Shown: positions 1 to 64,000 of the stretch, in pieces | How positions within the stretch are numbered: the first letter of the stretch is position 1 | Layout of the letters: each line of letters starts with the position of its first letter | From: Aromatoleum bremense | GTDB taxonomy: Bacteria; Pseudomonadota; Gammaproteobacteria; Burkholderiales; Rhodocyclaceae | Direction of reading: 5' to 3' | DNA length: 64,000 nt | NCBI RefSeq assembly: GCF_017894365.1 | Contig: NZ_CP059467.1 | Coordinates: 496,001 to 560,000 of the forward strand | Translations under genes and position numbers: made by a program | Notes under the pieces: model-generated | What the model was told of the DNA's origin: nothing | Seen by the model: only the letters and a program-made list of their open reading frames with translations | Database searches by the model: none

Positions 1-440
1 TCGCCGGGCTCGGCATCTGCGTGAGCTGGATCGTGCTGATGTGGCGGCTGCCGCGCTCCTTCAATCGCGGCCCGGCAAGCTGGGCGATGGGCATGACGAC
101 GCTGTGGTGCCTCGCAGTCGTGCTGCTGATGCCGTGGTTCGACTACGACCGCAGCTACCGTCCGGTTGCGACGTCGCTGGCCATCGCGCTGGCGGGGGAA
201 AGGAGCGACTGCGTCGCGATGCTCGAGCTGTCGCCAAGCCAGCGCGCCTCGTTCCACTATTTCGCCGGCGTGCGACCCGAAAGGGTTTCCGGCAATGAAA
301 CGGTCTGCAGCTTTTTGCTGGTGTACGATAGCCGCAACCCTGCCGCGCTCCGGCCAGCCCAGGAATGGCAGCAGATCTGGGAGTATCGCCGTGGAGGTGG
401 CAAACAACTCGAAACATTCCGTCTTTATCGCCGTGACTGA
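1..440 (+). CDS. C-terminal part of ArnT/GT39-like membrane glycosyltransferase (partial)
   Basis: The reading frame is open from base 3 of the window to a TGA at 438-440, so the gene starts outside. The visible ~145 residues contain one clear membrane helix (WAMGMTTLWCLAVVLLMPWF) followed by a soluble tail with the motif FDYDRSYRPV. That helix-plus-tail layout is what I know from the C-terminus of dolichyl-phosphate-mannose/ArnT-type (GT39) transferases of betaproteobacteria, which move a lipid-linked sugar onto an envelope acceptor at the periplasmic face. The catalytic N-terminal half is not visible, so the family call rests on the tail only. Its stop overlaps the GTG start of pgi by a few bases. 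Confidence 0.5.
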   Translation, partial: AGLGICVSWIVLMWRLPRSFNRGPASWAMGMTTLWCLAVVLLMPWFDYDRSYRPVATSLAIALAGERSDCVAMLELSPSQRASFHYFAGVRPERVSGNETVCSFLLVYDSRNPAALRPAQEWQQIWEYRRGGGKQLETFRLYRRD

Positions 441-2070
441 ACCTTTTACCCCTCCGCACCGGCTGTCCGCCTGGAGCACGCTCGAAAACCACGCTGCCCG
501 GTTGCGCACCATGCGCATCGCGGAACTGTTCGAGCATGACGCCGCGCGCTTCGCGACCTTGTCCTTCGGCCACCGCGGCCTGCTGCTCGACCTGTCGAAG
601 CAATCGATCGACGCGCCGGCACTCGCTGCGCTCATTGATCTCGCTGGCCAGGCTCGCCTGCCGGACGGCATCGAAGCGCTTTTCGCCGGCGAGCATCTGA
701 ATTTCACCGAAGACCGCGCGGTACTGCACATGGCACTGCGCGGCGCCTGCGCAGCCCCGCCCGAAGACGCCGCGACCCTCGCGCAATCGCAACAGCGCAT
801 GCGTGCGTTCACCGTGGCGCTGCGCAGCGGAACGATGACCGGTGCGACAGGAAAACCGATCCGCCTGGTCATCAACCTCGGCATCGGCGGCTCCGACCTC
901 GGCCCCCGCATGGCGGCGCAGGCACTCGTACCGACCGGGTTGCGCGCGACACCGGAAGTCCGCTTTGTCGCGAACATCGATCGGCGCGAGCTCGACGAAG
1001 CGCTCGCCGACGCAGACCCGGCCAGCACGTTGTTCGTCGTCTCCTCGAAAAGCTTTGCGACCGCCGAAACCCTGGCCAATGCGCAGGCAGCCCGAGCGTG
1101 GCTGCAGGCAGGCCTGGGAGCCGGGTGCGATCCGGCGCTGCATTTCACTGCAGTCAGCAATGCGACCGACGCTGCGGCCGCATTCGGAATTCCCGCGGAA
1201 CGCGTCTTCCCGCTGCCCGAATGGGTCGGAGGACGCTATTCCGTGTGGTCGACGATCGGGCTGCCACTGATGATCGCGATCGGCGCGAGCGAGTTCGACG
1301 CATTCCTGGCCGGCGCCCGGGCGATGGACGAACACTTCCGCACCGCGCCGCCGGACGAAAATCTTCCGGTCCTGATGGGCCTGGCAGGCCTGTGGAATAC
1401 CGATTTCCTCGGCATCGAAAGTCTCGCGCTGCTGCCCTATGCGCACGGCCTGCGCAGTTTCGCCGCGTGGCTGCAGCAGCTCGAAATGGAAAGCAACGGC
1501 AAGCGTTGCCTGCGCGACGGCTCCGGGAGCGTCATCCACACTTCGCCGATCGTGTGGGGCGGCGTCGGCACCGTCGGCCAGCATGCATTCCACCAGCTGT
1601 TTTACCAGGGCACGCGCCGCGTCGCACTCGATTTCATCGTCCCGGTCGCGGCGGCTGACGACGTCTCCCAGCGCTCCCTGGTCGAGAACGCGTTCGCGCA
1701 ATCGGCCGCGCTGATGAGCGGACGCGACCTCGACACGGCGTTCGCCAGCCTGCGCGCGAAAGGACTTGCGGAAAGCGAAGCGGCAGTGCTCGCGCCGCAT
1801 CTGGTCTGCCCGGGCAACCAGCCGAGCACGACGGTGCTGCTGCCCGCGCTCGACGCGTTCTCGCTCGGCCAGCTGATGGCCCTGTACGAGCACAAGGTGT
1901 TCGTGCAAGGCTGGATCTGGGGAATCAACAGTTTCGACCAGTACGGCGTCGAGCTGGGCAAGGAGATGGCGCGCAGTCTTTCAGCAGGGTCGGGCGAGAA
2001 TCACGATGCGTCCACTGCAGGCCTGATGGCGGCAGCCGAGGCGATGCGGCGCACTCCCGACCGCAGCTGA
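433..2070 (+). CDS. pgi: Glucose-6-phosphate isomerase
   Basis: Interconverts glucose 6-phosphate and fructose 6-phosphate in the cytoplasm. The 545 residues match the family length (E. coli about 549). Visible signatures are the sugar-phosphate loop GIGGSDLGP, SKSFATAETL, the PGI signature GGRYSVWSTIGL, QQLEMESNGK, GQHAFHQLFYQGT and the C-terminal FDQYGVELGKEMA. The GTG at 433 is chosen because the residues after it (SAWSTLENHAARLRTMRIAELF) align with the usual PGI N-terminus; the ATG at 511 would remove that part. The start overlaps the upstream stop, so the two genes are probably co-transcribed. No clear Shine-Dalgarno sequence is seen. Confidence 0.95.
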   Translation: MTEPFTPPHRLSAWSTLENHAARLRTMRIAELFEHDAARFATLSFGHRGLLLDLSKQSIDAPALAALIDLAGQARLPDGIEALFAGEHLNFTEDRAVLHMALRGACAAPPEDAATLAQSQQRMRAFTVALRSGTMTGATGKPIRLVINLGIGGSDLGPRMAAQALVPTGLRATPEVRFVANIDRRELDEALADADPASTLFVVSSKSFATAETLANAQAARAWLQAGLGAGCDPALHFTAVSNATDAAAAFGIPAERVFPLPEWVGGRYSVWSTIGLPLMIAIGASEFDAFLAGARAMDEHFRTAPPDENLPVLMGLAGLWNTDFLGIESLALLPYAHGLRSFAAWLQQLEMESNGKRCLRDGSGSVIHTSPIVWGGVGTVGQHAFHQLFYQGTRRVALDFIVPVAAADDVSQRSLVENAFAQSAALMSGRDLDTAFASLRAKGLAESEAAVLAPHLVCPGNQPSTTVLLPALDAFSLGQLMALYEHKVFVQGWIWGINSFDQYGVELGKEMARSLSAGSGENHDASTAGLMAAAEAMRRTPDRS

Positions 2071-2089
2071 TCGCCGCCCTGGCCGACAA

Positions 2090-2641
2090 TCACGGCACGA
2101 GGCGCAGGAAATTGTCCCGGTAGTGGCGCAGTTCGGCGATCGACTCGCGAATGTCGGCGAGCGCTTCGTGCTTGCCCTTTTTCTCGACCCCCTTGTACAC
2201 CTCGGGCCGCCAGCGTTTGGCGAGTTCCTTCAGTGTCGACACGTCGAGGTTGCGATAGTGGAACCAGGCTTCGAGGTGCGGCATGTAGCGTGCCATGAAG
2301 CGGCGGTCCTGGCATATCGAGTTGCCGCACATCGGCGACGTGTGCGCCGGCACGTGTTGCTGCAGGAACGCGAGCATCTGCGCCTCCGCGTCGGCTTCAC
2401 CGATCAGCGACGCCTTGACGCGATCGGTCAGACCCGATTTGCCGTGCGTGTTCCGGTTCCACTCGTCCATTGCGTCAAGCACGCTGTCGGGCTGGTGCAC
2501 GGCGATCACCGGCGCTTCGGCGACGGTGTTGAGCTGGGAGTCGGTGATCACGATCGCGATCTCGATGATGCGGTCGGAATCGGGCTGGAGGCCGGTCATC
2601 TCCATGTCCAGCCAGATGAGGTGGTTCTGATCCTGTGCCAT
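2090..2641 (-). CDS. orn: Oligoribonuclease
   Basis: A 3'-5' exoribonuclease that degrades 2-5 nt RNAs and pGpG, completing mRNA and c-di-GMP turnover. The 183-residue protein has the DEDDh exonuclease motifs: the first Asp/Glu pair in [10 protein letters not shown] near the N-terminus, an internal [17 protein letters not shown] block, and the third motif near the C-terminus ([18 protein letters not shown]). Length and motif order are typical. It converges with pgi (19-bp gap) and is divergent from the M48 protease gene, with which it shares a 75-bp promoter gap. Confidence 0.95.
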
Positions 2642-2716
2642 AATCCTTCAGCCCGCTTTAACAAAGCGCAGATTGTGGCATAAATCCCCGCCCCGCCGCC
2701 TTCCACCCCCTCCTGC

Positions 2717-3973
2717 ATGGCACCCGACACTTTCTCGAACCTGTTCGTTGCCGCACTTCTCGCCACCCTGTTCATCAAGGTCGCGCTGATGGTGCGCCAG
2801 AGGCATCACGTGCGGGGGCGGCGGGAACAGGTGCCCGCGCCGTTCGCGGACTCGATCGGTCTCGAATCGCATCGCAAGGCTGCCGATTACACCTGCGCAC
2901 GGATGGCGCTGGGCGTCGTCGACGCCACGGTCGGGGCGGCTTTCGTGCTGGCACTGACGCTCGGCGGGGGCCTGCAGGCGATGCACCGCGTCCTTGCGGG
3001 ATGGTTCGACCCTGACGGGCTCGCCCATGGCATTGCGCTGCTCGCCGCGCTCGGCGTCCTCGGCTGGCTCATCGAATTGCCGTTCGCGCTATACCGCACT
3101 TTCGTCATCGAAAAACGCTTCGGTTTCAACAGGATGACTCCGGCGTTGTACGTCGCCGACGTCGCGCGCGAAGCGCTCCTTGCCGCGCTCATCGGCCTGC
3201 CGGTGCTCGCCGCGGTGCTGTGGCTGATGGGCGCGATGGGCGAGCACTGGTGGCTGTGGGTGTGGCTGTTCTGGTTCGCATTCAACCTGCTCGGACTGTT
3301 CGTCTGGCCGACGTTCATCGCCCCGCTGTTCAACAAGTTCACCCCGCTCGCCGACGAGGCGCTGCGAAAGCGCGTCGAAAACCTTCTGGCGCGCTGCGGT
3401 TTCCGCTCGCGCGGACTGTTCGTCATGGACGGTTCGCGCCGTTCGGCGCACGGCAACGCCTACTTCACGGGTTTCGGTGCGGCCAAGCGCATCGTGTTCT
3501 TCGATACGCTGCTCGACAAGCTCAGCCCCGCCGAGGTCGAGGCCGTTCTCGCGCACGAACTCGGGCACTTCCATCACCGGCACATCTGGAAGCGGCTCGC
3601 GGTGGTCGCCGCCACGAGCCTCGCGCTGCTCTGGCTGCTCGCGTGGCTGATGGGACAGTCGTGGTTCTTCGCCGGACTCGGCATCGAAGACGGAGCCGGC
3701 GGCACCGCCGTCGCCCTGGCGCTGTTCGCGCTTGTCCTGCCGGTGTTCGCGTTTCCGCTCGGACCGCTGATGAGCCACTGGTCGCGGGTGCACGAGTTTC
3801 AGGCCGACGCGTACGCGGCCCGCCAAGCGAGCGCAGCCGATCTCGCCGCGGCGCTGGTCAAGCTGTATCGCGACAACGCGTCGACGCTGACGCCCGACCC
3901 GCTCTATTCGCGCTTTTTCGATTCCCACCCGCCAGCTTCGCTGCGGGTTTCGCGCCTGCGCGCAGGCACGTGA
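2717..3973 (+). CDS. M48 family (Ste24/CAAX protease-like) membrane metallopeptidase
   Basis: A 418-residue integral membrane zinc protease. The catalytic HELGH lies in VLAHELGHFHHRH (about residue 277), with a downstream Glu in the VHEFQADAYA region as the third zinc ligand. There are several hydrophobic helices before and after it, and an N-terminal part resembling the CAAX-protease-1 N-terminal domain. Bacterial members of this Ste24-like branch are not prenyl-protein processors; membrane protein quality control is an inference. The gene is followed after 3 bp by rsgA and is likely in one transcript with it. Confidence 0.85.
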   Translation: MAPDTFSNLFVAALLATLFIKVALMVRQRHHVRGRREQVPAPFADSIGLESHRKAADYTCARMALGVVDATVGAAFVLALTLGGGLQAMHRVLAGWFDPDGLAHGIALLAALGVLGWLIELPFALYRTFVIEKRFGFNRMTPALYVADVAREALLAALIGLPVLAAVLWLMGAMGEHWWLWVWLFWFAFNLLGLFVWPTFIAPLFNKFTPLADEALRKRVENLLARCGFRSRGLFVMDGSRRSAHGNAYFTGFGAAKRIVFFDTLLDKLSPAEVEAVLAHELGHFHHRHIWKRLAVVAATSLALLWLLAWLMGQSWFFAGLGIEDGAGGTAVALALFALVLPVFAFPLGPLMSHWSRVHEFQADAYAARQASAADLAAALVKLYRDNASTLTPDPLYSRFFDSHPPASLRVSRLRAGT

Positions 3974-3976
3974 CGC

Positions 3977-4939
3977 TTGGGAAACCAATTGACCGCCTCC
4001 CCATCGCCCGACAGCGGCGCAAGCCTGAACGGCGTCATCACCGCCGCGTTCGGCCGTCACTATGAAGTCGATCTCGCCCGACATCACGCTGCAAGCGGCT
4101 CCGATCCGGCCCAGCCGCGGCTGAAGTGCTATCCGCGCGGCAAGAAAAGCGTCTTTGCGTGCGGCGACGAAGTCGAGGTCAGCCCTACCGGCAGCGGACA
4201 GGGCGTCATCAACCGATTGCACCCGCGCCGTAACCTGCTGTGGCGGTCGGATGCGTTCCGCGAAAAGCTCATCGCCGCGAACCTCACGCAGGTCGTGGTC
4301 GTCGTCGCGACCGAACCGGGTTTCTCCGACCTGTTGATCTCGCGCTGCATCGCTGCTGCGCAAAGCCAGCAGCTCGGCACCCTGATCGTGCTGAACAAGG
4401 CCGATCTGCGTGATCAGTTGCCGGCCGCCCGGCGAATCCTCGCGCCGTTCGAGAAACTGGACTACCGCATCGTCGAACTCAGCGCACGCGAAGGCGCCGG
4501 AGCGCTGCGCCCTTTTCTCGCAGGCCAGCGGAGCATCCTGGTCGGCCAGTCGGGCATGGGCAAATCGACCCTGACGAACGCCCTGATCCCCGGGGCGCAG
4601 GCGGCGACGCGCGAGATTTCGGAAGCGCTGAACAGCGGCAAGCACACGACAACGTTCGCGCGCCTTTACGGGCTCGACGGTGGCTGGCTGATCGACAGCC
4701 CCGGCCTGCAAGCCTTCGGCCTCGCGCACCTGACTGCCGACGAACTGGCGGCAAGCTTCGTCGAGTTCGCGCCGCACCTCGGAAAATGCCGCTTCCGCGA
4801 CTGCCTGCACGAGTCCGAACCGGGATGCGCGCTGCGGGCGGCGATTGCAGCGGACGCGATCGATGCGCGACGCTTCGAGCATTTCCGCGTCATTCGCGAA
4901 GAGATCACCCACGCAAAACGGCAAACGCAGGGCTGGTGA
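3977..4939 (+). CDS. rsgA: Small ribosomal subunit biogenesis GTPase RsgA
   Basis: A circularly permuted GTPase that assists late 30S subunit maturation. The 320-residue protein shows an N-terminal OB-fold region, then the permuted G motifs: G4 NKAD (about residue 140) precedes G1 GQSGMGKSTL (about 191) and G3 DSPG (about 240). A C-terminal zinc motif with C-x(4)-C-x-H and a further Cys (CRFRDCLHESEPGC) completes it. The start is TTG at 3977, three bases after the upstream stop; no in-frame ATG lies nearby. In many betaproteobacteria rsgA also follows a Ste24-type protease and orn. Confidence 0.93.
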   Translation: MGNQLTASPSPDSGASLNGVITAAFGRHYEVDLARHHAASGSDPAQPRLKCYPRGKKSVFACGDEVEVSPTGSGQGVINRLHPRRNLLWRSDAFREKLIAANLTQVVVVVATEPGFSDLLISRCIAAAQSQQLGTLIVLNKADLRDQLPAARRILAPFEKLDYRIVELSAREGAGALRPFLAGQRSILVGQSGMGKSTLTNALIPGAQAATREISEALNSGKHTTTFARLYGLDGGWLIDSPGLQAFGLAHLTADELAASFVEFAPHLGKCRFRDCLHESEPGCALRAAIAADAIDARRFEHFRVIREEITHAKRQTQGW

Positions 4940-4978
4940 TTCGTTCCACCACCCTCCGGGCCGGGCGGAATTACTGGC

Positions 4979-5008
4979 AAAAAAAACCCCGCCGCAGCGG
5001 GGTTTTTT
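4979..5008. terminator. Bidirectional intrinsic terminator
   Basis: A GC stem (ACCCCGC / GCGGGGT, CGCA loop) is flanked by an A-run on the left and a T-run on the right. It therefore works for rsgA on the plus strand and for the convergent thiolase gene on the minus strand. Confidence 0.9.
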
Positions 5009-5029
5009 CGTACCGGTCGCGAGACGCGG

Positions 5030-6211
5030 TCAAACGCGTTCCCAGATCGTCGTGATGCCCTGGCCGCCGCCGATGCACATCGTCGCCATGCCGTAGCGGC
5101 CATTGACGCGGATCAGCTCGTGCAGCAGCTTGGTGATGATCACCCCGCCGGTCGCACCGACCGGATGGCCGAGCGCGATCGCGCCGCCGTTCGGGTTCGT
5201 CTTCTTCGGGTCGAGGTCGAGGCCCCGATTGACAGCGATCGACTGAGCGGCAAACGCTTCGTTCGATTCGATGACGTCGATCTTGTCCAGCGTCAGCCCG
5301 GCGCGCTGCAGCGCGAGCTTCGAAGCGGGGATCGGGCCTTCGCCCATCAGGTCGTTCGGCACGCCGGCGATCGCGTAAGCGACCAGGCGTGCGATCGGCT
5401 TGTGCCCTGCGGCCGCAGCCTTGCCCGCCTCGGCCAGGACCAGGAAGCTCGCCGCGTCGTTGATGCCCGAAGCGTTGCCGGCAGTCACCGAACCGTCCTT
5501 CTTGAAGGCCGGCTTCATCTTCCCCAGCGCTTCCATCGTCGTCATGCGCGGATGCTCGTCGGTGTCGAAGACGACCGGTCCTTTGCGCGTCTCGAACGTG
5601 ATGGGCACGATCTGGCTCTTGAAACGGCCATCGGCGATCGCCGCCGCCGCACGGTTCTGCGACTCCAGCGCGAATGCGTCCTGCTCCTCGCGGCTGATGT
5701 TCCACTTCGTCGTCAGGTTTTCTGCGGTCACACCCATGTGTCCGACCCCGAACGGATCGGTCAGGACTGCAACCATCGCGTCGATCGCCTTGGTGTCTCC
5801 CATGCGAGCGCCGCTGCGCAGCGCCGGCAGCAGGTACGCGCCGCGCGACATCACTTCGACGCCGCCGCCGATCGCGAAATCCGCGTCGCCGAGCATGATG
5901 GCCTGCGCCGAATTGACGATTGCCTGCTGCGCCGATCCGCACAGGCGGTTGACCGCGAAGGCGACCGAATCCATCGACATGCCGCCCTGCACCGTCGCCA
6001 GGCGCGCGACGTAAGGGTAGCGCGACTCGGTCGGGATGCAGTTGCCGACCGCGGCGAAGCTGATCTGCTTCGCGTCCACCCCGGAGCGGGCAATCGCTTC
6101 CTTGACGACCACAGCGCCGAGTTCAGCCGGTTCCATGTCCTTCAGCGAACCGCCGAAACCGCCGACCGCCGAACGTACCGCACTCAAAACCACTACTTCA
6201 CGATTCGCCAT
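5030..6211 (-). CDS. Acetyl-CoA C-acyltransferase (thiolase)
   Basis: Condenses or cleaves (3-keto)acyl-CoA in the cytoplasm. At 393 residues it has the normal length of biosynthetic and degradative thiolases. The nucleophilic Cys is in NRLCGSAQQA (about residue 90), the catalytic His in GGAIALGHPVGATG, and the second catalytic Cys in CIGGGQG near the end. A GGAG ribosome-binding site precedes the ATG. The closest types are BktB/PhaA-like enzymes of PHA synthesis or beta-oxidation; motifs alone cannot separate these. A PHA synthase is encoded elsewhere in the window (40313-42073), which makes a PHA role possible. Confidence 0.9.
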   Translation of the reverse strand: MANREVVVLSAVRSAVGGFGGSLKDMEPAELGAVVVKEAIARSGVDAKQISFAAVGNCIPTESRYPYVARLATVQGGMSMDSVAFAVNRLCGSAQQAIVNSAQAIMLGDADFAIGGGVEVMSRGAYLLPALRSGARMGDTKAIDAMVAVLTDPFGVGHMGVTAENLTTKWNISREEQDAFALESQNRAAAAIADGRFKSQIVPITFETRKGPVVFDTDEHPRMTTMEALGKMKPAFKKDGSVTAGNASGINDAASFLVLAEAGKAAAAGHKPIARLVAYAIAGVPNDLMGEGPIPASKLALQRAGLTLDKIDVIESNEAFAAQSIAVNRGLDLDPKKTNPNGGAIALGHPVGATGGVIITKLLHELIRVNGRYGMATMCIGGGQGITTIWERV

Positions 6212-6233
6212 CTCAGTGCTCCCTCCTCAAAAA

Positions 6234-7160
6234 TCAACGACCAACCCAACCGGCTATCACAACCAAAGCGAGCATTAACAGGCAAAGCACCAGCGCTCGC
6301 CATACCAGGCCCACGGTACTCTGCATGTATTCGGCATCGGCTTCCGCGCCGACGCCCATTTCCGGCCGCTCGACGATCTCGCCGGATTCGTGGACGGGCA
6401 TTCCCAGACGCACTCCCAGCGCTCCCGCACCGGCGGCAATCAGTATACCGGACGCCCTTTCGCCCCAGAGCATCGCCTGGGTGCGCCAGCAGAACAGCGC
6501 GTCCTCGAAGTCGCCGACGACCGAAAACGACGCTGCGGTCAGGCGGGCCGGCACCCAGTCAATGACCGCGAACGCTTTTCTCGCGAAGCGGCCGAACTCG
6601 CCGAATTCGGCATCACGGCGCTGCCCCCATTCCTCACCGAGGAAGCGCGCCAGGCGATACAAAATCGCGCCTGTCGGCCCGGGCATGACGATGAACCAGA
6701 ACACCACACCGAACACGTTGCGGTGCGCCGCGACGAGCGCTTTCTCGATCGCGAGCCGCGCCACCTCGCTCGAACTCGCCTCGCAATACTGTCCGCCGCG
6801 CCATTCGCCGAGGAGCGTGCGGGCGCGGGCAAGTTCGTCCATGCGCAGCGCGAGGTGGATGTCGGTGAAGTAATGGCTCTCCTGGCGAAAACCCATCGTC
6901 AGATACAGCACGCCGATATTGAACGCGAACGCGAGCGCCGGGTGAATCAGCCACAGCAGGACGAAGACCAGCACGCCTCCCAAAACCCCGAGAAGCATCA
7001 GCAACCACCATGCGATCGTTCCGTTGCGCGCCCGGCCGTCGTTGAAGCGGTCAACGAGTACGCGGGAAAACCGTCTGAGGGGATCCAGAACAACCTGCCG
7101 GACCGGCAGCGGGCGCAGCTGCTCGATGAGCAGCGCAACGATCAGCGAGAAAAGCGTCAT
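6234..7160 (-). CDS. CobD/CbiB- or AmpE-like membrane protein
   Basis: A 308-residue protein that starts MTLFSLIVALLIEQLRPLP and has helices at about residues 45-65 and 68-88, an internal hydrophobic stretch in the GVVFWFIVMPGPTGAILYRLARFL region, and a C-terminal helix. This layout matches the CobD/CbiB family protein of betaproteobacteria, related to AmpE. True CbiB catalyses adenosylcobinamide phosphate synthesis, but no cobalamin synthesis genes are nearby, so a regulatory or unknown role is as likely. It lies 22 bp upstream of the thiolase in the same direction. Confidence 0.7.
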   Translation of the reverse strand: MTLFSLIVALLIEQLRPLPVRQVVLDPLRRFSRVLVDRFNDGRARNGTIAWWLLMLLGVLGGVLVFVLLWLIHPALAFAFNIGVLYLTMGFRQESHYFTDIHLALRMDELARARTLLGEWRGGQYCEASSSEVARLAIEKALVAAHRNVFGVVFWFIVMPGPTGAILYRLARFLGEEWGQRRDAEFGEFGRFARKAFAVIDWVPARLTAASFSVVGDFEDALFCWRTQAMLWGERASGILIAAGAGALGVRLGMPVHESGEIVERPEMGVGAEADAEYMQSTVGLVWRALVLCLLMLALVVIAGWVGR

Positions 7161-7474
7161 TCAGGGGGGGTCGGGGTAAAAAAATCTGCAAACCATTTAT
7201 TTTTGGCCAAGATACCACAAGGCCCAGCCTATTGTGCACCACGGAATAAGCCGGGCACTGCGTCGCCGGCGCTCCAGCGGCGGTTTCCCGGCCTCCGATC
7301 CGGTTTGCGGAACGGCCCGCGATAGCGCTTTTTACCCATACGAAGCGGGTGACTTGCTGCACTGCGACCCGTCCAGGTCGCGGCCGGACGTGAAGTGCAT
7401 CGTGTCGATCGCCCCCAAAGGAAATCGAGTGTAATATTAGCATTCACTTTTATACGACAGCCAAGGAGATTCCG
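7161..7474. other. Intergenic region between divergent genes
   Basis: About 310 bp separating the CobD/AmpE-like gene from the DUF3365 gene. AT-rich patches are seen near 7177-7210 and at 7428-7455 (TAATATTAGC), the latter a plausible -10 area for the plus-strand gene. Short ORFs here have no ribosome-binding site or recognisable content. No RNA gene was recognised. Confidence 0.4.
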
Positions 7475-8071
7475 ATGAAGCTCATGCCCGCCCTCAAGTG
7501 CCTCCCCACCCCCGTGGCCGTCGCGCTCGGCTGTGCCTGCCTGTCGTTTTCCGCGCTCGCCGCCGACGACGCGATGCTCGTGGAAGCGCGCGCAGCGGCG
7601 TCCACACTACCGCCGAGGCTGCTGGCCGCGCTGAACGAGAAAATCGCCGAAGTGGGTCCCGAAGGGGCGATCCCGGTGTGCAAGGACATGGCGCCGGCCA
7701 TGGCGAAAGAAGTCGCGGCGAGCACCGGATGGCAGCTCAAGCGCGTGAGCCTGAAGCCGCGCAACGCGCAGCGCGCGACGCCGGACGCCTGGGAAAAAGC
7801 CGCGCTGGAAGAATTCGACCGGCGCGCCGCCGCAGGCGAGAACCCTGCCGGTCTCGAGAAAGGGGAAGTGGTCGAGGCTGCTGGCGGGCACGTCTATCGC
7901 TACGCGAAGGCCCTGCCGACCCAGGCGCTATGCCTGAGCTGCCACGGCCCGCGCGACCAGCTCAAGTCCGAAGTCAGGGCGGTTATCGACGAGCATTATC
8001 CCGACGACCGCGCCACCGGCTACAAGGAAGGCGAGATCCGGGGAGCAATCGTCGCGACGAAGCGTCTCTGA
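7475..8071 (+). CDS. Periplasmic DUF3365 (Tll0287-like) c-type haem protein
   Basis: A 198-residue exported protein with an AAGGAG ribosome-binding site at 7463-7468. The signal peptide is about residues 1-29 (ends SFSALAA). The single haem c motif CLSCH is at about residues 150-154, followed by GPRDQLKSEVRAVIDEHYPDDRATGYKEGEIRGA. This is the hallmark of the DUF3365 family, where the haem-bearing domain often serves as a redox or gas sensor or as a small electron carrier. Here it is a stand-alone soluble protein. It converges on the FtsH-like gene. Confidence 0.85.
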   Translation: MKLMPALKCLPTPVAVALGCACLSFSALAADDAMLVEARAAASTLPPRLLAALNEKIAEVGPEGAIPVCKDMAPAMAKEVAASTGWQLKRVSLKPRNAQRATPDAWEKAALEEFDRRAAAGENPAGLEKGEVVEAAGGHVYRYAKALPTQALCLSCHGPRDQLKSEVRAVIDEHYPDDRATGYKEGEIRGAIVATKRL

Positions 8072-8109
8072 CCCCCGCCGCGACCCAACGCCAGCCCCGG
8101 GGCCATCCT

Positions 8110-10041
8110 TTACACCGGCCCGGGAACCGTTTCCATCGCAACACGCAGTGCCGCCGCGTCGTTCGCCGCGTCGGCGTGGAAATCATGCGCCGGCAACATC
8201 TCGCACAGCAACGCGCCGGAAACCGTGTCGTCCTTCAGCAGCGCCGCGGTCACGGCGTGCAGCACGTGACAATGGCGTTCGAGCGTCTCGCGGCACGCGC
8301 GCTGGGCCGCTTCGAGCATCGCGCGCGCTTCGCCCAGCGCCCGCTCCTGGATGTGTGGTCCGACCAGTGCATCGGGCACACCGGCGAGGCTCAGCAGCCC
8401 GAACTGGCTCGAAAACCCCATCGAGCTGACCATTTCGATTGCCAGTTCCGAGGCCCGCTTGAGGTCATCGGCCGCGCCCGACGTCGTGTTGCCATAGCTC
8501 ATCAGTTCGGCCTCGCGACCAGCCAGCAGCATCGACAGCCGCGCCTTCAGTTCACGCTCGCCATACAGCGGCACTTCGTCCTCGCGGCTGACGAAGGTCA
8601 CGCCGAGCGCCTGGCCGCGGGGCTCGATACTGATGCGCTCGACGCGGCCCGCTTTCAGCGCATGGGCGACCAGCGCGTGGCCCGCTTCGTGCACCGCAAT
8701 GCGCTCGCGGTGCGTTTCGGTGAACGCGGCTTTGAGGCTCGAGACTTCGCCACCGAGCTGATGCGTCTCGAGCGCACGGTGCAGGTGAGCCTGGGTCACC
8801 GAAGCGCTGCCCGACTCCGCCGCCAGTACCGTCGCGCGATTGACGATGTTCGTGATGTCGGCGTGCGACAGGCCACTGCTCGCGCGGGCGAGCGCCTCCG
8901 CGTCGATCCGCCCGGAGTCGGCGCGGACGCGGGTCAGACACAGCTCGAACAGTTCGCGGCGGTCGTGCACGGTGGGCAGGTTGACGCGCGCGACGAGGTC
9001 GAAACGACCGGGGCGGCGCAGCGCTTCGTCGACGTTGCCGACGTGGTTCGTCGCGCCGATGACGATGACGTTGTCGGACGTCGAGAAACCATCCATCTCG
9101 ACGAGCAGCTTGTTGATGATGCGATTCTCTTCGGACTGCCCGCCCTCGACTTTCGCACCACTCGCGCGCTTGCCGATGCCGTCGAACTCGTCGATGAAAA
9201 TGATGCAGGGCGCATTCTTGCGGGCGGTCGCGAAGAGTTCGCGGACTTTCGCGATGCCCTGGCCGTAGAACATGCTCGAAAAATGCGAGCCATCGACGGC
9301 GATGAAATTGGCCTTGCATTCGCCGGCGAGTGCGCGTGCCAGCAAGGTTTTTCCGGTTCCCGGCGGGCCTTCGAGAAGCACGCCGCGCGGAGGCTTGGCC
9401 CCGAGCGCGAGATATTTCTGCGGGTCGCGCATGAAGGCAGTCACCTGCTGCAGCGAGGTTTTCGCATCCGACGCGCCGACCACGTCGACGAAACTCGTCT
9501 GCGGCTTCTCGGCGAGCCTGGCTTTCGCGCCGCCGCCCATTGCACCTTGCCGCAGCAGATAGACGCCGAGCACCACCATTGCGGCGACCGTCAACAGCGT
9601 GAAGAGCCGCTCGAGCACGCTGCCCGTGCTGGCGACGATGCGTTCGCCCACCGTGCGCGCGTCCACGCTGATGCGGGTCAGCGCGAAACCCTGCTCCCGG
9701 CTCGCGGTTTCGAGGCCGGCCAGCAGTCCTTCCTCGCCCGCGACGAGCTCGGTGCTGAATTGCTCACCGCTGCGGGTGGTCGCCAGCACGCGCTGGCCGT
9801 CGACCCCGACCGCGGCGATCTCGCCCTGTCGAAGCTTGTCCGCGAAAACCGATGCGTCGAGCGGACGGTCCAGCCACATGTGGGGGCCGGACTCGAACTC
9901 GCGTGCGAGTTCGGTCTTGCCAGCCGTGCTCGGCGCGTGGCTGTGGTAGTCGAACGCGATCCAGCCGGCGACGACGGAGGTAAAAAGGGCGACGGAAAAA
10001 AGGATTTGGACCCAGCGGGGCCACGCAGAGAATAGCTTCAT
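8110..10041 (-). CDS. FtsH-like ATP-dependent zinc metalloprotease (M41), paralogue
   Basis: A 643-residue membrane AAA+ protease. Two helices (about 11-30 and 145-165) flank a periplasmic segment. Next come the AAA module with Walker A GPPGTGKT, Walker B IIFIDEFD and the second region of homology (RRPGRFD), then the zinc site HEAGH and a downstream Asp in SGAADDLKRA. All catalytic residues are present. The ATG at 10041 (MKLFSAWPRW) is chosen because it directly precedes the first helix; the frame stays open further upstream. Divergent N-terminal sequence and an isolated context suggest a second FtsH rather than the housekeeping copy. Confidence 0.88.
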   Translation of the reverse strand: MKLFSAWPRWVQILFSVALFTSVVAGWIAFDYHSHAPSTAGKTELAREFESGPHMWLDRPLDASVFADKLRQGEIAAVGVDGQRVLATTRSGEQFSTELVAGEEGLLAGLETASREQGFALTRISVDARTVGERIVASTGSVLERLFTLLTVAAMVVLGVYLLRQGAMGGGAKARLAEKPQTSFVDVVGASDAKTSLQQVTAFMRDPQKYLALGAKPPRGVLLEGPPGTGKTLLARALAGECKANFIAVDGSHFSSMFYGQGIAKVRELFATARKNAPCIIFIDEFDGIGKRASGAKVEGGQSEENRIINKLLVEMDGFSTSDNVIVIGATNHVGNVDEALRRPGRFDLVARVNLPTVHDRRELFELCLTRVRADSGRIDAEALARASSGLSHADITNIVNRATVLAAESGSASVTQAHLHRALETHQLGGEVSSLKAAFTETHRERIAVHEAGHALVAHALKAGRVERISIEPRGQALGVTFVSREDEVPLYGERELKARLSMLLAGREAELMSYGNTTSGAADDLKRASELAIEMVSSMGFSSQFGLLSLAGVPDALVGPHIQERALGEARAMLEAAQRACRETLERHCHVLHAVTAALLKDDTVSGALLCEMLPAHDFHADAANDAAALRVAMETVPGPV

Positions 10042-10547
10042 CGACGATCCGGGATTCAGCCCCGAATAGGACCGTCGGAGGGTCCGGGCAGGGCCTGCTA
10101 TGTGGCGGCGCGAACCGCCAGGTTCAGCTTCGAGTGCAGCGTGCCGGGCTGTGACCGCCCCGCTGCACCCTCGATTATTGCTACCGCACACGCAGTATTT
10201 TTGTGCGGTGAAGCATTCTTTCCCAGCAGCCATTCGCGAGCAACTTTCGCGCGCCCGGCCGACACGATGACGTTCGCGCAGGGCAGCCTGCATAGCGCCC
10301 CGCGCTGCCAGACTTCAGCCGGCATTACGCCTACGCGTTATGCAGCCGGTTTTGCGACTCCCACCCAGCAACGAAACATGCCGTTACATAATCGACCGTC
10401 GGATAGCCTGGTCATCCGGGTCGCTCCACGGCCGCCGTTCTCGTCAGCTGCTCGTCCTGATCGACGCCGCGATCGTCGAGGCGGTTGGAATCCGGCCGAC
10501 GAAACCAGCTTTTCATTGATTATGCCGGAAGCGATCCGGCGGCGACT
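10042..10547. other. Long intergenic region with one inverted repeat
   Basis: About 500 bp between the end of the amine-dehydrogenase operon and the start of the FtsH-like gene. Overlapping ORFs occur but none has a ribosome-binding site, plausible composition or recognisable domain. The only structure I see is the 8-bp inverted repeat at 10183-10209. No clear intrinsic terminator was found for the operon ending at 10548. Confidence 0.4.
10183..10209. repeat. Inverted repeat ACCGCACA-N11-TGTGCGGT
   Basis: Perfect 8-bp arms (10183-10190 and 10202-10209) around an AT-rich loop. It could be an operator for the FtsH-like gene starting at 10041, or an RNA hairpin. No U-run follows, so it is not a standard terminator. 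Confidence 0.4.
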
Positions 10548-11582
10548 TCAGGCGGGTTGTGCGTGAACGGCGATCTCCGGCCGGCTGCGTTTCTCGGGGT
10601 AATAGCACATGTAACCGCTCGCGCAGTGGCTCGGCGCGGCGCGCAGTCCGACCGCGCATTCGCGGACTTTCGTCTCCGGTTCGCCGTCCTCGATGCGGCG
10701 CAACACCTCATGGACGAGCTCGACACTCTTCACCTTGCGCTCGCTCGCCCCTTCGCGCCCGGCGATCTTCACCGAATGCACGCCTGCCGCATGCATCGCC
10801 GGCATCGCGCACAGGCCGCACGGGCCCCACGGATAGCGGTTCGGCGCGACCGAAAAACCGTTGCCGAAGCGATACCACAGCCAGCGCTTGTAGTCCTGGT
10901 CGTTCTTTTCCAGCCGCCGCAGCGCCCGTTCGGCAGGCGCTTCGCCGCTCGCGGTACGGTATTCGAACTGGTAGTTGTCGATGCAGATCGGTCCCCCCTT
11001 GTTCATCGGCAGATGCACGGTGTGGCACGCGCCCTCCTCGAACACGCAGCCGTCGTTGAGCACGAACGCTTCGATGTCGAGTTCGGGGAGTTCGGTCGCG
11101 ATCGCCGCGATCTCGGCGACGGTGACGTCGCGCGGCAGGATGATGCGGCGCGCGCCGAGCTGCGCGAAAAAGCGCGCCGATTCGACGTTGCGGCAGGTCG
11201 CCACCGAGCTGACGTGGATCGCGAGCTCCGGCACGTTTGCCGCGAGCGAGGCGATCAGCGAGATGTCGGCGACGATCGCGGCGTTACCGCCGATGCTGCG
11301 AAAGTGCGCGGCGATTTCGGTCAGCGCGTCGAGGTGCTGCTCGCCGTATTGCTGCGCGTTGAGGACGAGGAACACTTCGGCATCGAGCGTGTGCGCGTTG
11401 TCGATGACGCGCTCGAGGTCGGCATAGCCATTGAGGTTGCCGAACACGCGGCGATTGACGCCCGAAGTGTTGAAACGCCGGATCCACTCCGGAGGCACGA
11501 CGCCGCAATACAGTTCGCGCGCGCCAGCCCGCACCAGCGGTTCGACTTCGGCAGGCGTGCTGATCGGTGCAGTGATTTTCAT
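10548..11582 (-). CDS. U32-family protein, UbiU-like; putative O2-independent hydroxylase subunit for QHNDH
   Basis: A 344-residue protein of the family named peptidase U32. It has the U32 core motif in EAFVLNDGCVFEEGAC: Cys179 and Cys186 are spaced like two Fe-S ligands of UbiU (C-x6-C). Cys200 and Cys255/258 can supply the other two. It ends in a Cys-rich tail (CASGYMC). UbiU with UbiV hydroxylates ubiquinone precursors without O2; other U32 proteins modify tRNA or rRNA. The ATG at 11582 fits the family N-terminus and lies 19 bp after the upstream U32 gene. As last gene of the qhp operon it probably serves QHNDH maturation, replacing QhpG; that role is inferred. Confidence 0.75.
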   Translation of the reverse strand: MKITAPISTPAEVEPLVRAGARELYCGVVPPEWIRRFNTSGVNRRVFGNLNGYADLERVIDNAHTLDAEVFLVLNAQQYGEQHLDALTEIAAHFRSIGGNAAIVADISLIASLAANVPELAIHVSSVATCRNVESARFFAQLGARRIILPRDVTVAEIAAIATELPELDIEAFVLNDGCVFEEGACHTVHLPMNKGGPICIDNYQFEYRTASGEAPAERALRRLEKNDQDYKRWLWYRFGNGFSVAPNRYPWGPCGLCAMPAMHAAGVHSVKIAGREGASERKVKSVELVHEVLRRIEDGEPETKVRECAVGLRAAPSHCASGYMCYYPEKRSRPEIAVHAQPA

Positions 11583-11601
11583 GCGTGAGGGTTGTTTCAC
11601 T

Positions 11602-12525
11602 CTAGGCTCCCGACAGGACGATACGGCTGACCCAGCCATTCGCCACCGCCTCGGCGATTGCCGCGCTCATGCCCGGCGCGTGGCGGTAATACATCGTGTT
11701 GCCGCGCTGCGAAGTCTGCAGCTCGCGCGTGCCGGGGCGCGCGCCGACTTCGGAGAAGCCGAGGCATTCGCGGCGGCATCGGTGGCCCGGCGAGAATTTT
11801 TCCGGCACATCGAGCGCCAGCGAACCGAGCTTGCAGATGCGGCCCTTCGCGATGTAGCCATACGGCGCGCGCACGCCGACCGGGAAATCGATGCCGGCAT
11901 ACATGTCGGCAGCGCCGAACGGCGGGAAATCGAGTTCCAGGCGGCCGATGCCCAAATTGTCGAGGATCTCGCGGAACGGACCGGCGCGCAGGCCGTTCGG
12001 GTACATGCGCGCCCACGTCGCGGACGGCAGCCGCGGGTCCTTCAGCATCTTCCCGAGCAGCCGCCCGGCGACCGGCCGCAGACCCGGGAATTCGCGCTGC
12101 ACGACGCGCGCGACGCCCCAGTCGTTGACGGTCACTTCGGCGCCCGCGGGCAGGCGCGCGAGCGCGGCGCGAAGCGGCTCGAACAGGCTGTCGCAGGCGA
12201 TCGGCGTGACGAGGCCGAACGTCACTCCCCAGCGCTCGCAGAGGGCCACGGCGCGATCGATCGCCTCGATGCTCGGCAGCAGGTGCTCGCAGAACTCGCT
12301 GCCGAGGAAGAAATGCGTCGGCTCGGCGTCGTCGGGCAGCGTGACGCACTGTCGGGCGTCGCCGAGCCGTTCGAGATAGTCGTCGCGCGTGACACGCTCC
12401 TGGCGCGCGAACGCGGCCAGCTCACGCTCGTCGACGAGCGCAAAGCCAAGCTCGATCGGGCCAGCCGGAGGTTTTGGCGGAATGGAAAAGGTCGGGGTGG
12501 GGGTCGGGGTCGGAGTCGGTGTCAT
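11602..12525 (-). CDS. U32-family protein, UbiV-like; putative O2-independent hydroxylase subunit for QHNDH
   Basis: A 307-residue U32 protein translationally coupled to qhpE (ATGA overlap). After an odd Thr-Pro repeat at residues 2-12 it has the UbiV-type cysteine set. Cys79 in LGSEFCEH matches the UbiV segment LGETVC, and Cys231, Cys250 and Cys254 match the UbiV C...C-x3-C cluster ligands. In UbiV these bind a 4Fe-4S cluster. The pair with the following UbiU-like gene mirrors ubiU-ubiV, but no ubiquinone, yhbT-like or tRNA-modification gene is adjacent and both lie inside the QHNDH operon. Reading it as a radical-SAM-independent, prephenate-type O2-free hydroxylase of the CTQ tryptophan is inference. 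Confidence 0.75.
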   Translation of the reverse strand: MTPTPTPTPTPTFSIPPKPPAGPIELGFALVDERELAAFARQERVTRDDYLERLGDARQCVTLPDDAEPTHFFLGSEFCEHLLPSIEAIDRAVALCERWGVTFGLVTPIACDSLFEPLRAALARLPAGAEVTVNDWGVARVVQREFPGLRPVAGRLLGKMLKDPRLPSATWARMYPNGLRAGPFREILDNLGIGRLELDFPPFGAADMYAGIDFPVGVRAPYGYIAKGRICKLGSLALDVPEKFSPGHRCRRECLGFSEVGARPGTRELQTSQRGNTMYYRHAPGMSAAIAEAVANGWVSRIVLSGA

Positions 12526-13220
12526 GAATCGGTCTCCGCGATTCTTCTGTTTTCGCGCCCCTGCCAGGTGGCAAAGGCCGCGAGGTAGGCAACGAGCCCG
12601 CGAAGGCCCGTGTCGGGGTGCTGCATGAGGTGATTCGCGATGATGCCGGTAAAGCGCGCCGCGGCCATGCTCGCGCCGCCCGGAGCTCCGCCGGGCGCGT
12701 CGGGACAGGTTCCCCACGCGGCGCCGGATGCGGTCGCCGGGTCGAGCCGTGACCATTCGCCGGGAGCGCAGCGCGCATCGCCGCTCACCGCGAGCACGCC
12801 GGGATAACGCGCCGGATATACCGGCGAGCCGCGCGCCGGCGCTGCGGCGACGAGCAGCACGCCCTGTCCCACGGCCCACTCGCAGGCTTCGCGCAGCACG
12901 CGGCGGTCGTCGGCGAGACCGAGGCTCAGGTTGACGACACGGGCCCCTTCGGCGACGCACCAGTCGATCGCGGCGGCGACGAGGCGCGGCGTCGCGGGCC
13001 GGGCGACCGTGGCGACGCGCGCATCGAGCAGGCAGGCGGCCGGCGCCGCACCGAGGACCAGCGCAGCGACGCATTTGCCATGCGGCAGCGCAGGTCCGTG
13101 CGGCGCTTCGCAACGCACGACGCCATCGGACTCGCCGCCGGCGAACTGCACCGCCGCGTGCAGCGCCGTGGGCGACACGCGCTCGAAACCACCATCGACG
13201 ATGCCGACGCGCAGTTTCAT
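12522..13220 (-). CDS. qhpE: QhpE: subtilisin-like protease removing the QhpC leader
   Basis: A 232-residue cytoplasmic serine protease with no signal peptide. The catalytic triad is visible as Asp9 (GIVDGG), His47 (LPHGKC) and Ser184 (GGASMAAARF). In Paracoccus, QhpE cleaves the leader peptide of the gamma subunit QhpC after radical-SAM crosslinking. The usual oxyanion Asn of subtilases (AAGN) is not seen; the corresponding stretch reads VAAAPARG. Start and stop overlap both neighbours by ATGA, showing translational coupling with qhpF and the UbiV-like gene. Confidence 0.88.
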   Translation of the reverse strand: MKLRVGIVDGGFERVSPTALHAAVQFAGGESDGVVRCEAPHGPALPHGKCVAALVLGAAPAACLLDARVATVARPATPRLVAAAIDWCVAEGARVVNLSLGLADDRRVLREACEWAVGQGVLLVAAAPARGSPVYPARYPGVLAVSGDARCAPGEWSRLDPATASGAAWGTCPDAPGGAPGGASMAAARFTGIIANHLMQHPDTGLRGLVAYLAAFATWQGRENRRIAETDS

Positions 13221-14935
13221 ACGGCCCTCAGCAGCGGCGCGGGCGGTCGCGCCGGCGGCTGCTCGACCAGCGCGCCGTCACGCAGCTCGACGACACCGTC
13301 GAGCTCTCCGACGGACGCGAGGTTGTGCGTGATGACGATGCGGGTGCGACCGGCGAACACGCGGTCGACCGCCATGACGATCGCCTGCGCGACCGGCAGA
13401 TCGAGCCCGGAGGTCGTCTCGTCGAGGATCAGCACCGCCGGGTCCTGCAGGATCGCGCGGGCGAGCGCGATGCGCAGGCGTTCACCGCGGGACAGCGCGG
13501 ACGCCGACGCGCCGACCGCCTTGTCGAGGCCCCCCGCGTGGGCGAAGCGCGCGAGACCGGCGAGGTCGAGCGCGCGCAGCAGCGCCGCCTCGTCGGCATC
13601 CGGCGCGACGAAGCGCAGGTTGTCGCGCACGCTGCCGGGCATCAGCACCGGGTCCTGGTCGACGACGACGACGCGCCGGCGCAGTTCGGCGAGATCGAGC
13701 CGGTCGAGCCGCACCCCGTCGAGCAGGATGTGGCCGGCGCCCGGATCGTAATGACGCTGCAGCAGGTCGATCAGCGTCGATTTGCCGGCCCCGGACGCGC
13801 CGATCAGCGCGAGCTTGCGGCCGGCCGGAATGTCGAGCGACGCGCCGTCGAGCACGCGCGCCTCGCCGTAGCCGAAACGCACGTCGACGAGTCGGAGGTC
13901 GCCGCGCACCGGCTGCGCGAGCGCGACCGGCTGCGCCGGCGACGTGACCGTCGGCAATTCAGCGGCCAGTTCGCGGATGCGCTGCAGGCTGACTTTCGCC
14001 CGCTGCCAGCCCATGAAAACGCCCGCCGCGGTCTGCAGCGGACCGGCCGCACGGGTTGTGTAGGCGATGAACGCGACGACGACGCCGACCGTCAGCTCGC
14101 CCGCCGCCGCGAGGCTGCCGCCGACCGCGAACACCAGCAGCACGCCGAGCCCGGACAGGATGCGCTGCACGCCCCCGGCGCCGAGCGAGGCGACCTGCGA
14201 GCGGCGCAGCGCCGCGAAATAATCGCCGTGATGCGCGCGCAGCTCCGCCTCCTGCCGCGCGCCGGCATTCGTCGCCTGGATGAACTTCATTGCGCGCAGC
14301 GATTCGACGAAAAAACTCGACATCGCCGCGCTCTGCTGCCGCACCGCCTGCGCGCTGCGTTCGAGCCACGGCCGCGACCCGAGCAGCGCCGCGACATGCA
14401 GCGGCACCAGCGCGAACACCAGCGCCGTCAGCAGCGGACTCAGCGACAGCATCAGCGCCAGCGCGACGACCAGCGAAAACGCCGCGTTGAGGAGACCCAT
14501 CGGCGCGTCGATCGCAAAACGCTGCACCTCGGCGACATCGCCGTCGAGCCGCGACAGGATCTCGCCGCCGCGGGTGCGCGCGTAGTACGTCGGCGCAAGC
14601 GTCTGGAGGTGGCGGTAGATCTGCTCGCGCAGGCCGAACAGCACGTGCGCGGACAGCTTCAAATACGCGAGCCGGGAAACGGCCTCGACCGCGACGCCGG
14701 CAACAAGCAGCGCGAGGAACGCGCCGCACAACTGCAGCACCACGTCCATGCGCCCGCCGACGATGCCGTCGTCGACCAAGCGCTGCGTGAGATACGGTGG
14801 CAACAACGCGGCGCCCGACGCGAGGAAGGACAGCACGACGATGCCCGCTGCCGCGCCCGCCCGCCCGCGCACCGTCGGCCACGCCCACGCGAGCGCCTGC
14901 AGCGGCAGCGACCCCTTTTTCCGCAGCGCGATCAC
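13217..14935 (-). CDS. qhpF: QhpF: ABC transporter exporting the processed gamma subunit
   Basis: A 572-residue half-transporter: an N-terminal six-helix permease (about residues 25-300) fused to an ATPase. Walker A is GASGAGKST, the signature is LSRGER, Walker B is LILDETT, and the switch His lies in ITHN. In QHNDH loci this exporter moves crosslinked QhpC to the periplasm because QhpC lacks a Sec or Tat signal. It lies 13 bp after qhpB and overlaps qhpE. Confidence 0.9.
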   Translation of the reverse strand: MIALRKKGSLPLQALAWAWPTVRGRAGAAAGIVVLSFLASGAALLPPYLTQRLVDDGIVGGRMDVVLQLCGAFLALLVAGVAVEAVSRLAYLKLSAHVLFGLREQIYRHLQTLAPTYYARTRGGEILSRLDGDVAEVQRFAIDAPMGLLNAAFSLVVALALMLSLSPLLTALVFALVPLHVAALLGSRPWLERSAQAVRQQSAAMSSFFVESLRAMKFIQATNAGARQEAELRAHHGDYFAALRRSQVASLGAGGVQRILSGLGVLLVFAVGGSLAAAGELTVGVVVAFIAYTTRAAGPLQTAAGVFMGWQRAKVSLQRIRELAAELPTVTSPAQPVALAQPVRGDLRLVDVRFGYGEARVLDGASLDIPAGRKLALIGASGAGKSTLIDLLQRHYDPGAGHILLDGVRLDRLDLAELRRRVVVVDQDPVLMPGSVRDNLRFVAPDADEAALLRALDLAGLARFAHAGGLDKAVGASASALSRGERLRIALARAILQDPAVLILDETTSGLDLPVAQAIVMAVDRVFAGRTRIVITHNLASVGELDGVVELRDGALVEQPPARPPAPLLRAV

Positions 14936-14948
14936 GCGGCGGCGCTCC

Positions 14949-16022
14949 TCAGCGCCTGACGACCCGCAGCCATCCGATCGACTGGTCGGCCCCGCCCGGC
15001 ATCATGATCTCGCCGGTCTTCTCGAGCGTCTCGGCGTCGTGGATGACAATCTTGTCGAGCGCCCCGCCGACATAGACTTCCTTGCCGTCGCCCGAGATGT
15101 TGACGGCGTAGAACGTCTGCTCGAGGTCGACGCGCTTGATCAGCTTGCCGGTTTCGGTATCGACTTTCGACAGCTGGTTCATAACGAGGAAAGCCTCGTT
15201 ACGGGCAACCGGATTGATCACCGACGAGAACATCGCCGTCTGCGCGTTCTCGAACTCGACCGTCTTCAGCGTCTCGGCGTCGAGGTCGAACACCGCGATG
15301 CCAGCCTTGAACGCCTCGGCGGAATCGGGCGCGGCATCGGTCTTGGCGACGAAGTACGGGGTGCTCAACGCGCGCGCCTGCTCGAACGTTCCCCACATCG
15401 CCAGGACGTCCGGCTCGCCCAGGCCGGGACGGTCCCAGTGGCGGATCGGGTAGGTCTTCTCGATCGTCCCGCTGCGGATGTTGAACAGGTACATGTCCCA
15501 GCCTAGCGCGAGCAGGTGGTCCTTGTTGCCCGTCGGCGCAAGCAGGCTGATGCGGCGCGGTGCCGGGAACGTGCGGCGCGGCTTCGCGCCCACCCCGTCG
15601 GCGGTGTCGAACACCGCGATGTAGGTGTCCTCGACCTGGTACTCCGAGCGCCCGAGCACGACTGGCGCCTGGTGCACGTACAGCTCGCGCCCGTCCTCGC
15701 TGACCGCCGCGGCGAAGAAGCCCTTGATACGCTTGCCGGGACTCGAGAAGTCGGCGCGGAACACCTGGTTGCCGGTATCGAGGTCGATGCCGACGACGCT
15801 TTCCATGCGGTTGGTCAGCACATAGGCGACCTTGCCGTCCTTCGGCACCGTGATCGTGCCCGGCACGCCGTCGCCGGGGATCCTGACCGAACGCACGACT
15901 TCGCGCTTGGCCGGATCGATGACGTGCAGGGTGTTCGGCCGCGTGACGGTCAGCAGGTATTCCGCAGCGATCGCGGACGCCGACGCCGCGACGCAGCACA
16001 GCGCAACGAGCAGTTTCTTCAT
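14949..16022 (-). CDS. qhpB: QhpB: beta subunit of quinohemoprotein amine dehydrogenase
   Basis: A 357-residue periplasmic seven-bladed propeller. The signal peptide is at residues 1-20 (cleavage after ASAIAA), followed by repeated YVTN-like blades such as LHVIDPAKREVV, VVGIDLDTGNQV and VYVGGALDKIVIHDAE. In the known enzyme the beta subunit forms part of the active site around the CTQ of the gamma subunit. The ATG at 16022 gives a clean signal peptide; the longer frame upstream overlaps qhpC and is discarded. Confidence 0.9.
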   Translation of the reverse strand: MKKLLVALCCVAASASAIAAEYLLTVTRPNTLHVIDPAKREVVRSVRIPGDGVPGTITVPKDGKVAYVLTNRMESVVGIDLDTGNQVFRADFSSPGKRIKGFFAAAVSEDGRELYVHQAPVVLGRSEYQVEDTYIAVFDTADGVGAKPRRTFPAPRRISLLAPTGNKDHLLALGWDMYLFNIRSGTIEKTYPIRHWDRPGLGEPDVLAMWGTFEQARALSTPYFVAKTDAAPDSAEAFKAGIAVFDLDAETLKTVEFENAQTAMFSSVINPVARNEAFLVMNQLSKVDTETGKLIKRVDLEQTFYAVNISGDGKEVYVGGALDKIVIHDAETLEKTGEIMMPGGADQSIGWLRVVRR

Positions 16023-16027
16023 GATGC

Positions 16028-16348
16028 TCAATCTCCCGGGAACAGGGTCTGCAGCTCGCGCCAGTCGCGCAGTGCCGAGTTCTTGCCGTCGGTCCAGTCG
16101 CGCGCGCTGTTCAGGCCGTCGGCGAGTTGCGCCGGCCACCAGCACGGATCGGTGCAGCCGTAGAGATCCGCCTCCATCGGCTGGCACAGGCTGGCCAGTC
16201 CGCCGAAAGCGTCGATCTCCCAGCCCGGATCGAAAGTCGTCGTGCAGCCGACGACGCTGCTCATCAGCTGCACTTCCTCGCCGTTGCCTTCCTGCACGGC
16301 GTGTTCGAGCAGCTGTGCCTTATGGTTGAGGGCTCGCAAGCGTTTCAT
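16028..16348 (-). CDS. qhpC: QhpC: CTQ-bearing gamma subunit precursor
   Basis: A 106-residue precursor, coupled to qhpD by an ATGA overlap. Residues 1-28 form a leader without signal-peptide character. In the core, every crosslink position known from the P. putida/Paracoccus enzyme is conserved in spacing: Cys35-Glu44, Cys55-Asp61 and Cys69-Asp77 for thioether bridges, and Cys65-Trp71 for cysteine tryptophylquinone. The block [12 protein letters not shown] carries the cofactor. Crosslinks are made by QhpD, the leader is cut by QhpE and the product is exported by QhpF. Trp71 must additionally receive two oxygen atoms. Confidence 0.95.
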
Positions 16349-17778
16349 TGTCTGGCACTCCTTTGTTCGTTGGAGGCGTTGAAATACGCCGGATTGGCGA
16401 TTGCGATCTCGCCGAAGGCTTCGAGGCCGAACGCGATCCAGGCGCGGATCTGCTCGCAGTACTCGAAAGTCGGCAGGAACGGATCGCCGTAGCGGGAATA
16501 CGATTCGTGGTAGCAGCCGCCGGCGCACAGGCTTCGTGCCGGGCACGTCCGGCACGCGGCGTGCGGGTTCTGCGCGGCACTGACGAAGTCGGACAGCGAC
16601 TCGCGTGCGATGCCGCTCGTCACATCGCCGAAACCCGAGAGGTCGGAGTCGGAGCCGGTGAAGCGGTGGCACAGCGAGATCTTGCCGGTCGTGCCGACCG
16701 CGAGCAGGCCGACGCCGGCGCCGCACGGCAGCACCTTGCGCGTGCCCATCCACAGGTCGGTCATCAGCTGGTGCATGTTGCCGAAACCGTGACGCCGGCC
16801 GCGCTTGGCCTCGCCGACGTATTCGCGGCCGAGCGCCTGCATCGCCGCGAACACTTCGTCGAGTTCCTGCGGCGACAGCCCGACCGGGGAATCCGGCCCC
16901 GCGGTCGCCGGCGCGAAGCCGACCTCGAAGAAGCCGAGCTCGTCGTGCAGGTGCCGGTAAATGCCGGCGACATCGATATTGCCCGAGGCGAGCGTCACGC
17001 GGGCGCCGACCGGGCGCGACTTGTAGCGTTCGAGCAGGCGCTGCACGCGCATCGCGACCGTCTTGTAGGTGCCGCCGCCGGCAATCGTGCGGCGGTGACG
17101 GTCGTGCTGCGCTTCGCCGCCGTCGATGCTGACGGTGATGCCGAAGCGATGCGCATCGAGGAAATCGATGACGTCGTCGGTGAGCAGCGTCGCGTTGGTC
17201 GTCAACGAAAACTCGACGTCCTTGCCGGCGGCCGCGGCCTTCTCCTCGGCGTATTCGACGAGGTCGCGGATCACCGCGATGCGCGTCAGCGGCTCGCCGC
17301 CGAAGAACACCACCGCGACACGCTCGTTCTCGCTCGCTTCGGCGAGCAGCAGGTCGATCGAGCGCGTGCCGGTCTGGTAGTCCATCACCGACGAGTTCTT
17401 CGGCGAAGTCAGGTCCTCGCGGTAGCAGTAGCTGCAGCCGAGGTTGCAGCCGGTCGTCAGCGTCAGCACGAGCGTCTTCAGCGGCGAGCGCTCGACCAGC
17501 CGCGGCGGGATCTCGTAGTGCTTCGGCTGCGGCGCGACGATCCCCAGCTCGATGAAGTCGCTGAGACTGTCGCACAGCTCGCCCGGCGAATAGCGCCCGT
17601 CAAAGCGCGCCTGGATGTCCTCGGCGGCGACTGCGGGCGTCGACTCGAACAGTCCGAGCAGGTCGGTCGCGGCCGGATCGAGCTCGAAGATCGACGTCGT
17701 CGGCACGTGCAGCAGGACATGCCGGCCGCCGGAGCGGATCGAACGATAGTTGTGCGCCTGCACCTGTAATGTCGTCAC
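16345..17778 (-). CDS. qhpD: QhpD: radical SAM enzyme forming Cys-Asp/Glu thioether bridges
   Basis: A 477-residue cytoplasmic radical SAM/SPASM-type maturase. The SAM cluster motif C-x3-C-x2-C is CNLGCSYC (Cys111, 115, 118), followed by the glycine-rich FFGGEPL. The C-terminal auxiliary cluster region has [14 protein letters not shown] and another Cys about 18 residues on. An N-terminal domain of about 100 residues resembles a peptide-recognition (RRE-like) region. It makes the intrapeptide thioethers in QhpC. It starts 12 bp after qhpA. Confidence 0.95.
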
Positions 17779-17790
17779 GGGATGTCTCCT

Positions 17791-19422
17791 TCAGCGCAGC
17801 GGTGTCGGGTTCCAGCGCTGCGCGACCACCATCAGCTGGCCCTTGCCGTTCAGCGTCTGGTCGCCGTCGGCAACCGTCGCGATGACGTGCAGGTTGCCGA
17901 CGTTGTTCATGCCGCCGCGCAATGGATTGGGCCCGGCAAAGGACGGCACGAACTGGCCGTGCGGCGCCATGTGCCCGGCGTAGCGCGCGTCCTCGTCATG
18001 GCGCGCCCGGTCGTCGAACGGCTCGGTCGACCACGTCGCGGGGACGCTGCCGAGGCGGATGTCGTCGTCGGTGCCCGGTTTGCCGTCCGCACCGTTGAGG
18101 AAGGCGATGGCATCGAACTGCGCGCTCATCGGTGCGACGGTGCCGCCGCCGAGCCGCGCGACCGCGAACGCGGGCTCGACGCGCACTGCGTCGAAGCGAT
18201 TGAACACCGCCACGGTCTGGGCCGACTCGCGGCCGCCGACGACAACCTTGCGCACCCCTTCCGGCGCATCGGCCGCGACGCGGACGCGCACTTTCAGCCC
18301 GCCGGGCGATGTGCCGAGCCATTCGACGACTTCGATGCCGGGGCCGAAGTCGACTTTCGCGTCGAGCGCGACGCCGGCGAGCGTCAGGTCCGCCGTCGCC
18401 CCACTGCGCAGCATCCGCGGCGTGACCGAGACCAGCTCGTTCTTCACCGCGTCGTCGGCGCGCACCGCTTCGAAGCGGGCCCCGATCTCGTCGGCGCCCT
18501 TGAGGAACCAGCGTCCCGACATGTGCGAACCGTCCGGGCTCAGTGCGAAGATCGAGCGCGTGTCCTCGTTGCCGAGCTTCGCCGAGCCGCGCCATTCATA
18601 GCCGGTGTAGACGATCGCGTCGCCCTGCCCGCGCACCGTGTTGCCGGCGCCAAAGCGCAGCTCGTAGCTGACTTCGTAGCGATCCGGCCCGGCTGCACGC
18701 GCCGTCATCGTGCCGGTGTACGCCCCCCAGCCCGGACGCTCGCCGGCGACGACCCAGCTCCCCGTCGCGGGGCGGTGCTTCGCGCTGCGCCATTCGCGCC
18801 AGGCCGGCGTGTCCTTCGGATACAGCGCCGCCAGCCGCACCGGCAACTGGTCGCGGGCGATCTCCCACCAGTTGCGGTCGCGGCCCATCGCCGAATATTC
18901 CGCGCTCGGGAACTGGCCCAGGTGAGTGTGCATCAGCTTGCGCCATTCGCCCTCGTCGCGCCGCTGCAGCGCGACGCGTCCATAGCTGTGGCAGCGTCCG
19001 CACATCTGCGCGAGCTCCTCGTCGGGCGCCGTGTCCTGCATGTTCGGCCGGCGCTCGGTGAGGGGACGGTAGGGTGTACTCTCCGACGGCGCGAGGCCCT
19101 GCCGGTCGGCGAGGTACTTGACGATCGTCTGCCGTTCGCCGGGCGTCAGCTCGACCTTGTGCCAGATGCCCATGCGCACGACCGTCATATCCCAGCCTTC
19201 CGGGCTCTTGCGCATCTCGGAGATGCGCGTCAGCTTGCCGTTGTCCAGGTGACAGGCGCCGCACTTCGCCTCGATCAGCCGCTGTGCCGCGGCGTCACCG
19301 TTCGCCGCGTGCGCCGCACCCACGAGGCCCGTTGCGACGGCCAGCACGCCGGCGATCCTTGCACCACACTGCATCGCATCGCGAATCCCGTCGCGAACCC
19401 CTTCGCGAAACGCCTCGCTCAT
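17791..19422 (-). CDS. qhpA: QhpA: dihaem alpha subunit of quinohemoprotein amine dehydrogenase
   Basis: A 543-residue periplasmic subunit that carries electrons from CTQ to a soluble acceptor. The signal peptide is about residues 1-39 (cleavage in GAAHAA). Two haem c motifs are visible: CGACH (54-58) and CGRCH (141-145). The remaining ~350 residues are beta-rich, as in the known Ig-like domains of the alpha chain. The ATG at 19422 has a GAAGG ribosome-binding site and gives a normal signal sequence; the frame is open 49 codons further upstream, which would bury the signal. It heads the qhp genes, 82 bp after the TerB-like gene. Confidence 0.93.
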   Translation of the reverse strand: MSEAFREGVRDGIRDAMQCGARIAGVLAVATGLVGAAHAANGDAAAQRLIEAKCGACHLDNGKLTRISEMRKSPEGWDMTVVRMGIWHKVELTPGERQTIVKYLADRQGLAPSESTPYRPLTERRPNMQDTAPDEELAQMCGRCHSYGRVALQRRDEGEWRKLMHTHLGQFPSAEYSAMGRDRNWWEIARDQLPVRLAALYPKDTPAWREWRSAKHRPATGSWVVAGERPGWGAYTGTMTARAAGPDRYEVSYELRFGAGNTVRGQGDAIVYTGYEWRGSAKLGNEDTRSIFALSPDGSHMSGRWFLKGADEIGARFEAVRADDAVKNELVSVTPRMLRSGATADLTLAGVALDAKVDFGPGIEVVEWLGTSPGGLKVRVRVAADAPEGVRKVVVGGRESAQTVAVFNRFDAVRVEPAFAVARLGGGTVAPMSAQFDAIAFLNGADGKPGTDDDIRLGSVPATWSTEPFDDRARHDEDARYAGHMAPHGQFVPSFAGPNPLRGGMNNVGNLHVIATVADGDQTLNGKGQLMVVAQRWNPTPLR

Positions 19423-19504
19423 TTGCGCCTTCACATCGCCCTCCGTTTCCACCCGTGTGGTTCTTCGTGTTGAGGAATGCTCATCGTTGCGCCTTTCATC
19501 CTTG

Positions 19505-19987
19505 TCAGTTTCCGCCGGCACCATCGTCGAGCAGGCCGGCGCGCGCCACCGCGGCGGCTCGCGCCGCATCCGCGGCTTCCGGCCCGATCTCGAGCTGCAT
19601 CGCGAGCCGGCTTATCAGGCGGTCCTCGAGACCGACGAGATCGCCGTCGGCATAGGCCACCTCCCATAACATCGTCAGCACCTCCTGGCGCTCGGCCGCG
19701 TCGAAGCCCGCACGCACCGCTTCGCCGAACTCCCAGTCGTCGAGCACCTCGGCGAAACGTTCGTCGGCGACGGTCACGAGCTGGCGTGCGACGTCCTCCG
19801 TCAAGCCGAAATGTTCGTGCAGCAGGCGTCCGACGGCCGCGTGTTCGCGCTCGGTGGCGCGGTGGTCGATGTACATCGCTTCGAGCAGCAGGACCGCGAC
19901 GGCAATATGGCGTCGCTCGAACGGACCGGCTTCCAGTCCTTCGGGCTGGAGCTCGCCGGACAGCAGCGCCATCAGTTTTGTCAGCAT
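19505..19987 (-). CDS. TerB-like (TerB domain) protein
   Basis: A 160-residue, acidic, all-helical protein. The repeated pattern (AVAVLLLEAMYIDHRATEREHAAVGRLL, then LTMLWEVAYADGDLVGLEDRLISRLA) with Asp and Glu at the helix ends is typical of the TerB fold, a possible divalent-metal site. It has no signal peptide. TerB domains are known from tellurite resistance but are widespread as unspecified accessory proteins; nothing else of a ter locus is here. Its place inside the amine operon suggests a link to enzyme assembly or transport, but no function can be assigned. Confidence 0.7.
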   Translation of the reverse strand: MLTKLMALLSGELQPEGLEAGPFERRHIAVAVLLLEAMYIDHRATEREHAAVGRLLHEHFGLTEDVARQLVTVADERFAEVLDDWEFGEAVRAGFDAAERQEVLTMLWEVAYADGDLVGLEDRLISRLAMQLEIGPEAADAARAAAVARAGLLDDGAGGN

Positions 19988-20021
19988 GCGGAGGTCTCCA
20001 CGGAATGTCCTGAATTCTGAA

Positions 20022-21002
20022 TTAGCGCGCCGGCACGAGCCGCTCGACACCAAGTTGTCCGGCCACGATGACGCCACCGCCGGCCGGGGCTGTCATCACC
20101 GCGGCGAGGTTCTGCCGGTCGGGCCGGATTTCCAGCTGCAGCGGGCCGCTGCCGTTGCCGCGCAGCACCACGCCCCCTGCCCCGACGACGATCACGCCGC
20201 CATCAACCGTCGCAATGCCGGCGGTCAGCGACTGCTCGGTACCGGTATCGCGCGCCTGCCAGGTGTCGCCGCCGTCCCGGCTCGTGATGACCTTGCCGCT
20301 CATGCCGAGCAGCACGACTTCGCCGCTGCTGCGCTCGAATCCGCTCCATAGCGAGCCCGAGACGCCGCTCGCGAGCTTCGTCCAGCTCGCGCCGCGATCG
20401 GTCGAGCGGAACGCGAGGCCGCTTTCGGCCGCGACGAACAGCGTGCCGGTGCGGGTCGAGAACAGCTGGTTGAGGTGCAGATCGGCATCGCGGCCGCTGC
20501 CCACCGCCATCGGCGCCCAGCTGCGGCCGCCGTCCGCGGTGCGGAACGCCACGCCGTAGGCGCCCGTCACGTAGCCCCGCTCGGCGTCGAGGAAATGCAC
20601 CGACAGCAGCACCGGGCGCTCGTCGAGCACCTCGAGCAGTTTCCAGCTCGCGCCGCCGTCATCGCTGCCGAGGATCACGCCACCGTGGCCGACCGCCCAG
20701 CCGTGCCGCTCATCGACGAAATGCACGGCCGTGAGCAGCGCACTGACCGGGCCTTCGGCCTGCTGCCAGGTATTGCCGTCGTCAGTCGAGCGCACGACCA
20801 TGCCATAGTCGCCGACCGCGACGAGCGCCTTGCCGGCGCGTGCGATGCCGGTCAGCGGCACCTTCGCCGCCAGCCTTGCCTTCATCGCCGGGACGGTCGT
20901 CGTGATGCTGTCGGGACCGGCCGGGGCGGCCGCGCAGGCGAGTGCGCCCATCGCCAAGCCGAGTGCCACGATGCCGCGCGCAAATCGGTTCGATTTTTTC
21001 AC
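20022..21002 (-). CDS. Ycf48-like periplasmic beta-propeller
   Basis: A 326-residue exported protein with repeated blades of the type STDDGNTWQ / SDDGGASWK / TADGGRSWA / SRDGGDTWQ, as in Ycf48/HCF136 photosystem II assembly factors and BNR-like propellers. The signal peptide is at about residues 5-25. A GAGGAG at 21009-21014 lies six bases before GTG 21002 but directly abuts the ATG at 21008, so GTG is the better start. In non-phototrophs such proteins often accompany RND exporters with DUF1302/DUF1329 partners, as here (RND gene ends 10 bp before). Confidence 0.8.
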   Translation of the reverse strand: MKKSNRFARGIVALGLAMGALACAAAPAGPDSITTTVPAMKARLAAKVPLTGIARAGKALVAVGDYGMVVRSTDDGNTWQQAEGPVSALLTAVHFVDERHGWAVGHGGVILGSDDGGASWKLLEVLDERPVLLSVHFLDAERGYVTGAYGVAFRTADGGRSWAPMAVGSGRDADLHLNQLFSTRTGTLFVAAESGLAFRSTDRGASWTKLASGVSGSLWSGFERSSGEVVLLGMSGKVITSRDGGDTWQARDTGTEQSLTAGIATVDGGVIVVGAGGVVLRGNGSGPLQLEIRPDRQNLAAVMTAPAGGGVIVAGQLGVERLVPAR

Positions 21003-21012
21003 GGGCATCTCC

Positions 21013-23376
21013 TCAATGAGCCATCAGCGGCGCGCGTACCGGGCCGCGGCGCGGAATCAGCATGTCGATCGTGACCGCCAGCGCCGGCAGCAGCGTGATC
21101 GCCATGATCATGTTCATCATGAACATGAAGGTCAGCAGCATCCCCATGTCGGCCTGGAACTTGAGCGCCGAGAACGACCAGGTCGCGACGCCGATCGACA
21201 GCGTCACCGCGGTGAATACCGTCGCCACGCCGATCTCGCGCAGCGCCTGCTTGAACGCCGTGACGATGTCGTCGCCATGCGCGAGGTGCATCTGCAGGCG
21301 GTTGTAGATGTAGAACGCGTAGTCGACGCCGATCCCGACCGCCAGCACCATCACCGGCAAGGTCGCCACCGTGAGCCCGATGTCGAGCTCCTTCATGAAC
21401 CAGTAGCCGAGGAAGGTCGCCAGCGTCAGCGGCACGCAGCACGCGACCATCGCGCGCCAGTCGCGATACACCGCGAACACCAGCACGAGGATCGTCGCAT
21501 ACACGTAGAGCATCATCGGCAGTTCCGAATGCTCGACGACTTCGTTCGTCGCCGCCTGCACGCCGGCGTTGCCGCTCGCCAGCCGCACGGTCACGCCGTC
21601 GAACGGCTGCATCTCGCGGAAATGCTTCACCGCGGCGACGACCTCCTTGATCGTCGAGGCCTTGTGGTCGGCGAGGTAGAGATTCACCGGCAGCAGCGTG
21701 CAGTCGGCGTTGAAGAGCCGCATGCCTTCAGGCACCTGGCGCACCGCTTCGCCAAGCGTCAGTTCCTCGCGCGGCAGCGCGGCCCATTTCGGGTTGCCCT
21801 CGTTGACCCCGGACGCGGCGAGCTTCGTCATGCTCGGCAGCGACTGCGCCGACAGCACGCCGGGCACGTTCGCGAGATACCACGTCAACCGGTCGACATA
21901 GCTCATGACGTCGTGGCGGTAGCACCCGTCCGCAGGCGATTCGACGACCACCGTCAGCAGGTCCAGACCGAGCCCGTAGCGCCCGACGACCGCTTCGACG
22001 TCCTGGTTGTAGCGCGAATCGTCGTGCAGTTCCGGTGCGCCCGGCAGCACGTGGCCGACGTGGCGGCCCTGGCTCTGCCACACCGCGATGCCCATCAGCA
22101 CCAGGCACACCAGCGTGCCGATCGCGGCGTTCCTCGGGTTCGCAATATGCACGCCGAGCGACGACATCATGCGGTTGCGCATCGCCTCGACCTTGCCTGC
22201 ACGCAGCACGAAAGCGTCGTCGAAGCGGAAATAGCTCGCGACCACCGGCAGCATGATCAGGTTCGTGACGATCTTGTAGGCGACGCCGACCGAGGCGGTG
22301 ATCGCGAGCTCGCGGATCATCGGGATCGGCACCAGCACCAGCGTCGCGAAACCGACGAAGGCGGTGATCAGCGCGAGCGTGCCGGGCACCAGCAGGCCGG
22401 TGAAGCTGCGGCTCGCGGCGGTGTAGCCGTCGGCGCCGTTGATGACTTCCTTGGCGATGTAGTTCACCTGCTGGATGCCGTGCGACACGCCGATCGCGAA
22501 CACCAGGAACGGCACCAGGATCGCGAGCGGGTCGAGGCCGAAGCCGAGCAGCGTGATCGTGCCGAACTGCCACACCACCGACACCAGCGAACAGGCGAGC
22601 GGCAGGAAAGTCAGCAGCAGCGAGCGGGTGTACCAGTAGACCGCCGCGGCAGTGAGCAGGAACGCGAGCGCGAAGAACTCGATGACGCTGGTCGCCCCTT
22701 CCGAGATGTCTCCCATCTGCTTGGCGAAGCCGATGATGCGGATGCGGATGTCGTCGTCGCTGAAGGTGTCGCGGATTTCGCGCTCGAGGCGCTCGCTGAA
22801 CTCCTGGTAATTGAGCCGTTCACCGGTCTGCGGATCGGGATCGGCCAGCTCGGCGACGACCATCGCGGACGACGAATCGTTCGCGACGAGGCTGCCGACG
22901 AAGCCGCCGACGATCGTGCGCTCGCGGATCGCCGCGATGTTGTTGGGGGTGAGCGCCTTGACGGTCACGTCGCCGCCGATCACGTCCTCGGCCCTCATGC
23001 CCTCTTCGGTGATCTGCACCGCCCGCGCGTTCGGCGTCCACAGGGACGTCACCGTGCGGCGGTCGACACCCTTCATGAAGAACACCGCCTGCGTGACGTC
23101 GTGGAGTTTCGTCAGCGCCTTCTCGTTCCAGATGTCACCGTTCTTCGCCTCGACGGTGACGATGATGCGGTTGGCGCCGAACAGCACCTCGCGGTACTGG
23201 TTGAAAGTCTGGATGTATTCGTGATCCTGCGGCAGCTGCTTGTCGAAGCCGGCACTCATCTCGAGGCGGGAAGCGAACACCGCCATCACCACGGTGAAGC
23301 CAAGCAGCGCGAGCAGGATGGTCAGGCGGTGCCGGAAGCACGCCTGCTGCAATGCACGCACCAGTGTCTCGATCAT
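21013..23376 (-). CDS. RND/MMPL superfamily exporter
   Basis: A 787-residue inner-membrane protein with the RND duplication: a helix near residue 20, a large periplasmic loop, helices about 225-400 (block LDPLAILVPFLVFAIGVSHG), a second loop, and helices about 620-775 (block LTVATLPVMVLAVGIGVDYA). It belongs to the hydrophobe/lipid exporter branch rather than the tripartite drug pumps; no periplasmic adaptor is adjacent. The neighbours (Ycf48-like, DUF1302, DUF1329) form a recurrent proteobacterial module thought to move hydrophobic compounds across the envelope. Substrate unknown. Confidence 0.88.
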   Translation of the reverse strand: MIETLVRALQQACFRHRLTILLALLGFTVVMAVFASRLEMSAGFDKQLPQDHEYIQTFNQYREVLFGANRIIVTVEAKNGDIWNEKALTKLHDVTQAVFFMKGVDRRTVTSLWTPNARAVQITEEGMRAEDVIGGDVTVKALTPNNIAAIRERTIVGGFVGSLVANDSSSAMVVAELADPDPQTGERLNYQEFSERLEREIRDTFSDDDIRIRIIGFAKQMGDISEGATSVIEFFALAFLLTAAAVYWYTRSLLLTFLPLACSLVSVVWQFGTITLLGFGLDPLAILVPFLVFAIGVSHGIQQVNYIAKEVINGADGYTAASRSFTGLLVPGTLALITAFVGFATLVLVPIPMIRELAITASVGVAYKIVTNLIMLPVVASYFRFDDAFVLRAGKVEAMRNRMMSSLGVHIANPRNAAIGTLVCLVLMGIAVWQSQGRHVGHVLPGAPELHDDSRYNQDVEAVVGRYGLGLDLLTVVVESPADGCYRHDVMSYVDRLTWYLANVPGVLSAQSLPSMTKLAASGVNEGNPKWAALPREELTLGEAVRQVPEGMRLFNADCTLLPVNLYLADHKASTIKEVVAAVKHFREMQPFDGVTVRLASGNAGVQAATNEVVEHSELPMMLYVYATILVLVFAVYRDWRAMVACCVPLTLATFLGYWFMKELDIGLTVATLPVMVLAVGIGVDYAFYIYNRLQMHLAHGDDIVTAFKQALREIGVATVFTAVTLSIGVATWSFSALKFQADMGMLLTFMFMMNMIMAITLLPALAVTIDMLIPRRGPVRAPLMAH

Positions 23377-23434
23377 GTTGGGTATCCGTCAGGCCGGCAC
23401 GGCGGAAAGGTTCCGCCGTGCCGGCGCTCTCTGG

Positions 23435-25216
23435 TCAGAACGAACGCGAAATGCTCGCGGACAGGAAGTCGCGGTCGCGCATCAGGTTGTTCGCGCCGCC
23501 GCCGGAGAAGTTGACCCACTGGATCGCACCCTTCCAGTTGTCGCGGTAGTTCGCGAACAGCGACAGCGTCAGCGCCTTGCGGCCCTCGACGAACGGCAGG
23601 CCGTTCGGGGTCGTGCCATTGACGTCGTGGTACCAGTCGATCTGCGGTGTCAGCGTGACCCCGGTGCCCCAGGCGTTCGGGTAGTTCAGCGCGGCCTCGA
23701 CGACGTAGCCCCACGAGGTCTTGTCCGGCAACGAATAGTCGGGCAGAAAGTACGGCGTCACACCGCTGCGGTCGAGGCCCGGGTAATGCGCGACCGCGGC
23801 CTCGGCGAGGATGAAGCCGTCGACCGCGCCGAGCGCCTTCGCGATGCCGCCGAGCGGGTCGTTGTGCGAGAAGGTGTAGAAGCCGGTGAGGTGGAACTGG
23901 TATTTCTCTTCCTCGACGAAACCGGGGTGGCTGCCGTTCTCGAAGCTGCTGAACTTGCCCGCGAATGGCACCGTCGGGTCGACGCCGACGCTGTCGTCGG
24001 GCCGGTACGACAATTCGGCGCCGACGGCGATGTTCATCAGCTTGGTGTTCGCCGAGATCGCGTACAGGTCCTTGTCCTCGCCGTATGCGAGGAAATAGCC
24101 CGTGACGGCGCCTTCCGGACTGCCGGTGAAGCCGAGGAACGGCAGCTTGTCGTGGTAGCGCTGGTACGTGAATGCGAACTCGGTGTCGATCTCCTCGGCG
24201 TTGTAGCGGAAATTCACGCCGTACTGGCCGCTCTTCTTCGGCTCGTCCTGGCCGAGATAGGGAACTGCCAGACCTTCGGCGATGAGATCGGCGTCGGGGA
24301 GGCCGGGATCGTCACCGCAGCGCCCGTTCGGCAGCCCTGCACAGGCTCCTACGCCGGCAAAGTCCTCGATGATGCTCGTCGGCACGTACGCGACGCGCCG
24401 CCCCTTGCCGAGCACGTCGACCGTCGAGAAGAACGTGCCGGACGGGTCGAACTTGAAGCTGTTCCAGCGCCACTGGTAGTACGCCTCGACGCCGAGCTGC
24501 TCGGTCAGATCCATCGAACCCGAGATCATCTGCGCCGGGATGAAGATTTCCTTCAGCTGCGTGCCCGGCACGTGGAATTTCTGCAGGTCGATCGCGTTGA
24601 TCTGATTGACGCCGCCGACGATGAAGATGTCCTCGCCCCACGAGATCACCTGGTTGCCGACTTTCACCTTGCCGCGACGGTCGCCGAGGCTGAACGACTT
24701 CGCGACCCACAGGTCGAGCAGCGTCGCGTCGTCGGTCGCCTCGCTCGCGACGTCGGTGCGCTGCGTGTCGTCGGCTTTCCAGTCGTGGAACCAGTTCACC
24801 CGCGCGAGCGCGCTCCAGCCACCGGGGTACTTCAGCGACAGGTCGTGCGTGCCTTTCAGCGCCGCGGAAACGATGTCCCCCTTGTCGTAGTTCAGGTTGC
24901 CATCGTCAAACTGGGTGTAGTTGAAGTCGGCGTTCGCGTAGCCCGTGCCGGCGTCGAGGTTATAGACGCGCGACAGTGCATTGTCCGTGCCGTTGTTGCA
25001 GCCGCCGCTGTCGTTGCTGATTATCGAGCAGCTCGGCGATTCGAGGCGTTTCGCGACGCCGAACGAAACCGTGCTGTCGAGGCTCCCCGACAGCCCTTCC
25101 TCGGAACCGAAGCGGAACGCATGGCTTTCCGGCGCCCAGCAGGCCGCCGCTACCGACACGGCCAGGATCGACGGCGCGAACACGCCCCGACGATGCGAAA
25201 TCGTCTTTGTTTTCAT
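23435..25216 (-). CDS. DUF1302 outer-membrane protein
   Basis: A 593-residue protein with a GGGAGAA ribosome-binding site, a signal peptide (about residues 1-31) and alternating beta-strand character to a C-terminal Phe (SISRSF), typical of an outer-membrane barrel. It matches the DUF1302 family (GLSGSLDSTVSFGVAKR near the mature N-terminus; VGNQVISWGEDIFIVGGVNQINAIDL). DUF1302 and DUF1329 proteins almost always occur together. It probably forms a channel or receptor for hydrophobic molecules; substrate unknown. Confidence 0.88.
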   Translation of the reverse strand: MKTKTISHRRGVFAPSILAVSVAAACWAPESHAFRFGSEEGLSGSLDSTVSFGVAKRLESPSCSIISNDSGGCNNGTDNALSRVYNLDAGTGYANADFNYTQFDDGNLNYDKGDIVSAALKGTHDLSLKYPGGWSALARVNWFHDWKADDTQRTDVASEATDDATLLDLWVAKSFSLGDRRGKVKVGNQVISWGEDIFIVGGVNQINAIDLQKFHVPGTQLKEIFIPAQMISGSMDLTEQLGVEAYYQWRWNSFKFDPSGTFFSTVDVLGKGRRVAYVPTSIIEDFAGVGACAGLPNGRCGDDPGLPDADLIAEGLAVPYLGQDEPKKSGQYGVNFRYNAEEIDTEFAFTYQRYHDKLPFLGFTGSPEGAVTGYFLAYGEDKDLYAISANTKLMNIAVGAELSYRPDDSVGVDPTVPFAGKFSSFENGSHPGFVEEEKYQFHLTGFYTFSHNDPLGGIAKALGAVDGFILAEAAVAHYPGLDRSGVTPYFLPDYSLPDKTSWGYVVEAALNYPNAWGTGVTLTPQIDWYHDVNGTTPNGLPFVEGRKALTLSLFANYRDNWKGAIQWVNFSGGGANNLMRDRDFLSASISRSF

Positions 25217-25243
25217 TGATTTTCTCCCTTGAGTGGGCGGCGG

Positions 25244-26623
25244 TCAGCGTTCGCCGCGGCGACGCATTTCGTCCTGCGTGAAGTTCGCGGCCGTAACCCG
25301 GCCGTCCTTCGCGGCGGTCAGGTCGAGCACCTCGCCTTCCGCGGTCCAGTTGTCGACGACGTAGCGGCGCGCGACGAGGTCGTACATCTGCGTCTCGTAA
25401 GTGATGCACGCACCGACGTCCGGCGCCGCCCACAGGCTGCCTTCCTGCACGCGCCACAGGTTGCCCTTGGCGTCGTACATGTCGACCTGCAGCAGGGCCC
25501 ACGAATCCTCATCGAAGTGGAACACGCGCTTCGCGAACGAATGACGCTTGTCCGGCTTCACCGTCGCCTCGACGACCCACACGCGGTGCGGCTCGTAGCG
25601 CATGAGATCGCGTTTGACATACTCCTGGCCGAGCATGTCCTTGAACTTCTGCGACTTGTCGATCAGCTTGTACGAGTTGTACGGGACGAACATCTCCTTC
25701 TTGCCGACCAGCTTGTAGTCGTAGCGGTCGAGCGCGCCCGTGAACATGTTGATCTGGTCGACGAAGTACAGGTTGTCGAAGCCGGCGACCTGGTTGTCGT
25801 ACGCGAAGGTCGGCGAACGGCGTACGCGGCGCTGTCCCGGGAAGTAGATCCACGCGTCCTGGGGCTTGTCCACGTACGTATGGACGAGGTAGCCCTCGCC
25901 GGCGCGCGACGGCGGCGTCAGCACGTCGTACAGCAGCTTCGCCTCGACGCTGCCGACGTCCGCCGGACCGGTCACCTTCGGGTCGTTGAACGGATACATC
26001 TCGTACGCCCACTGCTTGTTCTCGACGTAGGAGCCGTCCTTCTCCGGCATCAGCGCCGCGATCTGCGCGCGCCGGCCCAGACCGGTGTAACGCAGCTTGA
26101 AGTTCCACATCGCTTCGGCACCGGTTTTCGGAATCGGGAACGGGATGCCGGCGCCGAACACCTGTTCGAGCTGCCAGCCGTCGCCGCCCAGCTTCGCGCC
26201 CGTCGCGTTCTTCTTCGTCTGCTCCGCGACGAAATCGGGCACCGGACAGCTGCGGCGGCTCGGATATACGTCCATCCGGTAGCCCTTGTAGGCCTTGATC
26301 AGCGCAATCTGCCCGGCCGACAGCTTGTCGGCGTATTTGTCGACATTCGACGCATCGATCGAATAGAGCGGCTTGTCGTTCTTGAACGGGTCGAGGTGGC
26401 CCGGCTTCCAGCCGGCGGGCGCTTTCGTCATGCCGCCGGTCCAGGCGGGAATCGAGCCGTCCTGGTTGGCTGCGGCTTCGGCGCCGACCGGCGTCAGGTT
26501 CTTGCCGAGTGCGGCTGCTTCCGCCTCGGTAGCGGCCGCCCGCACCGCCGAGCTGCCGACGAGGGCCGCCACGGCGAGACAGATAAGGCCCAGGCGGGGC
26601 GGTTTGATGGTCGTTCTGGTCAC
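25244..26623 (-). CDS. DUF1329 exported lipoprotein-fold protein
   Basis: A 459-residue periplasmic protein of the DUF1329 family (LolB/outer-membrane lipoprotein-sorting fold). The signal peptide ends near residue 30. The conserved stretch NLTPVGAEAAANQDGSIPAW and the block AWIYFPGQRRVRRSPTFAYDNQ are typical. The GTG at 26623 is chosen since a GAGGAG lies six bases upstream and the signal peptide follows; there is no closer ATG. It is the first gene of the amine-dehydrogenase operon, 339 bp from the divergent AraC regulator. Confidence 0.88.
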   Translation of the reverse strand: MTRTTIKPPRLGLICLAVAALVGSSAVRAAATEAEAAALGKNLTPVGAEAAANQDGSIPAWTGGMTKAPAGWKPGHLDPFKNDKPLYSIDASNVDKYADKLSAGQIALIKAYKGYRMDVYPSRRSCPVPDFVAEQTKKNATGAKLGGDGWQLEQVFGAGIPFPIPKTGAEAMWNFKLRYTGLGRRAQIAALMPEKDGSYVENKQWAYEMYPFNDPKVTGPADVGSVEAKLLYDVLTPPSRAGEGYLVHTYVDKPQDAWIYFPGQRRVRRSPTFAYDNQVAGFDNLYFVDQINMFTGALDRYDYKLVGKKEMFVPYNSYKLIDKSQKFKDMLGQEYVKRDLMRYEPHRVWVVEATVKPDKRHSFAKRVFHFDEDSWALLQVDMYDAKGNLWRVQEGSLWAAPDVGACITYETQMYDLVARRYVVDNWTAEGEVLDLTAAKDGRVTAANFTQDEMRRRGER

Positions 26624-26962
26624 GTTCGTCTCCTCGCTTTTTGTGTGTGTTGCCGGTACTTCTGCTGCCTTCACGTTCTCGATGACGTGTTGTGCTGCTA
26701 GCTTCGTGGATTGTATGAACGAGCCTTCAGCGGGTGTTATCCGAAATCGGCAAATGCAATTCCCTCGCTCACCCCCTCTCCCGCCGAAACGGGCAGTCAC
26801 CTGTACGGTCGGCGACGAACCGCCGTCCCAGTCCGGGCGACGCGCATGAATCGCGATACACGAAGCAACCGAAAACGCTTGTTCGCCGTGTGGGTTTGGG
26901 ATTAGTCTGAAAAATATAAAGAAAACATCATCAGAACACTTTCCGGTCAGGAGACAGACCGA
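26624..26962. promoter_or_regulatory. Divergent promoter region of the amine operon and its AraC-type regulator
   Basis: 339 bp without a gene. It must hold the promoter of the 13-gene operon and that of the regulator. The part near the regulator is AT-rich (26905-26935) and fits its promoter. No sigma-54 -24/-12 element and no clean FNR palindrome were found. AraC-type sites are asymmetrical and not recognisable by eye here. Confidence 0.5.
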
Positions 26963-28057
26963 ATGGAAGCTCTTGCAATGACGGCGGAAAGCGGCGACTC
27001 GGCGCTTGCCGGCGACGACGCCTTTTCCGTCGTCCAGCTCGACACGCGCGACGCCGATGACCACGCATCGTGCCTTCAGCATTGGCGCCAGCGCTACGAC
27101 CAGTTGTCGGCCGGGTTATTCTCCGGCAAGTTCGAGGAGTTCTGGTTCGGCAACGTCCAGGTCTTTCGCGAGCGCACGAATCAGGTCATCCACGAAATCG
27201 GCAGCGCGTGGGAAGGCTCGCGCACAGTGGGCGTGCCGGTCGCGCTGGACGGCACAGGCTGGTACTGCGGCGAGGCCTGCGGAGTGGATTCGCTGATCAC
27301 GCTGCGCGGCGGCGACGATCTCGACTACCGCACGCCGCGCGTGCACGACGTCGTCGCGGTCACGACCGACACCCAGGCGTTCAGCGACTACGCGACACAG
27401 GTCGAACACCGCGACATCGAAGCCGAAATCGGCAATCGCCGGGTCATCGCCGCGACGCCCGACCAAGCCACGACGCTCCGATCCTTCCTGCTGACGGTGA
27501 TCTCCAGCCTCGAAGCGACGCCGGAACTGCTGCGGCACCCGCAGATGCGCAAGGGCCTCGAGCAGGCGATCTACGCGAGCCTCCTCGCGGCCATCAGCGG
27601 TTCGCCGGACGCTGCGCGCGCGCCCACGCCGGGACGCGGGCGGCAGCTCATCGTCGATCGCGCGCGCGAATACATGAGCGCCCACATCGACGAGCCGATC
27701 ACGGTCGCGGACCTGTGCACCGAACTCGAGGTATCGCGGCGCACGCTGCAATACAGCTTCCAGGACATTCTCAACCTCAACCCGGTCAGCTTCCTGCGCG
27801 CCCTGCGTTTGAACGGCGTGCGCCGTGCGCTGAAAGGTGCGGAGCACGGCCATGCTGCGGTCGCCGATATTGCCGCGCAGTGGGGTTTCTGGCACCTGTC
27901 GCACTTCGCGGCGGACTATCGCACGATGTTCGGCGAACTTCCGTCGGAGACGCTGCGCAGCACCGGTTCCAGCGCAAACCGGGCGGCCTGCGCGCCGGGC
28001 GGCACCGCTTCAGGTTCCGGCGATCATCCGCTCCACGCCTGCGCCAATCGCCAGTGA
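26963..28057 (+). CDS. AraC-family activator, QhpR-like
   Basis: A 364-residue regulator with an AGGAGA ribosome-binding site. The first ~220 residues resemble the AraC-binding-like sensor domain (FSGKFEEFWFGNVQVFRERTNQ). The C-terminal ~100 residues are the double HTH (ITVADLCTELEVSRRTLQYSFQ and VADIAAQWGFWHLSHFAADYRTMFGELPSE). It is divergent from the operon. In Paracoccus the QHNDH operon is switched on by the AraC-type QhpR in response to amine, so the same role is likely. Symbol withheld because ligand and orthology are not proven. Confidence 0.82.
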   Translation: MEALAMTAESGDSALAGDDAFSVVQLDTRDADDHASCLQHWRQRYDQLSAGLFSGKFEEFWFGNVQVFRERTNQVIHEIGSAWEGSRTVGVPVALDGTGWYCGEACGVDSLITLRGGDDLDYRTPRVHDVVAVTTDTQAFSDYATQVEHRDIEAEIGNRRVIAATPDQATTLRSFLLTVISSLEATPELLRHPQMRKGLEQAIYASLLAAISGSPDAARAPTPGRGRQLIVDRAREYMSAHIDEPITVADLCTELEVSRRTLQYSFQDILNLNPVSFLRALRLNGVRRALKGAEHGHAAVADIAAQWGFWHLSHFAADYRTMFGELPSETLRSTGSSANRAACAPGGTASGSGDHPLHACANRQ

Positions 28058-28074
28058 CGCGGCCAGCGATCACG

Positions 28075-30093
28075 TCATGACACCCTGAAGCGTCTCACAT
28101 CCTGCAGCAGGCTTTCGGCGAGGCTTTCGAGCCGGTCCGCGGTGTGATGGCTTTCTGCTGCGGTGGCCGAGTTCTCGTCGGCCATCCGGGCGATGGTCTC
28201 GACATTCTTCGCAATCTCCGTCGACGCGGCGCTCTGCTCGCGCAGCGCATCCGAAATCTCGCCCACGGTGTCGACGACGCGGCGCGCCGCATCGCGCAGA
28301 TGCGCCATTGCCTCGCCAGCCCGCTGCGCGCGCTCGACGCCGGCATTCACCTGGCTCACGCCCTGGTGCATGCGCTGCACCGACTCGCGCGCACCGGTCT
28401 GGATCGACTGGACCATGCCGGCGATTTCCTGCGTCGACTGTGTCGTGCGCTCCGCAAGCTTGCGCACCTCGTCGGCAACGACCGCGAAGCCGCGCCCCTG
28501 CTCGCCCGCTCGGGCGGCCTCGATCGCGGCGTTCAGCGCCAGCAGGTTCGTCTGGTCGGCAATCTCCTTGATGACATCGACGATTGCCGAAATCCGCTCG
28601 GAGCTGCGGCCGAGATTCTCGATCGTGCGCGCCGAAGACCCGACCGTCTCGGCGATATCGCCGATCTCGCGGACCACCTCCGCGACGATCTCGCCGCTTT
28701 CGCGCGACAGCTTGCCGGACTCCTGCGCGAGCTCGTTGGCGGCGCCGGCGTTGGTCGAGATGTGCTCGATGCCGACAGTCATCTGCTCGACCGCCGCAGC
28801 CATGCTCGACGCCGCTTCGCTCTGGCTCGCCGATGCCCGGTCGATCTGCTGCGACGACTCGACCATCCCCCTCGCGGTATCCGCAACGTGCCCGGAATTG
28901 CCCTGGATGTTCGAGATCAGCTTGCGCATCTCGACCGCCATATCGTTGAAACTGCTGGCGACCAGACACAACTCGTCGCGGGCCTTGAGCTCGATCCGGG
29001 TCGTCAGGTCGCCCGCGGCGAAGTGGCGGCTGCCCTCGGCGAGGCGACGCACACTGCCCATGACCGACAGGTACGCGCCGACCGAGAAATAGGCGACGAG
29101 GGCAAGCCCCGCCAGCAGAACCGCGAGGTTGAAGTAAAGCATGCGCTGCGCTTCGGCGATCCGCTGGCGCAGCAGCTCGTCGAGCGTCGGCAGGAGGATC
29201 TCGTGCATCTGCGCATAGCCGACGCCGATCGTTTCCGTCGCCATCTCGTAAAACCGCTCCGCGGGCATGCTCCGGGCATTGCCGCCGACGATGTCCGCCA
29301 CGACGGCCTGGGTGCGGTCGAGCTTCTCTTTCAGTGCATCCCGTGTCGCATCGAGCTTCGGCTTGAGGTCCGGGCGACTCACCGTGATCTTGCCGATGTT
29401 CGATTCGAGATCGCGCATCGCGACGCTCACGTCGCCGGAGATCACGCCGATGTCGACGCGCGCCGCGTCGTCGGCGTCGCCCCGCGCGAGCATCCCTGCT
29501 CCCTTGGCGCGCAGCTGGCCCGTACGCTCGAGCAGATAAGGCATCCGGACGACCGCAGTGGACATCAGGTAGAAACTCTCCTGCTCCGGGTCGAACGTCA
29601 GTCCGTATTCGTCGGCGAGCGAGACCTGGAACGCCAGCAGGCGGCCGATCATCGCAGTATGCGCGGCCACGCTCTGGGGCTGGGTCCAGCTCAGGCCCTC
29701 GCTCGTGATCAGCTTCCACTGGCTCTGGACGGATTTCCATTCTCCGGATTCGCGGCCGCCCTTCGGCAGCGCTTCCTCGAGCGCCGCCATCGCCCGATTC
29801 ACCTCGTCCTCTTTCGCCGTCCGCCGGGCGCCCATCGTCGAAACGCCCCCGAGCAGTGAAGAAGACAGGCCGCGATGTTGCTGCATCAACTCGACGGCTT
29901 TCGACAAGTGCCGCGACAGGCTCGATGCGACGAGCTCACGACGGGTGCGTTCGGCTGTCTCGTTGAGCTCGTTCGCGAGCGTCAGCATCAGGCTCGCGAA
30001 GGCAACGAAGATGATGACTCCGAGCAAGCCGAATTTAAACGGATAGCTCAGGCGATTCATCATCGCTTCAGCGGGCGCAAATAATGTCTTCAC
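28075..30093 (-). CDS. Methyl-accepting chemotaxis protein
   Basis: A ~672-residue transducer. Helix 1 lies near residues 20-40. A periplasmic helical sensor with [13 protein letters not shown], reminiscent of NIT-type sensor domains, is followed by helix 2 (about 350-370), HAMP, and a signalling domain with the hairpin tip [41 protein letters not shown]. The GTG at 30093 has AGGA eight bases upstream; ATGs at 30063 and 30060 are alternatives that keep helix 1. The ligand is unknown. It converges on the AraC regulator and its neighbours give no further clue. Confidence 0.88.
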
Positions 30094-30170
30094 GATTTCG
30101 TTCCTGGATGTTCGCCCCGCCTCACGGCACGTAGGCAGACGGCAGAGTATAGGAGGCCCCTGCGCCTGCA

Positions 30171-30186
30171 TGTGATCTGAATCACG
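30171..30186. promoter_or_regulatory. CRP/FNR-family-type palindrome upstream of the chemoreceptor and riboswitch
   Basis: TGTGATCTGAATCACG contains the perfect palindrome GTGAT-CTGA-ATCAC, close to CRP-type sites (TGTGA-N6-TCACA). It sits 78 bp upstream of the MCP start and about 100 bp upstream of the riboswitch. Which gene it serves is not decided by sequence. Confidence 0.4.
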
Positions 30187-30283
30187 CAGCACCGCACGAA
30201 GGACATCCGAACGAGGTCCGCCCGCCGCCGGCGCAAGCGCGCGGAGGGAAAACAGCCGGCGGAGGCGATATAATCGAACCGCT

Positions 30284-30393
30284 CGAAGGTGCCGCGACGA
30301 TCGATGTCGCGGAGAATCGGGAAGCAGGTGAAATTCCTGCGCTGCCCCCGCAACGGTAGATGCGCGCCTTGCGCAAAGCCCGGAGACCGGCCT
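30284..30393 (+). promoter_or_regulatory. Cobalamin riboswitch
   Basis: Conserved core elements appear in order: AAGGTGCC at the start, GAATCGGGAAGC, AGGTGAAATTCCTGC, GCTGCCCCCGCAACGGTA, and the B12-box-like AGCCCGGAGACCGGCC at 30377-30392. A perfect -10 TATAAT lies just upstream (30269-30274). It precedes the tonB gene, so TonB synthesis should fall when adenosylcobalamin is plentiful. Confidence 0.93.
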
Positions 30394-30484
30394 TCCTGAT
30401 GGTGACTGCGTTGCGGGCCGGCCGCGCAGCACGTGCCTTGTGCCCGTGCCAGCCCCGCATTCGACAAGCTTTGCGCGGGATTCA

Positions 30485-31312
30485 ATGGGCTCACCAGGTT
30501 CTCAATTCCCCCGGTTCGGCGGCAATACCGTCCGGAAGCGGTTCTCGTCGGTCCACTGGGGACCGCTGGCTGTCGTCGCCGGCGCCCATGCGGCCGGACT
30601 GCTCGCGCTGTCGGGTCTCGGCGGCCCCGCGCCGGCCCAGGTCCCACCCTCTGCGCCGGCGACCCTCAACGTGCGCCTGATCGCCCCACCGGCGCCGGTG
30701 ATGCCCACAGCAGTGATGCCCCCGTCCGTGATGCCTGCCCCCGTCGCTGCGCCGCCTGCGAAGGTCACGCCGCGCAGCCCAATCGCAAAATCGGCCATAC
30801 GATCCACGCCCGGCACACCGTCACCCAAGGCGACGCCGCCCCGCCCGACCACGGAAATCGTCCCGCCCGCTGAGGCATCACCGCGTCACGACGACGTCCC
30901 CCCCGACAACCCGCCACAGCCTGTTGCCGACGCCGCGCCATCCTTGTCACCTTCCGGAAGTGCAGCGGCTCCCGCCCCGCCCTCTTCGGCAACCACGCCA
31001 CCGGCTCCGCAAGCGACGGCCGTTGCCTTGATTCCGGCGAGCTTCGACGCCGCCTATCTGCATAACCCCGCGCCCATCTACCCGCGCTCGTCACGGCGAC
31101 GCGGCGACGAAGGAAAAGTCGTGCTCAGGGTGCATGTACTCGGGGACGGCAGCGCGGACGCGGTGGAAGTGGCGGAAAGCAGCGGTCATTCGCGCCTGGA
31201 CGACGCGGCGCGCGAGGCCGTGCGCAACTGGCGTTTCACGCCCGCGCACCGGGGGGAGGTGCGGGTCGACAGCTGGCTGCGGGTTCCGATCGTGTTCCGT
31301 CTCGACGATTGA
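30485..31312 (+). CDS. tonB: TonB energy-transducing protein
   Basis: A 275-residue protein with one N-terminal helix (about residues 24-44), a very long Pro/Ala-rich periplasmic linker (about 45-190) and a C-terminal TonB domain: [44 protein letters not shown], then a terminal strand. It couples proton motive force through ExbBD to TonB-dependent receptors. No exbB, exbD or btuB is beside it. Under B12-riboswitch control it is probably a dedicated TonB for vitamin B12 uptake. The ATG at 30485 is chosen for spacing from the riboswitch; a GTG at 30440 is possible. Confidence 0.9.
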
Positions 31313-31343
31313 GCGCGCCAGCAGCGCCGCGCCAGCAGTCCCA

Positions 31344-31553
31344 TTACGCCGGCGCGTCGAAACCGGCATCCTCGACCGCCTCGCGCAACTGCTGCTCGGA
31401 AACCGTCGCCGGGTCGTACTGGACGCGCGCCTGCGCGGACTCCAGCGAGACGTCGGCGTCCGTGACGCCGGGAAGCGACTTCAGTGCCGCCGTGACGCTG
31501 CGCACGCACCCGCCGCAGCTCATTCCTTCGACCCTGATTACCGTTTCAGCCAT
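31344..31553 (-). CDS. copZ: CopZ-like copper chaperone (HMA domain)
   Basis: A 69-residue heavy-metal-associated domain with the metal motif GMSCGGC (Cys residues about 12 and 15). It is a cytoplasmic Cu(I) carrier that passes copper to CopA, encoded 25 bp upstream. GAGGAG precedes both a GTG (31556) and the ATG used here. It converges with tonB. Confidence 0.9.
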   Translation of the reverse strand: MAETVIRVEGMSCGGCVRSVTAALKSLPGVTDADVSLESAQARVQYDPATVSEQQLREAVEDAGFDAPA

Positions 31554-31578
31554 CACGAATTCTCCTCTGCACAGAAAG

Positions 31579-33990
31579 TTACCGACCCGGCCGCCACCGC
31601 TTGAGCAACAATGAATTGGTGACGACCGACACCGAGCTCATCGCCATCGCCGCACCCGCGATCACCGGATTGAGCAATCCGAACGCAGCGAGCGGGATGC
31701 CGAGTATGTTGTAGATGAACGCGAAAAAGAGGTTCTGCCGGATCTTCGACAACGTCGTGCGCGACAGGTCGATCGCGTCGGCGACACCGTGCAGGCTGTT
31801 CCTCACCAGCGTGATGTCGGCCGCTTCGACCGCCACGTCCGCCCCGACCCCGATCGCGAACGACACATCGGCGGCAGCGAGCGCCGGCGCATCGTTGATG
31901 CCGTCGCCGGCCATCCCGACCCGTTCGCCGCCTTGCGCGAAAGCCTTCACCACGGCCGCCTTGTCTGCCGGCATCACGCCTGCCTGCCAGTCGTCAATGC
32001 CGGTTTCGCGAGCGATCGCCGCCGCCGTCGCGGCGTGATCGCCGGTAAGCATCACGACCCGCAGCCCGCGCGCCTTCAATCGCGCCACGGCGCTCGCCGA
32101 ATCCTGCCGCACGCGATCGGCAACCCCGATCACGCCGGCGTAACGACCGGCGACGGCGACCGCGACCATCGTCTTGCCAGCCGCCGCGAGGGTTTCCCAG
32201 GGGGCGCCCGACATATCGATGCCGCGCTCGGCGAGGAAAGCGGGGGTGCCGAGCACGACGTCCCGTCCATCGACCCGGCCCGACAGTCCCTTGCCCGGCT
32301 CGGCGACGCTGTCCCGTGCCGACGCAATCGTGGCTCCCGTCGCCCGCGCCTCGGCGACGATCGCCGCGGCGATCGGGTGCGCGCTGGTCTGCTCCAGCGC
32401 CGCCGCGATCCCGAGCAGGCCGGCCCGGTCCCATCCCTCGGCCGGCACGGCATCGCTGACCGCCGGCGTGCCCTCGGTCAGCGTACCCGTCTTGTCGACC
32501 ACCAGCACGCGGATTTTCTCGGCCAGTTCGAGCGCTTCGGCATTCTTTACCAGCATGCCCGCGCGCGCGCCCTGCCCGGTCCCGACCATGATCGCGGTCG
32601 GCGTCGCGAGACCCAGCGCGCACGGGCATGCGATCACGAGCACGGCGACCGCGCTGATCAGCGCCTGCGCAAAGTCCCCGCCGAGCCACCACCACGAGAC
32701 GAACGTGACGGCGGCGATGCCGACCACCACCGGCACGAACACCGCCGCGATGCGGTCCGCGAGGCGCTGCACCGGCGCTTTCGAGCCCTGAGCCTGCTCG
32801 ACCATGCGGATAATGCCGGCGAGCAGCGTGTGGGCGCCGACGCCGGTCGCCCGGCAGCGCAACACGCCTTCCCCGTTGAGGGTCGCGGCGAACACCTTGT
32901 CACCGGGCCGTTTGTCGATCGGCATGCTCTCGCCGGTCAGCATCGCCTCGTTGAGCGCCGACGCTCCGGACACGACCTCACCATCGACCGGCACGGCATC
33001 CCCCGGCCGCACCACGAACAGATCCGCTGGCTTCAGGCTGTCGACCGGGACCGCGACCAGGTCGCCGTCGCGTTCGACATGCGCGACCCTGGGCTGCAGG
33101 CGCAGCAGCGCATCGAGCGCAGCGGTGGTGCGGGCCTTCGCGCGCGCCTCCAGCAGCTTGCCGAGCAGAATCAGCGTGATGATCATCGCGGATGCTTCGT
33201 AATACACGTGCAGGTCATGGCGTCCGAACAGCGTGACGATTGCGCTGTAGCTCCAGGCCATGCTCGTGCCGAGCACGACCAGCACGTCCATGTTCGCGCC
33301 GCCTCCTCGCACCGAGGACCATGCGCCGCGGTAAAAGCGCGCCCCGATCCAGAACTGCACCGGCGTCGCGAGCATCAGTTGCAGCCAGCGCGGCAGGAAC
33401 TCGTGGTGCGCCTCGGCCGCCCAGCCGCCGCCGAACATCGCCGGCATCTGGGCGGCGAGTGGCAGCGTCAGCAGCGCAGCGATCCAGAATCGGCGCAGCT
33501 CGGCTTTCCACGCCGCAGCCTGCCGCAAACGCACCTGCTCCCGGCCCGCAAGCCCGGTTTCCGCCGCAACAAAACCGGCACGCTGCACGGCATCCTTCAG
33601 CGTCTCGGTCGTTACCAGGCCGGGCTGGTAACGCACGGTCGCGCGTTCGGTCGCGAAATTGACCGCCGCCTCGACGCCCGGCAGCCGATTGAGGACCTTT
33701 TCCAGCCGCGAGGCGCACGCGGCACAGGTCATGCCCGAAATCGCCAGTTCGAGCGCCGCCGCCGGAACATCGAAACCCGCCTTGCGGATCGCCGCGACGA
33801 CATCGGCCGGCCCTGCCTCGGCGCCGGAGAAGTTAACGCGCGCTTTTTCGGCCGCGAGATTCACGTTCGCACTAACGCCCGGCATGCGGTTCAGCACTTT
33901 CTCGATCCGTGCCGCGCAGGCGGCGCAGGTCATGCCCGACACCGGCAGTTCGATTGCAGCGTGGCGCGGATCCATCACGGGATTGTTCAT
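31579..33990 (-). CDS. copA: Copper-exporting P1B-type ATPase CopA
   Basis: An 803-residue inner-membrane Cu(I) pump. Two N-terminal HMA domains carry GMTCAAC motifs. The membrane copper motif is CPC in VIACPCALGLATP, the phosphorylation site DKTGTLTEG, and the hinge GDGINDAPALAAADVSFAIG. The ATG at 33990 has GGAG eight bases upstream; a longer frame starts at 34026. It likely removes excess cytoplasmic copper, distinct from the CcoI pump (50300-52780) that supplies cbb3 oxidase. Confidence 0.93.
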   Translation of the reverse strand: MNNPVMDPRHAAIELPVSGMTCAACAARIEKVLNRMPGVSANVNLAAEKARVNFSGAEAGPADVVAAIRKAGFDVPAAALELAISGMTCAACASRLEKVLNRLPGVEAAVNFATERATVRYQPGLVTTETLKDAVQRAGFVAAETGLAGREQVRLRQAAAWKAELRRFWIAALLTLPLAAQMPAMFGGGWAAEAHHEFLPRWLQLMLATPVQFWIGARFYRGAWSSVRGGGANMDVLVVLGTSMAWSYSAIVTLFGRHDLHVYYEASAMIITLILLGKLLEARAKARTTAALDALLRLQPRVAHVERDGDLVAVPVDSLKPADLFVVRPGDAVPVDGEVVSGASALNEAMLTGESMPIDKRPGDKVFAATLNGEGVLRCRATGVGAHTLLAGIIRMVEQAQGSKAPVQRLADRIAAVFVPVVVGIAAVTFVSWWWLGGDFAQALISAVAVLVIACPCALGLATPTAIMVGTGQGARAGMLVKNAEALELAEKIRVLVVDKTGTLTEGTPAVSDAVPAEGWDRAGLLGIAAALEQTSAHPIAAAIVAEARATGATIASARDSVAEPGKGLSGRVDGRDVVLGTPAFLAERGIDMSGAPWETLAAAGKTMVAVAVAGRYAGVIGVADRVRQDSASAVARLKARGLRVVMLTGDHAATAAAIARETGIDDWQAGVMPADKAAVVKAFAQGGERVGMAGDGINDAPALAAADVSFAIGVGADVAVEAADITLVRNSLHGVADAIDLSRTTLSKIRQNLFFAFIYNILGIPLAAFGLLNPVIAGAAMAMSSVSVVTNSLLLKRWRPGR

Positions 33991-34097
33991 TGGTCGACTC
34001 CACATGTCGAAGATCAGCGGCCCCATGGATGTCTAGCGGCCCACGAACCTATCGCACGCATCCCGGGCAGCAACTCCGATCGACGAACCGGTATCGC

Positions 34098-34126
34098 AAT
34101 AAAGAAACAGCCCGCCCGACGGGCTG
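34098..34126 (-). terminator. Intrinsic terminator after the SafE/TauE-like gene
   Basis: On the minus strand a CAGCCCG / CGGGCTG stem is followed by TTTCTTTATT, three bases after the stop codon of the SafE/TauE-like gene. Confidence 0.85.
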
Positions 34127-34129
34127 CAT

Positions 34130-34840
34130 TCAGACTTCGCAGACCACGCCGCTCCATAGCTTGCCCCCGAGCGTCGGCGCGTTGAACAGCCCGAATACTC
34201 CGAACCCGAGCACCAGCAGACCGGCGGCGAAGCGAACCTTGCCGTTGCGCGTGACATCCCTGAACCGCTTGAAGAGCATTCCCGCCAGCATCAGGTTCGG
34301 CAGCGTCCCGAGCCCGAAGGCCAGCATCAGCCCGGCGCCGCGCCCCGCCGAGCCGGTGACGAGCGCAGTGGTCAGCACGCTATATACGAGACCGCACGGC
34401 AGGAACCCCCACAACAGGCCAAGCGGCAGGGCCTGAGCCGCCGAACGTGCCGGCAGGAAGCGCCGCGTCAGGGGCTGGACCCGCCGCCACAGCCGCAGTC
34501 CCACCCGCTCCACCGGGGTCAATAGACGCGTGAACCCGGTCAGGTACAAGCCGAGCGCGATGAGCATCAGGTTCGCCAGCACGTAGAGGCCGAGCTGGAC
34601 CGGCAGCACGTCGTTGAACAGCAGGCCGACCGTGCCGAGCGCGCCGAGCACGGCGCCCAGCAAGGTATAGGTGGCGACGCGCCCGAGATTGTAGGCGAGA
34701 TGGATCGGCCATTGCCGACGCGTGTCGCCGGGCATCCGCACCGAGGTCATCGCGCCGACGATCCCCCCGCACATGCTGACGCAATGGGTTCCGCCAAGCA
34801 GGCCGATCAGGAAAACTGCGATATAACCGGTTTCAGGCAT
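34130..34840 (-). CDS. SafE/TauE (DsbD_2-like) membrane protein near hemN-fnr
   Basis: A 236-residue protein with about six membrane helices and the conserved N-terminal motif GGTHCVSMCGG plus LPLGLLWGFLPCGLVYS. It belongs to the sulfite-exporter-labelled / cytochrome-biogenesis-like group often encoded beside cbb3 oxidase and fnr genes, where a part in copper delivery or oxidase assembly has been proposed. The Cys-His pair and the PCG motif resemble metal or thiol handling sites. True sulfite export is not supported by context. Confidence 0.78.
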   Translation of the reverse strand: MPETGYIAVFLIGLLGGTHCVSMCGGIVGAMTSVRMPGDTRRQWPIHLAYNLGRVATYTLLGAVLGALGTVGLLFNDVLPVQLGLYVLANLMLIALGLYLTGFTRLLTPVERVGLRLWRRVQPLTRRFLPARSAAQALPLGLLWGFLPCGLVYSVLTTALVTGSAGRGAGLMLAFGLGTLPNLMLAGMLFKRFRDVTRNGKVRFAAGLLVLGFGVFGLFNAPTLGGKLWSGVVCEV

Positions 34841-34857
34841 CAGGTAGCGCCGAATAC

Positions 34858-34886
34858 AAGCGAAAGTGCCGCGGTACCCGCGGCAC
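34858..34886 (-). terminator. Hairpin downstream of hemN, probable terminator
   Basis: A perfect 9-bp inverted repeat (GTGCCGCGG / CCGCGGCAC, 3-nt loop, 34866-34886) followed on the minus strand by TTTCGCTT. It sits 53 bp after the hemN stop and just before the SafE/TauE-like gene; the U-tract is weak, so it may attenuate rather than stop. Confidence 0.6.
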
Positions 34887-34938
34887 AGAAAACGCTTCTA
34901 TTCTAACACTCCCCCGCCAGCCTCCGGCCGTGGTGTGG

Positions 34939-36330
34939 TCAGATCACCTTGGAATAGCGGGCGCGTTCCCGGTCGGCCCGCAGATACCGATCGAATACCA
35001 TCGCGATGCCGCGTACCAGCAGACGGCCGGCAGGCATGACGTTGATCCACTTGTCGGTAACCTCGACAAGCCCGGCCTCTTCCATCGCGCGAAGGTCCTG
35101 CAATTCATCGGCGAAATATTCGTTGAACTGGATCAGGTGCGCGATTTCGATCGAATCGATCGAAAGTTCGAAATGACACATCAGGGCCTGGATGATCGAA
35201 CGGCGCAGCAGGTCGTCGGCGGTCAGCTCGATGCCGCGCAGCACCGGCAGTTCGTCGCGATCGAGCGCGTCGTAATATTCATCGAGCGATTTGAAGTTCT
35301 GCGAATATACCGGTCCGATCTTGCCGATCGCGGACACCCCGAACGCGAGCAGGTCGCATTCGGCCTGCGTCGAATAGCCCTGGAAGTTCCGGTGCAGCCG
35401 GCCCTGGCGCTGTGCAACGGTCAATTCGTCGTCCGGCTTCGCGAAGTGATCCATGCCGATATACACGTAGCCCGCTTCGGTCAGCCGGCGGATCGCAAGT
35501 TGCAGGATCTGCAGCTTCGCGTCCGAAGTGGGCATATCGACGACGGTAATGCGCCGTTGCGGCTTGAACAGACCCGGCAGATGCGCATAGCTGTAAAGCG
35601 AAATGCGGTCCGGGGACAGCGCAAGGACCTGTTCGAGGGTGCGATTGAAGCTGATGATGTTCTGCTTCGGCAGCCCGTAGATCAGATCCAGGCTGATCGA
35701 CTTGAAGCCGGTCGCCCGGGCCGAGTCGATGACCAGCTTGGTTTCGTCGAAGCTCTGCACGCGGTTGACTGCGACCTGGACATCCTCGTTGAAGTCCTGG
35801 ACGCCGACGCTCATGCGGTTGAAACCCAGGTCCGCAAGCAGCTTGACGGTTTCGAAGTCGACCTTGCGCGGGTCCACTTCGATCGAATATTCGCCGTTCG
35901 GTACCAGAGTAAAGCGCGAACGGACCGAATCCATCAGCTGGCGCAACTCGTCGTGGGAAAGGAAAGTCGGCGTCCCTCCTCCCAGGTGCAACTGGGTGAC
36001 CTGATGGCTGCCGCCCAGCGCATCGGCCTGCATCCCGATTTCTTTATCCAGATATTTCAGGTACTTGGCGGAACGAGCATGATCCTTCGTGATGATCTTG
36101 TTACACGCGCAGTAGTAGCAAATCGTGTTACAAAATGGGATGTGGAAGTATAATGAAAGAGGTTTGCTCACCCCGCCCACCGCACGCTGGGCAAGCCAGT
36201 CCCGGAGGGCGCGGTCATCGAAGGCTTCGACGAAGCGATCGGCGGTCGGATACGACGTATAGCGCGGCCCGTTGATATCGAAGCGGCGGATCAGCTGCGG
36301 GTCGAATACAAGATCGTTCTGGCTGGTCAT
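34939..36330 (-). CDS. hemN: Oxygen-independent coproporphyrinogen III oxidase
   Basis: A 463-residue cytoplasmic radical SAM enzyme that makes protoporphyrinogen IX without O2. The cluster motif is CNTICYYC (Cys67, 71, 74) in PFCNTICYYCACNK, followed by HLGGGTPTFL and a C-terminal HemN domain. The start MTSQNDLVFD matches HemN N-termini (FDINGPRYTSYPTA follows). It is divergent from fnr, with an FNR-type site in the shared 120-bp gap, fitting anaerobic induction. Confidence 0.95.
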   Translation of the reverse strand: MTSQNDLVFDPQLIRRFDINGPRYTSYPTADRFVEAFDDRALRDWLAQRAVGGVSKPLSLYFHIPFCNTICYYCACNKIITKDHARSAKYLKYLDKEIGMQADALGGSHQVTQLHLGGGTPTFLSHDELRQLMDSVRSRFTLVPNGEYSIEVDPRKVDFETVKLLADLGFNRMSVGVQDFNEDVQVAVNRVQSFDETKLVIDSARATGFKSISLDLIYGLPKQNIISFNRTLEQVLALSPDRISLYSYAHLPGLFKPQRRITVVDMPTSDAKLQILQLAIRRLTEAGYVYIGMDHFAKPDDELTVAQRQGRLHRNFQGYSTQAECDLLAFGVSAIGKIGPVYSQNFKSLDEYYDALDRDELPVLRGIELTADDLLRRSIIQALMCHFELSIDSIEIAHLIQFNEYFADELQDLRAMEEAGLVEVTDKWINVMPAGRLLVRGIAMVFDRYLRADRERARYSKVI

Positions 36331-36384
36331 GGTTGTATCGCTCGGGTGCGTTTCGTACGATCGCAAAAAGCAGCGCCGTGGGGG

Positions 36385-36398
36385 TTGACGTGGATCAA
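36385..36398. promoter_or_regulatory. FNR-type site between hemN and fnr
   Basis: TTGACGTGGATCAA deviates from TTGAT-N4-ATCAA at one position. It is 55 bp upstream of the hemN ATG and 52 bp upstream of the fnr start, so it can serve hemN activation and fnr autoregulation. No good -10 at the class II distance was found for either direction. Confidence 0.75.
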
Positions 36399-36449
36399 CG
36401 GACTTCCTTGGCAATCGTAAGTCGGACTTGAACAGAGGGCATTATTATC

Positions 36450-37196
36450 GTGCAAATGAAGGCCACGGTGCCAATTACGGTAGCCAGTCTGAAAGTCGCG
36501 TGTTCCCAGTGCAACCTGGTCGAGCTGTGTCTGCCTTTCGGCATGTCGGAAAACGAGATCGACCGCCTCGACGAACTCGTCGGAGCGCGTCGCAAGATCA
36601 AGCGCCAGCATCACCTGTATCGTGCGGGCGACGCTTTCGAGGCGATCTACGCGATCCGGGCGGGTTCGTTCAAGACGGACGTGCTGCTTGAAGACGGACG
36701 CGAGCAGGTCACCGGTTTCCAGATGACCGGCGAGATGCTCGGGCTCGACGGCATCAGCACGGAATTGCATTCGTGCAACGCGATCGCGCTCGAGGACAGC
36801 GAAGTGTGCGTGATCGCTTACGGCAAGCTCGAAGAGCTGTCGCGCGTCGTCGAAGGTCTGCAGCATCAGTTCCACAAGGTGATGAGCCGCGAGATCGTAC
36901 GTGACCACGGCGTCATGACGCTGCTCGGTTCGATGCGCGCGGAAGAACGTCTGGCGGCGTTCCTGCTGAACATGTCGCAGCGATTCACTGCGCGCGGCTT
37001 CTCTGCGGCGGAATTCCACCTGCGGATGACGCGCGAGGAAATCGGCTCGTACCTGGGACTGAAGCTGGAGACCGTGTCGCGGGCGTTCTCGAAGTTCCAG
37101 GAAGAGGGACTGATCGCTGTCCAGCAGAAGCACATCCGCATTCTCAATATCGGCGGCCTGAAAAAGCTGATCCAGCACCCGTCGCCGCGGGCCTGA
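36450..37196 (+). CDS. fnr: FNR-family oxygen-sensing transcription regulator
   Basis: A 248-residue CRP/FNR protein with the four cluster cysteines: Cys18, Cys21 and Cys27 in CSQCNLVELC, and Cys109 in LHSCN. These bind an O2-labile 4Fe-4S cluster. The recognition helix ETVSRAFSKFQ (E-x2-S-R type) fits TTGAT half-sites. The start may be GTG 36450 or ATG 36456; both keep the cluster. Sites it could use are seen at 36385, 40239, 43595, 49769 and 50012. Confidence 0.95.
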   Translation: MQMKATVPITVASLKVACSQCNLVELCLPFGMSENEIDRLDELVGARRKIKRQHHLYRAGDAFEAIYAIRAGSFKTDVLLEDGREQVTGFQMTGEMLGLDGISTELHSCNAIALEDSEVCVIAYGKLEELSRVVEGLQHQFHKVMSREIVRDHGVMTLLGSMRAEERLAAFLLNMSQRFTARGFSAAEFHLRMTREEIGSYLGLKLETVSRAFSKFQEEGLIAVQQKHIRILNIGGLKKLIQHPSPRA

Positions 37197-37202
37197 CCGG
37201 CA

Positions 37203-37754
37203 TCAGGAACCGCGCGACGGCACGTCCTGCCGCCGTCGCGCGGTCATTGTCGCTGTCAGGGTGGCAATGTCCTGCTCCGTCAACAACTCGCGCGCATAGG
37301 GCAGCAGTTCGCCCTCTTCGCGCTCCATGTGGCGCCGGTAACGAGCGGTGAATTGCTCGACCTCTGCGGCCGACAGTTCCGCCGGCTCGCCGCGGGAGAT
37401 CGGATCGAGCTTTGCCCGGATTGCCGCCCACGCAGCGAACATTTCCTGGTGGTCCGCCAGGATCCAGTCGATCAGCTCGTACAGCGCTTCCCGGCGCCCG
37501 CCATCGACTCGCGCGCGCAGGACAGGGAACAGGTCGTCTTCCTCGTCGAGATGGTGATTGACGGCAGCCAGGTCGAAGTAACGCATCACGTTGACCGCCG
37601 CCTGTTGTGCCTGCCGGTCGGCGCCATGCTCAGGCAGCCACGCCGCGAGGCGCGACAGCGTCGCGAGCTGCGCCTGCAGACGTCCGTGGCAAGCTTCGAG
37701 CATTTCGAGCGGCGTCTCCAGGCCGGGAGCAACGGGTATCAGGGAATCAGCCAT
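37203..37754 (-). CDS. Hemerythrin-like domain protein
   Basis: A 183-residue helical protein with His/Glu iron-ligand motifs spread as in hemerythrins: ACHGRL, VNHHLDEEDDLFP, ILADHQEM and RRHMEREEGELLP. Such single-domain proteins bind O2 or NO or repair iron centres (compare RIC/YtfE). The ATG has GGAG upstream and overlaps the SirB2 stop by one base. Neighbouring nnrS and a Dnr-like gene point to NO-stress protection. Confidence 0.82.
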   Translation of the reverse strand: MADSLIPVAPGLETPLEMLEACHGRLQAQLATLSRLAAWLPEHGADRQAQQAAVNVMRYFDLAAVNHHLDEEDDLFPVLRARVDGGRREALYELIDWILADHQEMFAAWAAIRAKLDPISRGEPAELSAAEVEQFTARYRRHMEREEGELLPYARELLTEQDIATLTATMTARRRQDVPSRGS

Positions 37755-38149
37755 CAGAAAGCTCCGGTAAGAACAAGAAAGCCAGCCGCATTCTTCGTCA
37801 ACGCGACCGACACGATCCATGAAAAGACGAGCAATGCGCAGGCCAGCGCGAAGACGCGTATGCGCATTGTCGGGCCGCCCCGCAGCGCGATGTAACCGAG
37901 CACCACGTAGACGACCAGCCCGATCACCTTCGCCGTGACCCACGGAGCAACGAACGGATACTGCGCGCTCAGCATCGCGAGCGTGATCGCGCTGGTGAAA
38001 AATAAGGTATCGATCACGTGCGGCAGAACGCGGGTGACGCGATGATCGAGCAGCGGGCTGCGCCGCGTCATCCAGATCCCCTGCAGGAGAAATCCCGACC
38101 CGCTCAACACGGCACACAGGACGTGGAGGTGTTTGATCGCCGCGTACAC
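37754..38149 (-). CDS. SirB2-family membrane protein
   Basis: A 131-residue protein with four hydrophobic helices and the conserved start KHLHVLCAVLSGSGFLLQGIWM, typical of SirB2. The family lacks a firm function and often lies next to NnrS or haem-copper oxidase genes. It is coupled to the hemerythrin gene (1-bp overlap) and begins 6 bp before the nnrS stop. Confidence 0.82.
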   Translation of the reverse strand: MYAAIKHLHVLCAVLSGSGFLLQGIWMTRRSPLLDHRVTRVLPHVIDTLFFTSAITLAMLSAQYPFVAPWVTAKVIGLVVYVVLGYIALRGGPTMRIRVFALACALLVFSWIVSVALTKNAAGFLVLTGAF

Positions 38150-38155
38150 CGCATT

Positions 38156-39379
38156 TCACCCCGGCCGGCCGTCACTGCGCGGACGCAGATAAACGGGCAG
38201 ATATCGAGCCCCCCACAGGCCGAACACGGCAACCCAGCCCAGCGCCGCCGCGAGCATCACGCCGCTCGACCACGAGGGCGGCACCAGTTCGCCGGCCACG
38301 CGCAACACCACGACAAATTCAAGCCCGAGGAACAGCGACCACGTCAGCTTGTCCGCCACGAGCTTGCCGCCCGAATGTCCCAAGGTCACTCTCGACACCA
38401 TGCCCAGCAGCACCGAGCCGAAGAATCCGACGCCCAGCGCGTGCAGCGGCGCGAGGCCGAGCCACGCCTGGCCAAACAGCGCAGCGACGCCCTGCAGCGT
38501 CGAGAGCAGGAAAGCGATCCCGAGCCACGCGAAACCGATGTGCAGCATCCCCAACAGCGGCACGCACAACGCCGGGACCAGGCGCCATTGCACCGACAGC
38601 CAGAGGGCAGTCGCCGCCGCCGGCGCATCGACGATCCAGGTCATCGCGCCGAATCCCGCCATCGCCAGCGCCCCGTGGATGACGCTCGCCCCCAGCACGA
38701 TGCCGAGCGCCCAGCGCGGGCGGACAACCACGTAATCCTTGACGATGTTGCTGGAAAAAAATGGAATCATGCGGTGACAGACCGTAAAGAACACCGGCAG
38801 CAGGCACCACCACACTCCGAGGCCGATGGCCACACGCCCCCAGACGCCGTCACCGGTGATCGCGAAAACGAACCAGGCGAGCACTCCGAAGGCACCTGCC
38901 GCGAGCGCCGTGGTCACCAGTCGGGCGTGCAGCGAATCGGGATTGTCGTTGAATGCCACACCCCACAGCACCCGCAGAACGCCGCCCCACCCGGCCAGCA
39001 CCAGCAGCAGGCCGACCGCGAGCAGGCCGGGAATCCACAATCCGATGATTGCGACCGCCCACCCGGCGACGAGCAGACGCCACGGTGGCAGCCAGACTGT
39101 CACGGGCACGTCCTGCGCGCCCTGCCAGCGGGGCATCGCGGTGAGGAGAAAACCGAACATGAACAACGGGAACACACCGGCGAGGACCAGTAACGCGTGC
39201 ATCCAGCCCGGCGGAAGCGTCCACGCCAGCGGCGCCACCGCACCAACGCGGCTCACGAGCTCGAATGCCCACAACACGAAGGCCACGAGCAACATCACAC
39301 CACCGGAAAAGAACATCGCCCGGTGCGGCGCTGCGAAAAGAATCGGCGGCGCGGACGCGGCCTTGGTTTGAGTCTGCAT
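38156..39379 (-). CDS. nnrS: NnrS-family haem/copper membrane protein
   Basis: A 407-residue protein with about 12 hydrophobic helices. It has the family features FAAPHRAMFFSGG near the N-terminus, TAMPRW, and CHRMIPFFSS in the middle. NnrS lowers nitrosative stress during denitrification. The ATG at 39379 is the only start that begins directly before the conserved region; the upstream frame overlaps the divergent dnr-like gene. It is first of three genes (nnrS-sirB2-hemerythrin). Confidence 0.9.
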   Translation of the reverse strand: MQTQTKAASAPPILFAAPHRAMFFSGGVMLLVAFVLWAFELVSRVGAVAPLAWTLPPGWMHALLVLAGVFPLFMFGFLLTAMPRWQGAQDVPVTVWLPPWRLLVAGWAVAIIGLWIPGLLAVGLLLVLAGWGGVLRVLWGVAFNDNPDSLHARLVTTALAAGAFGVLAWFVFAITGDGVWGRVAIGLGVWWCLLPVFFTVCHRMIPFFSSNIVKDYVVVRPRWALGIVLGASVIHGALAMAGFGAMTWIVDAPAAATALWLSVQWRLVPALCVPLLGMLHIGFAWLGIAFLLSTLQGVAALFGQAWLGLAPLHALGVGFFGSVLLGMVSRVTLGHSGGKLVADKLTWSLFLGLEFVVVLRVAGELVPPSWSSGVMLAAALGWVAVFGLWGARYLPVYLRPRSDGRPG

Positions 39380-39487
39380 GGTGCTGCGTTCCTTCAGTGA
39401 ATTCCTATCCGGGCCGTTACTGCCGGGAATTCCGGGGCCAAGGGTCCGACACGGTAGAATGCCCAGTTGTTTCCGCTGGAGGCCAAG

Positions 39488-40177
39488 ATGCCCAACCCCA
39501 CTGCCGACATCCCCACCCTGCTGCGTCAGATTTCGTTCTTCAGCGAACTTTCCGCCGACGGCATCGACCGGGTTGCCCGCTACACCCGGGAACGCACGCT
39601 GGAAAAAGGTGAAGTCCTGTTCCAGCGCGGCGACCCGGTCCATGGTTTCTTTTTCGTCGTTTCCGGGCAGGTGAAACTCGCGGTTTCGTCGGCCCAGGGC
39701 AACGAGAAGGTGGTCGAGATCCTCAGCCCGATGCACAGCTTCGGTGAAGCGGTGATGTTCCTGAACCGCCCATATCCCGTTTTTGCCGAAGGACTCGTGG
39801 CCACCCGCCTCCTGCACATCGGGCAAGCCGTCGTCTCGGATCTGATCGACCAGGACTCCAGTTTTGCACGCAAATTGCTGGCGGGCATGGCCATCCGGTT
39901 GCACAGCATGATCCAGGACGTCGAAATCTATTCGTTACGCTCGAGCACCCAGCGGGTGATCGGTTATCTGCTGCAGCAGGTCGAGCAGGACGGCGCCACC
40001 GGCGCTCGCGACATCCAGCTGCCGACCAGCAAGCAGGTCATTGCCTCGCGTCTGAACCTGACCCCCGAAACGCTTTCGCGAATTTTCCACGACCTCGTGA
40101 ATGCAGGACTGATCACCGTCCACGGCAAACACATCGCACTGCACGATCCGGTCGGCCTCGCCCAATACCAAGGCTGA
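39488..40177 (+). CDS. Crp/Fnr-family regulator, Dnr/NnrR-like
   Basis: A 229-residue regulator with a CRP-type sensor domain (residues about 20-130, GDPVHGFFFVVSGQVKL), a dimer helix and a C-terminal HTH whose recognition helix is TPETLSRIFHDL (E-x2-S-R type, so FNR-like DNA half-sites). FNR cluster cysteines are absent, which fits the NO-responsive, haem-dependent Dnr group. GGAG precedes ATG 39488. It is divergent from nnrS, its probable target. Confidence 0.8.
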   Translation: MPNPTADIPTLLRQISFFSELSADGIDRVARYTRERTLEKGEVLFQRGDPVHGFFFVVSGQVKLAVSSAQGNEKVVEILSPMHSFGEAVMFLNRPYPVFAEGLVATRLLHIGQAVVSDLIDQDSSFARKLLAGMAIRLHSMIQDVEIYSLRSSTQRVIGYLLQQVEQDGATGARDIQLPTSKQVIASRLNLTPETLSRIFHDLVNAGLITVHGKHIALHDPVGLAQYQG

Positions 40178-40238
40178 TCGCAAGAGCTGGTGGGCTGGCA
40201 GGCCCGAAGCATTCTCCCCAGCGCCCGGAGTGCTCACC

Positions 40239-40252
40239 TTGACTCGGGTCAA
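40239..40252. promoter_or_regulatory. FNR/Dnr-type palindrome in the convergent gap after the Dnr-like gene
   Basis: TTGACTCGGGTCAA is a perfect TTGAC-N4-GTCAA palindrome. It lies between two convergent 3' ends, where no start codon is near. On the minus strand GAGAAT (40211-40216) lies at the class II distance and would start RNA near 40204, antisense to the regulator gene. Confidence 0.65.
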
Positions 40253-40312
40253 TTGCATAAAGAAGCCGGCGAAGAGGTCGTGGCAACCGAAAAACCGCGG
40301 GACGAATCCTGC

Positions 40313-42073
40313 TCAACGCTCCAGGACATAGATTCCGGGCGCGTCCGCGAGCCGGGGATATGCATCCGATGCGGCCGCCCGCGCATCGACCAGCTCTCCG
40401 CACCGCGGCGTGAGCCAGTTCATCCAGTCGGTCCACCAGCTACCGGCCTCTTCCGCGGCTTTCGCGTACCACGCTTCCGCGGCGTCGGACCGGTGCGCAT
40501 CGGCGACACGGTACTTGCGCTTCGGCGGAGTCACGGGGGGATTGACGATGCCGAGGATGTGCCCCGAACTCGACAACACATAGCGCTTCGGTCCGGTGAC
40601 GAAGTTGTTCACGCGATAGGCCTCGTGCCACGGCGCGATGTGGTCGTCCTCGGCGGCGACGGCGTACAGCGGCTGCGTGATGCGGGCGAGATCGATGGGC
40701 TCGCCCGCAATGGCCAGCGCATCCGGCTCGATCAGCCGGTTGTGCAGGTAGAGTTCGCGCAAATACCAGGAGTGCATCGCGCACGGCATCCGCGTCGTAT
40801 CCATGTTCCAGTACAGCACGTCGAACGGCGGCGGCGCCTCGCCATACAGCCAGCCGTGGACAGCGTAGTGCCAGATGAGACTGTTGGAACGCAGCAGGCG
40901 AAAAGCGGAAGCCATCTCCTTGCCGTCCAGAAACCCCTTGCGCTCCATGCTGGCGGTCAGGTAGCGAATGCTTCCCTCATCGATGAAAACTTCGATGTCG
41001 CCGGGTTTGCGAAAATCCACGAGCGTCGTCAGCAACGTCCAGTCCGCCACCGGGACGTCTTCCGGCTGGAAACGCCGATTGGCCCACGCCATGTACATCG
41101 ACAGCGCTGTCCCGCCGATGCAGTAGCCCACGGCATGCACCCGCGCGGCGCCGGTAAAGCGCCGGGCCGTCTCGACAATCGCGTGCACGCCGTCCTGCAG
41201 ATAACGGTCGAACCCCACGTCGCGCATCCCCGCGTCCGGGTTCTTCCAGCTCGTGATGAACACATCCAGCCCCTGGTCCAGGAGGAAGCGGACCATGCTT
41301 TTCCTCGGCACCAGATCGAGGATGTAGAACTTGTTGATCCAGGGGGTGACGATCACCACCGGCTCGGCATGCACTTTGGCCCGGGTCGGCGCGTAATGAA
41401 TGATTTCCAGCAGATCGTTGCGGAAGATGACCGCGCCGGGCGTCGCTGCGAGGTTCCTGCCGACCTCGAAATCGTGCGGGTCGGTCATGCGCACGTCCCC
41501 CGCCTGCAGATCGCCGAGAAAAATGCCGTGTCCGCGCAAGAGGCTCGCGCCGCGGGTCTGCATGGCCTTGCGCATCGCGACGGGGTTCGTCCAATAGAAG
41601 TTCGTCGGCGCAACCGCATTGATCCACTGGCGCCACCAGAATGCAGCCCTGCGACTTTCCTTGCCGGACATTCCGGGAGTGTTGTACAGCATGTCCTGCA
41701 TGTGGTGGGTAACTGCCAAATACCACTCCTTGACCAGATCCCAGGACGCCACGTCCGTCCATACCGGGTCGGCAAAGCGTTCGTCGTCGGCATTCGGGCT
41801 GATCGGATCAGGATTCGCCAGCCCCACGGCGCGGCGCCACGAGTGCTCCTGCAGACGCCAAAGATCGGAGGACAGGCTGGCGATCCTTTCCGCAAGTTCC
41901 TGCGGATGCGCAAACCAGGCGAGTTGCGCATGCACGATCGGCGCCGCCATGCCGAGGGGATCGACGGTCCCTTCTACGTGTTCATGGATCTCGCGCAGCG
42001 TCCGCCGCACTGCCTGCGGCGGCGTGAGCGGACTGGAGGGCTTTCCGTTTCTCGCTGTATTCACGATCATCAT
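40313..42073 (-). CDS. phaC: Poly(3-hydroxyalkanoate) synthase, class I-like
   Basis: A 586-residue enzyme that polymerises 3-hydroxyacyl-CoA into PHA granules. The N-terminal PhaC domain (YLAVTHHMQDMLYNTPGMSG) is followed by an alpha/beta-hydrolase domain with Cys318 in the lipase-like box GYCIGG, Asp in AAEDDHIAPW and His in SSSGHILGI. The double ATG at 42073/42070 is used; the longer frame overlaps the upstream gene. It lies 62 bp downstream of the beta-CASP gene in the same direction, probably one FNR-linked transcript. It is a divergent member, perhaps not the main PHA synthase. Confidence 0.9.
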   Translation of the reverse strand: MMIVNTARNGKPSSPLTPPQAVRRTLREIHEHVEGTVDPLGMAAPIVHAQLAWFAHPQELAERIASLSSDLWRLQEHSWRRAVGLANPDPISPNADDERFADPVWTDVASWDLVKEWYLAVTHHMQDMLYNTPGMSGKESRRAAFWWRQWINAVAPTNFYWTNPVAMRKAMQTRGASLLRGHGIFLGDLQAGDVRMTDPHDFEVGRNLAATPGAVIFRNDLLEIIHYAPTRAKVHAEPVVIVTPWINKFYILDLVPRKSMVRFLLDQGLDVFITSWKNPDAGMRDVGFDRYLQDGVHAIVETARRFTGAARVHAVGYCIGGTALSMYMAWANRRFQPEDVPVADWTLLTTLVDFRKPGDIEVFIDEGSIRYLTASMERKGFLDGKEMASAFRLLRSNSLIWHYAVHGWLYGEAPPPFDVLYWNMDTTRMPCAMHSWYLRELYLHNRLIEPDALAIAGEPIDLARITQPLYAVAAEDDHIAPWHEAYRVNNFVTGPKRYVLSSSGHILGIVNPPVTPPKRKYRVADAHRSDAAEAWYAKAAEEAGSWWTDWMNWLTPRCGELVDARAAASDAYPRLADAPGIYVLER

Positions 42074-42135
42074 CCCGTCGTCTTGTGGAGAGCGAATCGC
42101 CGGATACTGCAATCCCCCGGCCGAAAGGGTCCTGC

Positions 42136-43545
42136 TCAATCGAGCGGGTAGACCTGCCCCGCTGCAGGAATCGTAATCCCGGGCCAGTGCAGCCGCGAGG
42201 CGAGCGCACCGGCAAACGCCGACGCGGCTTCCTGCTCGCCGTGAACAACGAACGTCCGGCGCGGCGCCTCTTCGATGTGCTCGAGCCACTCGAGCAGCCC
42301 CGGCTGGTCTGCATGGGCCGAGAGTCCTCCGATGGTATGAACCTGCGCACGCACTGCAATGCGTTCGCCGAACAGCGTGATCGTGCGTGCCCCGTCGACC
42401 AGTCGGCGACCCAGCGTCCCTGCCGCCTGAAAGCCGCAGATCACGATACTGCACTCGCTGCGGCCGACGTTGTACTTGAGGTGATGACGAATACGTCCGG
42501 CTTCGCACATGCCGCTTGCCGAGATGATGACCAGCCCCGAGGGCTGCGCATTCAACGCGATCGAGTCCTCGACGTGCTGCACGAAGCGCACGCTGATCCT
42601 GTGCGGATGGGCACGAATCCAGGCGAGCAGGGAGCGGGTTTCCTCATCCCACAGCTCATCGTACTGCAGGGTCAACTGCGTCACGGCCGATGCCATCGGC
42701 GAATCGACGACGACCTCGAGGCGCGGAATCTTCCCCGCCCTGACAAGATCGGCAAGAACAAAGATCACCTCCTGAGTCCGCCCTACGGCAAAGGCGGGAA
42801 TGATCACGTTGCCCCGTCTTTGCTCCAGGGTGTCGCGCAGGACATGGACGAGTTCCGCCTCGGTAGCCTCGATCGGCCGATGGGCACGATTACCATACGT
42901 CGACTCGATGCACAGATAATCCGCTCTCGAGATCTTCACCGGATCCCGCAGCACCGGTCGCATCGGTCGCCCCAGGTCGCCGCTGAAAACCAGCCTGCGC
43001 GACGTCCCGCCCGTTTCGATATCGATTTCGATGATCGCCGAACCCAGGATGTGGCCTGCCTCGCGGAACCGGCAGCGCACGGCGGAGTGCGGAACGATCT
43101 CTTCGTCGTAGGCAACCTTGTGCAGGCTCGCGAGGCTCTCGAGCGCCTGGTTGACGGTATATAGCGGCGCGGCCGACCAGCCGTGCCGCACGTTCTTTCG
43201 GCGGTTGTTGCGGACCGCCCACTCCGCCTCCTTCTCCTGTATGTGCGCCGAATCGAGAAGCATCACGCCGAGAAGGTCGACAGTGGCGGCAGTGGCATAG
43301 ATTTTTCCCCGGTAACCGAGCGAAACCAGCCGCGGCACAAGCCCCGAATGATCGAGGTGAGCGTGGGTCAAGATAACGAAATCGACTTCGCGGAGGTCGA
43401 AGTCGAGCGCCTGCAGGTTCTTTCGCGTCGCATCGCGGCCGCCCTGGAACATGCCGCAATCCACGAGGAACATGCCACCCTCGTGGCGCACCCTCGCGCA
43501 CGATCCGGTAACCTCGCCGGCGGCGCCGAAAAATGTCAGGTCCAT
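42136..43545 (-). CDS. Beta-CASP metallo-beta-lactamase (RNase J/CPSF-like)
   Basis: A 469-residue metallohydrolase. The zinc motif is HAHLDH (about residue 61), followed by further ligands in REAGHILGSA and FSGDLG. The beta-CASP part has the motif ESTYGNR and PAFAVGRTQE, then IISASGMCEAGRI and the late His in GLSAHADQ. This family processes RNA as endo- or 5' exonuclease; the archaeal/bacterial CPSF-like branch is the closest. A strong GGGAGGTGTT precedes the ATG. An FNR-type site is 50 bp upstream. Confidence 0.88.
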   Translation of the reverse strand: MDLTFFGAAGEVTGSCARVRHEGGMFLVDCGMFQGGRDATRKNLQALDFDLREVDFVILTHAHLDHSGLVPRLVSLGYRGKIYATAATVDLLGVMLLDSAHIQEKEAEWAVRNNRRKNVRHGWSAAPLYTVNQALESLASLHKVAYDEEIVPHSAVRCRFREAGHILGSAIIEIDIETGGTSRRLVFSGDLGRPMRPVLRDPVKISRADYLCIESTYGNRAHRPIEATEAELVHVLRDTLEQRRGNVIIPAFAVGRTQEVIFVLADLVRAGKIPRLEVVVDSPMASAVTQLTLQYDELWDEETRSLLAWIRAHPHRISVRFVQHVEDSIALNAQPSGLVIISASGMCEAGRIRHHLKYNVGRSECSIVICGFQAAGTLGRRLVDGARTITLFGERIAVRAQVHTIGGLSAHADQPGLLEWLEHIEEAPRRTFVVHGEQEAASAFAGALASRLHWPGITIPAAGQVYPLD

Positions 43546-43594
43546 AACACCTCCCGCAATGCGGATAGCTTGTTCTCATATTCCTTCATGCTGG

Positions 43595-43608
43595 TTGACC
43601 TGTGTCAA
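43595..43608. promoter_or_regulatory. FNR-type palindrome between the beta-CASP and usp genes
   Basis: TTGACCTGTGTCAA (centre 43601.5) lies in the divergent gap. A perfect -10 TATAAT at 43652-43657 predicts a plus-strand start near 43664, putting the site at about -62, the class I FNR position. It may also serve the minus-strand gene. Confidence 0.75.
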
Positions 43609-43651
43609 TCGTCCGCCGCTGCCCGCAGCGCGCCATCGCGTCCGACGTGGC

Positions 43652-43657
43652 TATAAT
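43652..43657 (+). promoter_or_regulatory. -10 element of the usp promoter
   Basis: Perfect TATAAT 35 bp before the usp ATG. The leader contains GAGGGAGCAGCGCG before the start codon. Confidence 0.7.
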
Positions 43658-43691
43658 CAACCGTCCATTCAAAAACCGAGGGAGCAGCGCG

Positions 43692-44135
43692 ATGTTCAAG
43701 CACATTCTCGTCCCCACCGACGGCTCGCCGCTGTCGGAAAGCACTGTTGCACGGGCAGTTTTGTTCGCCAAGGACGCCGGCGCGCGGATCACCTTCTTTT
43801 ATGCGCAGCCCGATTTTCCGATGCCGATCTATGGCGAAGGCGCACTGATCGATCCGACCACGCCGGAGCAGTTCGCGAAATCGGCCGAAGAGGAAGCGAG
43901 GAAGATCCTCGGCAAGGCCAAAGCGCTGGCAGATAGCGAAGGTGTCGCCGCCGACACCGATACGATCGTGAACGAAGTGCCGTACGAAGCAGTCATCGAC
44001 GCCGCCAAGCGGCACGGCTGCGACCTGATTTTCATGGCTTCACATGGTCGCCGCGGGATTGCCGGCCTGCTGCTGGGTAGCGAGACGCAGAAAGTGCTTA
44101 CCCACAGCAATATTCCCGTACTGGTGTATCGCTGA
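43692..44135 (+). CDS. Universal stress protein (UspA family)
   Basis: A 147-residue single Usp domain with the ATP-binding pattern G-x2-G-x9-G-S/T (ASHGRRGIAGLLLGSE). It starts MFKHILVPTDGSPLSE as in the family. Anr/FNR-controlled Usps support survival under oxygen starvation in pseudomonads; the upstream FNR site suggests the same here. The ATG at 43692 has GGAG eight bases upstream; the frame upstream has no support. Confidence 0.9.
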   Translation: MFKHILVPTDGSPLSESTVARAVLFAKDAGARITFFYAQPDFPMPIYGEGALIDPTTPEQFAKSAEEEARKILGKAKALADSEGVAADTDTIVNEVPYEAVIDAAKRHGCDLIFMASHGRRGIAGLLLGSETQKVLTHSNIPVLVYR

Positions 44136-44185
44136 GATTGACGACCGGCATGCGAGGCCTGCGGGGCGGGTCTCGCTGCAGTGAG

Positions 44186-44425
44186 CTAGGGCTGCGGCCG
44201 GTTGAGCTCTTCCGGGCTGCGCTGGAGAAACAGCGTCGCCAGGCTGGAGGCAGCACAGACGATCCAGAAACCGAAAAACCCGATCGAATAAGTGGCCATC
44301 AGCGAATATTCGACGGGTTCCCCAAGAAAATACAGAGTATTGGGATCGACAACCGTGAAGAAGACCGCCTCGGCAATGCCCGCGACAAGAAACGAAGGCC
44401 ACAGGACCTGGATCCATTTCAGCAA
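44186..44425 (-). CDS. Small membrane protein of the cbb3 locus (unknown)
   Basis: A 79-residue protein with two hydrophobic helices (residues about 7-27 and 44-66). It starts with TTG, preceded by the purine-rich AAGGGGGTG. Sequence between the helices reads DPNTLYFLGEPVEYS. I do not recognise a named family with certainty; small two-helix proteins downstream of ccoGH are common in betaproteobacteria. It follows ccoH by 23 bp in the same direction and probably belongs to the oxidase operon. Confidence 0.65.
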   Translation of the reverse strand: MLKWIQVLWPSFLVAGIAEAVFFTVVDPNTLYFLGEPVEYSLMATYSIGFFGFWIVCAASSLATLFLQRSPEELNRPQP

Positions 44426-44448
44426 TTGACACCCCCTTCACCAGTCAG

Positions 44449-44961
44449 TTACGCATCCGCGGGGACTATCCGGACCTCCGCACCCGTCGGCACGAGGATG
44501 GTTTCACTGAGTCGCCACGTCTGCGCCTCGTCCTCGAGCTGAATCAGCCAGCGACCCGTCGATAGCGGTGCGACAGCACCGGCGAACGCCCCGTCGCGCC
44601 CCTTCAGCAGGAGCTTCTGATCCTGCCCCGCGCGCGTCGGATGCGCGATCGTCAGTACCACCGTCGGGGGCAAGGCGATTCCCTGCGCGGCGCTCAGCCG
44701 AACGCTGACCTCCTCCGCGCGAACCCGGAAATCGGCGACGAGGCCCATTTCGCGCGCGCGGATCGAACGCCCGATGGTTTTTTCGATTGTCTTGCCCTGC
44801 TGGTAGTAATCGTCCACCACCAGGCCATCCCAGCTGGTGATCGCCAGCCACAAGGTCACTGCGCCCGCAATGACGGCAGTCGCCGGGATTGCGATCAGGA
44901 ACCACGGCCAGCCCTGCTGGTACCACGGCTGGATGTCTTTCGTCAGGGCTACTGTGCGCAT
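44449..44961 (-). CDS. ccoH: FixH/CcoH cbb3 oxidase assembly protein
   Basis: A 170-residue protein with one N-terminal helix (about residues 18-40, WPWFLIAIPATAVIAGAVTLWLA), the motif WDGLVVDDYYQQGK typical of FixH, and a periplasmic beta domain. FixH/CcoH is needed for stable assembly of cbb3 oxidase with CcoI and CcoS. It starts 15 bp after ccoG. Confidence 0.9.
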   Translation of the reverse strand: MRTVALTKDIQPWYQQGWPWFLIAIPATAVIAGAVTLWLAITSWDGLVVDDYYQQGKTIEKTIGRSIRAREMGLVADFRVRAEEVSVRLSAAQGIALPPTVVLTIAHPTRAGQDQKLLLKGRDGAFAGAVAPLSTGRWLIQLEDEAQTWRLSETILVPTGAEVRIVPADA

Positions 44962-44976
44962 TCGATCGATCCTGTC

Positions 44977-46407
44977 TTAGCGAGGCAAATGGAAGGTCGT
45001 GTCTTCGCGCACCGACACGGACGGATCACCGCCCATGCCGACGTCGAAGACGATTTTGTGCGAACCCGGCGCGCCCGATTCGGGCGGCACCCTCACATGC
45101 ACCGTCACGGATTCGGTCGACGCCGGAGCGATCCTGACCTGCCGAATACCGTCGATGCGAATCCCGTCCAGGCCCGACACCGCGATGTCGAACACGCGAG
45201 GAGTCTCGAGCATGTTCATGATCTGCAGCTGGTAAACATTCTCGATCAAGCCGCCTTCGACCTCACGCGCCAGCGTCGCCCGATCGCGGATCACATCCAC
45301 CCGCAGGTCCGAACGCGTCGCCAGGCCCCACAGCAGCGCGAGGCAAACGGACGCGAGGACCGCGCTGTAGATCAGTGTCCTCGGCCGCAGCACATGCGCG
45401 ACGATTTCCTTTCGTCCCCAGTGCTGCTTGATTGCATTGTCGGTGGAATAGCGGATCAGCCCACGCGGATAGCCCATCCGGTCCATCACCTGGTCGCAGC
45501 CGTCGATACACGCCGCGCAACCGATGCATTCATATTGCAAGCCCTGCCGGATATCGATTCCGGTCGGGCACACCTGGACGCAGATCCCGCAATCCACGCA
45601 ATCTCCCAGCCCGGATGCGCGTGGCGCGACGCCCTTGCGGCGCGAACCTCGCGGCTCGCCACGTTCCTGGTCATAGGTTATGACGAGCGTGTCGGCATCG
45701 AACATCACGCTCTGAAAGCGCGCATAGGGGCACATGTACTTGCAGACCTGCTCGCGCATCACTCCGGCGAAAAGGTAGGTGAAGCCGCCGTAGAACAGGA
45801 TCCAGAACATTTCCCACGGTCCGAAACTCAGCATCTTCGCCGCCTGGAGCAACTCGTCGAGCGGCGTGAAATACGCGACCAGCGTAAAGCCGGTCCACAG
45901 GGACAGCAGAATCCATGCGCCGTACTTTGCCGAACGGATCGCGAGCTTTCGCGCCCCCATCGGCGCGCTGTCCAGTTTCTTGCGCTTGAGATGATCCCCT
46001 TCGATCTTCTCCTCGATCCACATGAAGATTTCGGTGTACACGGTCTGCGGACACGCGTACCCGCACCACAGCCGCCCGGCGATCGCCGTGAAGAAGAACA
46101 GCGCAAAAGCGGAAATGATCAGCAGGATCGCGAGGTAGAACACGTCCTGCGGCCAGAACACCCAGCCGAAAATGTAGAACTTGCGCTCGGTCAGGTGGAA
46201 CAGCACGGCCTGTCGATCGTTCCACGTGAGCCAGGGCAGGCCGTAATAGAGGATCTGCGTAAACCACACCAGGATCCAGCGCCAGGTCGCAAAGCGGCCG
46301 CTCACCGAACGCACGTGGAGCTTCTTCCGTGCAGCATAGAGTTCGTCGGACTCGGCCGACTTGTCGCGCGGGGAAGGGAACTTCCGAAGGGGTATCGGAG
46401 CGGTCAT
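44977..46407 (-). CDS. ccoG: CcoG/FixG/RdxA ferredoxin-like cupric reductase
   Basis: A 476-residue membrane protein with about five helices in the first half and two 4Fe-4S motifs (CVDCGICVQVCPTG and ECIGCAACIDGC), then a C-terminal Ig-like periplasmic domain. CcoG reduces Cu(II) to Cu(I) for cbb3 biogenesis. The ATG at 46407 has no Shine-Dalgarno sequence; the preceding bases are AT-rich (ACGGATATAGCGATAT), so a separate or even leaderless start is possible. Confidence 0.93.
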   Translation of the reverse strand: MTAPIPLRKFPSPRDKSAESDELYAARKKLHVRSVSGRFATWRWILVWFTQILYYGLPWLTWNDRQAVLFHLTERKFYIFGWVFWPQDVFYLAILLIISAFALFFFTAIAGRLWCGYACPQTVYTEIFMWIEEKIEGDHLKRKKLDSAPMGARKLAIRSAKYGAWILLSLWTGFTLVAYFTPLDELLQAAKMLSFGPWEMFWILFYGGFTYLFAGVMREQVCKYMCPYARFQSVMFDADTLVITYDQERGEPRGSRRKGVAPRASGLGDCVDCGICVQVCPTGIDIRQGLQYECIGCAACIDGCDQVMDRMGYPRGLIRYSTDNAIKQHWGRKEIVAHVLRPRTLIYSAVLASVCLALLWGLATRSDLRVDVIRDRATLAREVEGGLIENVYQLQIMNMLETPRVFDIAVSGLDGIRIDGIRQVRIAPASTESVTVHVRVPPESGAPGSHKIVFDVGMGGDPSVSVREDTTFHLPR

Positions 46408-46447
46408 ATATCGCTATATCCGTAAGTTCTAATTTCGCGGGCTTGAA

Positions 46448-46470
46448 TTCCCCGGGTCGCCCCCGGGGAA
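46448..46470. repeat. Intercistronic inverted repeat between ccoP and ccoG
   Basis: Perfect 9-bp arms TTCCCCGGG / CCCGGGGAA around TCGCC. No U-run follows. It can protect the 3' end of ccoNOQP mRNA or lower read-through into ccoG. Confidence 0.6.
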
Positions 46471-46490
46471 TGGCTGCTGCCCGAAACGGT

Positions 46491-47393
46491 TTACTGCGCC
46501 GGCTTGTTCGAGAGACCGTACACGTACGCCGTCAGCAGGTGCACTTTCGCCTCGCCGAGGAATTCACCGAATCCCGGCATCCGGTTCATCCGGCCCTTCG
46601 TGACGGTTTCCATGATCGTCGTCTCCGACGAGCCGTAAAGCCAGGCGTCATCGGAAAGATCAGGAGCCCCCATCGCCGGCGTCCCTTTCGCCTCGGCTCC
46701 GTGACATGCCACGCAGTTCTGCTGGAACAGCTCTGCGCCGCGCTGGGCGCGCAGCGAGTCGTGCGCGAGGCCGGACAGCGAGCGCACGTAGTTCGCGACA
46801 TCCTTCACCCCGTCGGCGCCGAGCGTCGGACCGAGAGGGGGCATCACGCCGATCCGCCCGTTGGTGATGGTGGCCTTGATCGTCTCAGGATCGCCGCCCC
46901 AATGCCAGGCCTTGTCGGTCAGGTTCGGGAAGCCTTTCGCACCGCGCGCATCCGAACCATGGCACTGCGCGCAGTAGGTCACGAACAGCCGCTGGCCCAT
47001 GCCGCGCGCCTCCGGGTCCGCGGCCACTCCCGCCACGTCCATGCCCTGGTACTTGGCGAAGATCGGCGCATAGCGCTCCTCCGCCTTCCGGGTCTCCGTT
47101 TCGTACTGCCCGACCGACGCCCATCCGAGCACGCCCTTCGTGTTGCCGAATCCCGGATACAGGATCAGGTACACCACCGCGAAGATCAGCGTCAGCCAGA
47201 AGAGATACAACCACCAGCGCGGCAGCGGGTTGTTGTATTCGGCGAGGTTCTCGTCCCAGACGTGGCCGTGCAACTCGACCGGACCGGTCTCGCGCTTGTT
47301 GTTCGACATCAGCACGAACAGGCAGAACAGCAGGCTCAGGGCCACCAGGCCCATCACATACATGTTCCAGAAACCGCTAACAAAGTCAGCCAT
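46491..47393 (-). CDS. ccoP: cbb3 oxidase subunit III, dihaem cytochrome c
   Basis: A 300-residue subunit with two N-terminal helices (about residues 8-30 and 60-80) and two haem c motifs, CAQCH (141-145) and CVACH (227-231), each with a distal Met segment (GVMPPLG; NRMPGFG). It passes electrons from soluble cytochromes to CcoO. AAGGA precedes the ATG. CcoQ ends 3 bp upstream. Confidence 0.95.
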   Translation of the reverse strand: MADFVSGFWNMYVMGLVALSLLFCLFVLMSNNKRETGPVELHGHVWDENLAEYNNPLPRWWLYLFWLTLIFAVVYLILYPGFGNTKGVLGWASVGQYETETRKAEERYAPIFAKYQGMDVAGVAADPEARGMGQRLFVTYCAQCHGSDARGAKGFPNLTDKAWHWGGDPETIKATITNGRIGVMPPLGPTLGADGVKDVANYVRSLSGLAHDSLRAQRGAELFQQNCVACHGAEAKGTPAMGAPDLSDDAWLYGSSETTIMETVTKGRMNRMPGFGEFLGEAKVHLLTAYVYGLSNKPAQ

Positions 47394-47396
47394 TTT

Positions 47397-47576
47397 TTAT
47401 CCTTCCTTGGCTTGCCGGGCAGCGTGCGGCGCCGGCGCATCATCGTCGGTGAAGGGAAGCAGCGCCGCTTCATCGAATCCGGCCCGGGCACGCTTGCTGT
47501 AAGCCCAGAAACAGATGCCCAGAAAGCAGGCCATGCCGAGCACGGTGATGAGGGATCGCAAATCGTTGATATCCAC
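47397..47576 (-). CDS. ccoQ: cbb3 oxidase subunit IV
   Basis: A 59-residue single-helix protein (ITVLGMACFLGICFWAYSKRARAGFDEAA is the conserved core). The GTG at 47576 has AGGAGA seven bases upstream; the longer frame runs antisense-like into ccoO and is discarded. CcoQ stabilises the complex in some species. Confidence 0.9.
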   Translation of the reverse strand: MDINDLRSLITVLGMACFLGICFWAYSKRARAGFDEAALLPFTDDDAPAPHAARQAKEG

Positions 47577-47593
47577 GGCGCTTCTCCTGCTCG

Positions 47594-48226
47594 TCACTTG
47601 AAGTTCGAAAGCGCGGTACCCAGCCCCTGCAGGTACGCGATGAGCGCTTCCATCTCGGTCTTGCCTTCGAGCGCTGCCCGGGCCCCGGCGATTTCCTCGT
47701 CGGAATAGGGATGGCCCAGGGTGCGCAGCACCTGCATCTTCTGCTCGATGTCGTCCGCCTCGACCGGGCGTTCGAGCCACGGGAACGCCGGCATGTTCGA
47801 TTCCGGCACGACGTCGCGCGGATTAGTGAGGTGCACCCGGTGCCACTCGTCGGAGTAGCGACCGCCGACGCGCTGCAGGTCCGGGCCGGTCCGCTTCGAG
47901 CCCCACTGGAACGGCCGGTCATAAATGAATTCCCCGGCAACCGAGTAGTGACCGTAGCGTTCGGTCTCGGCCCGGAACGGGCGAATCATCTGCGAGTGGC
48001 AGTTGTAGCAGCCTTCGCGGACGTAGATGTCGCGCCCGACGAGCCGGACCGGATCGTACGGCTTGACGTTCAGCGGGTTGCCCTGACGATCGATCGGCAT
48101 CGTCGTCGACTTCTGGAAGAACAGCGGGACGATCTCGACGAGGCCGCCGACGCTCACCGTCAGCAGCGTGAACACGATCAGCCAACCAACACTGCGCTCG
48201 ATAAAATCGTGATTCGATTTAGCCAT
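47594..48226 (-). CDS. ccoO: cbb3 oxidase subunit II, monohaem cytochrome c
   Basis: A 210-residue membrane-anchored subunit with a helix at about 13-35 and the haem motif CYNCH in [18 protein letters not shown] distal Met lies in [10 protein letters not shown]. Starts 15 bp after ccoN. Confidence 0.95.
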
Positions 48227-48241
48227 GTCACATTTCTCCGA

Positions 48242-49666
48242 TCAGGCGTGCGCAGCGGCGGGAAGCACGACGGGAGCGTCGTACGCGCGGTGGCCAGCCA
48301 TCGTTTTGACCATGTTGTAGAACATGATGAGCATGCCGGTCAGGAAGAGCACCCCGCCTACCAGGCGAATCGACCAGAACGGGTAGCTCGCCTTGACGCT
48401 CTCGACGAACGAGTACGTAAGGGTGCCATCCGGATTGGTTGCACGCCACATCAGGCCCTGCATCACGCCGGCAATCCACATCGACGCGATATACAGCACG
48501 ATGCCGATCGTCGCGATCCAGAAGTGGGCATTGATGAGACCTGTCGAATACATCTCGGTCCGGCCGTACATGCGCGGCAAGAGGTAATACATCGAGCCGA
48601 TCGAGATCATCGCGACCCAGCCGAGCGCGCCCGAATGGACGTGACCGACAGTCCAGTCGGTGTAGTGCGACAGCGCGTTCACCGTCTTGATCGACATCAT
48701 CGGGCCTTCGAAGGTCGACATGCCATAGAACGACAACGCGGTGATCAGGAACTTCAGGATCGGGTCGGTGCGCAGTTTGTGCCACGCGCCGGACAGCGTC
48801 ATGATGCCGTTGATCATGCCGCCCCACGACGGCGCCAGCAGGATCAGCGAGAACACCATGCCGACCGACTGGGTCCAGTCGGGCAGCGCGGTGTAGTGCA
48901 GATGGTGCGGGCCCGCCCACATGTAGGTGAAGATCAGCGCCCAGAAGTGCACCACCGACAGGCGGTACGAATACACCGGGCGCTCCGCCTGCTTCGGCAC
49001 GAAGTAATACATCATGCCGAGGAAGCCGGCGGTCAGGAAGAAGCCGACCGCGTTGTGGCCGTACCACCACTGGACCATCGCGTCCTGCACGCCGGCGTAC
49101 GCCGAATACGACTTGGTGAGCGTCACCGGGAGTGCTGCGCTATTGACGATATGGAGCAGCGCCACGGTCAGGATGAACGCGCCGAAGAACCAGTTCGCGA
49201 CGTAGATATGCGAGGTCTTGCGCTTGGCAATGGTGCCGAAGAACACGATCGCGTAGGACACCCACACCACCGCGATCAGGATGTCGATCGGCCATTCGAG
49301 CTCGGCGTACTCCTTGCTACTCGTGATGCCGAGCGGCAGCGTGACTGCGGCCAGCACGATGACCAGCTGCCAGCCCCAGAACGTGAAAGCCGCGAGACCC
49401 GGCGCGAACAGCGTGGTATGACAGGTGCGCTGAACGACGAAATACGACGTCGCGAAAAGCGCACAGCCGCCGAACGCGAAGATCACCGCGTTTGTGTGAA
49501 GCGGACGCAACCTGCCGAAGTGGAACCATTCCCCGACGTTGAGTTCCGGCCATACAAGCTGTGCCGCAATGATCACGCCGACCAGCATGCCCACGATTCC
49601 CCACACGACTGTCATGATGGAGAACTGGCGCACGACTTTGTAGTTGTAAGTCGCTTGCGATTGCAT
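48242..49666 (-). CDS. ccoN: cbb3 oxidase catalytic subunit I
   Basis: A 474-residue, 12-helix haem-copper subunit that reduces O2 with high affinity. Haem and CuB ligands are visible: the His in [10 protein letters not shown], the CuB region [15 protein letters not shown], the His pair in [10 protein letters not shown], and the late [14 protein letters not shown]. The ATG at 49666 starts the usual N-terminus; upstream codons are discarded. An FNR site lies about 103 bp upstream of the start. Confidence 0.97.
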
Positions 49667-49768
49667 GTAACTGCCCCCCTGATGAAAAACCTTTGCGCCC
49701 GGTCTGCAACCATCCACGCACTAGCGGCCCGGACGAACACGTTGACGCACAACACCGCTGACCGGCCG

Positions 49769-49782
49769 TTGACTTAGGTCAA
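49769..49782 (-). promoter_or_regulatory. FNR-type palindrome upstream of ccoN
   Basis: TTGACTTAGGTCAA, a perfect TTGAC-N4-GTCAA palindrome, centre 109 bp before the ccoN start codon. It fits microaerobic induction of ccoNOQP. The -10 at the class II position (GTCAAC) is poor. Confidence 0.8.
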
Positions 49783-49870
49783 CATTGTATTGCACCGCGC
49801 AATCGGGCGGAAGCATATGGGGTATCAATCGCGCAAAAACCATGTTCTAAACATGGTGAAAATCGCAGGC

Positions 49871-49899
49871 AAAAAAAAGGGTGCGTATCGAACGCACCC
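49871..49899 (-). terminator. Intrinsic terminator of the candidate small RNA
   Basis: On the minus strand an 8-bp GC-rich stem with 5-nt loop is followed by eight T residues. It would also end read-through from ccoS. Confidence 0.9.
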
Positions 49900-49977
49900 C
49901 CAACCCCAACAGAGAGACATAAATACCAGTTGCCGGAATGCCGCCCGAAACCTCGCGGCGACAACCGTAAAAACCAT
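49871..49977 (-). ncRNA. Candidate FNR-activated small RNA between ccoS and ccoN
   Basis: Predicted RNA of about 107 nt. The promoter has an FNR palindrome centred 41.5 bp upstream of the predicted start and a -10 CATACT (49984-49989). The 3' end is an 8-bp stem (GGGTGCGT/ACGCACCC), 5-nt loop and eight Us. No ORF between has a ribosome-binding site; the ORFs that cross it run through the terminator. The internal stretch GTCTCTCTGTT is CU-rich and unpaired-looking, able to pair with Shine-Dalgarno-type sequences. This architecture resembles FnrS of E. coli and AniS of Neisseria, though I see no sequence similarity. Prediction only. Confidence 0.6.
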
Positions 49978-49983
49978 GAGAAA

Positions 49984-49989
49984 AGTATG
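49984..49989 (-). promoter_or_regulatory. -10 element of the candidate small RNA
   Basis: CATACT (minus strand), 29.5 bp from the centre of the FNR site at 50012-50025, which sets the site at -41.5 (class II). Confidence 0.55.
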
Positions 49990-50011
49990 CCCATCTCGCC
50001 CGGATGACGTT

Positions 50012-50025
50012 TTGACCAAGGTCAA
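50012..50025 (-). promoter_or_regulatory. FNR-type palindrome of the candidate small RNA promoter
   Basis: TTGACCAAGGTCAA (same palindrome on either strand apart from the spacer), 78 bp after the ccoS stop and about 350 bp from ccoN, too distant to be the direct ccoN activator site. Confidence 0.75.
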
Positions 50026-50060
50026 CAAAGGGTGCCCCCGGCAGCGCTGCGATGTGCCCC

Positions 50061-50112
50061 GACTCATTTTGCCGACTCACTTTGCCGACTCACTTTGCCG
50101 ACTTACTTCGGC
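50061..50112. repeat. 13-bp tandem repeat at the end of ccoS
   Basis: Units GACTCATTTTGCC, GACTCACTTTGCC, GACTCACTTTGCC and a degenerate fourth GACTTACTTCGGC that overlaps the last codons of ccoS (TAA at 50103-50105). It looks like local duplication of the gene's 3' end. Confidence 0.8.
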
Positions 50113-50300
50113 AGCTCGCGATCCGTGCCGTCCGGCTGTCTCTCGGGAGGCGGCGGCGCATCGCGGTCATCCATCAGCACCCGGTACGCCGGACCTTCCA
50201 TATCGTCGTACTGCCCTGACTTGAGCGACCACCAGAAGATCACGCCGATCACGAAAACCAGGACGACCGAGAGCGGGATCAGGATGTAAAGGCTTTCCAT
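50103..50300 (-). CDS. ccoS: cbb3 oxidase maturation protein CcoS
   Basis: A 65-residue protein with one helix (ESLYILIPLSVVLVFVIGVIFWW) and the conserved SGQYDDMEGPAYRVLMDD tail. CcoS is needed for cofactor insertion into cbb3. The start overlaps the ccoI stop by one base. Its 3' end borders a tandem repeat. Confidence 0.92.
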   Translation of the reverse strand: MESLYILIPLSVVLVFVIGVIFWWSLKSGQYDDMEGPAYRVLMDDRDAPPPPERQPDGTDRELPK

Positions 50301-52780
50301 CAGCGAACCCCGCTCCGCGGTTGGCGCTGCAGACGCAGCGCGTTGAGAACGACGAGCAGCGAGCTTCCGGCCATGCCGATGCCCGCCATCCAGGGCGTGA
50401 CCAGGCCGGCCATTGCGAGCGGCACCGAAGTGAAGTTGTACGCGAACGACCACCACAGGTTCTGCCGGATGATCCACAGCGTGCGGCGCGAAAGATCGAG
50501 CCCGCGCCCGAGCCCGGCGAGACTCTCGCTCAACAGCACGATGTCGGCTTCGTTGCGGGCGAGCTCGGTGCCGCCGCCCATCGCCACCGACACATGTGCC
50601 TGGGCAAGCACCGGAGCATCATTCACGCCGTCGCCGACCATCGCCACCACTGCCCCGGGGGCACGCTGCAGCCTCGCCAGGAACTGCTGCTTGCCCTGAG
50701 GCGTCAGGGCGCCGTGAGCGTCCTCGATGCCCAGGACCGCATCGACCGCGCCGGGCGAATCGCCGCTCAGCACCGTCATGCGCACCTTCTCTGCGAGAAG
50801 CTTCGTCGTCAGCTGCGCGGCCTCCTCGCGCGGCACGTCCGCGAGGCGGAACAGGCCGAGCCATTCGCCCGTTCTGCCGAGCGCGATCACCGACCCGCCC
50901 CGCGCCTCGAACTCCGCGCACCGGGCCGGTTCAGGGATGCCCAGTTGCGCAGCGACGTATGCCGCCCGTCCGATCGCATAGCGCACGCCCTCGATCCGCC
51001 CCGCGATGCCTTGCCCGGTTTGCGCGACAACCTCATCGACCGCGGGCAGCACGCCGTCTCCCGCGGCGCGGCGCAGTCCCGCGGCGACCGGATGTTCGGA
51101 ATCGCGCTCGAGCGCCGCCGCCAGCCTGTGCAATCCGGCTTCGCCCAGTTCGCCGAGCGGCAGGACTTCCTCGAGGCTCATCCGCCCATGCGTCAGCGTG
51201 CCGGTCTTATCGAAGACGAAGTGGTTCGCACGCCCGAGCGTCTCGATCGCATGCCCGCGCGTCACCAGCACGCCCATTCGGGCCAGCGCGTCGGTAGCCA
51301 CCGTCAGCGCCGTCGGCGTCGCCAGCGACAGCGCACAAGGACACGCGACCACCAGCACCGACACGAACACCCACAGCGCCCGTTCCGGCTCGATGAAGTA
51401 CCACGCGATACCCGTCGCGAACGCAAGCGCGAGCAGCGCGACGATGAACACGGCCGCAAAGCGGTCCGACTGCTGCGCGATGCGGGGCTTTTCGCTCGCG
51501 CCGCGCTCCATCAGGCGGCAAATCGCCGCGAGGCGGGTCGAGTCCCCGACCTGCTCGACGCGCACCGTCAGCGGACTCGAAATATTGATGCTGCCGCCAG
51601 TGACCGGACTCCCGGCAGACTTCGGCACCGGCAGGCTCTCGCCCGTCAGCAGCGCCTCGTTCGCCTCGCTGCGCCCGTCGACAACGACGCCATCGGCGGG
51701 CATCACTTCACCGGGACGCACCCGCACGAAGTTGCCCGGCACCAGTTGCGACACCGGCACGCGCTCACCGTCCGGCGCCGGCCAGCCGGGCAGGCGCTCG
51801 GCAAACGCCGGCAGCACCTTGCCGAGTTCCTCGACGCCACGCACCGCCTTCTGGCGCGCCACCATCTCCAGATAGCGCCCGCACAGCAGGAAGAACACGA
51901 ACATCGTCACCGAGTCGAAATACACCTCGCCGCCCCCGGCAAGCGTCGCCCAGACGCTCGCCGCGAAGGCGCTGCCAACTCCAAGCGCCACCGGCACGTC
52001 CATGCCCAAGCGGCGCAACTTCAGGTCGCGCAACGCCCGGCGGAAAAACGGCGCCGCGGAATACAGCACGACCGGAAGCGTCAACAGCAGGCTCGCCCAG
52101 CGCATCAGCTGCTCGATGTCCGGCGCCAGGTCGCCCTCCGGGGCGATGTACGCCGGGAAGGCGTACATCATCACCTGCATCATGCCGAAGCCGGCGACGA
52201 AGACGCGCCACAGCATCGAGCGGCGCTCGCGCTTGCCGATCTGCTCCGACCGCTCGGCGTCGTACGGATACGCGCGGTAGCCGATGGCCTGGATTGCGGA
52301 CAGGATCCCGGACAGCTTGATGCGCCGTTCGTCCCAGCGCACCCGCGCACGACGGGTCGCATAGTTGACCTCGACCAGCGAAACGCCCGGCTGGCGTGCG
52401 ACATGCTGTTCGTTCAGCCACACGCACGCGGCGCAGGTGATGCCCTCGAGGATCAGCGCCGCCTCGCGCTCGTGCTCGCCGATCGGCTGCACGAAGGTTT
52501 TCTGGAAATCGGGATGATCGAACAGCCCGAGTTCCTGCAGTTCGGCGGGCAGCGCCTCCTTCTGCGGCTCGGGCATCGCGTCGCGATGGCGGTAGTAATC
52601 GGTCAGGCCGTTGGCGACGATCGACTCGGCGACGGCCTCGCAGCCGACGCAGCACATGCGCCGCGACGCGCCGTCGATCGTTACATAGTGGTGCGTCTGG
52701 GGCGGGACCGGCAGACCGCAGTGATAGCAGTCCTGCTCAGGCAAGGATGCTCGGACGGGCTCGATTTCAGAGGCGCTCAT
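50300..52780 (-). CDS. ccoI: CcoI/FixI copper P-type ATPase for cbb3 assembly
   Basis: An 826-residue Cu(I) pump. The N-terminus has a cysteine knuckle (CYHCGLPVPP ... CCVGCEAVA) and an HMA-like domain with GITCAAC. Membrane motif CPC (VACPCALSLATP), phosphorylation site DKTGTLTHG and hinge GDGVNDAPVLAQAHVSVAMG are present. The CcoI branch exports copper for CuB insertion in cbb3 and is slower than CopA. It is first gene of the ccoI-ccoS pair. Confidence 0.95.
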   Translation of the reverse strand: MSASEIEPVRASLPEQDCYHCGLPVPPQTHHYVTIDGASRRMCCVGCEAVAESIVANGLTDYYRHRDAMPEPQKEALPAELQELGLFDHPDFQKTFVQPIGEHEREAALILEGITCAACVWLNEQHVARQPGVSLVEVNYATRRARVRWDERRIKLSGILSAIQAIGYRAYPYDAERSEQIGKRERRSMLWRVFVAGFGMMQVMMYAFPAYIAPEGDLAPDIEQLMRWASLLLTLPVVLYSAAPFFRRALRDLKLRRLGMDVPVALGVGSAFAASVWATLAGGGEVYFDSVTMFVFFLLCGRYLEMVARQKAVRGVEELGKVLPAFAERLPGWPAPDGERVPVSQLVPGNFVRVRPGEVMPADGVVVDGRSEANEALLTGESLPVPKSAGSPVTGGSINISSPLTVRVEQVGDSTRLAAICRLMERGASEKPRIAQQSDRFAAVFIVALLALAFATGIAWYFIEPERALWVFVSVLVVACPCALSLATPTALTVATDALARMGVLVTRGHAIETLGRANHFVFDKTGTLTHGRMSLEEVLPLGELGEAGLHRLAAALERDSEHPVAAGLRRAAGDGVLPAVDEVVAQTGQGIAGRIEGVRYAIGRAAYVAAQLGIPEPARCAEFEARGGSVIALGRTGEWLGLFRLADVPREEAAQLTTKLLAEKVRMTVLSGDSPGAVDAVLGIEDAHGALTPQGKQQFLARLQRAPGAVVAMVGDGVNDAPVLAQAHVSVAMGGGTELARNEADIVLLSESLAGLGRGLDLSRRTLWIIRQNLWWSFAYNFTSVPLAMAGLVTPWMAGIGMAGSSLLVVLNALRLQRQPRSGVR

Positions 52781-52979
52781 CGGGGAAACACGGAGGACGG
52801 CGAGGACGGCGAGGGGCGGACCCGGCCGCCCGTTCAGGCAGCGAAACGTCTTTTAGCACACTTGACGTCCCGCCGCCATTGCACTGCAGCAAAACTTACG
52901 GCACGCCAGCCGCAAAGAGCCGCGATCGTCGCACGCCCCGCTTACCATCGCCGCGACGCCGTCCGCAGCCCGCTTCAGC

Positions 52980-53747
52980 TTATTTCGCCGTCATGCGAAT
53001 CGCGCCGTCGAGGCGGATCGTCTCGCCGTTGAGGTAGGCGTTCTCGATGATGTGGCGAACCAGCGCCGCGTATTCCGCGGGCCGCCCCATGCGCGACGGG
53101 AACGGCACGGTCCTGCCGAGCGAATCCTGGACTTCCTGCGGCATCCCCATCAGCATCGGCGTCTCCATGATCCCCGGCGCGATCGTCATCACCCTCACGC
53201 CGAAGCGCGCCAGTTCGCGCGCCACCGGCAACGTCAGCCCGACAACGCCCGCCTTCGACGCCGCATACGCCGCCTGGCCGATCTGACCGTCATAGGCCGC
53301 GACCGACGCCGTGCTGACGATCACGCCGCGCTCGCCCTCCTCGTTCGGCGCCGCCTTTGTCATCACATCCGCCGCGAGGCGCATCATGTTGAAGCTGCCG
53401 ATGAGGTTAACGGTAATCGTGCGCGCGAACGATTCGAGCCGATGCGGCCCCTCGCGGCCGACGACCTTCTCGGCCGGAGCGATGCCGGCGCAATTGACCA
53501 GCCCGTGCAATCCGCCGAAGCCGGACACCGCGCGATCGATCGCCGCCTTCGCGCTCGCCTCGTCGGTCACGTCGGTCGCGGCGAACGCCGCCGCACTGCC
53601 CAATTGCGCCGCCAGCGCCTCGCCCGCGTCACGATTCACGTCGGCCAGCACCACTTTGCCTCCGGCCCCGACCAGCATCCGCGCCGTCGCCGCCCCCAGC
53701 CCCGACCCGCCACCCGTGACGACGAACACGCCATTTTCGATCTTCAT
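52980..53747 (-). CDS. Short-chain dehydrogenase, HSD10/3-hydroxyacyl-CoA type
   Basis: A 255-residue NAD(P)-dependent SDR. The cofactor motif is TGGGSGLG (residues 11-18), then NCAGIAP, catalytic Ser in [13 protein letters not shown] and YAASK (Tyr/Lys). It resembles 3-hydroxyacyl-CoA or 3-hydroxy-2-methylbutyryl-CoA dehydrogenases ([10 protein letters not shown] region), so a place in fatty-acid or isoleucine breakdown is likely. An 18-bp palindrome 60 bp upstream may bind an acyl-CoA metabolism regulator. Confidence 0.85.
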
Positions 53748-53807
53748 TGCGAGACTCTCCGTGAATGCCGCCCGGATGCGGGCGTACGAGGGCGCAACAT
53801 AATGTCC

Positions 53808-53825
53808 GTTGACGTCAACGTCAAC
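53808..53825. promoter_or_regulatory. 18-bp operator-like palindrome upstream of the SDR gene
   Basis: GTTGACGT-CA-ACGTCAAC. Perfect 8-bp arms with a 2-bp spacer, centred 70 bp upstream of the SDR start and just past the 3' end of the Nudix gene. It resembles sites described for MerR-type LiuR regulators of acyl-CoA catabolism in proteobacteria; the assignment is inference. Confidence 0.55.
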
Positions 53826-53836
53826 CTCAGCGATCG

Positions 53837-54436
53837 CTACACGCTCGGCTCGCCGCCGAGGAACCGGTACAGCGACACCAGAATTCCCGCCGTCGCGCCC
53901 CAGATGAAATACCCTTCGTACGGCATCGCGTAATACTGTCGCATCCGGCCCTGGTATTCCATGCTGTGACGCTGGTGGTTGGCCGGATCGAGGAAATGGG
54001 CCAGCGGCACTTCGAACGCTTCGGCGACTTCGAACGTGTCGAGCTTCAGCTCGAACGGCGGATGCACGAGCCCGACCACCGGCGTCACCCTGAAACCGGT
54101 CCCGGTGAAGTAGTCGGGCAGCTCTCCGAGCAGCTCGATGCGTTCCGGATCGAGACCGATCTCCTCCTCCGTCTCGCGCAACGCCGTCATCACCGCCGAG
54201 ACGTCCGCCTTCTCGACCCGCCCGCCGGGAAAGCTGATCTGGCCGGGATGATGATGCAGATGATCCGTGCGGCGCGTCAGCAGCACCGCGAGCCGTTCCG
54301 GGCGCAGGACCACCGGGACCAGCACCGCGGCCGGGCGGAACGCCCCCCGGTGGGAGCCATCTTCGCGCACCGGCGCCATCTCCGGCGCATCGACAAACCG
54401 GCGCCGCAGCCCCTCGGCATCGAATGCCGTTTTCAT
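53837..54436 (-). CDS. Nudix hydrolase, CoA pyrophosphatase type
   Basis: A 199-residue hydrolase with the UPF0035 motif [20 protein letters not shown] and the Nudix box G-x5-E-x7-REUxEExGU as [25 protein letters not shown]. Members split CoA and its derivatives to 3',5'-ADP and 4'-phosphopantetheine. The ATG at 54436 is chosen; a GTG at 54463 overlaps the upstream stop. Confidence 0.88.
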
Positions 54437-54464
54437 GAGATTCTTTTCCGTCACTCGTTTCACC

Positions 54465-55124
54465 TTAGTAACGCTTGCGCAGCACGAGTCGGCCCCCCTC
54501 CCGCTGCATGTCCATGCGGCCGAGAAAACTCATCCCGAGCAGTACGAACGGCAGGTCGTTTTCATGCACCAGTCCATCGACACCGTGCACCGTGATGTCG
54601 CCGACGCGCAAGGTATCGAGCCGCACCTTCCACACCACCGCCGGCCCGCTCGCCGTCTGGGTGCGGGCCGGCATGCCACGACGATAGTCGATGCCGGCCC
54701 GCCGCGCGTCCGACAAGCCGATCGACACCATGCTCGCGCCGGTGTCGACGAGAAAACGCACCGCAGCCCCGTTGATCGTGCCGTTCGCGAAGTGATGGCC
54801 GGAGGAATCGGCAAAAAGACTGACTGTCGCTGACGCCGCTTCCGGCACCTCGGCGCGCAGCGCCGACTGCCCGAGCGCAATCCGGCGCGGCGTGCGATCC
54901 ACCTCGACGACCGCCGTCTCGCCACGGACTTCGATCAACCTGACCCCCTCGCGCGTGCGTTCCCCGACCGCCAGCGTCTTCGGCGCACCGCCATCGACGA
55001 TCAGCACCGCCTTCCCGCCGAACACGCCGACCAGCTCGACCTCGGCGCCGAACGACGCCGCGGCTGCGAAAGCCGCCCCGATCGACACCACCGCAACCCG
55101 GCACAGCTTCGAAATCCGCAGCAT
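54465..55124 (-). CDS. Periplasmic retropepsin-like aspartic protease (clan AA)
   Basis: A 219-residue exported protein. A signal peptide (about residues 1-26) precedes an N-terminal beta region, and the catalytic motif FLVDTGASMVSIG lies near residue 125, as in retropepsin-like single-domain proteases of proteobacteria. The tail LLGMSFLGRMDMQREGGRLVLRK is also typical. Substrate unknown. The start MLRISK gives a clean signal peptide; the longer frame does not. Confidence 0.85.
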   Translation of the reverse strand: MLRISKLCRVAVVSIGAAFAAAASFGAEVELVGVFGGKAVLIVDGGAPKTLAVGERTREGVRLIEVRGETAVVEVDRTPRRIALGQSALRAEVPEAASATVSLFADSSGHHFANGTINGAAVRFLVDTGASMVSIGLSDARRAGIDYRRGMPARTQTASGPAVVWKVRLDTLRVGDITVHGVDGLVHENDLPFVLLGMSFLGRMDMQREGGRLVLRKRY

Positions 55125-55392
55125 CGATGACCTTCGAAGAAGAAATTGGGCTGTGTGGCGGCAGTGCCGGAAGCCATCCCCAATAGTCGCCGGCCCACAA
55201 GAAATGGGCCGCCGTAACGAGTGTCGCAAGAGAAAAATCAGGATCTCAACCGCCATTCAAAGTAATGGCGTAGAGGTTACCGCCGAATGCTCAAGCGCAC
55301 CAGACTGCATTGGAGAGGGATCAGGGAGGACAGCGTCACGGAGAGCATGTACTTGATTTGCATATTTTGCGCAGACCATCTATACATTTGAC

Positions 55393-55950
55393 ATGCCCAG
55401 AAAACGCACATCCGGCTTCAGCCTGATCGAACTGCTCGTCACACTCGCGGTGATCGGGATCCTGCTCGGTGCAGGCCAGCCTCTGATGGCCATGATGCTC
55501 GAATCCCGTCGCGTGAGCGGCGCCGCCGAAGCAGTTCAATCCGCGCTGCACTTCGCGCGGTCGGAAGGGATCAAGCAGATGGTTCCAATGGTCGTCACCT
55601 ACTCCATGAACAACACGGGCGCGTGGCGCGTCGGCATCCGTGATCGCACCACCTGTGATACCGCCATTGCCGATCCCGAAGACGAAACAGCCTGCTCGAT
55701 CCCGCAGGCTGACGAACGGGTTCTGAAGGTATTCGAGGCTGCTGAATTTCCGGGCGTGATCGCACGGGCCACTCGCGGATCGACACGTTTCAACCCCGTG
55801 CGCGGCACGGCGCTCGGTACGAACGCGACCGTAACGCTGAGATCGACAGGCGGGAAGGAGGTCCGCGTGATCGTCAGCAATATCGGACGGGTGCGCAGTT
55901 GTTCGCCAAGCGGCGACGGGAAAGTTCTCGGCTACCCGACCTGCCGATGA
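55393..55950 (+). CDS. FimT/GspH-type minor pseudopilin (second copy, opposite strand)
   Basis: A 185-residue type IV prepilin with cleavage motif RKRTSG|FSLIELLV after a very short leader and a long N-terminal helix. The C-terminal domain ends with CSPSGDGKVLGYPTC, similar to the FimT at 61388 (CSPSGSVGGYPSC). It stands alone on the plus strand and has no Shine-Dalgarno sequence. A -10 TATACA (55381-55386) with TTGCAT 18 bp upstream would start RNA at or next to the ATG, suggesting a leaderless mRNA. Confidence 0.85.
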   Translation: MPRKRTSGFSLIELLVTLAVIGILLGAGQPLMAMMLESRRVSGAAEAVQSALHFARSEGIKQMVPMVVTYSMNNTGAWRVGIRDRTTCDTAIADPEDETACSIPQADERVLKVFEAAEFPGVIARATRGSTRFNPVRGTALGTNATVTLRSTGGKEVRVIVSNIGRVRSCSPSGDGKVLGYPTCR

Positions 55951-55972
55951 AGCATCGCGCATGCGCGATGCT

Positions 55973-57016
55973 TCATGCAGCCACCCGGGATCCGGCATTA
56001 ATCGGCAGCCTCACCTGCACAACGAAACGCGCATCCTTCTGGAAAGTGCGCAACTGTGCTTCGGCGTCGAAATGCAGCGCGAGGCGTTCTTCGATATTCG
56101 CAAGGGCGATCCGGTTTCCCCTCGAAACTTCCGCCGCTGCATCGCGAATCGAATTGGCAACCTCGATGCGCAGTGCCCCACCTTCTGCATGGATCCGGAC
56201 GAAGACATCCCCCCCGCCCGACGCCGGTTCGACGCCATACCGGACGGCGTTTTCAAGCAAGGGCTGCAGCAACAGGATCGGCACCGATGCGTCCAGCGGC
56301 GCGTTCTCGCAATCCCATTTCACCCGCAGGCGCTCCCCCAGCCGAAGCTGCTCGATCTGGAGATATGAACGCGCCAGTTGGATCTCGTCGGCGAGTGGCA
56401 CCAGCGAACGCGGTTCGGCGAGCAGCACGCGGAACAGGTCCGACATGTCGAGCAGAACCTGCTCGGCCAGCCGCGGATCGCGCCGTACAAGCGACACTGC
56501 GGTATTAAGGCTATTGAACAGAAAATGCGGCCGAATGCGGGACTGCAGCGCCATCAGCCGAGCCTCCGCGAGCGCCGGGGAAAGTACTCGCTGGCGCCAG
56601 TTGAAGTACGCGAGGATCAGGCAGGCGAGTAGTGCGGCAACTGCGGCCGCCTTCAGCCCGCCGCCGGTCGGTAACGATCCGACCCACGCCTTCAGCGCGG
56701 CGTCCTGCACCGCCGAAACGCCCGCCGCCAGCCCGATCACCGCCCACACGCCCTGCCGGTACGGCAGACGTCCGAGCCACGGTGACAGCAGAAACAGCAG
56801 CAACACGACAACCAACAGCGAGGATTCGAACAGCAGTCCCGAGTCGGGAACGCGGAGCAAGGCCTCGAATCCGTCCGCTGAGTGCGCCAGCAGCGCGCCG
56901 AGACTTGCCAACTCCGCGATCACGAGAATCCGCAGAATCACGCCGAGGTTGCGGAAGTCGGGGAGGGTCACTGCGGCTGGTCGTTCGGCTGCAGACGTTG
57001 CTGGCTCGAGGTGCAA
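55973..57016 (-). CDS. AlgZ/LytS-type sensor histidine kinase
   Basis: A kinase of about 347 residues with four hydrophobic helices in the N-terminal 150 residues and a His_kinase domain with HFLFNSLNT (phosphorylated His), then the HATPase N-box LLLQPLLENAVRYG and RIALANIEERL. It resembles AlgZ/FimS, which works with AlgR to control type IV pili. The start is uncertain: TTG 57016 is favoured because AlgZ proteins begin about 20 residues before LPDFRNLG; GTG 57085 would overlap pilE, GTG 56971 is shorter. No response regulator gene is beside it. Confidence 0.82.
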   Translation of the reverse strand: MHLEPATSAAERPAAVTLPDFRNLGVILRILVIAELASLGALLAHSADGFEALLRVPDSGLLFESSLLVVVLLLFLLSPWLGRLPYRQGVWAVIGLAAGVSAVQDAALKAWVGSLPTGGGLKAAAVAALLACLILAYFNWRQRVLSPALAEARLMALQSRIRPHFLFNSLNTAVSLVRRDPRLAEQVLLDMSDLFRVLLAEPRSLVPLADEIQLARSYLQIEQLRLGERLRVKWDCENAPLDASVPILLLQPLLENAVRYGVEPASGGGDVFVRIHAEGGALRIEVANSIRDAAAEVSRGNRIALANIEERLALHFDAEAQLRTFQKDARFVVQVRLPINAGSRVAA

Positions 57017-57041
57017 AAAACTAGCGATTACGGCCTGGCCT

Positions 57042-57479
57042 TTACCAACAAACTGCAGGGGTCCGCTTCTCGCTTTCCGCCACACCTTCCTTAAGGACTA
57101 TCGTTGCGCAATCGGTGTCGTCGGCCTGCGCGCCGACCGCAGTTGCAGTCACCGTGTAACCCGTGCCTGATGTCCCTGAAATCGCGAGCGTGTAATGCTT
57201 CTCGGCCGATTCGTCGTCGAGCCCCAAGTCATCTACTAGGTTTGATGTGTACGTGGTGTTGTTCGTTCGCCATTTTTCCTGTTCGATCTGCACCCGCACC
57301 AGCGCTTCCTTGCCGTCCGCACGGCGAGCCTTGCGGACGAATTCCTGATAGCTCGGGTAGGCGATGGCAGCGAGGATGCCGACGACGGCGACGACAATCA
57401 TCAATTCGATCAGCGTGAAGCCCTCCGCCGCTCGGTCAGCGGTGGGGCGGCCGCGCAAGTTGTGGCCTCTCTCGTTCAT
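57042..57479 (-). CDS. pilE: Type IV pilin-like protein (PilE/PilA minor type)
   Basis: A 145-residue prepilin with a 20-residue leader ending [26 protein letters not shown], the canonical helix with Glu5. A C-terminal Cys pair (DTDC ... PAVCW) forms the D-loop. In minor-pilin operons the last gene is PilE-like. GGGAG precedes the ATG at 57479. Confidence 0.88.
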
Positions 57480-57511
57480 ATCCGTGCTGCTCCCAAAATC
57501 AATTGTCCGGT

Positions 57512-59281
57512 TCAGGGTACGCAATTAGCTGCGGTCCCGCCGATCGCGAAGTTAAAGGTGCTGTTGCCCGCACTGATCGACTGACCCGTGAAATTGAAGG
57601 TGTAGGTCGTCGCAGTCGCAGTCGAAGGCGCTGCCGGCAACGGCGACGCCGTTCCGCTCGTGGCAGTCTGGCAAACAAAGTTGTCGCTTCCCGTGGTAAC
57701 GGTGATCGCTCCCGACCAGCTGCCTCCGGTAAAGCCTGCGCCGGTAAAGGAGCAGGTATAAACGTCACTCACCGCGGCGGAACCTGACCAGGACGGCAAA
57801 GGAGTGCAGCTGCCGCCGCTGTTCGTCGTCATCGACTCGATCGTCGGCTTGCCGGAACCGGTCGTCGGGTTCCGGGTCACCGTGCCGGTGATGTTGATCG
57901 TGATTTCGGGCGCCGCGGCGTTCGGCAGCGGATCAGGGCAGGTCGTCGTGAAGCAGAAGAACTTGCCGGGGTTGCCGAGCACCACGTCCACACTGTTACC
58001 TTGCAGATAGGCAGTCTCTGTCGGAGCCAACGAGCCGCTATCCGCCGGATCCAATTTCCGGTGGTTCCGGGGGTTGTCCGCCTCGGTCGAGAACGGCACG
58101 TATGTGGGACTCACATTGTCATAGAGCCTGAGCTTCGCGCTGCAATCCGCGTCGACCGGATTGCCAGTAATCCGCGTCAGCAGGAAATCGTGGCCGTCAT
58201 AAAGCGCGGCCGTGTAATCGCTGGTGTCGCTCGACTGCACGCCGATGCCGGTCGACTTGAAGAACGCACCGGCCGACACATAACCGCGATACATCCGCGA
58301 CGTGCCAAGCGCCGGATGGCGATTGTCGCTCTTCACATCTGTAGCCACCGCGGTGACCGCCGGATCGCCGAGACAGACGCGGTCGTTCGTGTTCGCGCTA
58401 TCGGTGCGGATCACGCCGATATTGCCGAACCAGTTCGCGCCGACATAGCAGCGGTAGCTGAAAGTCCTGTAGACCGTGCTCGGACTTTGGTAATACGGCG
58501 GCGGGGTCGGAGTGACCGGATTCTTTTCGGGCGTCATCGAGCAGAACGACGCATCGGAAATCACGATATAGACGTCTTCGTTGTTGAGCGAACTCAGGTT
58601 GTTCTGATCGATATACACATTGCCGGCGATCTCGCTGAAGCGCTCGTCCTCTCGGGTCGCGGTCAGCAAAACGTTGCCGTTCGAATCGACGAGGCGCCAG
58701 ATGTTATCGGTGTCCTGCTGCTGGCGCAGCCCGTCGGCATTGGGCGTGACGGTGTTGTCCACGGTCCTCGTCCCGTCGCCGAGCCGCGCCCGCCCGGTCG
58801 GCGTTTCGGCGTGGCTGCCCACCCCCTCGCCGGGCTTGACGAGCGCGACCGCCTTGCCGGGGTCGTCCCACGCGACAACCGAGCGCACATCGACGGCCTG
58901 TTCGATGTTCATCCGGTCAGTCCACGACACGAGCACCGAGATTTCCGCATGATCGTCATCTTCCGTGATCGTTTCGGGCGTTATCGTCCAGCAACGTTCG
59001 AACGCGGTCGATTGCACGTCGGACGCCGACATGCCGTACACGCTGTCGCAATCGCCGGCAATCGCCTCGAACTGACTCCTCACCATCAGCGAACGCAACT
59101 CCTCGAGCTTGCCTTCCGCCAACTGCACGGCCTGCGTCCGCGATTTGGCCTGCCCGCTGACCTCGATAAAGAAGGTGTTCAGTTTCGCGATGCCGAGAAT
59201 CCCGGCAGCCATCACCACCAGGGCGACCATTGCCTCGATGAGTACCATGCCCCTGTAGGCCTGCCGTCCAGCGTTTTTCAT
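57512..59281 (-). CDS. pilV: Very large PilV-like minor pilin
   Basis: A 589-residue prepilin with leader [27 protein letters not shown]. PilV proteins normally have fewer than 200 residues; here about 400 extra residues follow. They are rich in Thr, Ser, Asn and Gly and look beta-stranded, with paired cysteines. The final part repeats TNITGT / TGSGKPT / [13 protein letters not shown] strands. The extension could be a tip adhesin. PilY1, the usual tip adhesin of such operons, is missing. Lies between pilX and pilE, with gaps of 32-33 bp. Confidence 0.8.
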
Positions 59282-59314
59282 GGCCGCTTCACCTGTCGAA
59301 TATGTTGCGTAAGC

Positions 59315-60586
59315 TTAGAAATCGCGCCAGCTTCCCGGCAGAGAGGCATAACTTCCGGCATTTCCCGCCCCCCCGATCGCATCCGGATCGTAGATCACGT
59401 TGAGGCTGCCGTCGGCGTCGACGCTGCCGGTGATGAGCACTGCGCCGCGGATCGTCGCCGAACCGCTCTGCGTCAGATTCCCCCTCACGAAGACAATACC
59501 GAAGATCGTCGGGCTGCCGCTGAGGTCGAGGTCACCATCGACGACCAGCACCACGGGTTTGTCGGCCGAGCCGATGTCCTGATTGATCGCGGCATTGCCC
59601 TCGACCCAGAATACTGTGCCACCGCCGTTGTCGGCTTCCCCGTCACCGATGGAACCCGCGTCGGCGCCGGCCACGACCTCTTCGGCCTGCGTGGACTTGT
59701 ACTCATTCGGCTTCATGCCGAGGAAATTCTCGAAATACTGGTCCTCGGTCAAGTTCGCGAGCGTCGTATCGCTCTGGATGACGTCCGGCCCGTAGACGCC
59801 GGTGCTCGTCGTACAGATCAGGTCGGGCGCCTGCGCATCGTTGCAAACCTGATTGCCGCCGCCGACCTGAGTGGTGACCTCGTCGGAGGTGCAGTCGCCG
59901 GCCGCGCAGTCGCTGGTGCCATCGGTGACCCCGGGCCGCCGGATCACCGTCTTGCCGGTGTTGCCGGTGTTGTCGAGCGTCGAGCCGGTCCACACGGTCA
60001 GATTATTGAAGTAATTGACGACCGTCGCGTTGCCGCTCATCCCGACCGAGCCCTTCGCAATCAGCGGATTCGAGACGTCTCCCGGCACCGGGTCGGTCTT
60101 CGCGACCAGCGTGAGGATGCGTTTTCTCGCCGCACTGTCGTCGCTCCATCCGCACGAAACCGCCCAAGCCGTTTTTGCAGAGGCCCCAGGATTGGTACAC
60201 GAAGCTGCCGTGATGCCATCGTCGGCACTATCTGCACACTGGGGCAGATTGGCAAAATCAAGGGTCGTTGGTTCGCAGAACAACACGCTGAAACTCGAAT
60301 TCGGATTCGCCGGTGTCCAGCTGGCGTTCAGCGCGGTCTGTGCTGCGACATCGAAGTCGATGTCGCCTTCGCTCGCATTGATTTGCTGGATCGTCAGCTC
60401 GATGCCGGCCTCGGCCGCCTCGAACGCCTGCTTGCTGCGCACTTCGTTCGCCGACATGCGCTGCTCGCCAACAACCGTATTGGAAGCGTAGAGCACCAGT
60501 AGCGTGGCCGCGATCAGCAGCACCATCGATACCAGCAGCGTGGCGGCGCCATGCTGTTGCGCACGCGATCCGCTCGGTTTTCGCAT
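59315..60586 (-). CDS. pilX: PilX-like minor pilin with beta-helical C-terminus
   Basis: A 423-residue protein with the PilX-type N-terminus QHGAATLLVSMVLLIAATLLVLY (no Glu5, as in PilX). The C-terminal ~100 residues carry repeats of the type GDLDLSGSPTIFGIVFVRGNLTQSG.. and IRGAVLITGSVDADG, suggesting a right-handed beta-helix, as in polymer-forming/adhesin modules. PilX usually has under 200 residues, so this one is also extended. ATG 60586 is favoured over GTG 60589. Confidence 0.8.
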   Translation of the reverse strand: MRKPSGSRAQQHGAATLLVSMVLLIAATLLVLYASNTVVGEQRMSANEVRSKQAFEAAEAGIELTIQQINASEGDIDFDVAAQTALNASWTPANPNSSFSVLFCEPTTLDFANLPQCADSADDGITAASCTNPGASAKTAWAVSCGWSDDSAARKRILTLVAKTDPVPGDVSNPLIAKGSVGMSGNATVVNYFNNLTVWTGSTLDNTGNTGKTVIRRPGVTDGTSDCAAGDCTSDEVTTQVGGGNQVCNDAQAPDLICTTSTGVYGPDVIQSDTTLANLTEDQYFENFLGMKPNEYKSTQAEEVVAGADAGSIGDGEADNGGGTVFWVEGNAAINQDIGSADKPVVLVVDGDLDLSGSPTIFGIVFVRGNLTQSGSATIRGAVLITGSVDADGSLNVIYDPDAIGGAGNAGSYASLPGSWRDF

Positions 60587-60602
60587 CACATCACCCCACT
60601 CA

Positions 60603-61394
60603 CTACCAGTTGAAGATACGGTTGTTCGCCAGATGCACGGTCTCGGTGATCGTGCTCGCCATCACCGAATCGCTCGCGTGGTGGCCAGTCAGCGTGATCG
60701 TCACCTGCCGCACTTCAGTCAACACCTCGCCAGCCACGGGCGCGACATAGGTGCCGCCGTTGTTCATCGTGACGTCGGCGGCGGCGGCCGCGCACGCCGC
60801 GACGGTGCTCCCGGCCGTCTCGAGCTTCCACGAAATGTCCTCCTTCGGGTACATGCACTGCGAGCCGGTCGTCGAAAAGCTCAGCGAGTCGATGACGACC
60901 GTATCGTTGCTGGTCATTCCCGACCAGTTTCCGACGGTGCAATCGGAACTCAGCGTAGGCCCCCCCACCGAATCGGTCTGGAGCATCTGGATTTCATCAC
61001 CGGTAAGCCTGAAACCGAACACCTCGCCCGGCTCGACAGCCCCCCCGAGGCCGTCGGCGTCATACGCATACATCACGCACGTGCCCCCTTCGAGAATCGC
61101 GAGGTCAGTCGTTGCCGCGGTGTAGGGATTGGTCGGAAATGTGTAGGTGACCGGAGGCCCCGCGTTCACGACGACGCTGCCCGCCCAGTAGCCGGCACGC
61201 CGAATGTCCGCTGCGATCACGCTCATCGTCGCGCGCAAATCCTGATTCAGCTTCGCCGCGCGCAGGCCGTAGCTCTGGCCGCGGACGGTCGTTACGTACA
61301 TCGCGCCCGCACCGGCGACGACAATCAGGCCCACGACGAGACCGACCATGAGTTCGACGAGTGACAGCCCCGCCTGACGGGATCTGCTCAACAT
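60603..61394 (-). CDS. pilW: PilW-type minor pilin
   Basis: A 263-residue prepilin with leader MLSRSRQAG|LSLVELMVGLVVGLIVVAGAG and the PilW-type follow-on NQDLRATMSVIAADIRRAGYWAG. GGAGG lies ten bases upstream of ATG 61394. It overlaps the end of fimT by seven bases. Confidence 0.9.
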   Translation of the reverse strand: MLSRSRQAGLSLVELMVGLVVGLIVVAGAGAMYVTTVRGQSYGLRAAKLNQDLRATMSVIAADIRRAGYWAGSVVVNAGPPVTYTFPTNPYTAATTDLAILEGGTCVMYAYDADGLGGAVEPGEVFGFRLTGDEIQMLQTDSVGGPTLSSDCTVGNWSGMTSNDTVVIDSLSFSTTGSQCMYPKEDISWKLETAGSTVAACAAAAADVTMNNGGTYVAPVAGEVLTEVRQVTITLTGHHASDSVMASTITETVHLANNRIFNW

Positions 61395-61939
61395 GATGGA
61401 TAGCCTCCGACAGAGCCCGACGGCGAGCAGAGCTGCACGCGGCCGATTGCGTTGACGTCGACGCGCATTTGGCGACCGAGGCCGGACTGGAACAGGATCG
61501 ATCCGGTCTCGGCGGTCGGCACCGTGCCGCGAACCCCGTCGAACGTCACTTGCGCGGGTGCGCCGGCCGCAAGCGTCACGCCGTTGAAGGCGGTGGCATT
61601 GACCACTTTGAGCACCGCCGTCTGGCCATCGCCGAGAATTTTGCAGGCCGCGCCATCGCCAACCGCCTTGGTGCAGTCGCACGTCCCGCCGCGGCTGAAT
61701 CCCGAGCACCACGCGGCTCCCGTTGAAAACACGACGATCATGTCGGCCGACTGTTTGACCGCCTCGGAACGTGCCGCCTGCATCTGCGTGTAGATCGCCT
61801 CGGCGGCGCCGACGACGCGATTCTTGTCGAGGAAACTCTGAAAGCTCGGCGCGGCCGTGGCTGCAATGATCGCGAGCACGGCAACCGTAACCATCAGTTC
61901 GATCAGTGAAAAGCCAATATAGCGACGCATGGTGCTCAT
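61388..61939 (-). CDS. fimT: FimT/GspH-type minor pseudopilin
   Basis: A 183-residue prepilin with MRRYIG|FSLIELMVTVAVLAIIAATAAP and a GspH-like C-terminal domain (GTVPTAETGSILFQSGLGR). First gene of the operon fimT-pilW-pilX-pilV-pilE-kinase. ATG 61939 or 61930 can start it. Confidence 0.9.
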   Translation of the reverse strand: MSTMRRYIGFSLIELMVTVAVLAIIAATAAPSFQSFLDKNRVVGAAEAIYTQMQAARSEAVKQSADMIVVFSTGAAWCSGFSRGGTCDCTKAVGDGAACKILGDGQTAVLKVVNATAFNGVTLAAGAPAQVTFDGVRGTVPTAETGSILFQSGLGRQMRVDVNAIGRVQLCSPSGSVGGYPSC

Positions 61940-62390
61940 TAGTCCAACCTGTAAGTCAAGCAAGATCGACAGCTCATGTGCGAAATCCGGTTCGACGATG
62001 AGGTCTGCGTCCTGCGAGAACCGAAGGGGATTACCCATTGGAACGGCATCGACAGCAGTTCTCTTAAACTTGTTACAGATAGTAATTTCGCGGTTCGGTC
62101 GGCGAAAGCCGAGGAAGGCGAACGGCATGAATCGACGGACGAGCGGCTCAGAAGGACGACCAGCGGAGACAAATGAGGAACGAGGGAGAGTCGAGCGAAA
62201 CTCGACTGATTTCGGAAGGCGGGTTGCACTTGATTACGGGGTACCCCCCATGTGGGGGTCGTGGCGCTCCGGGGCCCCCTACTCAAGAAGGCGTACCGCC
62301 CCGTAAACAAACAGTTTTTCGTCAGAGGGTAGTGAGTATCCCGTCCACAATGAGAAATGAGGAAGGCCGGGGCGCCTTACCCATTGATCA
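61940..62390. other. Upstream region of the minor-pilin operon
   Basis: About 450 bp between the pilin operon and the small gene at 62391. It holds the G/C palindromic element at 62243-62282. The remaining sequence has no convincing ORF or RNA gene. Confidence 0.4.
62243..62282. promoter_or_regulatory. G/C-run palindromes upstream of the pilin operon
   Basis: ACCCCCCATGTGGGGGT (62243-62259) is an imperfect palindrome, followed 11 bp later by GGGGCCCCCTA (62271-62281). The pair lies about 300 bp upstream of fimT. It looks like a tandem operator, possibly for a LuxR-type response regulator, but the binding protein is unknown. Confidence 0.4.
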
Positions 62391-62678
62391 TTAAAAATCC
62401 ATCAGTTTACTGAGACGGCGAAGCTCATCCTCGAATCCCGGCGGCAGGTCGGGCTCAGGGGTGGAGGCCACGGGGCTTTCGAGGTCGATCACAGGTTCTT
62501 CCGGAGGCGATTTCTGCACTCGACCGAGGGTGGCGGCGGTTGCGGCGGATACTTCCGTTCCCGATTTCACTCTCGCGATCAGCTGATCGTGCTTCAGGAT
62601 TTTCTCGGCGTTTTCCTTCAACGACCGCTTGTCGTTCTCGTGCTTTCTGCCTGTGATTCTCTTCAGGATTCCAATCAC
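62391..62678 (-). CDS. Small hypothetical protein
   Basis: A 95-residue, highly charged protein. The first 35 residues are rich in Lys/Arg (KRITGRKHENDKRSLKENAEK), the rest is acidic and Pro-rich, ending GFEDELRRLSKLMDF. GTG start with AGGAAG eight bases upstream supports translation. No signal peptide, helix bundle or known domain was recognised. It has its own position between pilin genes and a YjfB-like gene. Confidence 0.55.
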   Translation of the reverse strand: MIGILKRITGRKHENDKRSLKENAEKILKHDQLIARVKSGTEVSAATAATLGRVQKSPPEEPVIDLESPVASTPEPDLPPGFEDELRRLSKLMDF

Positions 62679-62829
62679 TCTTCAGACTTCCTGGCTGGAT
62701 GAACCGGCATAGTCTAATTGAGGGGCGACTATTGCGGACCGGCGCGAGATTTGCATCGTCGCCTGCGTATGGAAGAGCACTGCTCATCGCCTTGGCGCAG
62801 CACCCCTCGCGCGGCCGAAGCCGCAGGGG

Positions 62830-63030
62830 TCAGACGAAGAGGTCGATCGATCCGCCGACGGTTGCGCCGGGAATGGGCGCGACCGCGGGTTGGGGGAGCG
62901 CCTGCAGGAGCTGCGCGGCGCCGGATTGCTGCAGGTCCATCGCCTTCTTGAGGACGAGCAGCGAAGCTTGCGCCTGGACGGTGGCCGCGCTGTTCGCGGA
63001 GGCGGCGGCAGCGATCGTGGCAACGTTCAT
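62830..63030 (-). CDS. YjfB-like putative motility protein
   Basis: A 66-residue alanine-rich helical protein (VATIAAAASANSAATVQAQ) followed by ASLLVLKKAMDLQQSGAAQLLQAL, which matches the short YjfB family annotated as putative motility protein. Function is not established. No strong ribosome-binding site is seen. Lies 12 bp downstream of yajQ. Confidence 0.7.
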   Translation of the reverse strand: MNVATIAAAASANSAATVQAQASLLVLKKAMDLQQSGAAQLLQALPQPAVAPIPGATVGGSIDLFV

Positions 63031-63041
63031 CAGCTGCGCCG

Positions 63042-63527
63042 TCAGTCGCGGAAGTTGCCGAACTGCAGCGGGAAGTCGGTGATGTCCTTCTTCACCAGCG
63101 CGATGGCTTCCTGCAGGATGTCGCGCTTGGCGCCCGAGACGCGGATCGCTTCGCCCTGAATTGCGGCCTGGACCTTGAGCTTGCTGTCTTTGAGCAGCTT
63201 GACGATCTTCTTCGCGAGATCCTGCTCGACGCCGACGCGGACCTTGAGTTCCTGCTTGAGCTTGTTGCCGCCGATCTTCTGCAGGTCGCCGTATTCGAGG
63301 CAGCGCACGTCGATCTTCTTCGCCGTCATTTCGGGCAGCAGGATCTGGCGCATCTGATCGATCTGGAAGTCGCTGTCGCCGAACAGCGTCAACACCTTTT
63401 CGCCCTGCTCGACCCGCGCGTCGCTGCCCTTGAAGTCGTAGCGGCCGCTGATCTTGCGGTTGGCGACGTCGACCGCGTTCTTCAGCGAAGGCAGGTCGAC
63501 TTCGGACATGATGTCGAAGGATGGCAT
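63042..63527 (-). CDS. yajQ: YajQ-family nucleotide-binding protein
   Basis: A 161-residue cytoplasmic protein with the family start [20 protein letters not shown] and end [16 protein letters not shown]. YajQ proteins bind nucleotides/RNA, and some bind c-di-GMP. GGAGG precedes ATG 63527. Follows ppnP by 13 bp. Confidence 0.95.
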
Positions 63528-63540
63528 GGCTCGCCTCCGG

Positions 63541-63864
63541 TCAGCCGAAGTGGCAGACGTAGTGGTACGGTTCGCCGGCAACTTCGATGTCGAAGCTGGA
63601 ATTGGCCGGCACGTTGAAGGACTCGCCGGCGCCGTAGACTTTCCACCCGGACTCGCCTTTCAGGCGCACGCGGCAGCTTCCCGCGACCCCTTCCATGATC
63701 TCGGGCGCACCGGTGTTGAACGTCAGCGCCGCCGGCAGGATCACGCCGACGGACTTCTTCGTGCCGTCCGCCAGCACGATACCGTGGCTCACGCATTTGC
63801 CGTCGAAATAGACGTTGGCCCTGGTGGTGACGGTGACGCCGTCGAATTTTTCGGTGAGGCTCAT
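63541..63864 (-). CDS. ppnP: Pyrimidine/purine nucleoside phosphorylase (YaiE/DUF1255)
   Basis: A 107-residue cupin-like enzyme that phosphorolyses several nucleosides. It shows the family blocks [26 protein letters not shown] and [16 protein letters not shown] ... YHYVCHFG. Length and both ends are standard. Confidence 0.92.
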
Positions 63865-63877
63865 GATTGCTGCTTTC

Positions 63878-64000
63878 CTATTCGATGCCGAGAAATCTCT
63901 GGATGAAACTCTTCGCGACGAAGCCGACGAAACCCAGCCCGAGCGCGATGAACAGCCACACGGTGCCGTATCTGCCGGCTTTCGATTGCTTCGCGAGGTT
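63878..64000 (-). CDS. C-terminal end of a small membrane protein (partial, DUF2788-like)
   Basis: The frame is open from the right edge to a TAG at 63878-63880. The 40 visible residues have [17 protein letters not shown] then [17 protein letters not shown], one membrane helix. It resembles the end of DUF2788-type proteins of betaproteobacteria, but only the tail is visible. Confidence 0.5.

Follow-up and report, generated by a model that had tools for sequence, protein, structure and literature searches.

Title: A U32-type gene pair in the qhp operon of Aromatoleum bremense is a candidate oxygen-independent replacement for QhpG in CTQ formation

Introduction

The known CTQ-making step of QHNDH needs O2, yet Aromatoleum aromaticum EbN1 reportedly degrades amines anaerobically by means of this enzyme. 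Anaerobic breakdown of aromatic amines is reported to start with two QHNDHs in this strain, and the abstract of that study is said to state that CTQ maturation needs no O2. Which protein could then oxygenate the CTQ tryptophan? A 64,000-nucleotide stretch of the A. bremense genome (the window) offers a named candidate answer, a pair of genes, V and U, at the end of its qhp operon. We propose, with a probability of about 0.8, that V–U is an O2-independent replacement for QhpG, namely a dedicated Fe–S, UbiU/UbiV-like pair oxygenating the CTQ-precursor residue Trp71 of QhpC. We know of no enzymology for this pair.

The aerobic route is described in the literature. A Paracoccus qhpG mutant makes QHNDH without the quinone, and purified QhpG inserts two atoms from O2 into Trp (PMC7876137); this agrees with the initial annotation of the window, which had QhpG add both oxygens from O2. 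QhpD is the crosslinker of QhpC, and its relatives form the three Cys–Asp/Glu thioethers of that protein (PMC7876137). UbiU–UbiV are O2-independent hydroxylases with one [4Fe–4S] cluster each (PMC6747719; PMC10470549) and use a non-O2 donor even in air (PMC10470549). The functions characterized for U32 members lie in the synthesis of ubiquinone and the modification of RNA, and prephenate is the named oxygen source for anaerobic ubiquinone, direct enzymology being still missing (PMC11574389).

Results

The minus strand of the window carries a complete qhp operon between 10548 and 19569, in the order A-D-C-B-F-E-V-U (Table 1). Successive genes are separated by +12, −4, +5, +13, −4, −4 and +19 bp (negative values indicate overlaps), and the stretch from E to the end of U contains no gene besides V and U. 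QhpA, QhpB, QhpD and QhpE each scored above their NCBIfam cut-offs (TIGR03908, TIGR03907, TIGR03906 and NF049966); for qhpA an alternative start at 19422 is possible. At the DNA level the operon shares 95% identity with the one in Aromatoleum anaerobium and 94–96% with the one in A. buckelii, and qhpF is 99% and 97% identical, respectively, to its operon counterparts in these species. A gene for an M41-AAA (FtsH-like) protease (8110-10293, same strand) lies immediately downstream of U. Upstream of qhpA, a cluster of YCF48-like, MMPL/RND, DUF1302 and DUF1329 genes occupies 20022-27082.

Table 1. Genes of the qhp operon in the window, listed in operon order.
Gene	Product	Position	Strand	Remarks
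qhpA	QHNDH alpha subunit, haem protein	17791..19569	−	TIGR03908, E 1.7e-234; PF09098/09099/09100/14930
qhpD	Radical SAM/SPASM maturase	16345..17778	−	TIGR03906, 784 bits (cut-off 453)
qhpC	Gamma subunit, CTQ precursors Cys65 and Trp71	16028..16348	−	PF08992, E 4.4e-43
qhpB	Beta subunit	14949..16022	−	TIGR03907, E 1.4e-155
qhpF	ABC exporter	13217..14935	−	PF00664 and PF00005
qhpE	Subtilisin-like leader protease	12522..13220	−	NF049966, 228.9 bits (cut-off 165)
V	UbiV-like partner, 307 aa, Cys79/231/250/254	11602..12525	−	4-bp overlap with the end of qhpE
U	U32 protein, 344 aa, Cys179/186/200 and 255, 258, 320, 326	10548..11582	−	PF01136, E 1.3e-44

The leader of QhpC is 28 residues long, so that Trp71 of the precursor corresponds to Trp43 and Cys65 to Cys37 of the mature protein, which we take to be the residues paired in CTQ; the numbering of Trp71 used previously is correct. 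Cys65, Trp71 and the other Cys, Asp, Glu and Trp residues checked are the same in all 31 V-linked and all 22 QhpG-type relatives. The latter come from 20 V-negative genomes and two plasmids (the V status of their host genomes lying outside the search), and some of the former come from genomes which also bear QhpG.

Starting with the ATG at 11582, U contains Cys179-x6-Cys186 and eight further cysteines, in line with the UbiU-type C-x6-C plus additional Cys noted initially. This start, 19 bp past the V stop, is most likely the correct one rather than the upstream ATG at 11639, because its position is conserved among the relatives. U passes the PF01136 cut-off of 22.4 with 152.6 bits. Its best NCBIfam match is UbiU (NF047963), at 84.5 bits, far below the equivalog cut-off of 440. 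In a tree, the 28 qhp-linked U rows separated from 18 UbiU rows with support 100/100, and the separation held for 25 rows after removal of long branches; the U clade was likewise distinct from TrhP and RlhA with full support. By phylogeny U thus falls apart from UbiU, whereas a place among the general ubiUV genes had been named initially as a refuting outcome. V and U appear not to be members of UbiU and UbiV. Three cysteines of U (C179, C186 and C200) align with the UbiU ligands C169, C176 and C193, whereas the fourth ligand, C232, has no counterpart, the aligned position being Leu235. Compared with UbiU, C255 and C258 (conserved in 51/51) as well as Cys320 and Cys326 are conserved extras. 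Nine cysteines of U are kept across its clade (49 to 51 of 51), which exceeds the need of one [4Fe–4S] cluster.

Starting with the ATG at 12525, V contains cysteines at 60, 79, 96, 111, 231, 250 and 254. It matched no family in Pfam or NCBIfam and did not reach the cut-off of PF01136. It is called ‘U32’ here because of profile–profile comparison, the predicted fold and its cysteines. The profiles of V and U aligned with a score of 56.2 (maximum of 60 shuffles, 21.4). The comparison of V with UbiV by hhalign gave a probability of 1.7% and a score of 24.1, above the shuffled maximum of 20.1, yet a reversed TrhP control alignment scored 29.5; by sequence, the tie of V to UbiV is weakly shown. The UbiV-type cysteines attributed to V are present: in the profile alignment C79, C231, C250 and C254 are in register with the UbiV ligands C39, C180, C193 and C197, and all four are kept in 53/53 named relatives. 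The last three form CX18CX3C, as against CX12CX3C in UbiV. Of the earlier description of two coupled U32 genes closing the operon, the coupling stands, as does the assignment of U through PF01136, but V is not recognized as U32 by either family database.

The genome of the window consists of one contig of 4,376,837 bases, with an estimated completeness of 100%. Elsewhere it contains three more PF01136 genes, which are TrhP-like, UbiU-like and UbiV-like, the last two being adjacent. As separate UbiU–UbiV genes exist, the pair of the window is not the sole UbiUV of the cell. For QhpG we used as reference an annotated FAD-dependent monooxygenase adjoining qhp genes on a Pseudomonas nitroreducens plasmid. 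A search of this 4.38-Mb genome with the single sequence detected no QhpG (12/12 candidates scored), nor did an 11-sequence profile at 1e-15 (best 21 of 55 candidates scored). The absence of QhpG, first claimed for the window, therefore extends to what is detectable in the whole genome.

To survey the occurrence of V, named genome contigs were scanned with the V alignment via two short patterns, an incomplete scan which returned at least 55 loci. They include loci in Aromatoleum, Thauera, Azoarcus, Herminiimonas, Glaciimonas, Magnetospirillum, Phaeospirillum, Sterolibacterium, Colwellia, Litorilituus and Pseudomonas. U follows immediately after V in 51/55; the exceptions are L030, L033 and L061, with no U in the stretch, and L060, where U precedes V. 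At 36 of the 55 loci qhp genes lie beside V (37 by script, minus L060, a generic ABC match), and E is directly ahead of V on the same strand at 21. V–U thus accompanies qhp genes across several lineages of Proteobacteria and in varied gene orders. Nineteen loci show no qhp genes, and at five of them (L042, L051, L053, L056 and L060) the sequence extends at least 5 kb on either side.

QhpC was found in 46/50 V-bearing genomes searched, the remaining four giving no match. At E ≤ 1e-20, a QhpG-like gene was detected in 17 of these 46 and none in 29; an eighteenth QhpG-like match came from a V genome without a QhpC match. The V-bearing isolates without QhpG at this threshold include A. anaerobium, A. 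buckelii, A. diolicum, A. toluvorans, Herminiimonas sp. CN and Magnetospirillum sp. SS-4. In the QhpG-less V operons (window, A. anaerobium, Magnetospirillum), QhpA, C, D, E and F are retained.

Two loci from metagenome-assembled genomes lie apart. In a Planctomycetota genome (L042:9917-11708), V–U (42%/46%) directly follows a DUF5703/GH95-like gene, with an MTTB-like gene close by; this genome, one of the four V-bearing ones without a QhpC match, gave weak QhpG-like matches only. Here the pair may act on a different substrate, or the locus may result from faulty binning or assembly. In an Omnitrophota genome (L060:8892-10777), a distantly related U32 pair arranged as U-V (28%/24%) has no convincing qhp gene in the stretch and may hint at further U32 pairs.

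To avoid choosing genomes by V, a second sample was drawn by family and started from QhpC. QhpC was present in 44/297 genomes of the window's family, 64/248 of the family of G058, 8/295 of the family of G175 and 7/398 across the phylum, giving 118 distinct genomes. From their named kin, the window's family was read as Rhodocyclaceae and that of G058 as Pseudomonadaceae. Eighty genomes were examined for QhpG and V: all 44 of the window's family, 8/8 of family f55, G324, G304, and 26/64 of the family of G058, these 26 hand-picked for genus spread and odd cases. For two of the 26 (G793 and G872, both with V and QhpG) the QhpC coordinates were the same as those of known V carriers, so their choice was not blind, and the 50 V-bearing genomes of the first survey overlap the 80. 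Per genome, the best 21 (QhpG) or 29 (V) candidates were scored. The QhpG cut was chosen post hoc: the weakest accepted genome matched at 2.6e-70, the next whole-gene matches at 1e-28 or weaker. G541 (1.7e-28) was counted as lacking QhpG because equally weak second matches occur alongside strong QhpG. G688, with weak QhpC and V, was counted as V-positive.

Among the 80 genomes, 21 have V only, 10 have both V and QhpG, 48 have QhpG only, and one, 73% complete, has neither. V is thus present in 21/22 QhpG-less and in 10/58 QhpG-bearing genomes (Fisher P = 8e-11; 2.4e-6 within the window's family, both values ignoring kinship). Of the 73 genomes at least 90% complete, 18 have V only, 10 both, 45 QhpG only and none neither. 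In the window's family, comprising 17 genera, 21 genomes have V only, eight both, 15 QhpG only and none neither; eight genera are V-only, seven QhpG-only and two mixed, and no genus is without either. The predicted mutual exclusion of qhpG and the pair is therefore borne out as a largely complementary distribution. It does not hold strictly, because 10/58 QhpG-bearing genomes carry V, corresponding to QhpG in 10/31 of the V-bearing genomes. None of the 36 genomes outside the window's family is V-only; the evidence there therefore rests on the named genomes of the V-first set. NarG is commoner with V (22/31 genomes) than without (14/49). At L106, L107, L108 and L118, divergent QhpG-like flavoproteins (about 30–40% identical) directly adjoin qhpA.

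Strain EbN1 corresponds to G546, in which a stretch of a 207,355-base contig is 100% identical to plasmid NC_006823. It has two qhpC genes, and V–U is present at both qhp loci. The first is a window-like operon (V 95%, U 96% identical), near which no match to QhpG was found. The second (L155:2177-15320) contains, clustered with V–U, a QhpG of a divergent type (about 30% identical). This single QhpG could in principle serve both loci, though not without O2. In the six genomes of genus g218, the sole QhpG matches are of a strength similar to that of this divergent type.

V–U remains with qhpC even in a strongly diverged operon of the window's family, that of G688 (L157, G688:C49:1-8000), which has the order A-D-C-B-V-U. 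Identity to the window is 38% for QhpC, 30% for V and 39% for U; QhpC is longer (150 aa) and retains the CWW motif. Neither E nor F was detected in the 8 kb examined, and no QhpG was found in the genome. The operon may represent a new QHNDH subfamily.

Discussion

The case for V–U as a replacement for QhpG is computed from the operon coupling, the co-inheritance with QhpC, the complementarity with QhpG, the U clade, the conserved cysteines and the unchanged CTQ residues. These results support the interpretation offered initially, that the pair hydroxylates Trp71 of QhpC. The hydroxylation itself (once or twice) we infer, as we do the heterodimer, the [4Fe–4S] clusters, the identity of the oxygen donor and the sequence of the steps. 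QhpD would crosslink QhpC, and after or together with this step U–V would oxygenate Trp71 without O2 in place of QhpG. We favour this step because V-only species without QhpG keep the Trp and the pathway, and because the pair resembles O2-free hydroxylases. CTQ could thereby be formed anaerobically, for instance during denitrification. If U–V behaves like other U32 oxidases, its oxygen would come from prephenate or a related compound instead of O2.

In its full form we regard the following as fairly likely: U–V represents a new class of protein hydroxylase working without O2, in which a U32 heterodimer installs both CTQ quinone oxygens on the Trp of the crosslinked peptide, probably with prephenate-derived oxygen, U perhaps having a second Fe–S site, and some species keep QhpG together with U–V while others have only U–V. 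Escherichia coli retains both aerobic and anaerobic ubiquinone hydroxylases, and species with both QhpG and U–V may be comparable.

The number of oxygens cannot be read from sequence, and U–V could act in CTQ biogenesis with partial oxygenation only, for instance adding one hydroxyl, with the second oxygen supplied by water in a subsequent oxidation, or acting chiefly to accept electrons under anaerobic conditions. QhpG stands out by inserting both oxygens, whereas MauG, LodB and GoxB act on mono-hydroxy-Trp (PMC7876137), and the extra conserved cysteines of U might bind another cluster used in electron transfer. But UbiUV is thought to perform the ubiquinone ring hydroxylations itself (PMC6747719; PMC10470549; PMC11574389), and the window operon has no additional gene from E to the end of U; we consider a partial role unlikely. 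It is quite improbable that the pair acts elsewhere in QHNDH maturation (on haem, leader removal or export) while an unseen enzyme replaces QhpG. The 10 of 80 genomes which keep QhpG and V–U might point to an added rather than a replaced function, but the complementarity is specifically with QhpG, and A, C, D, E and F are kept in QhpG-less V operons such as those of the window, A. anaerobium and Magnetospirillum.

Still more improbable is a variant UbiUV for ubiquinone or a small quinone, placed in the operon since QHNDH feeds electrons to the respiratory chain. UbiU is indeed the best NCBIfam match of U; however, all 18 UbiU rows fall outside its clade, the genome has a separate UbiU and UbiV, and quinone synthesis is not expected to track the absence of QhpG. 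We give almost no credence to an accidental neighbourhood in which U is a common U32 protease or an enzyme of tRNA or rRNA and V is an unrelated reading frame. Source annotations, where given, do label U as ‘U32 family peptidase’ or something close to it, and V as ‘hypothetical protein’, but an accident is contradicted by the QhpG/V distribution and the U tree, by the recurrence of V–U with qhp genes across lineages and gene orders and the 4-bp E–V overlap, and by the four invariant cysteines of V and the QhpC in 46/50 V genomes.

If the replacement of QhpG by V–U is true, it would be the first case, as far as we found, of a U32 hydroxylase that modifies a residue of a protein. The reach of the U32 oxidases would then extend to proteins, V would gain both a family and a function, and a compact system with a single short protein as substrate would become available for a hydroxylation chemistry that is poorly understood. 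In the open-access papers searched, we found none linking QHNDH or CTQ with U32, and among papers since 2019 that name QHNDH no title points to such a link. The class of chemistry is known; the clade and the proposed class of substrate are new.

Of the known systems, UbiU–UbiV is similar in having two adjacent genes, for a U32 protein with CX6C and a partner with a far-upstream Cys and CX3C, and in being an alternative to flavin monooxygenases. The qhp pair differs in its order (V-U, not U-V), its qhp linkage and its proposed substrate, a protein Trp; U stands outside the UbiU clade, without the fourth ligand and with four extra conserved cysteines, and V, in contrast to UbiV, is unrecognized by Pfam and NCBIfam. 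With QhpG the pair shares the operon context, the proposed substrate (crosslinked QhpC, mature Trp43) and the presumed product, but it belongs to an unrelated protein family, and QhpG needs O2, from which both of its oxygens come (PMC7876137). TrhP and RlhA are also U32 proteins, with O2-independent hydroxylation linked to prephenate (PMC11574389); they form separate clades and act on RNA, and no pairing of them was observed in this analysis. MauG, LodB and GoxB likewise oxygenate or oxidize a protein Trp to a quinone cofactor, but these are di-haem or flavin enzymes and not members of U32 (PMC7876137).
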